A stretch of DNA of 43,206 nucleotides from Gammaproteobacteria bacterium (GTDB lineage Bacteria; Pseudomonadota; Gammaproteobacteria; Poriferisulfidales; Poriferisulfidaceae), in the NCBI GenBank assembly GCA_026713705.1, contig JAPONY010000032.1, positions 1 through 43,206 on the forward strand, in the 5' to 3' direction. A program made the position numbers and the translations under genes. Positions within the stretch are counted from its first letter, which is position 1; each line of letters begins with the position of its first letter. The notes below the pieces were generated by a model, which saw only the letters and a program-made list of their open reading frames with translations, had not been told where the DNA came from and searched no databases. This document shows, one piece after another, positions 1 through 43,206 of this stretch.

Positions 1-52
1 GCTGACGGTTCAGGATTTCGAGGGAAGATTCCAAGTTCATCACGGCCTCTAC

Positions 53-73
53 TGGTATATGAAAACATTACCA
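53..73. repeat. Imperfect inverted repeat upstream of rpmH
   Basis: The arms TGGTATATG (53-61) and CATTACCA (66-73) flank an AAAA spacer and pair apart from one extra base. The stretch 1-156 otherwise shows no gene I can support. The rpmH side of the rpmH-dnaA region often holds replication-origin sequence in bacteria, but I see no good DnaA box here, so an origin is not claimed. The repeat could be an operator or a chance palindrome. Confidence 0.3.
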
Positions 74-156
74 GATATTATGCGATAGCCCCCGTCCTCC
101 TGTCAATCCCGAAAAACCCCACAAATTTGTCGTGCACCCCGAAAGTAAGGTCGCAT

Positions 157-184
157 TTGACATTGGCGGCAGTTCTCTTATGAT
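157..184 (+). promoter_or_regulatory. Sigma-70 promoter for rpmH operon
   Basis: A perfect -35 TTGACA (157-162) is followed after 16 bases by TATGAT (179-184), a five-of-six match to the -10 consensus. Transcription would begin near 191, leaving a leader of under 20 bases before the rpmH ATG at 209. This is the best-looking housekeeping promoter in the window and suits the high expression expected of a ribosomal protein gene. Confidence 0.75.
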
Positions 185-208
185 GCGCACCCGGTTTCCG
201 TTCCGACC

Positions 209-343
209 ATGAAACGAACTTTTCAGCCCAACAATCTGCGCCGCAATCGGACGCACGGATTCCGTGCACGCATGCGGACTCGTGCCGGGCGCGCCATTCT
301 TAATGCCCGGCGCCGCCGCGGTCGTGCGCGACTCATCCCCTGA
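209..343 (+). CDS. rpmH: 50S ribosomal protein L34
   Basis: This 44-residue, very basic protein is ribosomal protein L34, part of the large ribosomal subunit. It begins MKRTFQPN, the family's hallmark start, and continues through the usual Arg-rich stretch ([14 protein letters not shown]) to an RRRRGRARL tail. The length is the standard one. It sits directly behind a near-consensus promoter and overlaps the likely start of rnpA in another frame, the classic rpmH-rnpA pair. The Shine-Dalgarno sequence is weak. Identification is essentially certain. Confidence 0.97.
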
Positions 344-704
344 GCCGGAAGAAGCCCCCGGGCGATTCACTTTCCCGCGCAGCCGCAGGCTGGCTCATTC
401 ACACCAGTTTCAGAATGTCTACCGGCATCGGAAGGCAAAGCGCGCACGCGGCCGCATCGTGGCATGCGTGTGGGCGCCGAACGAACAGTCGGTGGCACGC
501 CTGGGCCTCGCCGTCTCGAAGCGCGCATTGCGCCGCAGCGCGGCGCGCAACACGTTCAAGCGCCTGGTCCGGGAACACTTTCGCCTTCATCCCCTGTCCG
601 GCATGGACCTGATCGTGAGTTGCTGCCGCGGCGTCCGTCCTCCGCTCGACCGGCGGGCGGTCCGTCTTGAACTGGTCGACCTTTGGGGCAAGATCGCGCC
701 ATGA
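324..704 (+). CDS. rnpA: Ribonuclease P protein component
   Basis: RnpA is the protein subunit of RNase P, which binds the catalytic RNA and helps mature the 5' ends of tRNAs. The N-terminal FTFPRSRRL motif and the later [20 protein letters not shown] helix match the family; the usual RNR signature reads RNT here. I chose GTG at 324 because it gives 126 residues, close to the family norm, and places the FTFPR motif about 15 residues in. An upstream ATG at 264 would add 20 residues lying inside rpmH. The rpmH end overlaps this start by 20 bases. The stop overlaps the yidD ATG (ATGA). Confidence 0.93.
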
Positions 705-931
705 ACCTCCTCCTGATCGGCCTGCTCCGCGCCTACCAATATCTTCTCAGCCCGTTTCTCGGGCAGCACTGCCGATTCACGCCGACTTGTTCGCAGTACG
801 CCATTGATGCCTTGCGCGAGCATGGAACCTGGCGCGGCAGCATGCTCGCGGCGAGACGCGTGATGCGCTGCCACCCCTGGCATCCAGGCGGACCGGACCC
901 GGTGCCCGAACGGAGGCACACCCATGGGTGA
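701..931 (+). CDS. yidD: Membrane protein insertion efficiency factor YidD
   Basis: This 76-residue protein is the small YidD (Haemolytic domain) factor, a membrane-associated protein thought to assist YidC-dependent insertion. It shows the conserved core [17 protein letters not shown], then [11 protein letters not shown] with the conserved cysteines, and [18 protein letters not shown] near the end. The start at 701 overlaps the rnpA stop by ATGA; a start 18 bases upstream would lie inside rnpA and lacks family support. It overlaps the yidC start by eight bases, so the three genes are probably translationally coupled. Confidence 0.95.
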
Positions 932-2618
932 TTCTCGACTGTTCCTGTATGGCGCCCTGGCCATCATGCTGTTCTTGGTCTGGCAGACCTGGGAGCTGGA
1001 GAAGGCGCCGCCCTCTGTGTCGGAGCAAACCCTGGAACGATCGTCGGCCCCGGCGGGCGAAATGTCGGACACGCCGGCGCCGCGGGCGGAAGATATGCCC
1101 GAGGCCCGTTCCGCCGAATCTGCTGCGACCGATCTACCGGACGAAACATTGCCCGAACGCAGCAACTGGATCCGGGTACGCACGGACGTGCTGGATTTCC
1201 AGATCGACACCGTCGGCGGGAACGTGGTGCAGGCAGACCTCCCCCGTTACCCGGTCTCCCTGGAAACCCCGGACGTTCCGACGCGGCTCCTGTATATCTC
1301 GAACGAGAAATACGTGGTGCAGAGCGGACTGACGCACGACACGAGCGGCGGGCTGGATCTCAGTCATCGGGCGCCCAGCCATCACGCCCCCTACCAGGCC
1401 GGACGGTCGCAGTACGATTTTTCCGAGTCGACCGAACCCAAAACCGTGACCTTGCGCTGGGACGGGCCGGATGGCATCCAGGTTCTCAAGCATTTCCGTT
1501 TCACGCCCGGCCGTTATCTGGTCGACGTCACGCACGAAGTACGCAACCAAGGGGCGGAAGAATGGGTCGGGCGGCAATACCGTCAGTTGCGCCGCAGCGC
1601 CGGCCGTGCCCCTGACCGGACTTCGCTCCTGTTCGGCAACACGGAGGCGATCTCCTTCATCGGGGCGGCCTATCACGACTCCGAGACCTATCACAAGCTG
1701 TCGTTCGAAGACATGGACGAAGAACCGTTCAGCGAGAACCTGACGGACGGTTGGGTGGCCATGCTGCAGCACTATTTCGTGTCGGCCTGGGTGCCCCAGC
1801 GAGGGGATGTCGAGCGCTACTACACCCGGGTCGTGCGCGGGGGGCGCTATCCGGAGTACATCATCGGCATGCACTCGCCCGCCCAGCGCGTTGCCCCCGG
1901 AGCAAGCGCACAGTTCGCCTCGCAACTTTACGTCGGGCCGAAAGATCAGAACAAACTGGAGAAGATCGCCGACGGGCTGGAATTGACCGTGGACTACGGC
2001 ATCCTGACGATCCTGTCGAAGCCTTTGTTCTGGGTTCTGGATCACATCTATTGGCTGACCGGAAACTGGGGTTGGTCGATCGTGCTCCTGACGGTCCTGA
2101 TCAAACTCGTGTTCTACAAGCTATCCGAAACCAGTTATCGGTCGATGGCGAAGATGCGCAAGTTCGCACCGCGGGTACAGCAGTTGCGTGAGCGTTACGG
2201 CAGCGACCGGGTGAAAATGAACGAGGCAATGATGAAGATGTACCGGGAGGAAAAGGTAAACCCCCTAGGGGGGTGCTGGCCGATCCTTGTGCAGGTTCCG
2301 GTCTTCATCGCCTTGTACTGGGTGCTGCTGGAGAGCGTGGAGTTGCGGCAGGCGCCGTTCGTGGCCTGGATCCTCGATCTGTCGGTGCGTGATCCGTATT
2401 ATGTCCTCCCGCTTCTCATGGGCGCCAGCATGGTCGTGCAGACCAAGCTCAATCCGACTCCGCCGGACCCGTTCCAGGCCAAGCTGATGATGGCGCTGCC
2501 GATCGTGTTCACGGTATTCTTCCTGTTCTTCCCGGCCGGACTGGTCCTGTACTGGCTGGTCAACAACCTGCTCTCGATCACTCAGCAGTGGTTCATCATC
2601 CGGCGCATGGACGCGTAG
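924..2618 (+). CDS. yidC: Membrane protein insertase YidC
   Basis: YidC inserts and folds inner-membrane proteins, alone or with the Sec translocon. The 564-residue protein has an N-terminal membrane helix (about residues 5-22), a large periplasmic domain (about 55-340) and the conserved five-helix insertase core (about 350-555). The core contains the cytoplasmic [10 protein letters not shown] segment and the [10 protein letters not shown] motif typical of the family, and the C-terminus ends in a short basic tail. The periplasmic domain marks it as the Gram-negative form. The start overlaps yidD, and mnmE follows after 13 bases. Confidence 0.96.
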
Positions 2619-2631
2619 TGCCGCCACCGGC

Positions 2632-3966
2632 ATGAATTCCGGCGACACGATCGTCGCTTTGTCTACCCCGCCCGGGCGCGGCGCACTCGCCCTCATACGC
2701 GCGAGCGGCCCCCGGGTTCCAGATCTGGCCCGCCGACTCAGCGGCGAGGCACTCCTCCCGTCCCGCACCGCCTGCCTCCGGACCCTGCACGATGCCGAAG
2801 GCCGTACGCTGGACCAGGGCGTGCTGACGTTCTATCCCGCTCCCGCCTCGGCCACCGGCGAAGATGTACTGGAGATTTCCTGCCACGGCGCACCCGCGGT
2901 GATCGAGGCCCTGCTTTTCCGGTTGCGCTCGCTCGGTGCCCGCCCGGCCGAACCCGGAGAATTCAGCCGCCGGGCATTCGAGGCTGGCAAAATGGACTTG
3001 GCCCAGGCCCAAGCGGTCGCCGACCTGATTGCGGCCACCACGGGACGGGCGGCCCGATGCGCCGCTAGGGTGCTAAAAGGTGATATTTCACGCGAAATAG
3101 CGTCTATCTTGCAAGAAATAGTCGATATCAGGGTCTATATTGAAGGAGCCTTGGATTTCCCGGATGAAGATGTGGACTGGCTGGCGGAATCTGATTTCGG
3201 AAGCCGGTTATCAGGTCTTTCGGGGCAAGTAGAGCAATTGATCAACCGGGCTCGGCAGGGAAGAACCGTGGGCGTGGGTATCCGCCTGGCGCTGCTCGGT
3301 CCGCCCAATGTGGGCAAGTCCAGCCTGCTTAATCACTTCACGGGAGCCGACACGGCAATCGTAACCGCGCAGCCGGGCACCACCCGGGATGTATTGACCG
3401 CATCGTTTCAGATCGACGGCATTCCGCTGATTCTGGCCGACACGGCCGGCATCCGCCCGGCGGAAGCCGAGGCGGAGGTCGAGGGCATCCGACGCAGTTG
3501 GCGTGCCGCCGAAGAAGCCGATTTGATCCTGCAGGTGTTCGATGCGCATGCCGGCTGGAGCGAAGCGGACGAGGAAGTCAAAAATCGCCTGCCGGAGTGT
3601 CCGGCCTTGGTGCTGGCCAACAAGTGCGACCTGCTAGCCGACGGCGTCCCGGCATCCGGACCCGAAGACGCCATTCACTTGTCGGCAAAGCTCGGTCACG
3701 GAGTCGAAGCACTCAAGGAGCAAATCATCCGACTGCTGGAACTCGAAAGCGCACTGGAAGAAGATGAATTCATGGCGCACCAGCGGCAGATCGACGCCCT
3801 GCTCGAAACCGGTGAGGCGTTGAAGCGTGCGGCCCAAGCCCAAGGCGGCGAACTGATTGCGGAGGAGCTTCGGCTTGCCCAGGAAGCCCTGGGGGCGCTG
3901 ACCGGAGAATTCACCGCCGACGACCTGCTCGGGGAAATCTTCGGCCGGTTCTGCATCGGGAAGTGA
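2632..3966 (+). CDS. mnmE: tRNA uridine-5-carboxymethylaminomethyl GTPase MnmE
   Basis: MnmE, together with MnmG, modifies the wobble uridine (U34) of certain tRNAs. The 444-residue protein has the N-terminal folate-binding domain (starting DTIVALSTPPGRGAL), a helical domain, an inserted Ras-like G domain with GPPNVGKSSL near residue 223, DTAGI and NKCD motifs, and the invariant C-terminal CIGK. Length and termini are normal. A short stretch around 3070-3150 is noticeably more AT-rich than its surroundings but stays in frame and encodes conserved sequence, so no disruption is implied. Confidence 0.97.
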   Translation: MNSGDTIVALSTPPGRGALALIRASGPRVPDLARRLSGEALLPSRTACLRTLHDAEGRTLDQGVLTFYPAPASATGEDVLEISCHGAPAVIEALLFRLRSLGARPAEPGEFSRRAFEAGKMDLAQAQAVADLIAATTGRAARCAARVLKGDISREIASILQEIVDIRVYIEGALDFPDEDVDWLAESDFGSRLSGLSGQVEQLINRARQGRTVGVGIRLALLGPPNVGKSSLLNHFTGADTAIVTAQPGTTRDVLTASFQIDGIPLILADTAGIRPAEAEAEVEGIRRSWRAAEEADLILQVFDAHAGWSEADEEVKNRLPECPALVLANKCDLLADGVPASGPEDAIHLSAKLGHGVEALKEQIIRLLELESALEEDEFMAHQRQIDALLETGEALKRAAQAQGGELIAEELRLAQEALGALTGEFTADDLLGEIFGRFCIGK

Positions 3967-4055
3967 TAGGCACTCCGCTCCTGTCATAAACCAGTAACAG
4001 CCAGTCCGCAAACTAGAATGTTGATGCCGCGGTTGCGGTCAAACGAACTCCTTTC

Positions 4056-4733
4056 ATGCAAGCGACTCTCCCTCGGCGCCTGACCGCTGAATTTCTCGGC
4101 ACACTTTTCTTGCTGTCCACCGTGGTCGGATCCGGCATCATGGGCGAGGCCTTGGCCGGTGGCAACGACGCCATCGCGCTTCTCGGCAACACGCTTGCGA
4201 CTGGCGCCATCCTCGCCGTGCTGATTCTGATTTACGGCCCGGTCTCGGGAGGCCACTTCAATCCCGCGGTCACTCTCGGGTTCCTGATCCGCCGGGAAAT
4301 CACCCCGAGTGCGTCTTTCGCTTACGTATCCGTGCAGATTGCCGGAGGGTTGTGCGGAGTCTGGCTCGCGCATGTCATGTTCGGTGAACCGGCGTTCACG
4401 GCGTCGCTCAATGCGCGTACGGGCACCGGCGTCTGGGTCGGCGAATTCATGGCGACTTTCGGCCTTTTGGCCACCATACTCGGATGCTTGCGCTACTGCG
4501 CGGCCGCAGTGCCATACGCGGTCGGATTGTTCATCTCGGCTGGCTACTGGTTCACTTCATCGACCTCATTTGCGAACCCGGCCGTGACGGTTGCCCGCTC
4601 TTTCACAGACACCTTCTCCGGGATACGACCGGAGGATGCCCCGTGGTTCATCCTCATGCAACTGGTTGGAGCCATCGTGGCCACCTTGGTCATGGGCTGG
4701 CTGCTTCACAGACCTGGCGAGAACGAGCAATAA
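4056..4733 (+). CDS. MIP-family aquaporin
   Basis: This 225-residue membrane protein belongs to the major intrinsic protein (aquaporin/glycerol facilitator) family, which forms water or small-solute channels in the inner membrane. Both NPA motifs are present: GGHFNPAVTLG in the first half and FANPAVTVARS in the second, the latter followed by the channel arginine. About six hydrophobic segments are visible. The length fits short bacterial aquaporins better than GlpF. The specific substrate (water, arsenite or other) cannot be read from sequence, and no arsenic genes lie nearby. An 89-base gap separates it from mnmE, so it may have its own promoter. Confidence 0.88.
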   Translation: MQATLPRRLTAEFLGTLFLLSTVVGSGIMGEALAGGNDAIALLGNTLATGAILAVLILIYGPVSGGHFNPAVTLGFLIRREITPSASFAYVSVQIAGGLCGVWLAHVMFGEPAFTASLNARTGTGVWVGEFMATFGLLATILGCLRYCAAAVPYAVGLFISAGYWFTSSTSFANPAVTVARSFTDTFSGIRPEDAPWFILMQLVGAIVATLVMGWLLHRPGENEQ

Positions 4734-4757
4734 ACCCATCCATACTCAAGGTTCCTG

Positions 4758-5432
4758 CTACTTGACACGTTTGGCTCCAAAGGCCCCGAACAGCCAATCA
4801 TTGTTAGCTATCCGCTTTTCAAAGGTTCCAGCCACTTCCTCGTGATTCGGCCCGTAAAAGGCCCCTCTCATGCGGGAGTGGAAACCGAGTATTGTCCCGT
4901 CACTCTCATCATGGTGGACACCCCCGTATATGTCTTCGGGGGCCCACAAGAGGTTCGGTATTGATCCAGACTGATTCAAGTAGAAAATGTCCGTGATCGC
5001 TACTCTCAATTCACCGGCATCGTCTATGGTCACTTCCGCGTCGCCCTGCACGGGATCAAAATCCCGCACGCTGTATGGATCGCCTACCTGCCGTTGAGTC
5101 TGATCTACGACCATGCCCACCATGGCTCCTTCCCAACTCAAGAAGGCCCCAGTTGCAGGCAAAGGAAGGCTTCCCGTCGCTCTGATTCCAAGAGTCCAAG
5201 CCGCAGCTTCCTGCTTCCTTCCATTTCCCGTGTCGTCATACAAGTAGCCTTCGGCGAAAAACCCGCTGTAGTCCATCCATGCGCCGTATCCGACAAAATC
5301 AACCGGCGAGTCGATCAGCGCACCGGATTCTATGACGGTTCTGGCCCCTCGCCTGACTCCGCGAGTCTGAACCATCTCGACGCCGTTGACCTCCATGATC
5401 GGCTGGTAGTCCGTGTCATCCTCAAAAGTCAC
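4758..5432 (-). CDS. TbpB-like beta-barrel domain (C-terminal half)
   Basis: This reading frame, with a possible GTG start at 5432, encodes an 8-stranded barrel of the transferrin-binding-protein-B-like type found in bacterial surface lipoproteins. Recognisable family elements are VGYGAWMDYSGF, an SWEGAMVGMVV strand, GDAEVTIDD, and the C-terminal GAFYGPNHEEVAGTFE followed by IFGAFGAKR-like sequence. It has no signal peptide of its own. It lies in the same frame as the lipoprotein reading frame upstream (5502-6098), and the 69 bases between them are open except for the single TGA at 5502-5504. I think the two are halves of one gene; independent translation from the GTG is the alternative. Confidence 0.65.
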   Translation of the reverse strand: MTFEDDTDYQPIMEVNGVEMVQTRGVRRGARTVIESGALIDSPVDFVGYGAWMDYSGFFAEGYLYDDTGNGRKQEAAAWTLGIRATGSLPLPATGAFLSWEGAMVGMVVDQTQRQVGDPYSVRDFDPVQGDAEVTIDDAGELRVAITDIFYLNQSGSIPNLLWAPEDIYGGVHHDESDGTILGFHSRMRGAFYGPNHEEVAGTFEKRIANNDWLFGAFGAKRVK

Positions 5433-5501
5433 GGCGAGTGCAACGTCATCATGTGGGGCGACAACACAGTTGACCGCCAGCCCAAAGCAAGTCTCTATTC
5501 T

Positions 5502-6098
5502 TCAATCTGAATAGCGGCGGTAGACTGCGCCATAATACGGATGTAGTTCACCTTCCTCAGTGACGATGACGTGAAAAGAATCATGTCTGTCACTGTTCAC
5601 GTAGCAACTGCCCGGACCCGGGGTGGTGAGACAGCCGATTTCCATTATCCACGTACCCGGCTCGTAGTCTTCGTCGCCGGGATTTTGCGCGGCTTTCCCC
5701 TCGTGCTTTCCGAATATCTGGGAATGGTTGAGGTAGAGATTGGCGTTCGGAGAGCTTTTGGAAATTTCGGCCCTCAGAGTGTCGCGCCCCCTGAAATAAT
5801 CACTCGGAAGCGTGCTCAGTGCTGTATTTGCACCAGAACCAGGGGTTTTATTTAGCCGAACTGTCGATTGGTCAATAAGCCAGGAAATGGCTGAATGGTT
5901 CAACGGAGTGCCCCCCTCGGTTTGGGACGTGACGCTGGCGACGCTCTCCTCGATTTGGGTTTGGGACGTGACGCCGGTGACGCCATCGTCGGTTTGTCCT
6001 GTGTTACTCGCTCCAGCGCTACCGCCCCCGCCTCCGCCGCCACATGCGGCGGCAAGCATAGCAATACCGCAGACAAACAATATCCTTGTATTTTTCAT
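5502..6098 (-). CDS. Surface lipoprotein, N-terminal half of interrupted gene
   Basis: The 198-residue product starts MKNTRILF, has a hydrophobic signal and a lipobox (LAAAC) followed by a run of glycines, so it is a predicted lipoprotein. After a Thr/Ser/Gln-rich linker it has a region (about 70-195) I do not recognise on its own. The start at 6098 is preferred over one 42 bases upstream because it begins the signal peptide and has GGAAATAAA ahead of it. A single TGA at 5502-5504 separates it from the same-frame TbpB-like barrel downstream, so it may be the first half of a gene broken by a nonsense change, or a stop that is read through. Confidence 0.6.
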   Translation of the reverse strand: MKNTRILFVCGIAMLAAACGGGGGGGSAGASNTGQTDDGVTGVTSQTQIEESVASVTSQTEGGTPLNHSAISWLIDQSTVRLNKTPGSGANTALSTLPSDYFRGRDTLRAEISKSSPNANLYLNHSQIFGKHEGKAAQNPGDEDYEPGTWIMEIGCLTTPGPGSCYVNSDRHDSFHVIVTEEGELHPYYGAVYRRYSD

Positions 6099-6161
6099 TT
6101 TATTTCCGTGGGCTAAAGCCAGGCATTGAGCACGAACCACACGCCCGCACTCTCACAGATT

Positions 6162-6177
6162 TCAAACTTTAGTTTGA
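6162..6177. repeat. Perfect inverted repeat in AT-rich intergenic region
   Basis: TCAAACT (6162-6168) and AGTTTGA (6171-6177) form a perfect seven-base inverted repeat with a TT spacer. The region 6099-6391 separates two divergent genes, is much more AT-rich than its neighbours and must hold both promoters. The repeat sits 64 bases upstream of the lipoprotein start and would suit an operator for it; the TTTT that follows would also make a weak rightward terminator, but no rightward gene ends there. I see nothing else definite in this interval. Confidence 0.4.
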
Positions 6178-6391
6178 TTTTCCCCTGGCACAGTAAAAAG
6201 AAGAAAAATTACTCCATCAAAGCCTCGCTACAAAAAAGGAGATTAAAATTTGGTCGGCATTATAAAGCACCGCCATGCCCGAATAGCATAAATAAGATGG
6301 TATTTGCCGGTATGGATGAGCCAAATCTCCTCTTCCCGAACAGGGCAAATGGGGTGCGACATGGAACATCCCACGGTACACTGTCCCCGCA

Positions 6392-7840
6392 ATGATTGTC
6401 GCTTCCTTCATCTTCTTCATGGCCCTGTTTCTGGGCATCGGGCTGTTCGCGCACCTGCATTCCCGCCACAGCCACCGCGACTATTTGCTGGCCAGCCAGG
6501 AAACACCGCCTTGGCTTGCAGGGCTTTCGGCCGGCGCGACCAGCAACAGCGGCTACATGTTCACGGGGCTGATCGGTTTCGCCTATCTGGTCGGCCTGCC
6601 TTCCATCTGGCTGGGGCTCGGAATGCTTCTCGGCGATTTCATTGCCTCATCCTTCATCCACCGCCGATTGCGCACCGTGACGGCCATGGGACATGCCGAA
6701 ACCTACGCCGGCATCCTGAGCCACTGGAATGGCACCGACTTCCGGGTGTACCGTCATCTGGCCGGGTTCGTCTCCCTGATTTTCCTGTCCACATACGCGG
6801 CAGCACAGCTCGTGGCCGGCAGCAAGGCGCTGCATGTCCTGTTCGGCTGGGAAGAATTCGTCGGCGCTCTGCTCGGCGCGAGCATTGTCGCGAGTTACTG
6901 CTGGGCCGGAGGAATCCGCGCTTCCATCTGGACGGATGCCTTGCAGTCGATCGTGATGCTGGTGGCCATGTTCGTCCTGTTGGTGGTGGCGCTCGACTCC
7001 CTTGGAGGCATTCCTGCCGCCTGGGCGGCGTTGGATGCGGTTTCGCCCACGCACCTGAACCTGATTCCCCCGGATCTAGGGTTCGGCGCAATGGGACCGT
7101 TGCTGTTCGGCTTGGGCTGGATCGTCGGGGGATTCTGCGTCGTCGGGCAACCCCACATCATGGTACGCTTCATGACGCTCGACCGTCCGGAGAATACCAA
7201 CCAAGCTCGTCTCTATTACTACACCTGGAGCCTTTTGTTCGGACTGTTGGCTAGTTCCATCGGCTTGCTGACCCGGGTCCTGCTACCCCCCGAAACTGTA
7301 TTCGACGCCGAACTGGCGTTGCCGACGGTGGCACTTGACTTGCTGCCGGGGATCTTGGTGGGGGTCGTCATCGCGGGAATGTTTGCCGCCACCCTCTCTA
7401 CGGCGGACTCCCTGATCCTGAGTTGCGCGGCGAACCTCACCGACGATTTCGCCCCGGAAGACCGCTTGCCCCTGTTCATCGTCAAGGGCGGCACACTCCT
7501 GATGACCTTGGTGGCGCTGGCAATCGCGCTGACCGGGGATCAAAGCGTCTTTACGCTGGTCATCCTCGCCTGGTCCATGATGGGAGCGGCATTCGGTCCG
7601 TTAATCGCGGTATATGCGCTCGGCGGACGTCCCAGCCAATCGCTGGCCATCGCCATGCTGGTTGCGGGCGTGGTTTGCGTCCTGCTCTGGCACATGGTCC
7701 CGGGCCTGGCCCTTCACTACAAGGGGCTCCTCGGGTTTGCCGTGGGCTTCCTGGTCTATCTGGCCGGAAGCGGGCTCGGCATGAATCTGCGGGAATCCGG
7801 TACAGCCGAAGCCCCGACCCCATCAGTGCACCGGCACTGA
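6392..7840 (+). CDS. Sodium:solute symporter (SSF family)
   Basis: This 482-residue protein is a sodium:solute symporter of the SSF family, which couples sodium influx to uptake of solutes such as proline, pantothenate or sugars. It has about 12-13 hydrophobic segments. Family features are the early ASQETPPWLAGLSAGATSNSGYMF region, GLGWIVGGFCVVGQPHIMVRFM in the middle, and AGMFAATLSTADSLILSCAANLTDDF, the helix-8 segment whose Ser/Thr residues help bind sodium. The overall pattern is closest to PutP-type proline symporters, but substrate is not certain. It converges on engB with only 15 bases between the stops. Confidence 0.88.
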   Translation: MIVASFIFFMALFLGIGLFAHLHSRHSHRDYLLASQETPPWLAGLSAGATSNSGYMFTGLIGFAYLVGLPSIWLGLGMLLGDFIASSFIHRRLRTVTAMGHAETYAGILSHWNGTDFRVYRHLAGFVSLIFLSTYAAAQLVAGSKALHVLFGWEEFVGALLGASIVASYCWAGGIRASIWTDALQSIVMLVAMFVLLVVALDSLGGIPAAWAALDAVSPTHLNLIPPDLGFGAMGPLLFGLGWIVGGFCVVGQPHIMVRFMTLDRPENTNQARLYYYTWSLLFGLLASSIGLLTRVLLPPETVFDAELALPTVALDLLPGILVGVVIAGMFAATLSTADSLILSCAANLTDDFAPEDRLPLFIVKGGTLLMTLVALAIALTGDQSVFTLVILAWSMMGAAFGPLIAVYALGGRPSQSLAIAMLVAGVVCVLLWHMVPGLALHYKGLLGFAVGFLVYLAGSGLGMNLRESGTAEAPTPSVHRH

Positions 7841-7855
7841 CGGGGTACTCGGCCT

Positions 7856-8476
7856 TTACGCGGCCGGCATTTCATCCTCGTTCAAGTAAGCGCGCAAGGC
7901 ACCACGGGCCGCTTCAAGACCAAGGCCGGTTCGCGCCGACACCAGACTGATCGGCGTGTCATTCCCGTCCTGAAGCGCCTTCTGCAAATCAATCAGAGTG
8001 CGTTGCGCCTTGGAGCGCGACAATTTGTCTGCCTTGTTCAACAAGACATGCACCGGCAAATCTACGGCGCTACACCACTCCAGCAACTGCCCGTCGCTGT
8101 CGCGCAGCGGATGGCGGACATCCATGAGCAACATCAAACGAACGAGGCTGTTACGGTTCCGGAGATATCCCTCCACCATGCGCTGCCAGCTTGCGCGTTC
8201 GGCTTTGGAGGCCCGCGCGAAGCCATAGCCCGGCAGATCCACCAGACGACGTACATCGTCCACGGCGAAAAAGTGGAGTAGGCGGGTCCGGCCCGGAGCT
8301 GCACTGGTACGCGCCAGCGAGCGTCGCTCGCACAGGGCGTTGATCAGGCTTGACTTGCCGACATTGGAGCGCCCGGCGAAGGCGACTTCCACTCCCTGAT
8401 CCGGCGGGCAGCTTTCCACCCGCGGATGTCCAGAGAGATAGACGGCCTGGCGCAAATCCTGTTGTTGTTCTTTCAC
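7856..8476 (-). CDS. engB: Ribosome biogenesis GTP-binding protein EngB/YsxC
   Basis: EngB is an essential small GTPase needed for 50S subunit assembly. The 206-residue product shows G1 GRSNVGKSSL, the switch region with TSAAPGRTR, G3 DLPGYGFA, G4 LNKADK and G5 SARTG. Length is standard. The start is a GTG at 8476 that overlaps the cysC stop (GTGA), so it is probably translated by coupling to cysC. In many gammaproteobacteria engB neighbours a cytochrome c4 gene, dsbA and polA, as it does here. Confidence 0.95.
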   Translation of the reverse strand: MKEQQQDLRQAVYLSGHPRVESCPPDQGVEVAFAGRSNVGKSSLINALCERRSLARTSAAPGRTRLLHFFAVDDVRRLVDLPGYGFARASKAERASWQRMVEGYLRNRNSLVRLMLLMDVRHPLRDSDGQLLEWCSAVDLPVHVLLNKADKLSRSKAQRTLIDLQKALQDGNDTPISLVSARTGLGLEAARGALRAYLNEDEMPAA

Positions 8477-9036
8477 CGCTCCCGTTCCTGGAGGAATTGC
8501 AGAATCTCGTCCACCGCTTCGTCGGGCGACAACTCTACCGTATTAATGCGCAATTCCGGATTCTCCGGGGGCTCGTAGGGTGAGTCGATGCCTGTGAAAT
8601 CAGGGATATCGCCCCTGCGGGCCTTCGCGTAAAGACCTTTTACATCGCGCGCCTCACAGACTTCAATCGGCGCATCGACAAAAACTTCGGCAAACTCTCC
8701 GTCCTCCATCAGAGCCCGGGCTCTTGCGCGCTCCGAGCGGAACGGGGAAATGACGGCAACGATGGCGATCAGGCCGGCATCCACCATCAACTTGGCGACC
8801 TCGGAAATCCGGCGAACATTCTCCACCCGGTCCGGGCGCGTAAAGGCAAGATCCCGACTCAACCCGAGGCGGATATTGTCTCCATCCAGAAGGTACGTGT
8901 GTCGACCCAAGGCTCCAAGCCTCTGTTCCAGCAGATCCGCGATCGTCGACTTGCCTGCACTCGGCAAGCCTGTCAGCCAAACCATGCAAGGCCGCTGGTT
9001 CAAGGCCCGTGCCCGCGTGCCTTTGTCGATGCTCAT
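8473..9036 (-). CDS. cysC: Adenylylsulfate (APS) kinase
   Basis: CysC phosphorylates adenosine 5'-phosphosulfate to PAPS with ATP, in sulfate assimilation or sulfation. The 187-residue product has the P-loop GLPSAGKST, LLDGDNIRLGLSRDLAF, the ISPFRSERARARAL segment that contacts substrate, and KGLYAKARRGDIPDFTGIDSPYEPP. I chose the ATG at 9036; another ATG six codons upstream is possible. There is no cysN, cysD or cysH next to it, so it is a stand-alone kinase coupled only to engB. It diverges from the cytochrome c4 gene across about 175 bases. Confidence 0.93.
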   Translation of the reverse strand: MSIDKGTRARALNQRPCMVWLTGLPSAGKSTIADLLEQRLGALGRHTYLLDGDNIRLGLSRDLAFTRPDRVENVRRISEVAKLMVDAGLIAIVAVISPFRSERARARALMEDGEFAEVFVDAPIEVCEARDVKGLYAKARRGDIPDFTGIDSPYEPPENPELRINTVELSPDEAVDEILQFLQERER

Positions 9037-9211
9037 CCGGAGTCTTGTGCTCAAAAACGGAACCTCATTCTAGCGGCGTCTTCGGGCAAGAGTCTTTATC
9101 ATTCTCCATTGCACCCGCTGCCTAGGCTCCATATTTCCAATCCACCGCACGATTCGCAAGGCAGTTTGATACAATGGCGCGCCTGTACGGAATACCTTTC
9201 CCGCATACTCA

Positions 9212-9841
9212 ATGACTCGGCACTGGATCTGGGCAGCACTTGCGCCCGGCATCGTTTTTCTGACATCTCCGGCCTTCGCCGAAGGCGACCCGGCCGCAGG
9301 TCAGGCGCGTGCGGCAGTCTGCGCGGCCTGCCACGGCATCGACGGGAACAGCATCAACCCGGAATGGCCCAGCCTGGCAGGGCAGGGAGCCTCCTATATG
9401 GTGACCCAGTTGAAGCGGTTCCAGTCCGGCGAGCGTGAAAATGTCTTGATGTCCCCACAGGCCACGACCTTATCCGAGCAGGATATCCTGGACGTGTCCG
9501 CCTATTACGCGGCACAGACCTCCAAAATCGGCGTTGCCCAAGCCGATCAGAAAACCTTGGATCTGGGTGAGTTGATCTATCGCGGCGGCATCCTTGAGCG
9601 TGGCATCCCCTCCTGCATTGCCTGCCACGGCCCCGGCGGCGCCGGCAACGAGCCCGCCCAGTTCCCTCGACTGGCCGGCCAGCACGCCACGTATATCGTC
9701 TTGCAGCTTAAATCCTTCCGCGAGGGTTTCGAGGCACACAAGATCCACACCCGGCAGAACCCCATGATGAATGAGGTCGCGGCCAAGATGACCGATGAGG
9801 AAATCGATGCCGTCGCACATTACATTTCAGGCCTGTATTGA
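9212..9841 (+). CDS. Diheme cytochrome c4
   Basis: This 209-residue exported protein is a cytochrome c4, a periplasmic two-haem electron carrier that usually serves terminal oxidases. An N-terminal signal peptide ends at about PAFA-EGD. Two haem-binding motifs are present, CAACH near residue 37 and CIACH in the second half, each followed by a WPSLAGQ- or FPRLAGQ-type segment and a methionine-bearing loop, which is the internal duplication of the family. The stop overlaps the dsbA ATG by one base. TACAAT at 9170-9175 could be its -10 box but no good -35 is seen. Confidence 0.93.
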   Translation: MTRHWIWAALAPGIVFLTSPAFAEGDPAAGQARAAVCAACHGIDGNSINPEWPSLAGQGASYMVTQLKRFQSGERENVLMSPQATTLSEQDILDVSAYYAAQTSKIGVAQADQKTLDLGELIYRGGILERGIPSCIACHGPGGAGNEPAQFPRLAGQHATYIVLQLKSFREGFEAHKIHTRQNPMMNEVAAKMTDEEIDAVAHYISGLY

Positions 9842-10473
9842 TGACTCCTTTGCGGCTCGCTGCGTTCAGCCTGGCGGGACTGCTCGCGATAACCGTCTCT
9901 GCGGACGACTCCGCAACCCCCCAATACCTGGAAGACCAGCACTACACCGTGCTGGAGAATGTCCCGCCCGCCCAAGCGCCGGAAGGGAAGACCGAACTGC
10001 TTGAGTTCTTCTGGTACGGCTGCCCGCATTGCCACAGAATGGAGCCGCTGCTCAAACAGTGGCTTGAAGAGCGCACCGACACCGTCCAGCTACGGCTGCT
10101 GCCGACCGTGTTCAGTGCACGGTGGGCTGTGGGAGCCCGGGTGTACTACGCACTGGAGTCGATGGGCCGGTTAGACCTGCACCCCGTTGTTTTCTATCTC
10201 GTGCACGAGCAGGATCGCCCGCTCAAGACCGGCGAAGGCATCGGGCGCATGCTGGAACCTTTCGACATTGATCCGGCAGCTTTCGCGGAGGTGTTCCGCT
10301 CGCAGGCTGTCACCGACCGCCTGGAAGAGGCCCGCGAATTGCCTGAAGCGTACGGCATCGACGGCGTGCCAGCCCTGGTGGTGGATGGACGTTATCGGAT
10401 CACCACCAAGCACGCGAACAGTTACCAGATGATTCTGGATATCGCGGATTTTCTGATTCGCGAAAAACCCTGA
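9841..10473 (+). CDS. dsbA: Thiol:disulfide interchange protein DsbA
   Basis: DsbA introduces disulfide bonds into proteins folding in the periplasm. The 210-residue product has a signal peptide (ending about SADD), a thioredoxin-fold active site WYGCPHCH near residue 58 and the cis-proline loop GVPALVV near the C-terminus, with a helical insertion between. I chose ATG 9841, which overlaps the cytochrome c4 stop; the TTG just before it is less likely. Co-transcription with a c-type cytochrome fits the shared periplasmic destination. The plus strand downstream of the stop lacks a clear terminator of its own. Confidence 0.94.
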   Translation: MTPLRLAAFSLAGLLAITVSADDSATPQYLEDQHYTVLENVPPAQAPEGKTELLEFFWYGCPHCHRMEPLLKQWLEERTDTVQLRLLPTVFSARWAVGARVYYALESMGRLDLHPVVFYLVHEQDRPLKTGEGIGRMLEPFDIDPAAFAEVFRSQAVTDRLEEARELPEAYGIDGVPALVVDGRYRITTKHANSYQMILDIADFLIREKP

Positions 10474-10485
10474 GCCAGTCTTGAG

Positions 10486-10515
10486 AAAAAAAATAAGGCG
10501 GAAACAATTTCCGCC
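10486..10515 (-). terminator. Intrinsic terminator, leftward
   Basis: Read on the minus strand, the stem GGCGGAAA (10515-10508), loop TTG and TTTCCGCC (10504-10497) is followed by TTA and then eight consecutive T residues (10493-10486). This is a strong Rho-independent terminator for leftward transcription and gives no U tract in the rightward direction. It can serve polA read-through and the candidate small RNA. Confidence 0.88.
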
Positions 10516-10545
10516 CGCTACCAGTCTGATTTAATCCGGGAAGGT

Positions 10546-10581
10546 GGCTCCGGCGCAAACAGAGGGCGTTGTGCCGGAGCC
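10546..10581. repeat. 13-bp inverted repeat inside candidate sRNA
   Basis: GGCTCCGGCGCAA (10546-10558) pairs with TTGTGCCGGAGCC (10569-10581) across a ten-base loop, with a single mismatch that is a wobble pair in one strand. It is by far the strongest stem in the dsbA-polA interval and has no U tract of its own, so it is a structural element rather than a terminator. Confidence 0.7.
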
Positions 10582-10622
10582 GAACCGTACCCGACAGGGG
10601 ATTCCGGATACGGTGATAACCG

Positions 10623-10652
10623 TTGAGACCCCCCAGAGGCTAGAAAAGTTCC
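10623..10652 (-). promoter_or_regulatory. Sigma-E (RpoE/AlgU)-like promoter
   Basis: On the minus strand GGAACTT (10652-10646) is followed after 17 bases by TCTCAA (10628-10623). This matches the extracytoplasmic-stress sigma-E consensus of GGAACTT and a TCTRA-type -10 element with the usual spacing. It lies about 100 bases beyond the polA stop and points toward the candidate small RNA. Chance occurrence is possible because only two short boxes are involved. Confidence 0.55.
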
Positions 10653-10753
10653 CCCTTGATTCGTAGTGTACCGCATCGCCGTCTTTAGGCCAAATGCCGC
10701 GCCCGTCTTTTGCGGAATCCTGACCTCAACTCCGCTTATTCCCGCCATAACAG

Positions 10754-13471
10754 TCAGTGCGCCTGTTCCCAGTTGTCGCCGTGGCGGGCATCCACCATCA
10801 TCGGCACATCCAGACCGGCCACCCCTATCATGCGTTCCCGGACGCCCTCGGTAATCTCCTCGACCTTCTCGCGCGGCACCTCCAGCACCAGTTCATCGTG
10901 CACCTGCATGAGGAGGAAGCAATCCGGATGTCGCTCCTTCAGCCAGCGGTGGACATCGATCATGGCGAATTTGATGATATCGGCCGCCGTACCCTGCATG
11001 GGCGCGTTGATCGCGGTGCGCTCCGCGTATTGGCGTTGGTTGTAGTTCTTCGAATCAATCCCCTCGATATATAACCGCCTGCCGAATACGGTCTCCACAA
11101 AACCACGCTTGCGGGCCTGTTCGCGCATCTGTTCCATGTAACCGAGGACTTCCGGATAGCGGTCGAAATAGGTCGTCACGTAGGTTTCCGCCTTGTCCCT
11201 TGCGATTCGCAACTGCCGGGCGAGACCAAATCCGCTCATGCCGTACATCAGGCCGAAGTTGATGGCCTTCGCGGTGCGTCGCTGATCCTCCGTTACCTCA
11301 TCAGGCGCGATGCCGAAGACCTCCGCGGCAGTAGCCCGGTGCACGTCTCCGCCTTCCTCGAAAGCCCGGCACAGCGTCGGGTCTCTCGAAATATGTGCCA
11401 TGATACGAAGTTCGATCTGCGAATAGTCGGCCGCAATCAGGACGTCCCCCGGTCGGGCCACGAACGCCTGACGGACGCGCCGACCTTGTTCGGTGCGGAT
11501 CGGGATGTTTTGCAGGTTGGGGTTGGACGAGGACAGCCGCCCCGTGGCCGTGACCGCCTGATGGAACGAGGCGTGCAGGCGTCCGGTCTCGGGATTGATC
11601 ATCTCCGGCAGTTTGCCGACGTAGGTAGACAGTAACTTGGTGGATTGCCGGTAATTCAGAATCATGCGCGGCAGGACATCTTGCTCGGCCAGTATCTCCA
11701 AGACATCCTCGGCTGTGGAGGGGGCGCCCTTGGGGGTCTTGCGCAAGGGTTTCAGCCCGCGTTCCTCAAACAGCACTCGTTGCAGGTCGGGAACAGAGTT
11801 CAGGTTGAGTTCTTGTCCGCATTCCTCAGCGATGTCCTTCTTCAGCACCTCGAGCTCCTCCCGCAATTCCTCTGACTGCTCCCGCAAAGCCGCAGCATTG
11901 ATCGCCACGCCAGTCCGTTCCATGTCGGCCAACACTTCCGACAGCGGCATTTCCATCTCCTCGTAGATCTTCTGAAGAGTCGGGATCTCTTGCAGCTTGG
12001 GCCATAGGTGACAATGCAAGCGCAAGGTCATGTCTGCATCTTCGGCAGCGTAGGGACTGGCCAGGCCAATCGGCACCATATCGAAACTGACCTGCTTCTT
12101 GCCGGTCCCCGCAACCTCCTTATAGCGGATGGTCTCCTCGCCCAGATACACCCGAGACAGATCATCCAGATTGTGCCGGCTGGCCGTTGAATGGTGGACA
12201 TACGACTCCAGCATGCTGTCGTGAAACGGGCTGCCGACCTCAATGCCGTGGCGGCGCAGGATCGTCAGATCGTATTGAAGATTGTGGCCGACCTTGATCA
12301 GCTTGGGATCGGTTAGCAGGGGCTGCAATCGTTGCCGCACCTGTTCCCAGGCAAGCTGCGGCGGGGAATCGGGAGCAACATGGCCGACCGGGATGTACGC
12401 CGCCTCGCCCGGTGCCGTCGCAAGAGAAACTCCGACCAAGCCGGCATAGTTGGGATCTAGACCGGTGGTCTCGGTATCCACTGCAAAAGTTCCAGCCTTT
12501 TGCGCACGCGCCAGCCACTGATCCAGTTCTTCCAGATCCAGCACTGTGGCATAGTTTTTCTTCCCGTTTCCTCGCGACAGCAGATCCAGATTGTCGGCAT
12601 CGGCTTCGTCGGAGGTCCGCAACTCACGCAGGAACGAGCGAAGTCCGTATTCCTCGTATAGTTCCTCAAGACGAGAGCGGTCCTGGGGGCCGCGCACCAG
12701 ATTGCGCAAAGTCCAGTCTAGTTCGACATCAAGCCGGATGGTGACCAATTCCCGGTATAGCGGGAGCCGATCCAGGCTGTCGCGTAAATTCTCACCTGCT
12801 TTGCCTTTGATCTCGTCGACATTCTCGACAAGATTCGCGAGTGAATCATACTGACGCAGCCATTTTGCGGCGGTTTTGTACCCGACCTTCGGCACACCCG
12901 GGATGTTGTCCACCGCATCACCGGCCAAAGTCAGAAAGTCAATAAACTGGTCCGGGCGCACCTCGAATTTCTCCATCACCCGTGCGGCATTCATGGGAGG
13001 ACGGTCGATGTCCAGCAAAGTCACATGGTCGGTGACCAGCTGCGCCATGTCTTTGTCGCTGGACAAGACGATCACGTCCATGCCGTCGGCCTCCCCCTGG
13101 TGGGCCAACGTGCCGATGACGTCGTCGGCTTCGACATCCGGCACGACCAACAACGGCAAGCCCTGCGCCTTGATGATCTGGTGCAACGGTTCGATCTGCG
13201 ACCTGAGGTTCTCCTCCATCGGCTTGCGATTCGCCTTGTATTCCGGATACAGGTCGTGGCGGAAGTTTTTCCCGGGAGCATCCATGACTATTGCCACGTA
13301 GTCCGGGGAGGTCAAACGCAATTGTTTTTGCAGGGTGTTGATCACACCGAAAATGGCACCGGTCGGGCGCCCTTTGTGATCCGTCAGACTGGTGTGTACG
13401 TGGTAGGAGCGGTGCAGGTAGGCAGAACCGTCGACCAGCAATAGGTTGGGCCGCGTTTTAGGATCAGCCAT
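10754..13471 (-). CDS. polA: DNA polymerase I
   Basis: PolA fills gaps and removes primers during replication and excision repair. The 905-residue product has the N-terminal 5'-3' exonuclease domain (starting NLLLVDGSAYLHRSYH), a 3'-5' proofreading domain with an intact FAVDTETTGLDP motif near residue 325, and the polymerase domain with DYSQIELR, the KAINFGLMYGMSGFGLA O-helix and QVHDELVLEVP. I chose ATG 13471; a start 45 codons upstream would add a non-homologous segment lying over the opposite gene. The proofreading residues look intact, unlike in some PolA proteins. Confidence 0.96.
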   Translation of the reverse strand: MADPKTRPNLLLVDGSAYLHRSYHVHTSLTDHKGRPTGAIFGVINTLQKQLRLTSPDYVAIVMDAPGKNFRHDLYPEYKANRKPMEENLRSQIEPLHQIIKAQGLPLLVVPDVEADDVIGTLAHQGEADGMDVIVLSSDKDMAQLVTDHVTLLDIDRPPMNAARVMEKFEVRPDQFIDFLTLAGDAVDNIPGVPKVGYKTAAKWLRQYDSLANLVENVDEIKGKAGENLRDSLDRLPLYRELVTIRLDVELDWTLRNLVRGPQDRSRLEELYEEYGLRSFLRELRTSDEADADNLDLLSRGNGKKNYATVLDLEELDQWLARAQKAGTFAVDTETTGLDPNYAGLVGVSLATAPGEAAYIPVGHVAPDSPPQLAWEQVRQRLQPLLTDPKLIKVGHNLQYDLTILRRHGIEVGSPFHDSMLESYVHHSTASRHNLDDLSRVYLGEETIRYKEVAGTGKKQVSFDMVPIGLASPYAAEDADMTLRLHCHLWPKLQEIPTLQKIYEEMEMPLSEVLADMERTGVAINAAALREQSEELREELEVLKKDIAEECGQELNLNSVPDLQRVLFEERGLKPLRKTPKGAPSTAEDVLEILAEQDVLPRMILNYRQSTKLLSTYVGKLPEMINPETGRLHASFHQAVTATGRLSSSNPNLQNIPIRTEQGRRVRQAFVARPGDVLIAADYSQIELRIMAHISRDPTLCRAFEEGGDVHRATAAEVFGIAPDEVTEDQRRTAKAINFGLMYGMSGFGLARQLRIARDKAETYVTTYFDRYPEVLGYMEQMREQARKRGFVETVFGRRLYIEGIDSKNYNQRQYAERTAINAPMQGTAADIIKFAMIDVHRWLKERHPDCFLLMQVHDELVLEVPREKVEEITEGVRERMIGVAGLDVPMMVDARHGDNWEQAH

Positions 13472-13495
13472 ATCAAAGAATTCGGATGGAACGGT

Positions 13496-13501
13496 ATTAT
13501 A
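13496..13501 (-). promoter_or_regulatory. Putative polA -10 box
   Basis: The minus strand reads TATAAT at 13501-13496, 24 bases before the polA ATG, in an AT-rich patch between two divergent genes. The matching -35 is poor (TCTTGT with a 17-base spacer), so the assignment rests mainly on the perfect -10 and its position. Confidence 0.4.
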
Positions 13502-13554
13502 TAAATGACTCTCCGCACACAAGAAAATTCCCTGTTTTTTCTGGCTCGCACCTG

Positions 13555-13971
13555 ATGACCCCCCTTCCCACCCTGCATGACATCGAGGTCTTGGCTGATC
13601 AGGCATTCGCCGAGATTCCGCGCGAACTGGCGCGCCATGCCACTGCCGTCGCTATTCACGTGCACGACTTCCCCGACGAGGAGACATGCCGCGAGATGGC
13701 GCTGGATAGCCCGTTCGACTTGCTCGGGCTCTACCACGGCGTCAGCCTGGATCAGAAATCGGTGGACGATCTGCCGCAGGATTTGGACTATGTCTATCTG
13801 TACCGGCGCCCGATACTGGAATACTGGAAGGAGGAGGGCGGCGACCTGGTCGACATCGTCCGCGAGATACTGCTGCACGAGATCGGTCACCACTTCGGTT
13901 TCTCGGATGCGGACATGGACCGCATCTGCGCGCAGGCGCGCCGGGAGGAAGAAAGTAGGGCGACGGATTGA
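13555..13971 (+). CDS. Zincin-like metallopeptidase family protein
   Basis: This 138-residue protein belongs to the small bacterial metallopeptidase family (zincin_1, PF06262 type). It carries HEIGHHFGFSDADMDRI near the C-terminus, where HExxH would bind zinc, and the usual YRRPILEYW segment before it. Members are cytoplasmic and their substrate is unknown. I chose ATG 13555 because the family normally begins only some 10-15 residues before the ADQAFAEIP segment; an upstream start would run through the polA promoter region. It is divergent from polA. The 119 bases to dctQ show a six-base inverted repeat but no convincing terminator. Confidence 0.85.
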   Translation: MTPLPTLHDIEVLADQAFAEIPRELARHATAVAIHVHDFPDEETCREMALDSPFDLLGLYHGVSLDQKSVDDLPQDLDYVYLYRRPILEYWKEEGGDLVDIVREILLHEIGHHFGFSDADMDRICAQARREEESRATD

Positions 13972-14090
13972 AGAATTCGGCCTTGATGCCGAACCAGTCA
14001 AGCGTCCCATGGCAAGGTGCCTTTTGCCTTCGCAAACTCCGTCTCCCTATGTTGATGCTGTAGGATAAAGTCTTCGTCCTCAATCACCCA

Positions 14091-14606
14091 ATGTCCGATT
14101 TTCTTGCTGCCGTTGACCGGGCGCTGAGTGCGCTATGCGCTCACGTGGGAAGAGCCGTCGCCTGGCTGACGCTGGCCATGGTGCTCCTGACCGCCACCGT
14201 GGTGGTCTTGCGCTACGGGTTCGGGTTCGGGCGGATCTACCTGCAGGAAATCATCACGTATCTGCATGCCACCGTGTTCATGCTGGCCGCAGCCTGGACC
14301 CTGCGTCTCGACGGGCATGTGCGCATGGATGTGCTGTACCGTTCCCTGAAGCCGCGTGCCCAGGCCTGGGTAGACCTGCTCGGCTCGATGTTCCTGCTGC
14401 TGCCGACCGCGGGCCTGCTGTTCTGGCTGTCGTATGACTACGCGGAAAAAGCCTGGTTGTTGCGCGAGGCATCGCGCGAGACGGATGGATTGCCGTTCCT
14501 GTATCTGCTGAAGACCATCATTCCAGTCGCATCGGGACTGCTGATCCTGCAAGGACTTGCGGACATCCTCCGGCGGGCCGGTCAATTGTCGAGGTCTCGG
14601 GAATGA
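14091..14606 (+). CDS. dctQ: TRAP transporter small permease (DctQ type)
   Basis: DctQ is the four-helix small membrane subunit of tripartite ATP-independent periplasmic transporters, which import carboxylates and related solutes using an ion gradient. The 171-residue product has four hydrophobic segments and the family's YLQEIITYLHATVFMLAAAWTLRLDGHVRMDVLY region, where the HVRMD-like motif follows the second helix. It overlaps dctM by four bases (ATGA). The C-terminal segment is short and basic, as expected for a cytoplasmic tail. Confidence 0.92.
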   Translation: MSDFLAAVDRALSALCAHVGRAVAWLTLAMVLLTATVVVLRYGFGFGRIYLQEIITYLHATVFMLAAAWTLRLDGHVRMDVLYRSLKPRAQAWVDLLGSMFLLLPTAGLLFWLSYDYAEKAWLLREASRETDGLPFLYLLKTIIPVASGLLILQGLADILRRAGQLSRSRE

Positions 14607-15976
14607 GCTGGGCGCTGGCGCTGTTCGGGCTGGTCGTGCTGGCGTTGATCGCCGGCTACCCGGTCGCATTCACGCTGGCCGGGGTCTCTCTGCTGGTCGC
14701 GGCAGTGGCCACGGCATCGGGGGTCTTTGATCCGGCCCTGCTGCTGACGCTGCCATCCAGAGTGTTCGGCATCATGAGCAACGACATACTCATCGCCGCC
14801 CCCCTGTTCATTTTTATGGGTGTGACCTTGCAGCGCTCGAAGGTCGCCGAAGACCTTCTGGACGCGATGAGCCGCTTGTGCGGAGCCTTGCCCGGCGGGC
14901 TCGGCATTTCGGTCATGGTGGTCGGCGTCCTGCTGGCGGCAAGTACCGGCATCGTCGGCGCAACCGTGGTAACGCTGGGTCTGCTGGCCCTGCCCAGCAT
15001 GCTGCAGCGTGGCTACGACCCGCCGGTCGCCTGCGGCGCCATTTGCGCATCCGGCACTCTCGGGCAAATCATTCCGCCCTCGATCGTCCTGGTACTGCTG
15101 GGCGACGTTATGTCCTCCGCATTCCAGAAAGCCCAGCTGGAAATGGGCATTTTTTCTCCGCAGACCGTTTCGGTCGCGGATTTGTTTGCAGGGTCCATTC
15201 TCCCCGGGCTGATGCTGGTGGGACTGTACGTGACCTACCTGTTGTTCACCGCCTGGCGCAATCCCGAACGCCTGCCTTCGAAACCACCGGACTCCGAAGT
15301 GCCCGAACTTTCGACGCGGGAAGTGCTGGGCGCGCTGGTTGCCCCGCTCACCTTGATCGTCACGGTGCTCGGGGCTATCCTGGGTGGATTCGCCACGCCG
15401 ACGGAAGCGGCCTCGCTGGGCGCGGTCGGCAGCCTCCTGCTTGCGCGCCGCGAAGGGCCTGTGACTCTGGACATGTTGCGCGCGGTCACGCACGACACGG
15501 CGCGCGTCTCCAGCATGGTGTTTTTAGTGCTGATCGGAGCTTCCATTTTCTCGCTGGTGTTCCGCGGACTCGGTGGCGACGACCTGGTGCACGAGTGGCT
15601 GGCGAATTTGCCCGGCGGCGTGATCGGGGCCGTGGTGGCGGTTATGGTGCTGATGTTCCTGCTTGGCTTCGTGCTGGACTTTATAGAAATTACTTACGTG
15701 GTGGTGCCTCTGGTCGGACCTGTGCTCTTGATGATGGGGCTGGACCCGATCTGGCTCGGCGTGATGATCGCGATCAACTTGCAGACCTCGTTCCTGCCCC
15801 CGCCGTTCGGTTTTGCCTTGTTTTATTTACGCGGCGTCGCCCCCGACACCGTAGCCACAGCGCAAATCTACCGCGGGGTGGCGCCGTTCATCGCCTTGCA
15901 AGTGCTGATGCTGGCCATTCTCGCCCTGTGGCCAGAACTGGCCACTTGGTTGCCACAGGCGATATTCGGCTATTGA
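14603..15976 (+). CDS. dctM: TRAP transporter large permease (DctM type)
   Basis: DctM is the large transport subunit of the TRAP system. The 457-residue product has about 12 hydrophobic segments. Recognisable stretches include IAAPLFIFMGVTLQRS, ASTGIVGATVVTLGLLALPSML, the GTLGQIIPPSIVLVLLGD motif, ATPTEAASLGA, and LGFVLDFIEITYVVVPL near the end. The coding start overlaps dctQ, so the two are coupled. It converges with a leftward pair consisting of a membrane protein gene and dctP. Confidence 0.94.
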   Translation: MSWALALFGLVVLALIAGYPVAFTLAGVSLLVAAVATASGVFDPALLLTLPSRVFGIMSNDILIAAPLFIFMGVTLQRSKVAEDLLDAMSRLCGALPGGLGISVMVVGVLLAASTGIVGATVVTLGLLALPSMLQRGYDPPVACGAICASGTLGQIIPPSIVLVLLGDVMSSAFQKAQLEMGIFSPQTVSVADLFAGSILPGLMLVGLYVTYLLFTAWRNPERLPSKPPDSEVPELSTREVLGALVAPLTLIVTVLGAILGGFATPTEAASLGAVGSLLLARREGPVTLDMLRAVTHDTARVSSMVFLVLIGASIFSLVFRGLGGDDLVHEWLANLPGGVIGAVVAVMVLMFLLGFVLDFIEITYVVVPLVGPVLLMMGLDPIWLGVMIAINLQTSFLPPPFGFALFYLRGVAPDTVATAQIYRGVAPFIALQVLMLAILALWPELATWLPQAIFGY

Positions 15977-15992
15977 AAAAAGTTTTCTGAAA

Positions 15993-16568
15993 TCAGTACG
16001 GCGAAATCTGAACCATCTGCATGGTCTGCAGACCGGCAACTACCAGCGCGGCATAAATTACGCCGACTCCCACGATGATGATGCGTTTCTGCCGCATCAT
16101 GTCCTCGCTAAGCATCGTGCCGATGATCATCCAGGCCGCAGCACCCAGATTGGCGCCAAAGAAGCCGTAGTAGGTGGCGAGTTCATCGAATGCATCCTGT
16201 TCGGCGAAGACGATGGAGGTGCCCCAAACGGCCAGAGCCGCCGCGATATAGGTTCCAATCCGGATGAGAGTCCCGGAAATCTTCCCGGTTGGCTGCAGCA
16301 CCACCAGCAGGCCGTAAGCCGCGATCACCCACCACCAGATCAGGTTGCTGGCATGGGGTGCGTATTCAGGGTTTTTGAACATCGAAACGGCGACGATTGC
16401 ATATCCGAATCCGATGAACGTGATCGCCAAGCGGAAGATCCAGAGGTCGGTCCCGCGCATGCGCACCATGGAAATGGCCATCCACAGCGCGGCTGCGAAA
16501 TTGAGCAGGCACGCTACATAGTAGAAAGCGAGAATCGGGAAAGTCGGATTCGCGAGAAATTGGTTCAT
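15993..16568 (-). CDS. Membrane protein of unknown function beside TRAP genes
   Basis: I do not recognise this 191-residue protein as a named family. It has about six hydrophobic segments, including FYYVACLLNFAAALWMAISM, WWWVIAAYGLLVVL and a C-terminal IIIVGVGVIYAALVV helix, so it is an integral inner-membrane protein. I chose ATG 16568 (MNQFLANP), with another ATG four codons upstream possible. It lies directly downstream of dctP on the same strand with a 38-base gap and converges with dctM, so it is likely co-transcribed with dctP and may act with the TRAP system. Confidence 0.75.
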   Translation of the reverse strand: MNQFLANPTFPILAFYYVACLLNFAAALWMAISMVRMRGTDLWIFRLAITFIGFGYAIVAVSMFKNPEYAPHASNLIWWWVIAAYGLLVVLQPTGKISGTLIRIGTYIAAALAVWGTSIVFAEQDAFDELATYYGFFGANLGAAAWMIIGTMLSEDMMRQKRIIIVGVGVIYAALVVAGLQTMQMVQISPY

Positions 16569-16606
16569 GCCGGATTCCAATCAGGGGCCCTGGTCGGCCC
16601 CGTATT

Positions 16607-17680
16607 CTACACCACTCGTGTGTCCAGATACGCTTGCTCGGAGATGGCTGTCCAGTCCCGCACTCGTGCATAGAACGCCTGGTAACTGTCGTAGACCCGC
16701 TGGGCAAAAGCGTCGGTTTCGGCCACTTCCGCGATCACTGCCTCGGCATGTTCCCGCAACGCGCTTAAGACTTCCAATGGGAATTGCCGAAGCTCCACTT
16801 CGTATTTTTCAACCAGCACTTTCAGCGCATCGTTGTTGTGTGCAGTGTAGTCGGCCATCATGTCTTCGTTGGTGGCCCGGGCGGCATTTCGCACGATAGC
16901 CTGGAGGTCCTCCGGCAATGCTTCGAACGCCGGGCGATTAACCAGGCATTCCAGCGTGGTTCCGGGTTCATGCCAGCCGGGATAGTAGTAGTACTTTGCC
17001 GCGCGGTGCAGGCCGAACGCCAGATCGTTCCACGGGCCGACCCATTCGGTCGCGTCAATCGCCCCGGTCTGCAGCGATACCAGCAATTCCTTCCCACTGA
17101 GGTTTACCGGCGTGCCGCCGACCCGGCGCAATACCTCGCCGCCCAGCCCCGGAATGCGCATGCGCAGGCCCTGGAGGTCCTCGATCCCGTTAATTTCGTG
17201 TTTGAACCAGCCGCCCATCTGAACCATGGTGTTCCCTGCGGCCAGCGGGACGATGCCGAACGGAGCGTACGCCTCCTCCCACAACTCCATGCCGCCTCCC
17301 TTGAGCAACCAGCCGTTCATCTCGTTGGCCGTCATGCCGAACGGCATGGTGGAGAAAAACTGGAACGCCGGATTCTTGCCTTTCCAGTAGTAGGCTGCGC
17401 CATGGCCCATCTGCGCCGCGCCCTGGCTGACCGCATCGAACACTTCGAACGCCGGTACCAGTTCGCCTGCACCGTACACCTGCACCTGCAAGCGCCCGCC
17501 AGACATCTCGCCGATCGATTCCGCCAGAAATTCCGCACCGGTGCCAAGCCCGGGAAAGTTCTTCGGCCAGGTGGTCACCATTTTCCAGCGCAGAGGCTCG
17601 TCGGCACTCGCCTGCCCGGCCAGCCCAAGGCCCGCCGTAGCGGCAGCCGCGCCCGCCCCCAGAAATTCGCGTCGTTTCAT
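16607..17680 (-). CDS. dctP: TRAP transporter substrate-binding protein (DctP/TakP type)
   Basis: This is the periplasmic solute-binding protein of the TRAP transporter. The 357-residue product starts with a twin-arginine signal (MKRREFLGAGAAAA) ending at about QASA, so it is probably exported folded by the Tat pathway. Typical family segments are LAESIGEMSGGRLQVQVYGAGEL, a VGGTPVNLSGKELLVSLQTGAIDATEWVG hinge and AFGLHRAAKYYYYPGWHEPG. The last segment and overall pattern resemble TakP-like proteins that bind 2-oxo acids; the ligand here is inferred. It lies convergent to its permease genes rather than in line with them. Confidence 0.92.
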   Translation of the reverse strand: MKRREFLGAGAAAATAGLGLAGQASADEPLRWKMVTTWPKNFPGLGTGAEFLAESIGEMSGGRLQVQVYGAGELVPAFEVFDAVSQGAAQMGHGAAYYWKGKNPAFQFFSTMPFGMTANEMNGWLLKGGGMELWEEAYAPFGIVPLAAGNTMVQMGGWFKHEINGIEDLQGLRMRIPGLGGEVLRRVGGTPVNLSGKELLVSLQTGAIDATEWVGPWNDLAFGLHRAAKYYYYPGWHEPGTTLECLVNRPAFEALPEDLQAIVRNAARATNEDMMADYTAHNNDALKVLVEKYEVELRQFPLEVLSALREHAEAVIAEVAETDAFAQRVYDSYQAFYARVRDWTAISEQAYLDTRVV

Positions 17681-17711
17681 CACACCTCTCCTTGAGCGTG
17701 GAATTCAAAGT

Positions 17712-19901
17712 TCATTGGCATTCCAGCTTCGCGTAGTCGTACATGAACCACTTGACGCCCGTGTCATTGTTATCAAAACGAACCTGAACCCGCAAATGCG
17801 GGGGCCGACCTTCGTATTCTACGATGATGCCAGGGCCGAATTTCGGGTGCGCCACTGCTGTACCCGGGCTAGGCACGTCCAGGTTGGCCGCAGGGGCCGG
17901 ACGGGCAGCTCCGGCCCCGTACCTTGCCAAAAACGCGGAAGCGGGCGGGACGAAGTCTTCAGGCACCTCGGTCTCAGTGTATTCGTCCGGCAACTCATGC
18001 AGGAAGCGCGACGGGATCAGGCCCGAGGATGTCCGCCCGAAGATCAATCGCTCGTAGGCATGCGTCAGCACCAGTTGCTGCCGGGCGCGTGTCATGCCGA
18101 CGTAGCACAGCCGGCGCTCCTCTTCGAGCGGAGAATCCTCCCGCGTCATCGGCAGGACGCCGTCCTCCAACCCAACGATGAACACCATGGGAAACTCCAG
18201 ACCCTTGGCCATGTGCAGGGTCATCAATTGAACCGCATCCCCGGACGCTCCTTCACCTCGTTCGCCGGCCTGCAGCGCGGTACTGTCAAGGAAGGCCTCG
18301 GTCAGGCCGGGGCTGTCGTCTTCGTCAGGCTCCCAGGCATCTTCGAACGCCGCGGCCGAATTCACCAGTTCCCCCAAGTTCTCGCTGCGCACCTCCTCCA
18401 GTTCCCGGTCGTTCTCCTGGTACATTGCCAGCAATCCGGACTTGTCCAAGATGCGCCGGAGAGCCTCAGCCAACCCGCACCCTTTGGTCTCTTCGCGCAA
18501 GGCCGCCATGCACTCCTCGAATTCTGCCAGCGCACGGCCCGCGCGTGAGGTGGACTGGCTCTTGACCTGTTCCTGCGCCGCAGCAAATAATGATCCATCG
18601 GCAGCAGAAGCAGCGGTACGGACCGCCTCGACCGTCCCCGCGCCGATGCCCCGGGGAGGAACGTTGCACACCCGCTGCCAGGCGACATCGTCGTTCGGAT
18701 TCAGGCATAGCCGCAGATACGCCAAGGTGTCCTTCACTTCGCGTCGCTCGAAGAACCGGATCCCCCCGTACACCCGATAGGGAATTTGCCGGTTGCTCAG
18801 GTTCGTCTCAAAGGGCTGCGACTGCCGGTTCGTGCGGTAGAGCACGGCGCATTCGTCCCATCGCCCTCCCGCCTCCACCCACTGTTCAATCTTTCCAATG
18901 ACACAGGTCGCTTCCACCTTACCGTTCGGCGCGCTGAACACGGTGATCGGGTCCTTTTCGAGCCGGTCGGTCCACAACCGCTTCTGCAAGCGGTCGTCGT
19001 TGTTCCCGATCAGCGCATTGGCTGCTTCCAGCACCGGGGTAGTAGAGCGGTAGTTCTGTTCCAGCGGCCAGACCTGGACATTCTGGTGGTTCTTCTGGAA
19101 GTCAAGGATATGCCGCGGGCGCGCCCCCCGCCAACCGTAAATCGACTGGTCGTCATCACCGACCACGAACAGCGGGCGTTCATCACCCGCCAACAACTTC
19201 AGCCAGGCATTCTGCAGATCGTCCACATCTTGGAATTCGTCCACCAGGAGATGGCGGAACCGCAACTGGTAATGCCGCTGCACAGCGGAATGATTGCGCA
19301 GCAACTCGACACACCGCAGCAACAACTCATCGAAATCCACCAGGCCACTCTGATCGCAGCGCTTCTCATATCGCTCCATGACCTGAAGGCGGATCTCCTC
19401 CCGTTGGTTTTCGGGTTCGATGTGACGGGCGCGCAGGCCTTCCCCTTTTTTCAGGCTGATCCAGCGAATGGCGTCGGAGACATCGCGCGCCTTGCGGGGC
19501 TGGTCAAGATCTCGCAGGATCTGGCGGATCAGGGTTTTCTGATCCTCGCGGTCCAGGATCTGGAAGTTCCCCGGCAGCCCGGCCTCCTCGTGGAAGCGCA
19601 GCAGCATCCGGCGGGCCAGCGCATGAAAGGTTCCGACCCACAGGCCGCCTGCGGACTGCCCCCGCAGCCGCTCGATGCGCTCCCGCATCTCGGCGGCCGC
19701 CTTGTTCGTGAACGTAACCGTCAGGATTTCCTTCGGCTGGATGTCCTGGGTCTTCACCAGCCAAGCGAAACGGTGGGTCAGCACCCGGGTCTTGCCGGAG
19801 CCGGCACCCGCCAGCACTAAGGTGCAATGGTCCGGGTCCGATGTGACTGCGTTGCGCTGTGCCTCGTTCAGGACATCCAGGACCGGATCCGCCGGGATCA
19901 T
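17712..19901 (-). CDS. uvrD: DNA helicase II, UvrD
   Basis: UvrD is an SF1A 3'-5' helicase for nucleotide excision and mismatch repair. The 729-residue product has the Q-motif region LNEAQRNAV, Walker [19 protein letters not shown] (motif II), [13 protein letters not shown] (motif III), QNYRST (motif IV), [25 protein letters not shown] (motif V), [18 protein letters not shown] (motif VI) and a short C-terminal domain ending DYAKLECQ. The ATG at 19901 overlaps the ubiB stop (ATGA) and gives the normal length; the frame extends upstream only through ubiB. It is probably the last gene of a ubiJ-ubiB-uvrD transcript. Confidence 0.96.
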
Positions 19902-21442
19902 CCGCCCCCCCAGTAGAGCAGTGCCAGCCAACCTCCCACCGCGAATGCCGCGATGGCGGTAATCGTCAATCCGATTCGGGCGCGTTTCAGTTTGCGCCGG
20001 GAGACCTTCAGTTCCGTGCGAAGTGCCGGGGAGGGGTCCGGCGGCGGAGCGGCAGCGGAATCTCCGAGAAGACTTTCGATCAACTGCGGCAGGCGGTGGC
20101 GTGCAAGCCGGATTAGCGCAGGCAGGCCGGTCTGCTCGCTCACCCAGCGGTCTATGAAGGGTTTGGCGGTGGTCCACAGGTCGAGATCCGGGTATAGCTC
20201 GCGTCCAACGCCTTCGATGTTGACCAGGGTTTTCTGCAGCAGTATCAATTGCGGCTGCACTTCCATCTGGAACCGCCTTGCAGTCTGAAACAGCCGCAGC
20301 AACAGGTTGGCAAACGAGATTTCGGAGAACGGCCGCTGGAAAATCGGCTCGCATACGGTGCGGATGGCGGCCTCGAACTCCTCCACCCGGGTGCCGGACG
20401 GAACCCAGCCGGATTCCACGTGCAGTTCCGCCACCCGCCGATAGTCATGGTTGAAGAAGGCCGCGAGGTTGAGCGCCAGATAGCGCTGGTCGAAAGCCGA
20501 CAGCGAGCCCATGATGCCGAAATCCACCGCGCTGTACTTCGGCGACTCCGGGGTCTCCCGGGAAATGAAGATATTCCCGGGATGCATGTCGGCGTGGAAG
20601 AAGTTGTGATTGAACACCTGGGTGAAGAAGATCTCCACGCCCCGTTCGGCCAGGCATTTCAGGTCAACCCCGTGGCGCAGCAATTCCTCGCGGTCCGAGA
20701 TCTGGATCCCGTACACGCGTTCCATCGTCATGACGTTCCTCGACGTGTAATCCCAGTACACCTCCGGCACGTACAGCAGTTCGCTGTGCTCGAAGTTACG
20801 CCGCAGTTGGCTCGCGTTGGCGGCCTCGCGCGTCAAGTCCAGTTCGTCGAAGATGATTCCCTCGTATTCGGTCACCAGGTCGACCGGATGCAGACGGCGG
20901 GATCCCGCCCAGCAACGCTCGACAAACCGGGCCAGCCTGTACAGCAGCCGGATGTCACGGCGGATTGTCTTCTCGATTCTAGGGCGCAACACCTTGACGA
21001 TGACATCGGTATCACCCAGGCGCGCCGCGTGCACCTGGGCCACCGAAGCGGAAGCAAGCGGTGTCGTGTCGAACTGGCTGAACATTTCCTGAACCGTCCG
21101 CCCCAGCGATCGTTCGATAGCTTTTCGGGCCGCCTCGCCATCGAACGGCGGCACTCGATCCTGGAGGTGGGCCAGTTCGTCGGCCAGGTCGGTGGGCAAC
21201 AGGTCGCGCCGGGTCGACAGCATCTGCCCAAACTTGACGAAAATGGGCCCCAAATCCTCCAGCGCGCGCCGAATGCGCTCGGCCCTCGGCCGCCGCAACC
21301 GGCGGAACCAGTGCCAGGGCAGCAAATACACCAATCCGCGGGTCAGCCGGAACCGGGACAAGACGATTTCATCGAGACCGTGGCGCAACAGCACCCACGG
21401 GATATAGAGCGGTCGCGCGATAACACGCCCTTGCCAGTTCAT
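19898..21442 (-). CDS. ubiB: Ubiquinone biosynthesis protein UbiB
   Basis: UbiB is an atypical kinase-like (ADCK/ABC1) protein needed for ubiquinone synthesis at the inner membrane. The 514-residue product has the family KxGQ motif ([16 protein letters not shown]), an A-rich loop [13 protein letters not shown], a catalytic-type HADMHPGN and metal-binding VDFGIMGSL, then one or two C-terminal membrane helices ([14 protein letters not shown]). Length is normal. The start overlaps ubiJ (ATGA) and its end overlaps uvrD. Confidence 0.96.
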
Positions 21443-21999
21443 GGCCGAATGCGGTCGAGCCTCAGCTCAAACCGTTCCAGGTCGTCGCGGAGTCGGTCCA
21501 CCTCGCGCACGAAGCGGTCCAGATCGGAGGCGTTCGGTAGCAACCCCGACTCCTCGTGCAGGTAGTCCCGGGTGTTGCTCTCGGCCGCGGTGCTGAAATT
21601 CCGGGCCACCTGCCGGCATTCCTCGACGGTCCGCATCATTAACCGGGCCGGCACGTCGCCGACGGCACGGGACAGCAGTTCCTCCCAGTCGATGTCCAGG
21701 GTGGCCAGAAAGTCCCGGAAATCCTGCGCAATCTCGCCCTCGCCCTCCAGGCGGATGCCGTCGGCCCGACCACTGAGCACATACCGGACGAAGGCCACCA
21801 AGTGTCCGCTCACCGCGAGGTCGGCCGGTTCTGCCGGTGATTCCACGGCCAATTGTCCATCGGCTGTGCGCAACCCGATGGCGGGCAACGGGAAGAGCTC
21901 CAGCCGGATCGTGCGCTGCCCCATTGCCTGAAGGCGCTTCTGTGCTTCTGCGTCGGTGCGCAGGGCCTGGTCGATAAGGGTGGAAAGCGAAGCGAGCAT
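21439..21999 (-). CDS. ubiJ: Ubiquinone biosynthesis accessory factor UbiJ
   Basis: UbiJ is a lipid-binding SCP2-domain factor that helps organise the soluble ubiquinone-synthesis complex. The 186-residue product has an N-terminal SCP2-like domain (about 15-115, including [13 protein letters not shown] and a [11 protein letters not shown] helix) and a C-terminal charged coiled coil ending [15 protein letters not shown], the usual architecture. In most gammaproteobacteria it directly follows ubiE; here ubiE lies about 16 kb away across inserted genes, so ubiJ must have its own promoter in the 73-base gap upstream. Confidence 0.9.
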
Positions 22000-22074
22000 A
22001 GGCAGACGACCGCTCCCAGAGCGGCGGACTCTTCCCTCAAATTATAGATGGAGGCAAGGCCCTGCCGGTATAAT
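22000..22074. promoter_or_regulatory. Divergent promoter region between ubiJ and the stator operon
   Basis: Two perfect TATAAT boxes point outward: one on the minus strand (22046-22041), about 42 bases before the ubiJ ATG, and one on the plus strand (22069-22074). Neither has a convincing -35. The plus-strand box overlaps the ATG at 22073, so if it is real the first operon gene must start at a later ATG (22085 or 22091). A hairpin CCGCTC-CCA-GAGCGG (22010-22024) would lie in the ubiJ leader. Confidence 0.4.
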
Positions 22075-23740
22075 GCGTAAAATCATGTTCATGCACACGC
22101 GATTGCTTTTGCTGGGGTTGCTGGCATCGCTTGGCAGCACTGGCTACGCGGCAGATTCACCGTTCCTTTCGGGTTCTGATCCCGGGCTGCAGGTCGCCGT
22201 TAGGGTGATTGCGGACGAACCGAAAGAATCAAACCCGGCCGACGACGAATCTGGGGCGGTTGTCCGCCCGAAATTGCCTCCCGCCGACTCTGAGGCGGAA
22301 GATCGGGAAACCGCCGAAAAACCAGAAGAAAGCGCCGATTCTACGAGCGTTTCCGCCGAAACTTCCTCGGTGACGAGCCTCCTTGATTGGCTACGGATGC
22401 TGCTGGAACCTGCAAAGGACCCGGAACCTGCCGGGCAAGAATCAACCGATGAATCAAAAGAAGCCTCCGTTCTTCCCGACGAGACCGGAGATGAGAGTCG
22501 CGAGCCTGGCGGGCCACGGGGCAAGGAGACAGTCTCCGGAAAAGCAGGCTCCGAAACCGAAGCGGAATCAGGCCCCCAGGTTTCCGAGCGGGAAACCGAG
22601 GATGAATCAAGAGAAGCGTCCACTCCTGCGGAAGAATCAGCGAGCGAAGGCGAACAACCGCCCGGGCCTTCTCACGCCTCGCCCGCATCCCCGCCGGAAG
22701 AGAAGTTTCTTGACCGGTTAAGCATTCTGTCCGAGGCCAATGAGAATCCCAAGTCTGCTGGCCAGACACCGGCCCGCGAATCGGAAGAAGCTTCCGCTGC
22801 TCCGGGAGAAGCCGGAGACAAGAGCGATCTCCCATCTGGACACGCCGATGGGAAAACCGACTCCAACGAACCCGCTCTCGCACAAGAGACCGGAAAGGAT
22901 GCCAAGCCTGCCGGGAAGCCCGCTGCCGACGGGGCGGCGAAAGCAACCATGTCTTCCGCGGAAACCGGGGACGGGGCCAGCCGGCCCGCCGGGCGAGTGG
23001 AGAAAAAGACTGCCTCCGACGGAGCCAGTACCGCACAAAAAACCGGAAAAGTTCCCGGCACTGTCGGGCGAGGGTCTGCTGGCGAACCGAAAAGCGCTTC
23101 CATTCCTTCCGGCAATGCCGGGAGAACGCCGGTTCCCGACATGTCCGGCATAGCCGAAAAACCCGGAGAAGCCCCCAGGCTTGCGGAGGAGGCGCCTTCC
23201 GGCGAACCTGAAGGGGATTCTGTTTCTCCGGGAGAAGCCGGGTATGAGGGCGGCCACCCCACCGTGCAGATGCCGGGAATGCCCGGCCTCGGCCAACTGG
23301 GTGCCATTGATGCGGCCATCGGAGAACCCGGTCTTGCAGGACAAGCCAGCCAGGGAGAAACGCGCGAAATGATACTCTCTCGCGCTCAGGGTGTGCTGAA
23401 CCGGGTGGATCAAATTCTGCTCGACGCCCGCACCCGCGCTCGTCAGGAACGGGAGGGGCAAGGTGACAGCGGTGGGGTAATGTTGGAAAATGACTCGCCG
23501 ACAGGTAGAACGCAAGGCGAGGGCGAGGGGGAGTTTGTCGAGGAAGGGGCCGAACGCGGCGGAATCGCCGAGGGCCAGGTCCCCGGTAATGTTCCGACCG
23601 GCAAGGCTCGCCCGGCTCATGGCTACGAGGAGGACGATGACATCGTGGCCCGGCAGGTCTGTGATCTGGCGGAACGGGAAAAGGACCCCGAAGTCCGCAA
23701 GCAACTGGAGAAAAAATGCAAAAGCCTGAAAAAAGGATAG
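22073..23740 (+). CDS. Exported acidic low-complexity protein, first gene of stator operon
   Basis: The product (555 residues from ATG 22073) begins with a signal peptide (LLLLGLLASLGSTGYA). Residues of about 40-420 are dominated by Glu, Ser, Pro, Ala, Gly and Lys in loose repeated modules of the type ESxEAS...PGEAGD, so this part is likely disordered and strongly acidic. A short helical stretch (REMILSRAQGVLNRVDQILLDARTRARQE) follows, and the C-terminus carries DDDIVARQVCDLAEREKDPEVRKQLEKKC, a compact helical motif I have seen as DIVARQ...E.D...R.KL in other gammaproteobacterial proteins. The exact start is uncertain because TATAAT overlaps the ATG. It overlaps the next gene by 25 bases. I assign no function beyond a periplasmic linker or scaffold, which is inference. 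Confidence 0.75.
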   Translation: MRKIMFMHTRLLLLGLLASLGSTGYAADSPFLSGSDPGLQVAVRVIADEPKESNPADDESGAVVRPKLPPADSEAEDRETAEKPEESADSTSVSAETSSVTSLLDWLRMLLEPAKDPEPAGQESTDESKEASVLPDETGDESREPGGPRGKETVSGKAGSETEAESGPQVSERETEDESREASTPAEESASEGEQPPGPSHASPASPPEEKFLDRLSILSEANENPKSAGQTPARESEEASAAPGEAGDKSDLPSGHADGKTDSNEPALAQETGKDAKPAGKPAADGAAKATMSSAETGDGASRPAGRVEKKTASDGASTAQKTGKVPGTVGRGSAGEPKSASIPSGNAGRTPVPDMSGIAEKPGEAPRLAEEAPSGEPEGDSVSPGEAGYEGGHPTVQMPGMPGLGQLGAIDAAIGEPGLAGQASQGETREMILSRAQGVLNRVDQILLDARTRARQEREGQGDSGGVMLENDSPTGRTQGEGEGEFVEEGAERGGIAEGQVPGNVPTGKARPAHGYEEDDDIVARQVCDLAEREKDPEVRKQLEKKCKSLKKG

Positions 23741-24894
23741 CCCCGCTGGTCTTGCTGCTGGCCTTGGCCGGCGGGTGCCAGATGGGGGGCGGCTACGGAG
23801 CTCTGCTTGGCGACCGGTCGGAAGAGTCGGCCGGCGAACCGGTGCCGGAAGAGTGGCATCTGGATGCCGGCATCGTCCAGTTCAAGGGGGCGGTCGACGA
23901 GGACGAGGTGGCCGAAGGGGAAGTGTTCCCTCAAGTTCGGAAAGCAGAAACCCTGTACTTCCCCCAGCAACTGCGCCAAGCGATGCTGCGTGGAGGCGGC
24001 TGGCGGCATGTGTGGGTGATGCCGGAGCGCGCCGTGGTAGACCTGCGCATCGAGGGCGAGATACTAGAGTCGAACGGCTCCGAACTGGAACTGGAAATCC
24101 GCGCCACCGACTCGACCGGCGAACTGTGGCTCGACCGCGTCTACGACCATGAATTCAGCGAAATTGATTACGCGGGCGAAGACCGGGCCCGACCCTTGAA
24201 AGCCTTGTTCGACCGAATTGCGAAAGACCTCTTGGCCGAACGCGACCAGCGGGGTGTGGCGGCCATGAAAGAAGTCCGCGCCGTGGCGGAACTGCGGTTC
24301 GCGAAAGAATTTGCGCCGCAGGCGTTTGAACGCTATGTCGAGACGCGGGGAGACCGCATGCGCCTGGTGTCGCTGCCGGCCGAGGAAGACACGTTGTACC
24401 AGTTGGTGCTGCAGATCAAGGAACGCGACGATCTCTTCATCGAGACCCTGCAGCCATACTCGGAAGGGTTTGCGGAAAAAATTGACACCTCGTACCGTGA
24501 CTGGGCCCGACAAAGCTACTACGAGCGCCGTGCGCATGACGAGAATGTCGCGTCCAGCGTGGCACAAGGGCTCTTGAGTGCGCTGGCCATCATCGGCGGG
24601 GTTGTTGTGGCTGCCGATTCGGGCTCCACCCCGCAGACGCGGCAGCTCGGCCTGATACTGGCGGGGGGCGGTGCCGCAGGTGCCTATGATGCCTATCAGG
24701 ACTACGAGGCGACGGAAATCCACGAGGCCGCACTCAGGGAGCTCGGACAATCGCTTAATCTGGAGGTGGAGCCCCAAGTCGTGCAAGTGGAAAACCAGAC
24801 GCGCACACTTACCGGATCGATCGAAGACCAGTACCAGCAGTGGCACGGAATCCTGAACGAAGTCTACCTGTCGGAACGCGGCGGCCTGAACTGA
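23716..24894 (+). CDS. Predicted lipoprotein of stator operon
   Basis: This 392-residue protein starts with a signal peptide ending in a lipobox, LAGGC, near residue 21, so it is a predicted lipoprotein. The middle (about 60-190) has beta-strand-like sequence with a VVDLRIEGEILESNGSELELEIRATDSTGELWLDRVYD segment resembling outer-membrane assembly-type lipoproteins. Later there is a Gly/Ala-rich hydrophobic stretch (SSVAQGLLSALAIIGGVVVAAD and LILAGGGAAGAYDAY, about 280-325) that could be membrane-active. No named family is recognised with confidence. It overlaps the genes on both sides. Confidence 0.8.
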   Translation: MQKPEKRIAPLVLLLALAGGCQMGGGYGALLGDRSEESAGEPVPEEWHLDAGIVQFKGAVDEDEVAEGEVFPQVRKAETLYFPQQLRQAMLRGGGWRHVWVMPERAVVDLRIEGEILESNGSELELEIRATDSTGELWLDRVYDHEFSEIDYAGEDRARPLKALFDRIAKDLLAERDQRGVAAMKEVRAVAELRFAKEFAPQAFERYVETRGDRMRLVSLPAEEDTLYQLVLQIKERDDLFIETLQPYSEGFAEKIDTSYRDWARQSYYERRAHDENVASSVAQGLLSALAIIGGVVVAADSGSTPQTRQLGLILAGGGAAGAYDAYQDYEATEIHEAALRELGQSLNLEVEPQVVQVENQTRTLTGSIEDQYQQWHGILNEVYLSERGGLN

Positions 24895-25619
24895 TCCCGG
24901 TTGCACTGGCGCTGGCGGCGGGATTGGCCGCAGGAACCGCCGCAGCCGAGAGCCTTCAGGAGCGGGCGCTTCGCTCGATGCTCGATGCGGACTGGGCGCA
25001 GGCGGCAAAACTGTGGGCGCAGGTGGACGGGCAGCGCGCCCGGGACTATCTGCAGCAGGCACGGGCGGAACTCCAGTTCCAACAGACCCGGGCCCTGTTG
25101 AGTGAAGCCATAGCGGCACAACGGCAAGAGGACTGGCAGGCGGCGGACACGGCCTATCTCAAGGCGCTGGCCGTCTCCCCGCATCTGAAGGCGGCCCACC
25201 AAGGCCGCGGGCAGGTCGCCCTGTACATCAAAGCGCACCGGCGGCTTGACGAGTTAAAACTGCCGGACGGCTTGTACGACAAGGTGATTCGAGCCCGGGC
25301 GAAAGAGTGGCTCGCCTTCGTCAAAGAAAAGAAACTCAATGACCGGAAGATTACCAAGACCCGCACGGATCTTGCCGCCGCCCTCAAGCTGGCGCAAGCC
25401 CCGGTCTCCCTGGTCCTGACTTCGGACAACCAGTCCGACATCGAAATCTATGGTGTCGGAAAACTCGGCCGACTTGAGCGCCAGACCCTGCAATTGGTGC
25501 CCGGCGACTATATCGTCGTCGCCAGCCGGCCCGGATACCGGGATGCACGCGCGACATTGAAAGTGCGCCCCGGCAAGCCCACCACCCTTGACATCCGGTG
25601 CACGGAGTCGATCCAGTGA
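24840..25619 (+). CDS. Exported TPR/PEGA-like protein
   Basis: The 259-residue product from GTG 24840 has a signal-like segment (LIPVALALAAGLAAGTAAAES). Residues of about 35-135 look like helical TPR-type repeats (DADWAQAAKLWAQV; QRQEDWQAADTAYLKALAVSPHLKAA). The C-terminal third (about 185-250) is a PEGA-like beta domain with LVPGDYIVVASRPGYRDARATLKVRPG. The GTG lies 55 bases inside the preceding gene, and a later CTG at 24891, overlapping that gene's TGA, would give a more normal signal peptide; the start is therefore uncertain. The stop overlaps the next gene by four bases. Confidence 0.75.
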   Translation: MARNPERSLPVGTRRPELIPVALALAAGLAAGTAAAESLQERALRSMLDADWAQAAKLWAQVDGQRARDYLQQARAELQFQQTRALLSEAIAAQRQEDWQAADTAYLKALAVSPHLKAAHQGRGQVALYIKAHRRLDELKLPDGLYDKVIRARAKEWLAFVKEKKLNDRKITKTRTDLAAALKLAQAPVSLVLTSDNQSDIEIYGVGKLGRLERQTLQLVPGDYIVVASRPGYRDARATLKVRPGKPTTLDIRCTESIQ

Positions 25620-27433
25620 TTCTTGACCACGAGCCGGTTCAGGCCCGTCCCTACCAGCCTCCCGAACGGAAGAGACGCCGGGACCGATCGTCGCCGCCCC
25701 GTTTTCGGGGGGCGGGACTGGTGGTTTTTCTCCTGGTGCTGCTGACGGCCGGCGCCTGGTACGCCACGGAGCAGGCACAGTTCATCAACTTCGAGACCGC
25801 TCCCGCAGAGGCCGCGGTGCATATCGAAAGCCCACACGTGATGGTGGGCGGCCAGGCTTTGCTCTGGCGGGGCCGGCATGCCGCGAACGTGGCGGCAGAG
25901 GGTTATCGCTCCCGGCAGGTGGAATTCGAGGCGGGCGGGGACGCACCCCGCACCGTGCAGGTGACCCTGGAACCCCTCCCGGGCAAACTCCGGATCTCTA
26001 CGACACCCGAAACCGAGGGAGAAGTCCGGGTGGACGGCGAACGCGCCGGAAGGATCGGCGAAACACTGGAAGATCTTTCTCCGGGCCGTCATGTCGTGCA
26101 GGTCAGCGTGGAAGGCTTCGAGAGGCACTGGCAGACGGTGGAAATCGAGGGGTACGGGCGACTGACCGAGATCGAGATACCACTCAAGAAAGTCGCAAAG
26201 CCCGCCTTGCTCACGATTTCCAGTACGCCGGAGGCCGCGGACATATTGGTTGATGGCACCTGGCGGGGGCGCACCCCGAAGCAGGTCACGCTGACGCCGG
26301 GCACCCAGGTGGAGGTCGCTCTGCTGCTCCCCGGCCATACCCCGAACCGTCAAACCTTGAAGCTGAAACCCGGCCGACAAAGCCACGCAGCCCCTTTGGC
26401 CCCCCGCACCGGCACCCTTGAACTGTGGCCGACCCCGGCCAACGCGACGGTTCGCATTGACGGGCGGGTGGAACTCCGTCGCCAGTTGCGGCTGCCGCAG
26501 CAGGCGCACACCATCGAAGTCTCCGCGCCGGGCTACATATCGAAGAAGTATGTCGTGGTGCCGCACCCCGATGCGCCGAAGCAACTTTTCGCAGTCCTGC
26601 AATCACAGGCAAAAGTCGAACATTCCCGGCGCCAGAAGCACGAGCAGGGTCTTGGATTGATCTTCGTTGAGTTCCGCCCTCGCGAATCGTTCGAGGTCAC
26701 CACAACACGCCGCCGCATCCCGGTGCGCCTGACGCGGCCGTTCGCGATCATGGACCGGGAGGTTACCAACGCCCTGTACCAACGCTATCAGTTCGGACAT
26801 GACTCCGGAGAGGTCTTCGGCAAGCGCCTGGATCGGCCAAGCCAACCGGTCGTACGGATCAGCTGGACGGACGCGGCGCTCTTCGCGAACTGGATGAGCG
26901 AACAGGCGGGCGTCCCGCCGTTCTACCGGGGGCGCGACGGACGGGTCGAGGGATTCGACGCGAACGCGACCGGGTACCGCCTGCCGAGCGAGGCCGAGTG
27001 GGTCTGGCTGACCCGCTCCGAAAAGCGGTACGCCTGGGGAGATTTCATGCCGCCTCCGAATCGCTTCGGCAATCTGGCGGATGCTTCCGCCGCCGACATC
27101 GTACAGCCCGTTCTAAAAGGGTATAACGATCGGCATGCCGTCAGTGCCGATGCCGGAAGCTTTCCGCCCTCAGCCCGGGGGTTGTATGATTTGCCGGGCA
27201 ACGTAGCGGAATGGATGCACGACGTGTTTCTCAATAAACTGCGGATCTCGGCACGCCCGGAAGCGGAGCGGATCAATCCGCTGGGTGAAGCCAGCGGCCG
27301 ATACTATGTCATCCGGGGCTTCGGCTGGCGCGACAGTGGGCGCAAGGAGTTGAGCTTGAGCAACCGCCGCTACGACCGCGACCCCAAAGACGATGTGGGA
27401 TTCCGGCTGGCCTACTACCTGGATTCACCGTGA
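25616..27433 (+). CDS. Membrane-anchored PEGA-repeat protein with FGE/SUMF1-like domain
   Basis: From GTG 25616 (GTGA overlap with the previous stop) the product is 605 residues. A basic, Pro-rich cytoplasmic tail (about 1-32) precedes one membrane helix (about 33-50). Four PEGA-like beta repeats follow (about 55-320), with phrases such as ISSTPEAADILVDGTWRG and LPQQAHTIEVSAPGY. The C-terminal domain (about 345-600) is of the formylglycine-generating-enzyme/EgtB/PvdO fold: MDREVTNALYQRY, VRISWTDAALFANWM, YRLPSEAEWVWL, GLYDLPGNVAEWM, RGFGWRD and VGFRLA. The cysteines of catalytic FGE near the RGG motif are absent, so a binding role is more likely than catalysis. It is probably periplasmic and inner-membrane anchored. 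Confidence 0.88.
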   Translation: MILDHEPVQARPYQPPERKRRRDRSSPPRFRGAGLVVFLLVLLTAGAWYATEQAQFINFETAPAEAAVHIESPHVMVGGQALLWRGRHAANVAAEGYRSRQVEFEAGGDAPRTVQVTLEPLPGKLRISTTPETEGEVRVDGERAGRIGETLEDLSPGRHVVQVSVEGFERHWQTVEIEGYGRLTEIEIPLKKVAKPALLTISSTPEAADILVDGTWRGRTPKQVTLTPGTQVEVALLLPGHTPNRQTLKLKPGRQSHAAPLAPRTGTLELWPTPANATVRIDGRVELRRQLRLPQQAHTIEVSAPGYISKKYVVVPHPDAPKQLFAVLQSQAKVEHSRRQKHEQGLGLIFVEFRPRESFEVTTTRRRIPVRLTRPFAIMDREVTNALYQRYQFGHDSGEVFGKRLDRPSQPVVRISWTDAALFANWMSEQAGVPPFYRGRDGRVEGFDANATGYRLPSEAEWVWLTRSEKRYAWGDFMPPPNRFGNLADASAADIVQPVLKGYNDRHAVSADAGSFPPSARGLYDLPGNVAEWMHDVFLNKLRISARPEAERINPLGEASGRYYVIRGFGWRDSGRKELSLSNRRYDRDPKDDVGFRLAYYLDSP

Positions 27434-27654
27434 GACGGCTCTGGCTCATGCCCCTTTTCGCGGTCGCGGCCCTGGCGTGGGCCGAAGAGCCCCCTGCGCC
27501 ACAGGCGGGAGAAGACGAGGAGGACCGGGAGGTGATCGAGGTCCTGACCGAAGAGGACCTCAAGCAGGAAATCCCGTCGATCACGCTCAAGCAACTGACG
27601 CCGAAGGAAACCATTTCCCTCGACGAAGCCGTGGACATGCCCCGTGACATCTAG
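27430..27654 (+). CDS. Small exported acidic protein
   Basis: This 74-residue product from GTG 27430 (GTGA overlap) starts with a signal peptide (RRLWLMPLFAVAALAWA-EEP). The remainder is acidic (GEDEEDREVIEVLTEEDLKQE) and ends SLDEAVDMPRDI. It has no known family. Its tight overlap with genes on both sides supports it being real. It may be a small periplasmic partner of the stator complex; that is inference. Confidence 0.65.
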   Translation: MRRLWLMPLFAVAALAWAEEPPAPQAGEDEEDREVIEVLTEEDLKQEIPSITLKQLTPKETISLDEAVDMPRDI

Positions 27655-28525
27655 GTGGACGACTCTGGCCGGAAACTGGCGCGAACACGAGGTGTTCTGG
27701 CAATTGCTGGCGTTGGCACTGTCCTTCGTGGTGGTGCATGCAGCCTATGAACTGGTGGTGCGGCCGGTCGCCTACGAGGAGCTGCAACGCCAGGCCGTCG
27801 CCGAGGAGCAGGCTGAAATCGCATCGCCGACGCTTAGTGCGCGGGCCGCCGTCGTCATCAAGGACTACGAGCAGGAAGCCTGTTTTGTCGCCCTGTTCTG
27901 GGCACTCGCCATCATGTGGATGAAACTGCTGAAACTTCGCTTCGCGCACAGGCTGCTGAACCAGCGTGGCCGACAAGGCGAAGAGAGTTTTCTGGAAACC
28001 CAGGAAACCGATCTGGTCCTGCCGCTGGCGCAAGACCGGGCACGCTTCACCGATGTGCGCGAGCATGTGCGAATGCAAGGCTATGGCAGCACCGCACTGT
28101 ACCGGGCCGCCGATGCCTGTCTGGATCGCTTCTTCACCACGCATTCCGTGTCGGATGCCACCGCGGCCATGAAGGCCAGTTGCGAGATGGAGTCGGACCG
28201 GCAGGACACCGAACTGGCATTGGTCCGCTATCTGACCTGGGCCATCCCGTCACTCGGATTCATCGGGACAGTGCGCGGAATCGGCGCGGCTTTGGGACAG
28301 GCCGAGGAAGCCACACGCGGCAACATCGGCCCGGTGACGGAAAGCCTGGGAGTGGCGTTCAACTCGACTTTCGTGGCCCTGTTGATCAGCCTGTTCATCA
28401 TGCTGCTGCTGCATAAACTCCAGGAAGCCCAGGAATCGCTGGTGCTGGATGCCCAGGAACATTGCCAGCACCACTTGCTGCGTTACCTGCGGGAACGGAC
28501 GCGGACGGATGAGCCTGCTCCTTAG
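27644..28525 (+). CDS. MotA/TolQ/ExbB-type proton channel protein
   Basis: The 293-residue product is the ion-channel subunit type used in flagellar, Tol and Ton energy transduction. Hydrophobic segments lie at about 17-38, 79-97, 192-216 and 234-257. The last two contain the signature: LTWAIPSLGFIGTVRGIGAAL (the PxLGxxGTVxGI motif, Thr 209) and VTESLGVAFNSTFVALLISLF (Thr 242 in the channel helix). An extra N-terminal helix and a periplasmic loop of about 40 residues distinguish it from minimal ExbB. The GTG start at 27644 overlaps the preceding gene by 11 bases. It neighbours two ExbD-like genes and so is the channel of a PMF-driven complex. Confidence 0.93.
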   Translation: MTSRWTTLAGNWREHEVFWQLLALALSFVVVHAAYELVVRPVAYEELQRQAVAEEQAEIASPTLSARAAVVIKDYEQEACFVALFWALAIMWMKLLKLRFAHRLLNQRGRQGEESFLETQETDLVLPLAQDRARFTDVREHVRMQGYGSTALYRAADACLDRFFTTHSVSDATAAMKASCEMESDRQDTELALVRYLTWAIPSLGFIGTVRGIGAALGQAEEATRGNIGPVTESLGVAFNSTFVALLISLFIMLLLHKLQEAQESLVLDAQEHCQHHLLRYLRERTRTDEPAP

Positions 28526-29420
28526 GATCGACGGCTACGCGCTGGCACAGCCCGGCAGTCCCGACTGGCGAGCCGAATGGTGTTCGGCTCGCCGGGTCTC
28601 AAGAGACAACTGGCGGTTTGGAAAAGATTCGAGTGAACGGCTGCAACGCCGACACGACGACGACGAAAACAACGAATACCTGGAAGCACTGGAACCGGGA
28701 GAGGGCCAAGGTACGTCGAATCTCGACCTTGCGTACATGCAGCTGCGAGAATTCCTGCCGGAAGGAGAAGGTCCGATCGACCTTCTGGTGAGCGGGGGAA
28801 TCGACCGGCTGCGACTCGAATATCTGCTGGGCGTACTGGAAGCCTTGGGCTACGCGCCCCGCAACATATTCCCGACCGCGCTGTTGCCCGCCCGGAATCT
28901 CGAACCTGGGCGCTACGGCATCATTGAACTCGGGCGCAGCCGAAGCTGGATCAGCATGGTTGACGTCCAGCCGGGGCAGGCACGGCTGGAATCGGTCCGG
29001 GAATACGGAGATTTCGGGTTCTATCACCTCTTCACCCAGTGGGTCGAGAATGCAGCGGAAGCTTTTGCTGCCCAGCATCGCTTCGACATCCACCGCAATC
29101 TCGCGACAAATCGCGGGCAGTTGTTCGAACAAATGTGCCGGGGCTTTGCCGGGAAGTCCGGACAGATCCGGCTCAACCTGGATTCCCGGCTCGTGATACT
29201 GGACGAAAAGGTCTTCCGGGCCCGCTGGCCGAAGCCTGCCCTCGACACGGAGGGACTGGAACTTCTGCTGCTGCCCCCGCTGCCACAGGTACTGCCACTG
29301 CCGGAACAGGGGCTAGGCTTTCCTCTCTGCGCCAACCCCACACCCCAGGCTGTTTCCGATCTGGACGCCACCGCGCCGGAAGACGGACAGGCCCACCGCT
29401 GCGTGGCCCTTTCCTGCTGA
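28509..29420 (+). CDS. Actin/Hsp70-like ATPase-fold protein of stator operon
   Basis: This 303-residue, apparently cytoplasmic protein starts MSLLLRIDGYAL at ATG 28509, 17 bases inside the previous gene. I read it as an actin/Hsp70-fold protein: residues of about 70-125 (SNLDLAYMQLREFL, then DLLVSGGIDRLRLEYLLGVLEALGY) and about 135-200 (GRYGIIELGRSRSWISMVDV, then YGDFGFYHLFTQWVENAAEAF and RFDIHRN) follow the order DLA...vP/g...LLG...DiG...G...RFD seen in such families. The first phosphate-binding loop looks eroded, so ATP hydrolysis is uncertain. The C-terminal 60 residues are Pro/Leu-rich and unlike the rest. No other family fits better. Confidence 0.7.
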   Translation: MSLLLRIDGYALAQPGSPDWRAEWCSARRVSRDNWRFGKDSSERLQRRHDDDENNEYLEALEPGEGQGTSNLDLAYMQLREFLPEGEGPIDLLVSGGIDRLRLEYLLGVLEALGYAPRNIFPTALLPARNLEPGRYGIIELGRSRSWISMVDVQPGQARLESVREYGDFGFYHLFTQWVENAAEAFAAQHRFDIHRNLATNRGQLFEQMCRGFAGKSGQIRLNLDSRLVILDEKVFRARWPKPALDTEGLELLLLPPLPQVLPLPEQGLGFPLCANPTPQAVSDLDATAPEDGQAHRCVALSC

Positions 29421-30464
29421 ATGTCCAGACGCCGTCGCAACCGTTTCCTGAACCCGTTCGGCCTGGCCTTCCTGGACGTCATGTCCTGCGGGCTGGGGGC
29501 TGCGGTTCTGCTGTTCCTGATCATCGACCACAACCTGACCGAACTGGCGCAGGCATCGGAAAGCGGCGAAGGAGACCTGCAACTGCTGGAGCAATCCATC
29601 CAGGAACAGGAGGAACTGATCGCCGGGCATCAGCGCCAGGTGCGGCAGTTGAGGCGCGAACTGCAAAGCCTGGCGCAGCAGCGCGTGGCCGCCATGACCA
29701 CTCAGGCCGAACTCCGCGCCCGCCGACCGCAGGCGTCCGACACGGTTCGGCTGGAAAAGGAGTTGCGCGAGCAGAAGCAAAAACTTCAAGAGGCAAAGAA
29801 AAGCAAGCAGTTGAGGGCGACGGAGGGAGAAGGCCAGCGTCAGTACGTGGCTGGTTTTCGGGTCGAGGGACGCCGCATCCTGATCCTGCTGGATCGCTCG
29901 GCCAGCATGCAGGACGCACGCATCGCCTCGATCATCCGCAACAAGTTTCTTCCGAAAAAGTACCAGATGGAGAGCTTCAAGTGGCGCTGGGCCCGCTCCA
30001 TCTTCGGGTGGGTTCTCGCGCACCTGCCTCAAGACGCGCAATACCAGGTCTGGGGGTTTAACGTAAAAGCAGCACCGGTGCTGAAGAAGAGCGGGTGGCT
30101 TCTGGCGAAAGACGAGAAGCGGATGGAAGAGGTGATCACGGCGGTACAGGACTGGGTCCCCTCGGGAGGCACCCGCCTGGACACGGTCCTTGCGAAGGTC
30201 GCCCAGATGAAGCCCAGGCCGGATGCGGTGTATCTGATCACGGACGGCCTCCCGACACAGGGAAAATCCTGGTTCAAGAAGAACCGGGTCAGCCCGGCCC
30301 AGCGCATGAAATTCTTCCAGGCGGCGACAAAGGGAATCGTGGGCCCGCCGTTCAACATCGTTCTGCTTCCGCTTGAGGGCGATCCGGCAGCGGCCGGAGC
30401 CTACTGGGGATTCGCCATGCAAACGAACGGGCAATTCTTGGCCCCGGCCGAGGACTGGCCGTGA
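29421..30464 (+). CDS. ExbD/MotB-like TM plus coiled coil plus VWA domain protein (1)
   Basis: The 347-residue product has an Arg-rich cytoplasmic tail (SRRRRNR), then a membrane helix starting FLDVMSCGLGAAVLLFLI (about 17-35) with Asp 19 at its head, the position of the proton-carrying Asp of ExbD, TolR and MotB. A coiled coil rich in Gln/Glu/Arg spans about 45-130. The C-terminal VWA domain starts at about 150 and has a full metal-ion site: DRSAS (Asp 158), Thr 251 in SGGTRLDT and Asp 275 in LITDGLP. The start directly abuts the preceding stop, and the stop overlaps the next gene by four bases. It is probably the periplasmic effector arm of the proton channel. Confidence 0.9.
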   Translation: MSRRRRNRFLNPFGLAFLDVMSCGLGAAVLLFLIIDHNLTELAQASESGEGDLQLLEQSIQEQEELIAGHQRQVRQLRRELQSLAQQRVAAMTTQAELRARRPQASDTVRLEKELREQKQKLQEAKKSKQLRATEGEGQRQYVAGFRVEGRRILILLDRSASMQDARIASIIRNKFLPKKYQMESFKWRWARSIFGWVLAHLPQDAQYQVWGFNVKAAPVLKKSGWLLAKDEKRMEEVITAVQDWVPSGGTRLDTVLAKVAQMKPRPDAVYLITDGLPTQGKSWFKKNRVSPAQRMKFFQAATKGIVGPPFNIVLLPLEGDPAAAGAYWGFAMQTNGQFLAPAEDWP

Positions 30465-31489
30465 GACGCGTCCGCCGGCAGGCTGACAACCACCTGTCGT
30501 TCCTCGACGTGGTCAGTTGCGGGTTCGGAGCCATGGTGCTACTGATCCTGATCACCAAGAACACCGTGGGCGAACCGGTCGAGGACTTGAGGTCCCAGAT
30601 CGAGACGCTGCAGGAGCAACTCGCGCGCGTGATGCAGGTTCAGACCGGCCTGGCTTCCGAACGCCTCAAAGAACAGGCCCGGGTGCGCACCCAGAGGGAA
30701 AAACTTCAGGAAGACCGGAAGGCCGTGGAGGAGGTGAAACAGGCGAACGCCGGCGCCAAGGCGCAAGCCCTGATCGAAGCAAACCTGAAAACCGCGCTGC
30801 AAAGCCTCAACGAAGAAATGCGGCGGCTGAACCTGACTCCGTCCAAGCCCGACGTGATCGGCGGAATCCCGGCCGACAGCGAATACATCATTTTCATTGT
30901 GGACACGTCCGGCAGCATGAAGCGGTTCGCCTGGGAAGCCGCCAAACAGCAACTGGTGGCCCTGCTGGACGCCTACCCGAAAGTGCGCGGGATCCAAGTC
31001 ATGAACGACATGGGTTCGTACATGTTCAGCGGTTATCGGGGACGTTGGATTCCGGACACGCCGGCACGGAGGAAGGTCCTTCTGCAACGTTTCGATTCCT
31101 GGCACTCCTACAGCAACTCAAGCCCGGTCGAGGGGATATTGGAAGCGATCAAGCGGTTTCGCATGAAATCCGACAAGATCAGCCTTTACATTTTCGGCGA
31201 CGAGTACACCGGCGAATCGATCCAAGAGGTCATCGACACGGTGGACGACCTCAACCATCAAGACGGCAAGCGGCAGGTCCGCATTCATGCGGTCGGGTTC
31301 TTCACCCGGACGCAGATCGAGAAGATCGATCCCGAGTACGCCGACACCACCAGCCGCTTCGCGGGATTGATGCGGGAGCTGACGCGGCGGAACGGCGGGA
31401 CTTTTCTGGGGGTTACGGTGGATGAATCCTCGGAGAGAAGCGCCAAGCGTGGACTGTCAAAGCCCGCCATCATCCTGCCCGGCGGGTAA
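30461..31489 (+). CDS. ExbD/MotB-like TM plus coiled coil plus VWA domain protein (2)
   Basis: This 342-residue paralogue of the preceding protein starts at GTG 30461 (GTGA). It has a basic tail (RRVRRQ), a membrane helix beginning FLDVVSCGFGAMVLLILI with Asp 16, a coiled coil (about 38-120, including EDLRSQIETLQEQLARV) and a VWA domain (about 140-330). The metal-ion site has DTSGS (Asp 148), a Ser-Pro loop (SNSSPVEG) in place of the usual Thr, and Asp 247 in IFGDEYTG. With its neighbour it could form a heterodimer in the pentameric channel, as ExbD dimers do. It ends the operon. Confidence 0.9.
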   Translation: MRRVRRQADNHLSFLDVVSCGFGAMVLLILITKNTVGEPVEDLRSQIETLQEQLARVMQVQTGLASERLKEQARVRTQREKLQEDRKAVEEVKQANAGAKAQALIEANLKTALQSLNEEMRRLNLTPSKPDVIGGIPADSEYIIFIVDTSGSMKRFAWEAAKQQLVALLDAYPKVRGIQVMNDMGSYMFSGYRGRWIPDTPARRKVLLQRFDSWHSYSNSSPVEGILEAIKRFRMKSDKISLYIFGDEYTGESIQEVIDTVDDLNHQDGKRQVRIHAVGFFTRTQIEKIDPEYADTTSRFAGLMRELTRRNGGTFLGVTVDESSERSAKRGLSKPAIILPGG

Positions 31490-31518
31490 CTCTCGGCCGA
31501 AAGGCCTCAATCTTAAAT

Positions 31519-31550
31519 TTAAAAAAGAAACGCCTCCCTGAGGAGGCATT
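31519..31550 (-). terminator. Leftward intrinsic terminator
   Basis: GCCTCC (31532-31537), loop CTGA and GGAGGC (31542-31547) form a perfect six-pair stem. On the minus strand it is followed by GTTTCTTTTTT, a U-rich tract, so it terminates leftward transcription; the plus strand has no U tract after the stem. No leftward gene ends near it now. The nearest leftward gene not belonging to the AT-rich block is the outer-membrane protein gene ending at 37414, which suggests the two were adjacent before the intervening DNA arrived. The stator operon itself has only a weak GGCC-GAAA-GGCC hairpin at 31495-31506. Confidence 0.65.
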
Positions 31551-31556
31551 GGACGG

Positions 31557-31571
31557 ACCTGCAATACAGGT
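31557..31571. repeat. Short perfect inverted repeat upstream of methyltransferase gene
   Basis: ACCTG (31557-31561) and CAGGT (31567-31571) are separated by CAATA. It lies 46 bases before the GTG start, in a promoter-like position next to AT-rich TATACT/CATAAT sequences (31583-31599), and may be an operator. The promoter boxes themselves are not convincing. Confidence 0.3.
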
Positions 31572-31616
31572 TAGAAATGGCATATACTTGGCGCATAATC
31601 AAAGAGGTACTTTCTT

Positions 31617-32441
31617 GTGGACGCTGTTGGTTTGCCGGGTTGGCTCCGAGCTCTTCGGAGGGCAGAAATTACCGATCGCGTACACACAGATCCTCGCTCT
31701 GAGGGGAACTCACTGCTCGGCATGCAGGCAGACGAGGCACAGAGGGCCATAGACTTCGGGCAAGCGAACTTCGCTGAAGCGCGCGGCAGCCTGTCATCTG
31801 ATGATTTGGTCCTACTGTACGCACACCTGAACCAGTTGGGCCACATCGAAGAACTTGTAGAAGCGTTTCGTCAGTACTTTAATCATTCCAGCCCTCCCTG
31901 TCCGATTGTCTTGGACATCGGTTGCGGTCCGTTCACTGGCGGACTCGCACTTGCGGCGACACTCACGGATTCGCGTTTCGATTACATTGGAGTTGACGCA
32001 TCCGAAGCAATGCGCCGTCTTGGTGAACGCTTAGCGTCCTCTGCTCTAATTCCAGGCGAAGTGACCCGGCTATGGGCACCCACCTTAGATGCTGTGGCAT
32101 GGCCACATCCACCAGGCTGGCGAGAGGTGATTGTGATCGTCTCATATCTGTTTGCAAGTCCAACCCTAGACAGCGAGGCACTGTTCCACAATCTTATTGC
32201 ATTGCTGGACCGGCTGGGGCGCGGGGGAGTTACTTTGCTATACACGAACGCGACGCGCGAAACAGCAAATCGCGCGTACCCGGCATTTCGGGAAAACCTG
32301 TGTGCAACCGACTTTCGCGTGGTCAAAGACGCCACGGGAGAAATCGTTGTCAAACGACGAAACAGATCTACGCAACGCCCGTTGCGGTATGCCCTGTTTC
32401 GGCGTGACCGGCGCGAAGAGTTGTGTCTCGGGAGAAAATAA
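31617..32441 (+). CDS. SAM-dependent methyltransferase, first gene of AT-rich cassette
   Basis: The 274-residue product is a class I SAM-dependent methyltransferase. Motif I is VLDIGCGPFTGGLAL near residue 98-112, followed by an acidic loop YIGVDASEAM (motif II) and a hydrophobic EVIVIVSYLFASP strand (motif IV region). No DNA-methyltransferase NPPY/DPPY motif is seen, so the target (protein, RNA, small molecule) is open. The start is GTG 31617, with AGAGG about nine bases upstream. It precedes an SF1 helicase gene by one base and is lower in GC than the flanking stator operon. Confidence 0.8.
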   Translation: MDAVGLPGWLRALRRAEITDRVHTDPRSEGNSLLGMQADEAQRAIDFGQANFAEARGSLSSDDLVLLYAHLNQLGHIEELVEAFRQYFNHSSPPCPIVLDIGCGPFTGGLALAATLTDSRFDYIGVDASEAMRRLGERLASSALIPGEVTRLWAPTLDAVAWPHPPGWREVIVIVSYLFASPTLDSEALFHNLIALLDRLGRGGVTLLYTNATRETANRAYPAFRENLCATDFRVVKDATGEIVVKRRNRSTQRPLRYALFRRDRREELCLGRK

Positions 32442-32442
32442 C

Positions 32443-33531
32443 GTGCGACTGCCGACATACGATGAGGTTGCTCGCGTAGAGGAACAGCTCAACGTCTATG
32501 AGGCTCCGTTCAACGAATCTCTTTTCGTCGTGGGGCCGCCTGGCTCTGGAAAAACTGTTCTGGCAATTCATCGCGCTCAGATGATGGCAAGTACGGACAC
32601 GACTGTAGTATTTGTGACCTATAATCGAATGCTCCGACGGCTTACCGCGTTGCTGGCGGAAAGGCAGATTCAAGCGAAGACGATGCACAAATTCATGAGT
32701 GACCATTATCGCGCGCAAACCCATTGTAATCCGCCGGCGAGCGCACCCTATTCCTACGATTGGGACACGATATCTGCCAAGCTGGAACAACTTCGCATCG
32801 GCCCAGATTCGATTCATATGGTCATTGACGAAGGGCAGGATTTGCCACAGCCGTTTTTTCGCTACGTTCGCAAGTTTGTGGCTACCCACATCACAGTGTT
32901 TGCCGATGAGAATCAAGCGTTGGACAAAGAGTACAGCAGGCTTACCGATATTAAAAGCGCCGCTGGTCTAGACAACCCGATTCTGCTCAGCGGCAATCAC
33001 CGCAATACACCCGAAATCGCCCACGTCGCCGGACACTTCCACGTCGGCGACATTCCCATGCCGGAAGTGCACCGCAAGCCATCGGGAGAATTACCAAGAA
33101 TCGTATCGTATGGAACCCTGGGAGAGGCAGCAGAGCGAATAAGTAACTGGTACTTGGCAAGGGGCCGTAGGGTCGGGGTGGTTGTGATGAAAAACAACAC
33201 TGGGCTGGCCGTGCAGGAGGCCCTACAGAGTCGCGTGGAAGGACATCGCGTAGACTTCTACAGTAGCGAGATGAAAAACGAGGACAGCATTGATCTTCTC
33301 GGGGCGGGGATTACAGTGTTGAACGCAAAGTCAGTCAAAGGACAAGAGTTCGATACTGTTTTTGTAATGGAGGTCAACCAATTCTTGCAGCCAGCAGACC
33401 ATAGCCAACGTGTGATGTATATGTTATGTTCCCGTGCGCGGGACAATTTGATCCTTATGCATGAGGGGAACCGCTTGCCAGACACACTCCTTGCACAATT
33501 GCCGGGCCGCGACTTTCTTGAGAGACCATGA
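32443..33531 (+). CDS. Compact SF1 (UvrD-like) helicase/ATPase
   Basis: The 362-residue product has Walker A GPPGSGKT (residues 31-38), a VTYNRMLRRL motif Ia region, DEGQD (129-133, motif II), FADENQAL (motif III), LSGNHRNT (motif IV) and a C-terminal LNAKSVKGQEFDTVFV plus MLCSRARDNLIL (motifs V and VI). These define an SF1A UvrD-like ATPase, about half the length of UvrD because the 1B and 2B insertions are missing. I chose GTG 32443, with GGGAG eight bases upstream, two bases after the methyltransferase stop. Its stop overlaps the next gene by four bases. Substrate is unknown. Confidence 0.87.
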   Translation: MRLPTYDEVARVEEQLNVYEAPFNESLFVVGPPGSGKTVLAIHRAQMMASTDTTVVFVTYNRMLRRLTALLAERQIQAKTMHKFMSDHYRAQTHCNPPASAPYSYDWDTISAKLEQLRIGPDSIHMVIDEGQDLPQPFFRYVRKFVATHITVFADENQALDKEYSRLTDIKSAAGLDNPILLSGNHRNTPEIAHVAGHFHVGDIPMPEVHRKPSGELPRIVSYGTLGEAAERISNWYLARGRRVGVVVMKNNTGLAVQEALQSRVEGHRVDFYSSEMKNEDSIDLLGAGITVLNAKSVKGQEFDTVFVMEVNQFLQPADHSQRVMYMLCSRARDNLILMHEGNRLPDTLLAQLPGRDFLERP

Positions 33532-35711
33532 CTACAGCAGAGCTTCCACTGCCAATTCCGGGCGGAGAGAACCACGCGAAGGTCGATAGGTCCGACCGGA
33601 AAAACCCTCTACAGCAACGCGGTGCGAGTGCCAATGAGGGGCGTGCAACGGATTGGCTAGGCCTTGAGACAGACCACAGAAGGCTGTTTGAGGCGGGGCA
33701 GGATGAGTGGCTGCATCCCTGCCCATCGGGATTTGTTTTAGGGCGTGGGTGTTTCGTAGCCGAACCCCATCGGATCGAGAATCGCAATATCGTTGCGGTT
33801 CGACTAGCCTTTGATGAGAAGAAACTGCCACTGTTCCAGAATACGAAGCAAGATATTGTGCCAGTTATAGAAAGCTTATCTAAGCAGGATGATGCACCGG
33901 TTGGAACAAGATGGGTTGCCCCTATTCCTCTGTACGCAGTCATGAGACTGGAAGTCATCTCATCGGAAGAAAAAGCACGTCTTCATGCGATGGCTGGCCA
34001 AATATCAAACGTTTCCCTGCCTGACATAGAAATCACGGTAGGTGCTACCAAGGTATTTCCGGTTCCGACACAGGAATCGACAATCGCTCACCCATCTCAT
34101 GTGGAACTGCCTGAAACTCTGAACGCGGTCCACGGTGCGATGGCAATGGCGGTGTGGGCCGTACCACGTGTTGATCCGTGGATCGATACACTGCAAAGTG
34201 CCTTAAACCTAGATGCGGAAGAAACTACGCGAAAAATTATGGATCTCGACGTACAGTGGCTGCACGTTCCTTGGCTCCATGACCACACCTCCGCTTCCTG
34301 CAATCCCGAGGCGACGTTATGGCGGGCAGCGCTCGCTACGATGCGCAGCCCAAGCACGACAGGCATGTCGCCTGCTCAGGTCGCCGAGATGATCGCCCGA
34401 CACGCATGCAACGAAGGGGCAGGGGAAATGGCAAAAGATTGGCTTGATCACACGCGACGTATAGTCGCGGCAGAAGGGTCATTCTCCCCGGACGCGACTG
34501 GTGCCGGCCTTGCGATACAACTTGTTCTGCTGCGGCCGGAACCGGTAGACTTCAAGGCGTGGAGCAGGGATCTCCCATGGTTGCCCCCTGCGACTTGGTG
34601 GGCTGCATCGGTTCTTTGCGGGTGGCGACACGGATATCGTGCCCTAGACAAGCGGTTTCGGGGAGATGCCGCCTTCCGTGAATTCCTTACCACCCACGCG
34701 CTGAAGGCATCGTGGCCAAGTGACATTAGTAGCTTGCTGCCGACCATGCAACAGGAGAAACTCGAATGGCAGCGAGAGGATGATTGCTTTTCGATGAATT
34801 GGGGCGGGCATCCAATCATCCAGAAACAGTGGCACCCGCGAGGCAAGTGGTACCAAGCCGATTTTGCAGACAAGACAGTCGCGAAATCTGCCCGTGAGAT
34901 TGCTAGCAAGTTGGAGTGGCCGTGCTTAAAACGGCGGATATCTTTGACGGAGACTCGCGTGCCAGTGCGCGGAAAGGGCAACCTCTCGATTGACGTAAAC
35001 CAAGAGTTGATGGTGACGGGGAGAGTTGCGTTATATCTACCGGAGGGGGTTCAAGTGGAGGAGGAGGTCGACCCAGACGAATTTCGTCGAGAATTGGTGC
35101 GTCGAGCTGGCGAAGTGTCCGACCCACCCAAGCGATCCCTGCCACAACCAGTTGACATGGACATCCCTGGCTTGATTTATTGCCCCCATTTTATATCGCG
35201 AGACGAAGAACTTGAGCTAATTGAACGCATCGACAGGGGCGCATGGAGCAAGAGCCTTGCACGTCGTGTGCAACAGTATGGCTGGCGCTACGACTACAGG
35301 CAGCGGAAACTTGACGCAGCAATGCGTCTTGGCGAACTTCCAGACTGGGGTGCTTCGCTGGCTCGGCGACTGGTGGACGAAGGATTGATAGATGCGCCGC
35401 CTGACCAGATGATCGTGAATGAATACCTTGGCGATCAGGGCATCACAAAGCACATTGACCACCCCAGTTTCGCCGAACAGGTTGCAACTATTAGTCTACT
35501 GGAGACATGGGGGATGGTTTTCCGGCTCCGGGACAGAAAGATTGAGAAACCCCTTGAGCATGGCAGTGTCGCAGTATTGACGGGTGAAGCGAGATACGAG
35601 TGGACACATGAGATCCCGAAGCGGAAGTCCGAACCCGGGGGTGAGGGACGTAAGCGTGTCAAACGGGGCCGGCGAGTCTCGCTCACTTTCCGCAAGACCA
35701 AGGTGGCCTGA
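33528..35711 (+). CDS. Large protein with C-terminal AlkB-type 2OG-Fe(II) dioxygenase
   Basis: The 727-residue product begins at ATG 33528 (ATGA overlap). Residues 1 to about 535 match nothing I recognise; they are Trp-rich in places (WLPPATWWAASVLCGWRHGY) and could hold two domains, one near 55-190 and one near 190-530. From about 545 the sequence is an AlkB-family dioxygenase: NEYLGDQGITKHIDH with iron ligands His 642 and Asp 644, WTHEI with His 694, and RRVSLTFRK, where an Arg binds 2-oxoglutarate. AlkB enzymes remove alkyl groups from, or hydroxylate, nucleic acids or proteins. The fusion with a long N-terminal region and the methyltransferase/helicase context are unusual. Confidence 0.82.
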   Translation: MTTAELPLPIPGGENHAKVDRSDRKNPLQQRGASANEGRATDWLGLETDHRRLFEAGQDEWLHPCPSGFVLGRGCFVAEPHRIENRNIVAVRLAFDEKKLPLFQNTKQDIVPVIESLSKQDDAPVGTRWVAPIPLYAVMRLEVISSEEKARLHAMAGQISNVSLPDIEITVGATKVFPVPTQESTIAHPSHVELPETLNAVHGAMAMAVWAVPRVDPWIDTLQSALNLDAEETTRKIMDLDVQWLHVPWLHDHTSASCNPEATLWRAALATMRSPSTTGMSPAQVAEMIARHACNEGAGEMAKDWLDHTRRIVAAEGSFSPDATGAGLAIQLVLLRPEPVDFKAWSRDLPWLPPATWWAASVLCGWRHGYRALDKRFRGDAAFREFLTTHALKASWPSDISSLLPTMQQEKLEWQREDDCFSMNWGGHPIIQKQWHPRGKWYQADFADKTVAKSAREIASKLEWPCLKRRISLTETRVPVRGKGNLSIDVNQELMVTGRVALYLPEGVQVEEEVDPDEFRRELVRRAGEVSDPPKRSLPQPVDMDIPGLIYCPHFISRDEELELIERIDRGAWSKSLARRVQQYGWRYDYRQRKLDAAMRLGELPDWGASLARRLVDEGLIDAPPDQMIVNEYLGDQGITKHIDHPSFAEQVATISLLETWGMVFRLRDRKIEKPLEHGSVAVLTGEARYEWTHEIPKRKSEPGGEGRKRVKRGRRVSLTFRKTKVA

Positions 35712-35717
35712 AACTCT

Positions 35718-36458
35718 CTATGTGACCACGGGGCGGAAATCTTCGCCGCTCATCGGTTCATGCCGGGACCAACACCCGCTCATTTCGATCAGAACACGCT
35801 GACTCAGCGGCGTGGGTTGCGGGTTGACCTTTACCACATGCGCGGAATACGTCGGAGACCCTACCATCGCCGCAACAATCTCCCCCATAAGATACCGTGG
35901 AGCCCAACCAATCGTATGGCGATTCTTCGTCTGAATTTGGACAGCTGGCCGAGCCGCCAAGCCGGTCTGTTCCAAGGCGACATGCAACCCTTCTCCTTTT
36001 TTTAGTTGATCAATCCTCTGAAGAGTTGATGCGCTTGCGTCTTGCAAACCCTGCAACAGAAAGCGACATGTAAAACTTCCGTTTTCATCTTTCTCGATTT
36101 TCGGAAAGACTTCATAAAAATCCGTGACGCGACGACCACCATTTACCGACAAAATTTCGACGGAGTCTGCGCTTTCCGGCAGATCGAGGTGCTCAAGATA
36201 TTGGGCGCGGTCTGCCCTGCCTCTAGCAATGACCCGGTTCCTGAAAATAGCAAAAAGTTCGAGAGATTGATAATCGCCTTTCATGTCCGGAAAATCATAC
36301 AGTGGAGGAAACCCAACTTCTCTGCTCGCCCGTTCTGCGCCGGCCGTGTACCGGAACCGGAACCGAGGCAGATCGGTCTCTACATCCAGCCTTCCAATGG
36401 GAAACCAGTGCCGACGTTCTTTGTCACGCCAACCCAGGTATAAAGTTTGCTCATTCAT
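35718..36458 (-). CDS. HIRAN-like domain protein
   Basis: The 246-residue product starts MNEQTLYLGWRDKERRHWFPIGRL. Its C-terminal half has the pattern of a HIRAN domain, a small DNA-end-binding module: a QRIDQLKKGEGLHVALEQ segment, AVQIQTKNRHTIGWAPRYL, and a final VNPQPTPLSQRVLIEMSG stretch. The N-terminal half (about 1-130) has RFRFRYTAGAERASREVGFPPLYDFPDM, reminiscent of the short HipA N-terminal region. The start overlaps the end of the HipA-like gene by eight bases, so the two are coupled. It converges with the dioxygenase gene with six bases between stops. Confidence 0.65.
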   Translation of the reverse strand: MNEQTLYLGWRDKERRHWFPIGRLDVETDLPRFRFRYTAGAERASREVGFPPLYDFPDMKGDYQSLELFAIFRNRVIARGRADRAQYLEHLDLPESADSVEILSVNGGRRVTDFYEVFPKIEKDENGSFTCRFLLQGLQDASASTLQRIDQLKKGEGLHVALEQTGLAARPAVQIQTKNRHTIGWAPRYLMGEIVAAMVGSPTYSAHVVKVNPQPTPLSQRVLIEMSGCWSRHEPMSGEDFRPVVT

Positions 36459-37344
36459 GTGCCAGCGCCCTCAATTGCTGGAAATTATAAAGGAGCAGAG
36501 CAGCGGCGAACTTGCATGCCGACGGGGTTGCCACACTGATGGGAATGCGGCAAACCATATCTTCGAGAGCGGCCTCGTCTAGATACTGCAACCTGGAAAG
36601 CGCCAGATTGAAGATGTTCGGATAATCCCGGACTCCACGTCTCACCACGTCCAAAGGGCTCAAGCCATGCGGCTCGTCTCCCGACCAATAAACCGCGCCA
36701 CGTCCTTTCTCAGAATAGGTTCCGACACGCCCTTCTGCTAGAAATCTATCGCGCCGCTCGTCCAAAAGCTCACGTCCCAAAGAAGAAGCGTGATCGAATG
36801 AAGGTGCAACAAAACCTTTCCAGCCATCATCGGTTTCCCAGCGCAAAATGCCCCAGTTTTCGTGGTGCCGATCAGTGTTCCCAATCAACGCATCCAAGAC
36901 CAAATATCCTGAAATACATGTTTTCGCATCTTCCGCCACGCCTGCCGAAAAAAAGATAGCGTCCATTGCAGCAAAAATGTTTTTCACAGTATGACTCGAT
37001 TGGTCGAATCTCTTCTTCAGGTCGTAATTCTGGATGAGTTGTTCCAGCAACTGGTTGCCATGATACAGACCTCTTCCTTCACGCACGAAGGATTCTGTTA
37101 CTGAGCCATGCTGTCCTTGAAATTCCGCCAGCTCAACTTTTGCATGTTCAACCCGAAGAACCACTGCAACCTGTTCCGCAACTTTTTCCGCCCAATGCTG
37201 CCCGGTATTCGGCTGAGAGTATTTGAAGAGCCACCGCTGCTCATCTTCTGGATTTTTGTACCAGAACTTTGTCTTGCTTCCCATTCCCTCCGGATCCTGA
37301 ACCCATCCTGGTTCCACGGTGATAATGGGATGAAAATCGGGCAT
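36451..37344 (-). CDS. HipA-like kinase-fold protein
   Basis: The product (297 residues from ATG 37344; an ATG 11 codons upstream at 37377 is also possible) belongs to the HipA/PI-kinase-like fold. Visible elements are WLFKYSQP with a candidate ATP-binding Lys, the catalytic loop ALIGNTDRHHENWGIL with the Asp and Asn, and the metal-binding PSFDHASSLG. HipA-type proteins phosphorylate targets such as a tRNA synthetase in toxin-antitoxin modules. Here the N-terminal HipA domain and the HipB antitoxin are missing; instead a HIRAN-like gene follows with an eight-base overlap. Confidence 0.78.
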   Translation of the reverse strand: MPDFHPIITVEPGWVQDPEGMGSKTKFWYKNPEDEQRWLFKYSQPNTGQHWAEKVAEQVAVVLRVEHAKVELAEFQGQHGSVTESFVREGRGLYHGNQLLEQLIQNYDLKKRFDQSSHTVKNIFAAMDAIFFSAGVAEDAKTCISGYLVLDALIGNTDRHHENWGILRWETDDGWKGFVAPSFDHASSLGRELLDERRDRFLAEGRVGTYSEKGRGAVYWSGDEPHGLSPLDVVRRGVRDYPNIFNLALSRLQYLDEAALEDMVCRIPISVATPSACKFAAALLLYNFQQLRALAHE

Positions 37345-37413
37345 CACGATCACCAAACAATTGTGCTTATTTCGCACGCATGCTCGTCACTCTAGTAGAT
37401 TCGGATACCCTCG

Positions 37414-38220
37414 CTATCCCCCGAGCGGGTGGGTGATCGCCAGACGAAAGACATCAAGCTCATTTTCGACCCGGTACGGGCAAGGCTCCCGAGGACCGCC
37501 CGGCCCGCAGGAATTGTTTCCGGAATGGTTCGCACGGTGACCGCTCCGACCAAAATCCAGATGGAGCCCCTCGAACCGCATCGTCCAGGCACCAGTCAGG
37601 GGAACTTCGGCGCCAAACCCAATGACCCAGCCGGTTTCCGTAGACCGGTCGCGAAAGGAATCGTCCGGGTCCACTGCCGGGGGCCGGTCTGCCCCGAAGT
37701 CAATGTCGGTGACGGAATTTTCTATCCTGGCCAGCGCCAGTCCCCCCGTGACGAACACCGTCGCAGAACCGATCGATTTCTCTATTCCGACGCGGGCCGT
37801 AGTAATCCACTGGAACTCCGCCACCGCCGTCTCGTCCAGCCCTTCAGGATCGAGTTGATTGGTTTCCGACTCCAAATCGCCAATGATACCGTCGAGTTCG
37901 ACCCGGACCGACATGTTGCCAAGGTCGAATTTCTTCCCGATCAGCAGACCCCCGACAAAGCCGGAATCCTCGTGGCGGCTCACCGAACCGGGATTGCCCC
38001 AATTCGCGAAGCCGGCGGGATCGATCAGCCGGTTGTCCACTCGTCCGGAACCCGCAAAAAAGCCTGCATAGGCTCCCGGCTCGTGGGTGCTCAACCTATC
38101 CTCCGCAGCAGCGGCGGAGCCGTTTGCCGTAACGATGAGAAGGGCGAGTGCCCCGAGCACCACGCCACATACAGCATCACGGATCTTGGGCTCAAGCAAG
38201 AAAAATATCTTCAGGTTCAT
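37414..38220 (-). CDS. Outer-membrane beta-barrel protein
   Basis: The 268-residue product has an N-terminal signal segment (GVVLGALALLIVTANGSAAAA-E) after a short positively charged start, then alternating strands of the OmpA/opacity-type barrel such as FVGGLLIGKKFDL, MSVRVELDGIIGDL, ARVGIEKSIGSATVFVTGGLALARI and WVIGFGAEVPL. The end (LDVFRLAITHPLGG) only loosely fits the usual terminal strand. A good ribosome-binding site, GGAGTGAGG, precedes ATG 38220, 27 bases after ubiE, so it reads on from the dapF-ubiE operon. Its function is not known. Confidence 0.75.
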   Translation of the reverse strand: MNLKIFFLLEPKIRDAVCGVVLGALALLIVTANGSAAAAEDRLSTHEPGAYAGFFAGSGRVDNRLIDPAGFANWGNPGSVSRHEDSGFVGGLLIGKKFDLGNMSVRVELDGIIGDLESETNQLDPEGLDETAVAEFQWITTARVGIEKSIGSATVFVTGGLALARIENSVTDIDFGADRPPAVDPDDSFRDRSTETGWVIGFGAEVPLTGAWTMRFEGLHLDFGRSGHRANHSGNNSCGPGGPREPCPYRVENELDVFRLAITHPLGG

Positions 38221-38247
38221 TGTGCCTCACTCCATGCTCAGTAAATT

Positions 38248-38979
38248 TCAGTCGATCCTGGTGCCACGATGGATCGCCACGATCCCGGCACTCAGGTTGA
38301 AGTATTGGCAGGACGCAAATCCTGCGGCGCGCATCATCTCGCGCAGGGTCCGCTGATCCGGGTGCACGGCGATGGACTCGGCCAGATAGCGATAACTGTC
38401 GCGGTCCCCGGCCACGAGATCGCCAAGTTTCGGCACGGCCTGGTGCGTGTAGGCATGGTAGAGCGGCTCCAGCCAGGCGGATGGCTGGGAAAACTCGAGG
38501 ACGAGCGCCAGCCCGCCGGGACGCAGGACCCGGTGCATCTCGCGCAGGCATGCCGAGGGATCCGTGAAGTTGCGCAATCCGAACCCGACCAGGACCCGGT
38601 CAAACGACTCCGACTCGAACGGGAGGGTCGCCGCATCCCCCTGTACGGCCGGAATGTCCGTCAGGCCTTCGTCCAGCAGTCGATCCCGACCCTGCGTCAG
38701 CATGCCGTTGCTGATGTCGCACAGAACCACCTGCCCCTCCGGGCCGATCCTTGAGCGGACCAGCTGGGTCAGGTCACCGGTTCCTCCGGCGAGATCCAGA
38801 ACGTACTGGCCCTCCCGAAGTTGCGCCAGCAGCGTGAACGCCCGCTTCCACACGCGATGCAACCCGAACGACATCAGGTCATTCATCATGTCGTAGCGGA
38901 ACGCCACCGATTCGAACACCTCGTTCACCAGACGGGTTTTCTCGTCCGGCTCGACCTGCTTGTAGCCGAAACGCGCCAT
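38248..38979 (-). CDS. ubiE: Ubiquinone/menaquinone methyltransferase UbiE
   Basis: UbiE C-methylates the quinone ring in ubiquinone (and menaquinone) synthesis. The 243-residue product starts FGYKQVEPDEKTRLVNEVFESVAFRYDMMNDLMSFGLHRVWK, the family's signature start, then SAM motif I VLDLAGGTGDLT, a DRVLVGFGLRNF motif and VLRPGGLALVLEFSQP. Length is normal. It is four bases after a DUF971 gene and is followed by an outer-membrane protein gene, whereas ubiJ, its usual neighbour, lies about 16 kb further on. Confidence 0.95.
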   Translation of the reverse strand: MARFGYKQVEPDEKTRLVNEVFESVAFRYDMMNDLMSFGLHRVWKRAFTLLAQLREGQYVLDLAGGTGDLTQLVRSRIGPEGQVVLCDISNGMLTQGRDRLLDEGLTDIPAVQGDAATLPFESESFDRVLVGFGLRNFTDPSACLREMHRVLRPGGLALVLEFSQPSAWLEPLYHAYTHQAVPKLGDLVAGDRDSYRYLAESIAVHPDQRTLREMMRAAGFASCQYFNLSAGIVAIHRGTRID

Positions 38980-38983
38980 GAGC

Positions 38984-39349
38984 CTAGTTCTCCACGACCT
39001 TTCGCTCGATCCCGGCTTCCTTCAGGCGCCCCAGATAGCGCCCCCAACGGGCCTCAAAATCGCGGCCCAGTTCGTACAGGTAATCCCAGGAATAGATGCC
39101 CGTGTCATGGCCGTCGCTGAACACCAACTTCACCGCATAGTTGCCGACCGGCTCGATGGCGTCGATGGCCACATCCTCCTTGCCGACCTGCAGGGTTTCC
39201 TGCCCCGGGCCATGGCCCATCACCTCCGCCGAGGGTGAATGGACCCTCAGGTATTCGCAACTCAACTGGAAGCGATCCTCGCCGAACGCGATCTCCAGGA
39301 CTCGGGAGCGCTGGTGCAGGTGCAGCTCCGTAGGGGTGTTCTCAGCCAT
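38984..39349 (-). CDS. DUF971 (GBBH-like N-terminal) domain protein
   Basis: This 121-residue protein matches the small DUF971/gamma-butyrobetaine-hydroxylase-like N-terminal domain found beside ubiE in gammaproteobacteria. Typical elements are LHLHQRSRVLEIAFGEDRFQLSCEYLRV near the start, GKEDVAIDAIEPVGNYAVKLVFSDGHDTGIYSWDYLYELG in the middle, and a basic end. Its cysteine and histidines may bind metal. Molecular function is not established. It is four bases from ubiE. Confidence 0.9.
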   Translation of the reverse strand: MAENTPTELHLHQRSRVLEIAFGEDRFQLSCEYLRVHSPSAEVMGHGPGQETLQVGKEDVAIDAIEPVGNYAVKLVFSDGHDTGIYSWDYLYELGRDFEARWGRYLGRLKEAGIERKVVEN

Positions 39350-39376
39350 CCGCCTATTGTGCCGGAAGTCGGTTTC

Positions 39377-40285
39377 TCAGTTCCGACGCCGCGCGCGCGG
39401 ATGTGCCGAATCGTAGGTCTGGGCCAGATGTTGATAATCGAGGTGAGTGTAAATCTGCGTGGTGCTGATGCGGCGGTGCCCCAGCAGTTCCTGTACGGCG
39501 CGCAGGTCGCCGGAAGATTCCAGCAGATGGCTGGCGAAGGAATGGCGGAACAGATGAGGGTGTAGCGCCTGATCGCTTCCCGAAGCGCATCCGAACTGGC
39601 GCAGGCGCAACTGCACGTTGCGGGCAGACAGACGTTTTCCGCGCTGGCCGACAAATAGTGCGGTTTCCTCGGGCTTCGCCATCTTTGCCCGCACATCAAG
39701 CCAGCCGCGCAGTGCCTTCAATGCCATGCGCCCGACCGGGAGCTTGCGTTGCACCCGCCCCTTGCCAAGAACCAGGACCTCTCCCGCCGCCATGTCCAAA
39801 TCACTGCAATCCAGCCCGACCAGTTCGGAAAGGCGCATGCCGCTGGAATACAGGAGTTCGAACATTGCCAGATCACGGTATCCCAGCGGGCCATCCGGCC
39901 TCGAGTCGAGCAGGCGCATCACCGCATCGACATCCAGCACCTTGGGAAGCGTCCGGGGCTGCCGGGGAGCGCGAACCCCGTTCGCCGGATTATCGGCCAG
40001 GCGATGCGTCGCGACCAGATGGTCGTAAAACCCGCGCAGGGCCGACAAGACGCGCTGGATGGAACGCGGGGACCGGCCCTGTCGGAACAGATGTGCGGCG
40101 TAGCGCTGAACCTCGCTCTCGCGCACTTGATCCGGCTCGATTGATTGTTCATCAAGCCACCGGGAAAACTGCCGGATGTCGCTCGCGTAGCCTGCAACGG
40201 TATGCGTCGAGTAGTTGCGCTCCCAGCGCAATTTAGCCTGGAATTCCTCCAGCCACAGTTCCGTGCCTTGCGCAGGCTCGCTCAC
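39377..40285 (-). CDS. xerC: Tyrosine recombinase XerC
   Basis: XerC acts with XerD at dif sites to resolve chromosome dimers. The 302-residue product has an N-terminal SAM-like core-binding domain (about 7-95) and a catalytic domain with Arg in GMRLSELVGLD, Lys in the beta-hairpin GKGRVQRKLPV, HLFRHSFASHLL, GHRRISTTQIYTHLD with the nucleophilic Tyr, and the usual final YDSAHPRA. Length is standard. It overlaps the DUF484 gene upstream (ATGA). Its position in a dapF-DUF484-xerC operon matches E. coli and other gammaproteobacteria, so I prefer XerC over a phage integrase. Confidence 0.95.
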   Translation of the reverse strand: MSEPAQGTELWLEEFQAKLRWERNYSTHTVAGYASDIRQFSRWLDEQSIEPDQVRESEVQRYAAHLFRQGRSPRSIQRVLSALRGFYDHLVATHRLADNPANGVRAPRQPRTLPKVLDVDAVMRLLDSRPDGPLGYRDLAMFELLYSSGMRLSELVGLDCSDLDMAAGEVLVLGKGRVQRKLPVGRMALKALRGWLDVRAKMAKPEETALFVGQRGKRLSARNVQLRLRQFGCASGSDQALHPHLFRHSFASHLLESSGDLRAVQELLGHRRISTTQIYTHLDYQHLAQTYDSAHPRARRRN

Positions 40286-40965
40286 GGGTCACCCCGGGGT
40301 TCACAGAATCGGTCGAGCAGGGCTGCCGTAAGATCGGCCACGTGCAGGAGCAGGGTGGTGTCGCCTTCGCGATCGATACCGGGCGGCAACTCCCGGCAGA
40401 GGATGCCGTAGCGCCGCCGCCGTTTCAGGGGCGCGATAACCAAAGTGTCCGAATCCTCCTTCGACTTCGGCCACAGCAATGCGACGGTCTCGCGATCCAC
40501 CAGAATCTGCGGTCCTTTTCGGAATACGGTCATGATCGCGCGCACCAAGGGCGGGTGTTCAGGAATCTTGTACTTGGCGGCAACACGTGAAATCTCCGGG
40601 CGCAACCGGATTGCCCAGCCCGCGTTCGGGAAATGGCGGAGCAGGCGCCTTTCCTGTGCCTGGATCGCCGCTCCCAGACTTTTCGGACGATCCTGCAAGC
40701 TCTCTGCCGCCAAAATCAGGGCATGGTCGATCAGCTCCTGATTGCGGTTCGCCATCTGGAACAGGGCTTCCAGTTTCGCATTGTGCTCGCGCAGCCGGCG
40801 TGCCTGGTACGCCTGAAACGAGATGGTCCCATCCGCATCCTGCGGCAACTGCATCCGCTCCAGCAACTCCGGGTTGGAAGCCAGAAAATTTGGGTGTTTT
40901 TCAAGCCACGCCTGAACACGCGCCGCAGAAAGCTCGCGTGACGTGGATTTGGATTTCGGACTCAT
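40282..40965 (-). CDS. DUF484 family protein
   Basis: This 227-residue protein belongs to DUF484, a GAF-like family normally found between dapF and xerC. It starts with a short helical region (RVQAWLEKHPNFLASNPELLERMQLPQ), includes SFQAYQARRLREHNAKLEALFQMANRNQ, and a GAF-like beta region with TLVIAPLKRRRRYGILCRELP. Function is unknown. Four-base overlaps at both ends (ATGA) link it tightly to dapF and xerC. Confidence 0.92.
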   Translation of the reverse strand: MSPKSKSTSRELSAARVQAWLEKHPNFLASNPELLERMQLPQDADGTISFQAYQARRLREHNAKLEALFQMANRNQELIDHALILAAESLQDRPKSLGAAIQAQERRLLRHFPNAGWAIRLRPEISRVAAKYKIPEHPPLVRAIMTVFRKGPQILVDRETVALLWPKSKEDSDTLVIAPLKRRRRYGILCRELPPGIDREGDTTLLLHVADLTAALLDRFCEPRGDP

Positions 40966-41798
40966 AACTCCACAGAGCCAGTATAGGCGTACTCCGCGCT
41001 ACCCCGCAAGACCACGGGCTGTCCTTCTCCCTCCCAATGCACGTGGAGGTCTCCGCCCGGGAGCGACACCACGACATCCTCCTGGAGCTCTCCGGCCAGC
41101 CTGCCCGCAACCATGGCCGCGCAGGCTCCGGTGCCGCAACCCGGGGTCTCGCCGACTCCACGCTCCCACACCCGCAGCCGGATATGCCGGGGCGTGGAAA
41201 TTTCCATGAACCCCACGTTGGCGTGCCGGGGGAATTTCGGATGGGTCTCGATGCGGGGGCCCAGAACGTTCACCGGGGCGCTGGCAATGGCATCGACGAT
41301 CAGCACCGCATGCGGGTTGCCCATGGAAACCGCGCCAATCGAATACTCCTTGCCGCTCACTTCCAGAACGTAGGTCGGATGGCGCCCCCGATGCGAAAAG
41401 GGAATTTCGTCCGGTTCCAGCCTCGGAACGCCCATGTCGACGCTCACCGAGCCATCGTCGTGCAGTTGCAGCGTCACCTCTCCCGAAGGTGCGCGAGCCC
41501 GCTGGTTCGAGGGGTCTGCATATCCGCGGTCGGCGGCATGGCGGGCCAGGCAACGCGCGCCGTTGCCGCACTGCTCCGCCGGCTGGCCGTCGGCATTGTA
41601 GATTCGGTAAGAAAAGTGGATATCGGGGTCAGAATCCGAATCCAGAAACAACACCTGGTCGCACCCGACCCCGACGCGACGGTCCGCGACTTTGCGCAAT
41701 TGCGCCGTCGTCAGCGAAATCTCGCGGTCCCAGGCATCAAACACGACGAAGTCGTTGCCCAGGCTGTGCATTTTGGTGAAGTTCAGTCGCTGGCGCAT
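40962..41798 (-). CDS. dapF: Diaminopimelate epimerase
   Basis: DapF interconverts LL- and meso-diaminopimelate for lysine and peptidoglycan synthesis. The 278-residue product has FTKMHSLGNDFVVFD, the first catalytic Cys in EQCGNGARCLARH and the second in TPGCGTGACAAMV, with SMGNPHAVL between, all intact. The DNA upstream, where lysA often lies, is occupied by an AT-rich methylase gene ending only 29 bases before the dapF start, so the original promoter may have been replaced or lost. Confidence 0.96.
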   Translation of the reverse strand: MRQRLNFTKMHSLGNDFVVFDAWDREISLTTAQLRKVADRRVGVGCDQVLFLDSDSDPDIHFSYRIYNADGQPAEQCGNGARCLARHAADRGYADPSNQRARAPSGEVTLQLHDDGSVSVDMGVPRLEPDEIPFSHRGRHPTYVLEVSGKEYSIGAVSMGNPHAVLIVDAIASAPVNVLGPRIETHPKFPRHANVGFMEISTPRHIRLRVWERGVGETPGCGTGACAAMVAGRLAGELQEDVVVSLPGGDLHVHWEGEGQPVVLRGSAEYAYTGSVEL

Positions 41799-41827
41799 TT
41801 TAGTCTAACGGAAAAGGAAACTGCATT

Positions 41828-42619
41828 CTATTTCGTAATTAGCAACTCAGTAGACCTCGAGCGATTTAATGCCTTTGCAGCTATTACACTATGTCGACCT
41901 AGTTGAGTATGCTGCCCAAAACCTTTGTAGAGAGATCTTACACTCTCATGGTCTGCGTTAGTCATGGCGAAATTTGCACCCCGACTGACAGCGCGACGCA
42001 AAGCTTCACATAATCGGATCTGGTCTTCCCAAGCAAAAATTTTCTGGTTGTATTTAATAAAACCATTCAGGTTATGGCGTACTGTGTACGGGGGATCGAT
42101 GAATAAGAAGTCGCCTTTCCCTGCTGAATCAATTGTTGTTTCAAAGTCTTGGTGCACAAGTGTTGCGCTTTTTAACACTTTTGACCATGCCTTGAAGTCA
42201 TCATTGGGAAAAATGACTGTCTGCTTAGCACCAATTGGAACATTGAATTTGCCATGTTTATTCTCTCGGTAAAGACCATTCCAACAAGTCCGATTAAGGT
42301 ACATGAATTGTGCGGCACGGGTTACCGGTTTGCGCAAACATTTTGCCCGCATTTCATAGTAATACTCCTCGGAATGCAATGCAGCATGTTTGCTAAGTAG
42401 ACGTTCAAATTTTTCCCATTCGTCGCGTACGACAATATATAATTCGATTAAGCGCCCGTTTATATCCCCAAGTAATGCATCTTGAGGTTGGATTTTGAAA
42501 AATACTGCACCCCCTCCTAGAAATGGCTCAATATATTTGCCTGCAAGCCCAGGCGGAGAAAACTGCCCACTTTCAAAAAGCCAACGCTTTCCTCCAGCCC
42601 ATTTGAGAAAGGGTTTCAT
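41828..42619 (-). CDS. Dam-type (D12 class) DNA adenine N6-methyltransferase
   Basis: The 263-residue product is a D12-class N6-adenine DNA methyltransferase. It starts FLKWAGGKRWLF, the family's SAM-binding motif, has EPFLGGGAVFF, GDINGRLIELY, the MYLNRTCWNGLYRENKHGKFNVPIG stretch and the catalytic DPPY at residues 175-178. Such genes act as Dam methylases, phage methylases or restriction-linked enzymes. It is much more AT-rich than dapF next to it and carries many A/T-ending codons, a sign of transfer. It is followed on its upstream side by a HEPN-type gene with a 10-base gap. Confidence 0.92.
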   Translation of the reverse strand: MKPFLKWAGGKRWLFESGQFSPPGLAGKYIEPFLGGGAVFFKIQPQDALLGDINGRLIELYIVVRDEWEKFERLLSKHAALHSEEYYYEMRAKCLRKPVTRAAQFMYLNRTCWNGLYRENKHGKFNVPIGAKQTVIFPNDDFKAWSKVLKSATLVHQDFETTIDSAGKGDFLFIDPPYTVRHNLNGFIKYNQKIFAWEDQIRLCEALRRAVSRGANFAMTNADHESVRSLYKGFGQHTQLGRHSVIAAKALNRSRSTELLITK

Positions 42620-42629
42620 GGTCGTTTAA

Positions 42630-43046
42630 TCATTCTGGAAGTTTTGGAGAAACTTCTATGCGTAGCCACTCAACAAACTCTAAATCTTCATCTGTATAGG
42701 TCTTTAGTTGATTCTTATGTGCCGCAATGTTCCGCAATTCATTAAAGGTTTGAATCCAGCCTAGATAATATTTTTGCCCGGCCCGATCACCCGGTCTTGG
42801 GTTTTTGAAAACGTGTTCGAAATGATCCCAATTGTTTGGTTGTTTCACTATCTCAGCAAGATCCACAATATCAAGATAGGCTTCTTTCGGTTTCCGGCGT
42901 CCTTTGTCTTCTCTCTGTTGCTTATCGAAGGCATTCTTACGAATGCGTTCATTTTCTACGCCAATCTCCCAGTATGCGGGCTCATCGCTAGCCAGCCGAT
43001 GCGCGCCATGTACTTCTTTCAACGTATCTATAACATGATCGGTCAT
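42630..43046 (-). CDS. HEPN-type (Swt1-like) protein, probably 5'-truncated or part of a larger gene
   Basis: From ATG 43046 the product is 138 residues; the frame extends 32 further codons upstream to 43142 but that part (Arg/Pro-rich) overlaps an inverted repeat and looks non-coding. The body is charged and helical, with RKPKEAYLDIVDLAEIVKQPNNWDHFEHVF and a C-terminal WIQTFNELRNIAAHKNQLKTYTDEDLEFVEWL. The RNIAAH core fits the RX4-6H motif of HEPN proteins, many of which are RNases in defence or toxin modules. The overall pattern resembles Swt1-type HEPN domains that normally sit at the C-terminus of longer proteins, so an N-terminal part may have been lost. Confidence 0.68.
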   Translation of the reverse strand: MTDHVIDTLKEVHGAHRLASDEPAYWEIGVENERIRKNAFDKQQREDKGRRKPKEAYLDIVDLAEIVKQPNNWDHFEHVFKNPRPGDRAGQKYYLGWIQTFNELRNIAAHKNQLKTYTDEDLEFVEWLRIEVSPKLPE

Positions 43047-43098
43047 ACGCTCCGCTAGCTTTATTAGAAATGGTATGAAGGCCGCCTGGCCTGCATGT

Positions 43099-43132
43099 GG
43101 ACGGATGGAGGGGCGAACCCTCCAGCACGTCC
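43099..43132. repeat. Inverted repeat near the right edge
   Basis: TGGAGGG (43106-43112) and CCCTCCA (43118-43124) form a perfect seven-pair stem with a GCGAA loop; outer arms GGAC (43099-43102) and GTCC (43129-43132) also pair around a small internal mismatch. CTGGAGG recurs near 43185. I see no gene in 43143-43206. The structure could be the end of a mobile element or a repeat-type element; the window stops too soon to tell. Confidence 0.45.
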
Positions 43133-43206
43133 GGTACGGCATCTAAAGTGCCCAAGGTGGACAATATCGGTTTCCAACAACCAGGCTGGAGGATTCACAG
43201 GATGGA

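Follow-up and report, generated by a model that had tools for sequence, protein, structure and literature searches.

A conserved gene cluster encoding a putative proton-motive-force-driven trans-envelope machine with two VWA-type subunits

Flagella, Ton, Tol, gliding and type 9 secretion all run on motors of the 5:2 type, which are driven by the proton motive force (PMF). Nine tightly packed genes in the window (the whole 43,206-nucleotide stretch of DNA that was analysed, which comes from a sponge-symbiont bacterium) raise the question of whether they encode a further machine of this kind, which task it might serve and whether it has been described before. The nine open reading frames, P1 to P9, occupy positions 22073-31489 (+), with neighbours overlapping or abutting at all junctions (Table 1), as an earlier note made from the sequence alone had claimed. 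From P1 to P9 the overlaps are 25, 55, 22, 4, 11, 17, 0 and 4 bases, values that are only approximate because start codons are chosen. P2-P9 are under purifying selection (dN/dS 0.06-0.26 in the eight genes tested, versus four same-genus genomes), which together with a gene order kept in other phyla makes the cluster more than a product of chance. Within the window no structured RNA was matched at gathering score and no tRNA was found by ARAGORN.

Table 1 Genes of the cluster, their positions in the window and the basis of each description
Feature	Position	Strand	Basis
P1, acidic low-complexity exported protein, 555 aa	22073..23740	+	ORF; lipobox-like motif in relatives
P2, lipoprotein, FlgT/PelC/TolB-N/CsgG-like domain	23716..24894	+	Alignment, model, Foldseek, VIA-align
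P3, exported or membrane-anchored TPR/PEGA-like protein	24840..25619	+	Pfam and alignment
P4, bitopic PEGA/FGE-fold protein	25598..27433	+	Pfam, NCBIfam, cysteine count
P5, acidic exported protein, 74 aa	27430..27654	+	ORF; tail motif
P6, MotA/TolQ/ExbB-type channel subunit (A subunit)	27644..28525	+	Pfam; invariant Thr
P7, Hsp70-type nucleotide-binding-domain fold	28509..29420	+	Profile, AlphaFold2, Foldseek
P8, B subunit 1, TM-stalk-VWA	29421..30464	+	Pfam, alignment
P9, B subunit 2, TM-stalk-divergent VWA	30461..31489	+	Pfam, alignment

Conservation and distribution

Protein searches and scoring of neighbourhood conservation, a check proposed in the earlier note, found the genes kept together in other genomes. 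Counts were based on profile searches of stop-to-stop frames, with presence scored anywhere within a locus and not by position. The named loci comprise the 80 best of at least 458, and the profiles were partly built from these loci, which match by construction. Among them, P2, P3, P4, P6, P8 and P9 were all present in 45/45 loci with enough upstream DNA, and P7 additionally in 43/45. A fairer test is the class sample, which started from 28 class genomes matching at E below 1e-70 out of 369 searched, of which 25 were used (the window itself, G001 and G036 being left out), and was extended by two same-class and seven of 13 other-class matches. Presence in the class sample was 27/27 for P8, 19/20 for P6, 18/18 for both P4 and P3, 15/17 for P2 and 16/22 for P7; in the other-class sample it was 6/6 for each of P2, P3, P4 and P6 and 7/7 for P8. 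P8 was linked to P9 in 74/74 named and 27/27 class loci, and P6 was linked in 63/63 and 19/20, respectively. The cluster is a widespread conserved unit that occurs in several bacterial phyla, and a failure of its genes to co-occur elsewhere, which the earlier note had named as grounds for abandoning its reading, was not observed in either the named or the class loci.

Within this range the presence of the cluster is patchy, with 11/55 relatives carrying it, 5/5 same-genus genomes and 0/12 in one sister family. It is also found in named Microbulbifer, Bowmanella and Marinibactrum strains, which should be culturable. One family is rearranged, with the channel gene downstream of P9 in loci L147 and L152; in L150, a locus of the same family, neither the channel gene nor P2 was found. 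Apparent order differences in L085 and L090 were attributed to where frames start and to a truncated contig. A mobile element was dismissed, P9 having no match by tblastn among 72,556 plasmid records.

Many relatives have a longer version of the cluster, with additional lipoproteins, an M48 protease and a TPR protein. The lipoproteins c5 and c7 were present in 10/23 and 10/22 class loci and in 0/5 and 0/4 other-class loci, respectively, and neither flanks the cluster in Porisulfidus; they matched no Pfam family at E<=0.1 and no NCBIfam family. Given this patchy presence, the extra lipoproteins behind the task proposed below are accessory.

The channel subunit and its VWA-type partners

P6 scored 45.5 bits against the Pfam family MotA_ExbB (cut-off 22.9), bearing out the MotA/TolQ/ExbB-type channel recognised earlier, and its Thr209 and Thr242 are invariant in 36/36 aligned rows (hand-picked from full-length relatives, as were the 40 rows of P8, 41 of P9 and 52 of P7 used below). 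Against the NCBIfam TolQ model TIGR02796 it reached 28.9 bits (cut-off 221), and its profile matched nothing among solved structures at E<=0.01. No match to TolR/ExbD (PF02472), Pal (PF00691) or the TolB propeller was found by Pfam in the nine proteins. The source genome holds three PF02472 genes, which lie on other contigs and each adjoin another ExbB-type gene; in 12 further genomes none was found on the same contig out to 15 kb from the cluster, or to the contig end where that comes first.

P8 comprises a transmembrane (TM) helix with Asp19, a coiled-coil-like stalk of ~110 residues and a VWA head (D158, S160, S162, T251, D275), and ends in Trp-Pro, while P9 comprises a TM helix with Asp16, a coiled-coil-like stalk and a divergent VWA head (D148, S150, S152, D247). 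The membrane Asp is invariant in 40/40 P8 and 41/41 P9 rows, D-x-S-x-S and a later Asp occur in all aligned rows of both sets, and the TM Asp and the MIDAS Asp are 132-156 residues apart, with coiled-coil matches between them. The earlier description of both proteins as ExbD/MotB-like subunits with VWA domains is upheld by the invariant Asp and by the relatives of P8 (VWA_2 at E<=0.001 in 38/40 rows); the window proteins themselves fall below the Pfam VWA cut-offs (23.8 vs 27 for P8 and 22.7 vs 23.8 for P9), and P9 relatives matched VWA_2 in 5/41 and VWA in 4/41 rows, for which reason P9 is regarded as a divergent VWA. Profiles of P8 and P9 matched coiled coils only, and no VWA chains, among solved structures. 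The two proteins separate into two clades (support 100/100), a split recovered in every one of 200 bootstrap trees. As each clade has an invariant membrane Asp and metal-site residues, the moving subunit is likely heteromeric (P8 + P9).

A core of this kind was already described in 2025. Fig. 4c,d and the main text of PMC12204202 (Mol Biol Evol 2025) report a TolQ-like gene with a heterologous pair of transpore-helix vWA (TPH-vWA) genes and no tolR/exbD, a conserved Asp in the transpore helix, a wide occurrence of the gene set in Proteobacteria and AF3 models that place the vWA helices inside a TolQ-like pentamer; no function for TPH-vWA motors is given there. The core examined here is alike in these described features, having a TolQ-like gene next to a heterologous TM-vWA pair (P9 being weak as a VWA), a conserved TM Asp in every aligned B-subunit row and no tolR/exbD near the cluster in its own genome or the 12 others. 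Among the best 80 loci there was no record of Idiomarina, the source of that paper's reference gene. By analogy, the encoded machine would belong with the PMF motors of the 5:2 type. The same main text contains none of the words 'PEGA', 'kinase', 'sulfatase', 'FGE' and 'SUMF1'. The earlier statement that no described system with this exact set is known claims too much, and prior characterisation of the operon under another name, which the earlier note listed as grounds for refutation, holds in part. Among other papers listed in literature searches that covered few subscription papers and no bioRxiv preprints, none seemed, by title and abstract opening, to describe the gene set. New details are the tiny [FY]PxDI-tailed protein, the FlgT/PelC/TolB-N-like lipoprotein domain, the cysteine-free FGE-fold domain and the rare kinase and FHA domains.

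Components predicted across the envelope

A lipobox-like motif in 28/32 full-length relatives of P1 makes it a probable lipoprotein in most; by eye, its C-terminal tail is alike among relatives. P2, correctly called a lipoprotein in the earlier note, has the lipoprotein Cys21 followed by Gln at +2 and is therefore predicted to reside in the outer membrane. Asp at +2 occurred in 0/194 of the lipobox-like motifs found in relatives of P1, P2, c5, c7 and c9. Alignment, model and Foldseek place an alpha/beta FlgT/PelC/TolB-N/CsgG-like domain at P2 residues 43-185 (VIA-align Z of 11.5 for FlgT, 11.1 for PelC and 10.6 for TolB), and long helices and a Gly-rich stretch make up the remainder. With FlgT, PelC, CsgG and PqiC this domain shares a fold at Z 8.8-11.5 and ~9-13% identity, a likeness that does not itself show function. 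By sequence, the P2 profile had one match among solved structures (E 0.063). Assignments of P2 to SLATT_1 (14.5 bits, Pfam cut-off 26.3) and NheB (16.7 bits, NCBIfam cut-off 500) were rejected as far too low.

A Ser/Thr kinase domain is present on P3 in 4/50 aligned rows. P4 exceeds the Pfam cut-offs of both FGE-sulfatase (104.4 bits, cut-off 23.3) and PEGA (69.8 bits, cut-off 20.8) and has a single predicted TM helix (~35-58), PEGA repeats and a C-terminal FGE-fold domain, matching the PEGA-FGE membrane protein proposed earlier. Formylglycine-generating enzymes use a catalytic cysteine pair. P4 contains zero cysteines, which rules out an active enzyme of this type, and across the FGE portion, 32 aligned rows have only two columns with at least five Cys (26 and 6 rows). 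The tail of P5 reads MPRDI in the window. The motif [FY]PxDI was matched exactly once in six frames in 87/90 loci, and not in three Porisulfidus loci; 85 of the 87 matches lie in the usual place and two elsewhere, the latter being the sole matches of L147 and L152.

The window P7 had no Pfam match. Its family profile matched Hsp70 chains among solved structures (best E 2.3e-4), and its AlphaFold2 model (mean pLDDT 71.5) matched Hsp70 nucleotide-binding domains in Foldseek (E 1e-8), so that the actin/Hsp70-like protein of the earlier note stands as a fold. ATPases of the Hsp70/actin fold carry a phosphate motif such as DLGGGT. At the corresponding position, as set via the profile match, the window protein has IIELGRSRS, whereas the 52 rows mostly show HLE(L/I)QLHQ; the ATP motifs of P7 are degenerate, with no motif of the DLGGGT type. 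Having no TM helix, P7 is predicted to be cytoplasmic. A C-terminal FHA domain occurs in 3/52 rows and is absent from the window protein. P7 is missing from 7/64 named, 6/22 class and 7/7 other-class loci, and is thus not essential.

Proposed mechanism and competing explanations

On balance we favour as probable a PMF-driven trans-envelope machine whose likeliest task is the exertion of force on an outer-membrane lipoprotein assembly. Of the earlier proposal of such a machine reaching from cytoplasm to outer membrane, the conserved unit, the proton-channel-type A subunit without linked PF02472 and the Asp- and VWA-bearing B-like subunits were observed, and its parts are predicted across the envelope. 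By analogy with known motors, P6 probably forms a channel ring of five copies round two transpore helices, one from P8 and the other from P9, and proton flow past their membrane Asp would turn or tug the pair. The stalks would carry the two differing VWA heads through the periplasm, where these may grip P4, P3 and P2 via their metal (MIDAS) sites, and outer-membrane P2 may form a ring like that of FlgT or PelC. P7, together with the rare kinase domain of P3 and FHA domain of P7, would couple the machine to cytoplasmic control. Force on such a lipoprotein assembly would most likely serve to place, move or renew components of the envelope or surface, a task favoured because of the extra genes of the longer cluster (lipoproteins, M48 protease, TPR protein). 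Tol-Pal/TolQRA shares the TolQ-like channel and an outer-membrane partner with a TolB-N-like domain (here P2); the cluster differs in having the VWA pair where TolR would be and no Pal or TolB propeller. Such a machine would add a PMF motor whose B subunit consists of two different proteins, paired in every counted locus with room, and whose metal-site heads would replace peptidoglycan-binding or TolR domains. It would also supply a defined set of likely outer-membrane partners for TPH-vWA motors, which makes the question of their targets, left by PMC12204202, testable.

The same motor might instead serve surface export or movement in the style of type 9 secretion (T9SS) or gliding, driving an FGE-fold ring or track formed by P4 with P2. 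GldK has an FGE-like fold, and FlgT and PelC, which P2 resembles, form rings. The title of the PelC structure entry matched by P2 says dodecamer. The T9SS ring protein PorK/GldK is the best NCBIfam match of P4, and GldKLMN (PorKLMN) likewise combines a PMF motor with a periplasmic receiver; passages of PMC12635249 describe a PorKN ring energised by the PorLM motor and GldK in a moving track. Against this, the GldK score of 62.5 bits is far under the cut-off of 350 in a database that possibly holds few FGE models, GldL and GldM were unmatched in the NCBIfam scan of eight window proteins (all except P5), and the B subunits end in VWA heads, unlike those of GldKLMN. Moreover, P4 is predicted to be membrane-anchored and not an outer-membrane lipoprotein, it lacks a cysteine for the GldK-type disulfide described in those passages, and no known translocon family was seen among the scanned cluster proteins. 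We regard this task as unlikely. A gated ion channel or sensor, in which a ligand on the VWA heads signals via the Hsp70-like/FHA protein and a kinase, appears less likely still. It would account for the kinase (4/50) and FHA (3/52) rows and for a distant sister cluster (L029) in which FHA occurs alongside a MotA-like protein, only one TM-VWA and a protein combining kinase and PEGA, but the majority have no kinase or recognisable FHA, P7 is absent from whole lineages and the invariant Asp and Thr residues are the ones that PMF motors have.

Two further explanations are highly improbable. Zorya-like anti-phage defence, a role left open in the earlier note, is suggested by the pairing of a MotA-like A with a MotB-like B subunit in ZorAB, but P8 and P9 have no OmpA-type domain, and PADLOC applied to seven window proteins gave no ZorA or ZorB row at E<=0.01 and four weak matches (12.7-15.3 bits), lending the role no support. 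The conserved core also lacks a nuclease or helicase, and the occurrence in all same-genus genomes and the lack of a plasmid match for P9 argue in the same direction. That P6 is partnered by an unlinked ExbD/TolR, with the VWA proteins doing something separate, could draw on the three ExbD genes of the genome, but each adjoins its own ExbB-type gene, and the P8-P9 and P6 linkage counts given above speak for a joint system.

Returning to the PMF-driven machine, a more elaborate version would make it an ancient rotary trans-envelope machine with an obligate heterodimeric VWA rotor, a membrane-anchored FGE/PEGA receiver, a FlgT/PelC-like outer-membrane lipoprotein ring and an FPxDI-tailed plug, adaptor or assembly factor, which moves or exports surface components as a functional T9SS/gliding counterpart outside Bacteroidota; we consider this version possible, though doubtful. 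The taxa named for it are Gammaproteobacteria, Thermodesulfobacteriota, Acidobacteriota and another class of Pseudomonadota.

Organisation and conserved core of the cluster

The genes for P1 to P9 lie on the forward strand of a window that is itself a complete contig (G000:C32; genome size 1.94 Mb), and every junction in this nine-gene cluster overlaps or abuts. Upstream, a divergent ORF ends 73 bases from the P1 gene. Comparison with four same-genus genomes gave dN/dS values of 0.06–0.26 for the eight genes tested (P2–P9), the lowest in each comparison being that of P9 or P6. Directly downstream are three ORFs encoding a methyltransferase-like protein, an AAA/UvrD-like helicase and a 2OG-Fe(II) oxygenase. 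Judged by ORF starts, no such ORFs occur at the same place in the same-genus loci L021–L024, and the trio is a probable lineage-specific insertion. A HipA_C-domain gene adjoins a 246-aa gene, which has a relative in L021.

Positions of the cluster and of other features mentioned in the text
Feature	Sequence	Positions	Strand
P1–P9 gene cluster	window	22073–31489	+
P2 gene	window	23716–24894	+
Three downstream ORFs	window	31617–35711	+
246-aa gene	window	35718–36458	
HipA_C-domain gene	window	36451–37377	-
Distant sister cluster	L029	9078–18952	
MotA-like gene with own neighbours	L031 	8352–10300	
MotA-like gene with own neighbours	L032 	9225–11191	

A scan for the P9 family across 84,980 species, one genome per species, returned at least 458 relatives. 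The named loci, the best 80 of these, span Gammaproteobacteria, Thermodesulfobacteriota, Acidobacteriota and bins labelled Myxococcota. Among named loci with enough DNA on the relevant side, same-strand presence was 74/74 for P8, 63/63 for P6, 57/64 for P7, 53/53 for P4, 45/45 for P2 and 49/50 for P3, which is missing from L070. Full upstream DNA was available for 45 loci, of which 43 carried all seven genes and 45 all but P7; among the 71 loci that had at least five families, 69 followed the canonical order. As the named loci are close relatives, many of them used in building the profiles, a second sample was needed. In a draw across the window's class, the initial P9 alignment gave matches at E ≤ 0.001 in 38 of 369 genomes, with 28 reaching values under 1e-70. 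The 27 newly fetched class loci carried P8 (27/27), P6 (19/20), P4 (18/18), P3 (18/18), P2 (15/17) and P7 (16/22), and the accessory lipoprotein families c5 (10/23) and c7 (10/22). One family is rearranged, with the channel gene downstream of P9 in L147 and L152; neither the channel gene nor P2 was found in its member L150. A family from another class of the same phylum had P2, P3, P4 and P6 in 6/6 loci each and P8 in 7/7, with P7 in 0/7, c5 in 0/5 and c7 in 0/4. Based on the presence counts of both samples, the conserved core comprises P2, P3, P4, P6, P8 and P9, with P5. Its distribution is patchy: P6 relatives occur in 11 of the 55 nearest genomes, in 5/5 of the genus and in 0/12 genomes of one family of the order.

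Because gene calling missed P5, a tiny acidic protein, in many loci, its tail, [FY]-P-x-D-I-stop, served as the search target; 85 of 90 loci have it in the segment upstream of the channel gene. A six-frame search of the same loci gave exactly one match in 87 and more than one in none, the gain of two coming from the single matches in L147 and L152, loci whose channel gene lies elsewhere. The pattern was not found in any of six frames in three Porisulfidus loci, whose tail is MPSDI; that of the window is MPRDI. P5 is small and exported, and the conservation of its free C terminus makes this end a putative docking tail.

The channel and its probable VWA subunit pair

P6 is a MotA/TolQ/ExbB channel protein (45.5 bits) divergent from canonical members; three other proteins of this type in the genome score 104–126 bits. 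Among rows representing a selection of full-length relatives, as for P8 and P9 below, its Thr209 and Thr242 are invariant (36/36). In both P8 and P9, a single N-terminal TM helix, with an Asp near its start, is followed by a coiled-coil-like segment and then a VWA domain. Their VWA matches in the window are both slightly below Pfam cut-offs, and in relatives VWA_2 was detected at E ≤ 0.001 in 38/40 P8 rows versus only 5/41 P9 rows. The membrane Asp is invariant in both (40/40 and 41/41), the metal-site D-x-S-x-S and later Asp are present in all rows of both sets, and P8 Thr251 is kept in 39/40.

In the tree, the P8 and P9 rows split into two clades (support 100/100; one change each in 200/200 bootstrap trees). 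Both contain Pseudomonadota, Thermodesulfobacteriota and Acidobacteriota, so the pair is either older than the split of these phyla or spread together. The separation and the constant pairing argue for an obligate P8–P9 heteromer as B subunit. The genome has three ExbD/TolR (PF02472) genes, each next to another ExbB-type gene, and in 12 further cluster-bearing genomes no PF02472 match fell within 15 kb of the cluster on the same contig; the nearest, 19 kb away in G387, lies beside a TolQ-like gene of its own. With these genes partnered elsewhere, P6 most likely uses P8 and P9.

P9 has 342 aa in the window, L022 and L036 and 321 aa in L021, L023, L024, L037 and L038, the extra ~21 residues being C-terminal. 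Across 40 aligned P8 rows, the C-terminal Trp-Pro columns are invariant, so that P8, like P5, ends in a conserved tail. The P9 match in L141 and L142 (G332, G234) crosses one in-frame TGA, which may reflect sequencing error, decay or recoding. On contigs C41 and C35 of the window's genome, two further MotA-like genes are accompanied by genes of their own, for an OmpA-domain MotB-like protein and a 299-aa protein of no assigned class.

The outer-membrane side and a proposed mechanism

P4, which contains no cysteine, combines a single TM helix with PEGA repeats and a domain of the FGE fold; P3 is exported and TPR/PEGA-like, P2 is a lipoprotein, and P1 and P5 are acidic exported proteins. In the AlphaFold2 model of P2 (mean pLDDT 78.8), residues 43–185 resemble FlgT (Z 11.5, rmsd 3.1, 128 aligned), PelC (Z 11.1, rmsd 2.1, 108 aligned) and TolB (Z 10.6, rmsd 2.7, 101 aligned). 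Foldseek with this model returned no match below 0.001, the top match being PelC (1.0e-3). Several of these matched proteins form rings. A Gly-rich hydrophobic stretch of P2 (residues ~278–332), modelled with low confidence, is possibly a membrane-active hairpin within the lipoprotein.

Many relatives have downstream additions, namely c5 (56/73 loci), c7 (49/70) and an M48 peptidase (41/80 named loci by gene calling, one member checked against Pfam), and an upstream TPR protein. That of L119, one of five scanned, has a C-terminal TonB_C-like domain (24.5 bits, cut-off 24.6). In the three Porisulfidus loci, the cluster has neither c5 nor c7 next to it. Lipobox-like motifs were present in P1 (28/32), P2 (48/52), c5 (50/56), c7 (42/47) and the family c9 (26/41), and none of the 194 lipobox-bearing proteins has Asp at +2. 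By the +2 rule of lipoprotein sorting, this predicts delivery to the outer membrane.

The earlier note proposed a machine powered by the proton motive force; the idea is sound, but its core is not new. The available text of PMC12204202 describes heterologous pairs of vWA genes, their products tethered by a TMH, in tight linkage with tolQ-like genes and with no tolR/exbD. Its AF3 models place the aspartates of the vWA proteins inside the pentamer, and it reports no function for these sets. The window cluster, a tolQ-like gene with a TM-vWA pair and no tolR/exbD, fits this description and may belong with the paper's Idiomarina reference. 'VWA' does not appear in the available main text of PMC12505986. 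As far as the literature searched shows, the extended conserved gene set, P8/P9 paralogue history, P5 tail, P2 fold, cysteine-free FGE domain and kinase/FHA variants are new.

We consider the best explanation, with moderate confidence, to be a proton-driven P6/P8/P9 machine exerting force on an outer-membrane lipoprotein assembly. Protons flowing through a P6 ring would move the P8/P9 pair, whose stalks would place the VWA domains at P4, P3 and P2, and force would be handed on to the lipoproteins. This motor model builds on gene content, conservation, residues and folds, and from there we infer stoichiometry, heterodimer, motion, partners and task. The basis of the guess at a task, c5 and c7, is accessory in the class sample, which lowers confidence slightly. 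There are two main rivals: a surface machine like that of T9SS/gliding, suggested by a weak GldK match of P4 and by the PorKN/GldJKN work in the available text of PMC12635249, and a sensor-channel instead of a motor.

P7 and variants with kinase or FHA domains

The P7 family profile matches Hsp70 chains (E 2.3e-4) and has weak matches to some FHA-containing chains. Foldseek matched the P7 model to Hsp70 nucleotide-binding domains (E 1e-8, probability 1.00), with TM-scores by query length of 0.38–0.53 among the 50 matches listed. As its phosphate-motif stretch is degenerate, P7 is read as a putative non-ATPase scaffold. A Ser/Thr kinase domain is present in 4/50 P3 rows and an FHA domain (E ≤ 0.001) in 3/52 P7 rows. 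The distant sister cluster of L029 encodes an FHA protein, a MotA-like protein, just one TM-VWA protein and a kinase-PEGA protein, pointing to a broader class of VWA motors with linked kinases. Regulation by phosphorylation may be an early feature that most members have since lost.

Follow-up and report, generated by a model that had tools for sequence, protein, structure and literature searches.

A methyltransferase, short helicase and ALKBH8-type dioxygenase cassette with kinship to DISARM-type operons in a gammaproteobacterial genome

What might bring together a SAM-dependent methyltransferase, a short helicase and an AlkB-type dioxygenase in a single bacterial operon? This question is raised by a three-gene cassette (positions 31617–35711, + strand, in the order methyltransferase, helicase, fusion protein) on a gammaproteobacterial contig, of which the whole stretch analyzed here, the window, comprises 43,206 nucleotides (Table 1). 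The three genes are coupled, as a sequence-only reading of the locus had proposed: a gap of 1 nt separates methyltransferase and helicase, and the helicase and fusion genes overlap by ATGA. The coordinates given in that reading were correct, and the sole correction concerns the helicase, whose start is the GTG at 32443 instead of the TTG further upstream with which the raw open reading frame begins; relatives begin with MRLPT at this point. Its description of the cassette as AT-rich holds in relative terms only, with a GC content of 54.8% compared to 62–63% in the flanks.

Table 1 Coordinates of the cassette genes, parts of the fusion protein and an adjacent hairpin in the window.
Feature	Position	Strand	Remark
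Class I SAM-dependent methyltransferase	31617..32441	+	274 aa; without DNA-methylase NPPY motif
Short SF1 (UvrD/HelD-like) helicase	32443..33531	+	362 aa; GTG start; all motor motifs present
Fusion protein (N-terminal region + ALKBH8-type dioxygenase)	33528..35711	+	727 aa
Fusion protein, aa 41–176, predicted ADP-ribosyltransferase-like fold	33648..34055	+	Structure model
Fusion protein, aa 241–407, helical	34248..34748	+	Clearest stretch in common with protein X of DrmA-DrmB-helicase-X
Fusion protein, aa 546–727, AlkB dioxygenase domain, ALKBH8 group	35163..35711	+	Fe(II)/2OG residues
Terminator-like hairpin with T run	31529..31550	-	Between upstream VWA operon and cassette; number of hairpins in this search no higher than chance

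Conservation and mobility of the cassette

A search of 369 genomes of the class revealed one more full copy (genome G603, locus L012). Scanning about 85,000 species genomes with a two-sequence profile of the N-terminal part of the fusion protein yielded ten loci, one of which (L016) is the contig of G603. Gene order, as placed by tblastn and profile searches, is kept in nine complete copies (the window, L012, L014, L015, L017, L018, L019, L022 and L058). Two loci (L020, L021) encode an intact fusion protein behind incomplete, decayed upstream genes, and L023 is a fragment of the N-terminal part. Compared to the window, the other copies share 44–54% identity in the methyltransferase, 46–53% in the helicase and, over tblastn segments, 32–37% in the N-terminal and 52–57% in the AlkB part of the fusion protein; pairwise dN/dS is 0.14–0.40 for every part. 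Since the three-gene order is kept in nine loci at such dN/dS values, chance and pseudogene readings can be excluded. The genes, which might have turned up only separately in other genomes, were found as a unit, and the gene set is conserved across these sequences. No phage record matched the fusion protein (P0002), and no viral contig matched its N-terminal part.

The copies reside at unrelated chromosomal sites. For example, L017 lies between tgt and yajC, and L012 has pyruvate dehydrogenase/aminopeptidase genes on one side and a glycosyltransferase-like gene on the other (neighbors at these and other loci were named by eye from translations). The genome G566, from the same genus, aligns to the window at 26946–31430, 35736–36465 and 38245–41802, with the cassette stretch missing. 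At the cassette site, it instead carries approximately 240 bp with a tRNA-Glu(ttc) gene, which is missing from the window; another tRNA-Glu(ttc) gene is found elsewhere in the window's genome. Besides that, the L058 copy is located on a 92-kb IMG/VR contig beside a conjugation-type, TraD/VirD4-like coupling protein, with a tyrosine-integrase-like gene (assigned from its translation) downstream. By these sequence comparisons, the cassette is horizontally mobile.

Defense-related genes adjoin several copies. In the window, PDC-M03A/B (a HipA_C-type kinase and its partner; PADLOC, E 1e-84 and 1e-65) follow directly downstream, and a type II DNA methylase is encoded at 41828–42619. Similarly, PDC-M38A/B and a PD-T4-4/AriA-like ATPase neighbor L021, an Eco57I-like methylase is found near L018 and an HNH endonuclease near L015. 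As a pointer to a role in defense, this proximity is suggestive. Because six chromosomal copies (L012, L014, L017, L019, L020 and L022) sit among housekeeping genes only, an enrichment in defense islands is not demonstrated.

The ALKBH8-type dioxygenase and its methyltransferase neighbor

The C-terminal part of the fusion protein matches the Pfam family 2OG-FeII_Oxy_2 (residues 586–722, E 5e-18). The earlier description of a 727-residue protein ending in an AlkB domain with intact iron and 2-oxoglutarate residues is borne out by ten homologues, in which H642, D644 and H694 (Fe(II)) as well as N631, Y633, R716 and R722 (2OG) are invariant. In a single-sequence search, human ALKBH8 (3thp) was the best solved relative with an E-value of 3e-18, the next match being at 2e-9. 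A 16-sequence AlkB profile gave 4e-44 for ALKBH8, 8e-26 for the ALKBH4-like NMAD-1 and 2e-17 for ALKBH6, with weaker matches to ALKBH5 (1e-9), E. coli AlkB (2e-6) and ABH2 (2e-4). The closest similarity is therefore not to the DNA-repair AlkB proteins (EcAlkB, ABH2/3), whose 2e-6 and 2e-4 lie far behind ALKBH8, and the sequence profiles place the domain in the "bacterial ALKBH8" group. Structure prediction gave an AlkB-like fold, to which ALKBH6, ALKBH5 and ALKBH8 are equally close (Z 20–21); this search used the full-length fusion model and informs on the AlkB part only. A PADLOC match of the domain to "CARF_2OG" (E 0.004) was judged to reflect chance or superfamily-level similarity.

In eukaryotes, ALKBH8 hydroxylates an already modified base (mcm5U at the tRNA wobble position) and is fused to a methyltransferase; the human protein combines both activities in one chain (PMC4051686). 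Zdzalik et al. described the bacterial ALKBH8 group in 2014, noted that its members come without the methyltransferase domain, left the physiological substrate open and favored an unidentified RNA substrate (PMC4051686). DNA-repair activity was low or negligible in the two bacterial members tested, negligible in the case of R. denitrificans ALKBH8, with the exception of the more distant R. etli ALKBH8-type protein, which repairs etheno-DNA lesions (PMC4051686). In an Agrobacterium knockout, tRNA-Gly(UCC), the single tRNA tested, was unchanged (PMC4051686). An ALKBH8-type gene on the R. denitrificans plasmid pTB4 (hit H3) encodes a domain 44.5% identical to that of the cassette and is taken to be the R. 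denitrificans protein of that study.

The first gene of the cassette encodes a SAM methyltransferase, as had been proposed (Pfam Methyltransf_25, E 1e-5; motif DIGCGPFTGG). An NPPY/DPPY-type motif is absent, the motif IV region reading VSYLFAS, and no DNA-methylase family was matched. The best PDB profile matches were trans-aconitate methyltransferase and METTL17; likeness to Trm9 was not detectable in this search. The resemblance to METTL17/Rsm22 is regarded as a lead only.

The METHYLTRANSFERASE-dioxygenase pair recurs outside the cassette: at 8 of 11 other ALKBH8-type loci, the operon also contains an upstream gene for a SAM methyltransferase. These loci, a small and partly related sample, were reached without the N-terminal part and include the full cassette of G603; four bacterial AlkBs of the more distant R. 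etli type from the phylum sample (L004–L007) were left out of the count. Homologues of the cassette methyltransferase are paired in G603, G698, G436 and three Picosynechococcus plasmids. In G698 and G436, a lone ALKBH8-type gene comes right after the homologue (profile E 7e-26 and 5e-9), and the same order is found on the three plasmids, which belong to two Picosynechococcus strains. There, the pairs come after a P-loop kinase/WYL protein matching KTI12, a resemblance that serves as a lead only, and type III-B CRISPR or reverse-transcriptase genes adjoin them. In G063 and G262, the paired methyltransferase is instead BMT5-like (rRNA uridine-N3 family). A methyltransferase neighbor was absent at 3 of the 11 loci (the second G262 locus, pTB4 and Streptomyces sp. 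3211). Two ALKBH8-type copies on phage contigs have RlmN/Cfr-like proteins closely downstream.

Across the loci compared, the methyltransferase-AlkB pairing is thus recurrent and, since it is usual even without the other parts of the cassette, we regard the two genes as a unit. The "missing" bacterial methyltransferase domain is in many genomes present as a neighboring gene, which provides a directly testable handle on the substrate of bacterial ALKBH8. Because the pairing recurs with unrelated methyltransferase families, and both activities form one protein in animals, the pair is read as acting sequentially, with RNA as the likelier substrate.

The short helicase and the N-terminal part of the fusion protein

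The helicase matches AAA_19 (Pfam, E 4e-9) and contains the motifs GPPGSGKT, VIDEGQD, NHRNTPE, KGQEFD and RARDN. It had been called a half-size SF1 helicase, which is fair, as 362 aa are too short for the 1B/2B insertions while the motor motifs are complete. Membership in the NERD, Gabija or HelD families was rejected, the matches being judged superfamily-level.

Its closest relatives outside the cassette are encoded on plasmids of Streptomyces and Deinococcus and on two Photobacterium plasmids (four high-coverage matches), with homology over the full length (E 1e-41 to 1e-48). In all four cases, genes of the DrmA and DrmB type immediately precede the helicase. A helicase search of 398 genomes of the phylum gave a single other match, in G216 (E 4.7e-44). 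It likewise lies in a DrmA-DrmB arrangement, whose two genes were assigned by eye from their close similarity to the Photobacterium proteins. By homology and gene context, the helicase shares a DISARM-type kinship with DrmA-DrmB operons. A further gene of 467–576 aa, here termed X, follows the helicase in four of the five DrmA-DrmB loci. Our literature search found no published description of the helicase-X pair. Some of the DrmA-DrmB-helicase-X operons have DNA methylases nearby.

Residues 1–545 of the fusion protein matched nothing in Pfam, NCBIfam, PADLOC or PDB sequence searches. We compared this part with X by hhalign, using a 10-sequence profile against a 4-sequence X profile. The alignment scored 35.2 and is collinear over residues 72–532. 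None of 200 column-shuffled X alignments reached this score (mean 15.5, maximum 22.5), and the reversed alignment gave 16.8. X and the fusion gene also occupy an equal position, right after the short helicase. As the probability assigned by hhalign itself is low (14% and 7% in two runs), and the case comes from the shuffles and the gene position, we speak of a distant relation, with the N-terminal part as a putative diverged homologue of the gene following the helicase in DrmA-DrmB operons. The cassette and the DrmA-DrmB-helicase-X operons, taken together, suggest that a short helicase plus an X protein may constitute a reusable module, the function of which can now be sought.

With a structure model of residues 41–536 (pLDDT 66.6), Foldseek found nothing below an E-value of 0.001. 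The first 136 residues of the model resemble proteins with the ADP-ribosyltransferase fold (DarT, Z 8.8; Tpt1, Z 7.9; CC0527, Z 6.8), with several ART families in the top Foldseek rows, a best E-value of 0.037 and a model pLDDT of only 67. No sequence match of the N-terminal part to ADP-ribosyltransferases was found. In strand 1 of the model, an invariant glycine (G45) occupies the site where a catalytic His or Arg is expected, and the region is therefore treated as a possible ART-like binding domain. For residues 41–176, an ART-like fold is predicted, probably a catalytically non-canonical one. The helical part of the model resembles ARH3 (Z 9.0), which may reflect only a common arrangement, as helical matches at this level can be fortuitous.

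Possible role and comparison with known systems

In sum, the cassette is a genuine, conserved and mobile gene set, of which the sources searched contain no description. We tentatively favor, at somewhat less than an even chance, a composite, mobile defense-type module with sequential methyltransferase/ALKBH8 chemistry, probably on RNA. Such a module would be built from two older gene pairs. The methyltransferase and the ALKBH8-type dioxygenase would share a single substrate, most likely RNA (tRNA, rRNA or a phage transcript), and write a methyl-type group on a base that is then oxidized. The short helicase and X, here fused to the dioxygenase, are a pair in common with a DISARM-type operon family and would give access, opening or translocating along nucleic acid and delivering the dioxygenase. 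As an outcome, host RNA could be shielded from an attacking enzyme, or foreign nucleic acid disabled. We infer the RNA substrate, the sequential chemistry, the helicase as delivery motor and the anti-phage role from these comparisons. Kinship of the helicase and of the N-terminal part with DISARM-type operons agrees with the module for modification, repair or anti-phage action proposed earlier, the functional side of which is likewise deduced from sequence. Against our reading stand the lack of a nuclease or evident killing effector in the cassette, the three loci without a methyltransferase neighbor and the unchanged Agrobacterium tRNA. A DNA substrate is also conceivable because R. etli ALKBH8 repairs etheno-DNA lesions (PMC4051686).

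A more far-reaching version, which we consider rather unlikely, would be a new immune class in which an RNA base is methylated and a DISARM-related helicase-X unit then brings in an ALKBH8-type enzyme that oxidizes it to a hypermodified base. If true, bacterial ALKBH8 enzymes would thereby have a role assigned for the first time, in a defense that works via RNA hypermodification.

A DNA-based, DISARM-like distinction of self and non-self is unlikely. Here, the methyltransferase would mark host DNA, and the helicase, N-terminal part and AlkB would handle unmarked or alien DNA, stripping or altering marks. The kinship of the helicase and N-terminal part to DrmA-DrmB-helicase-X operons, some with DNA methylases nearby, is in agreement with this idea. 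However, the methyltransferase lacks the motif and family matches of DNA methylases, the AlkB domain falls into the ALKBH8 group, at a wide distance from ABH2 and the DNA-repair AlkB, and DrmA and DrmB are absent from the cassette, with no DUF1998/MZB domain found in the genome.

Distinctly unlikely is an accessory role in RNA modification or repair that serves a mobile element (translation fitness, resistance to RNA-targeting toxins or counter-defense) and not host defense. It would fit the RNA-type methyltransferases paired in bacteria and on phage contigs, the cyanobacterial pairs after the KTI12-matching protein and the one cassette on a mobile contig, but the affinities of the helicase and the N-terminal part are with DISARM-type systems, and defense genes lie near several copies.

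Repair of alkylation damage, with AlkB demethylating lesions exposed by the helicase and the methyltransferase being incidental, is very unlikely. In humans, the helicase ASCC3 exposes lesions for ALKBH3. The intact AlkB active site and the repair of etheno adducts by the R. etli ALKBH8-type protein (PMC4051686) would be expected here, whereas no complete copy lacks the methyltransferase, its pairing with AlkB extends to loci without the helicase, and the R. denitrificans protein (44.5% identical, H3) showed negligible repair activity (PMC4051686).

Highly improbable is a reversible mark, with the dioxygenase removing the methyl group added by the methyltransferase: both activities are encoded side by side and demethylation is common among AlkB enzymes, but the best-studied ALKBH8-group enzyme hydroxylates a modified side chain (PMC4051686), and a futile cycle within one operon would be hard to select for. 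The opposition of a methyl-adding and a methyl-removing enzyme in the sequence-only reading is thus not supported by the assignment to the ALKBH8 group, which hydroxylates a modified base in eukaryotes; a writer plus oxidizer fits better than a writer plus eraser.

New in this analysis are the ALKBH8-group assignment, the methyltransferase-AlkB unit, the helicase relatives adjoining DrmA-DrmB and the distant N-terminal/X homology. The most valuable consequence is that the substrate of bacterial ALKBH8 becomes testable by co-expression of the pair and mass spectrometry.

No described system matching the cassette was found in PADLOC, NCBIfam, Pfam or the open literature, in line with the initial reading, which knew of none with this composition, and the literature searches yielded no described AlkB-linked defense system. 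NCBIfam and PADLOC matches to the cassette proteins are superfamily-level only. DISARM itself was rejected: DrmA (YprA-like helicase) and DrmB (DUF1998) are not in the cassette, although a DISARM-type module is related to two of the parts encoded there. No MZB/DUF1998 domain was found in the genome (95.6% complete), and neither a DrmC phospholipase D protein nor a DNA methylase was matched among the cassette and its direct neighbors. Nor does the cassette fit ARMADA, BRIGADE or TALON. ARMADA type II (GajB-like helicase ArmD, PglX-like methylase) is alike in employing a methylase and a UvrD-family helicase in defense, but the YprA and BrxHII helicases and the DNA methylase of ARMADA are all missing from the cassette (PMC12458937). 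With MADS, the cassette shares weak PADLOC matches of the methyltransferase to mad2 and the helicase to mad8; these identities were rejected, the scores reflecting chance or shared superfamily folds, and other MADS parts were not seen beside the cassette.

Closer likenesses are found part by part. Eukaryotic ALKBH8 (RRM-AlkB-methyltransferase) is the closest relative of the AlkB domain by sequence and among the closest by fold, and shares the methyltransferase and AlkB as a working pair. The cassette, by contrast, lacks both RRM and zinc finger, encodes its methyltransferase, which has no detectable likeness to Trm9, in a gene of its own and adds the helicase and the N-terminal part. Bacterial ALKBH8 of R. 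denitrificans pTB4 belongs to the same AlkB subgroup, with the identity over the domain given above; whereas known members were studied as stand-alone AlkB domains, that of the cassette has a fusion partner of 545 aa and is accompanied by genes for a methyltransferase and a helicase. Compared to the DrmA-DrmB-helicase-X operons (Deinococcus P4, Photobacterium, G216), the cassette is without DrmA, DrmB and the DNA methylase and has its X counterpart fused to AlkB, but the short helicases are homologous and the genes following them encode distantly related proteins.

ALKBH8-type genes and DISARM-type operons at other loci

On three Picosynechococcus plasmids (L026, L030, L036), three genes are kept together, encoding a P-loop kinase (AAA_33/KTI12)-WYL protein, a methyltransferase and an ALKBH8-type AlkB, and this set is adjoined by type III-B CRISPR or reverse-transcriptase genes. 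Viral contigs L059 and L060, one of them 448 kb long, also carry an ALKBH8-type AlkB. Its RlmN/Cfr-like neighbour suggests an RNA target, whereas methylated adenines in DNA were presumed to be the target of jumbo-phage AlkB (PMC7824862). Elsewhere, a DISARM-type operon has the gene order DrmA-DrmB-short SF1 helicase-X (L027, L028, L034, L035); PADLOC and Pfam searches gave no match for X.

Coordinates of features in the window and at related loci
Locus	Position	Feature
Window	25598-31489	FGE-sulfatase/PEGA protein, MotA/TolQ/ExbB-type protein, two VWA proteins
Window	35718-37377	PDC-M03B (246 aa), PDC-M03A (308 aa, HipA_C-like kinase)
Window	41828-43142	D12-class adenine DNA methylase, partner-like gene; GC 42.5%, window's end
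L050	4490-4565	tRNA-Glu(ttc)
L059	4998-7335	ALKBH8-type AlkB, RlmN/Cfr-like radical SAM protein close behind
L060	4968-6412	As L059

Empty site and 3' side

In the same-genus genome G566, the tRNA-Glu at L050 occupies the site held by the cassette in the window; the window's genome retains one diverged tRNA-Glu(ttc) on a different contig. Downstream of the cassette lies the PDC-M03 pair, a candidate defence pair. Of this pair, G566 retains only an M03B-like stretch, adjacent to ubiE, so that M03A and the outer-membrane barrel gene are variable as well. The low-GC stretch further downstream is probably a restriction-modification island, in which the methylase's partner-like gene weakly matches PDC-M34B.

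VWA cluster on the 5' side

Both VWA proteins upstream of the cassette are alike in their N-terminal layout, with a membrane segment plus coiled-coil. The cluster bears no close likeness to either Zorya or Tol.
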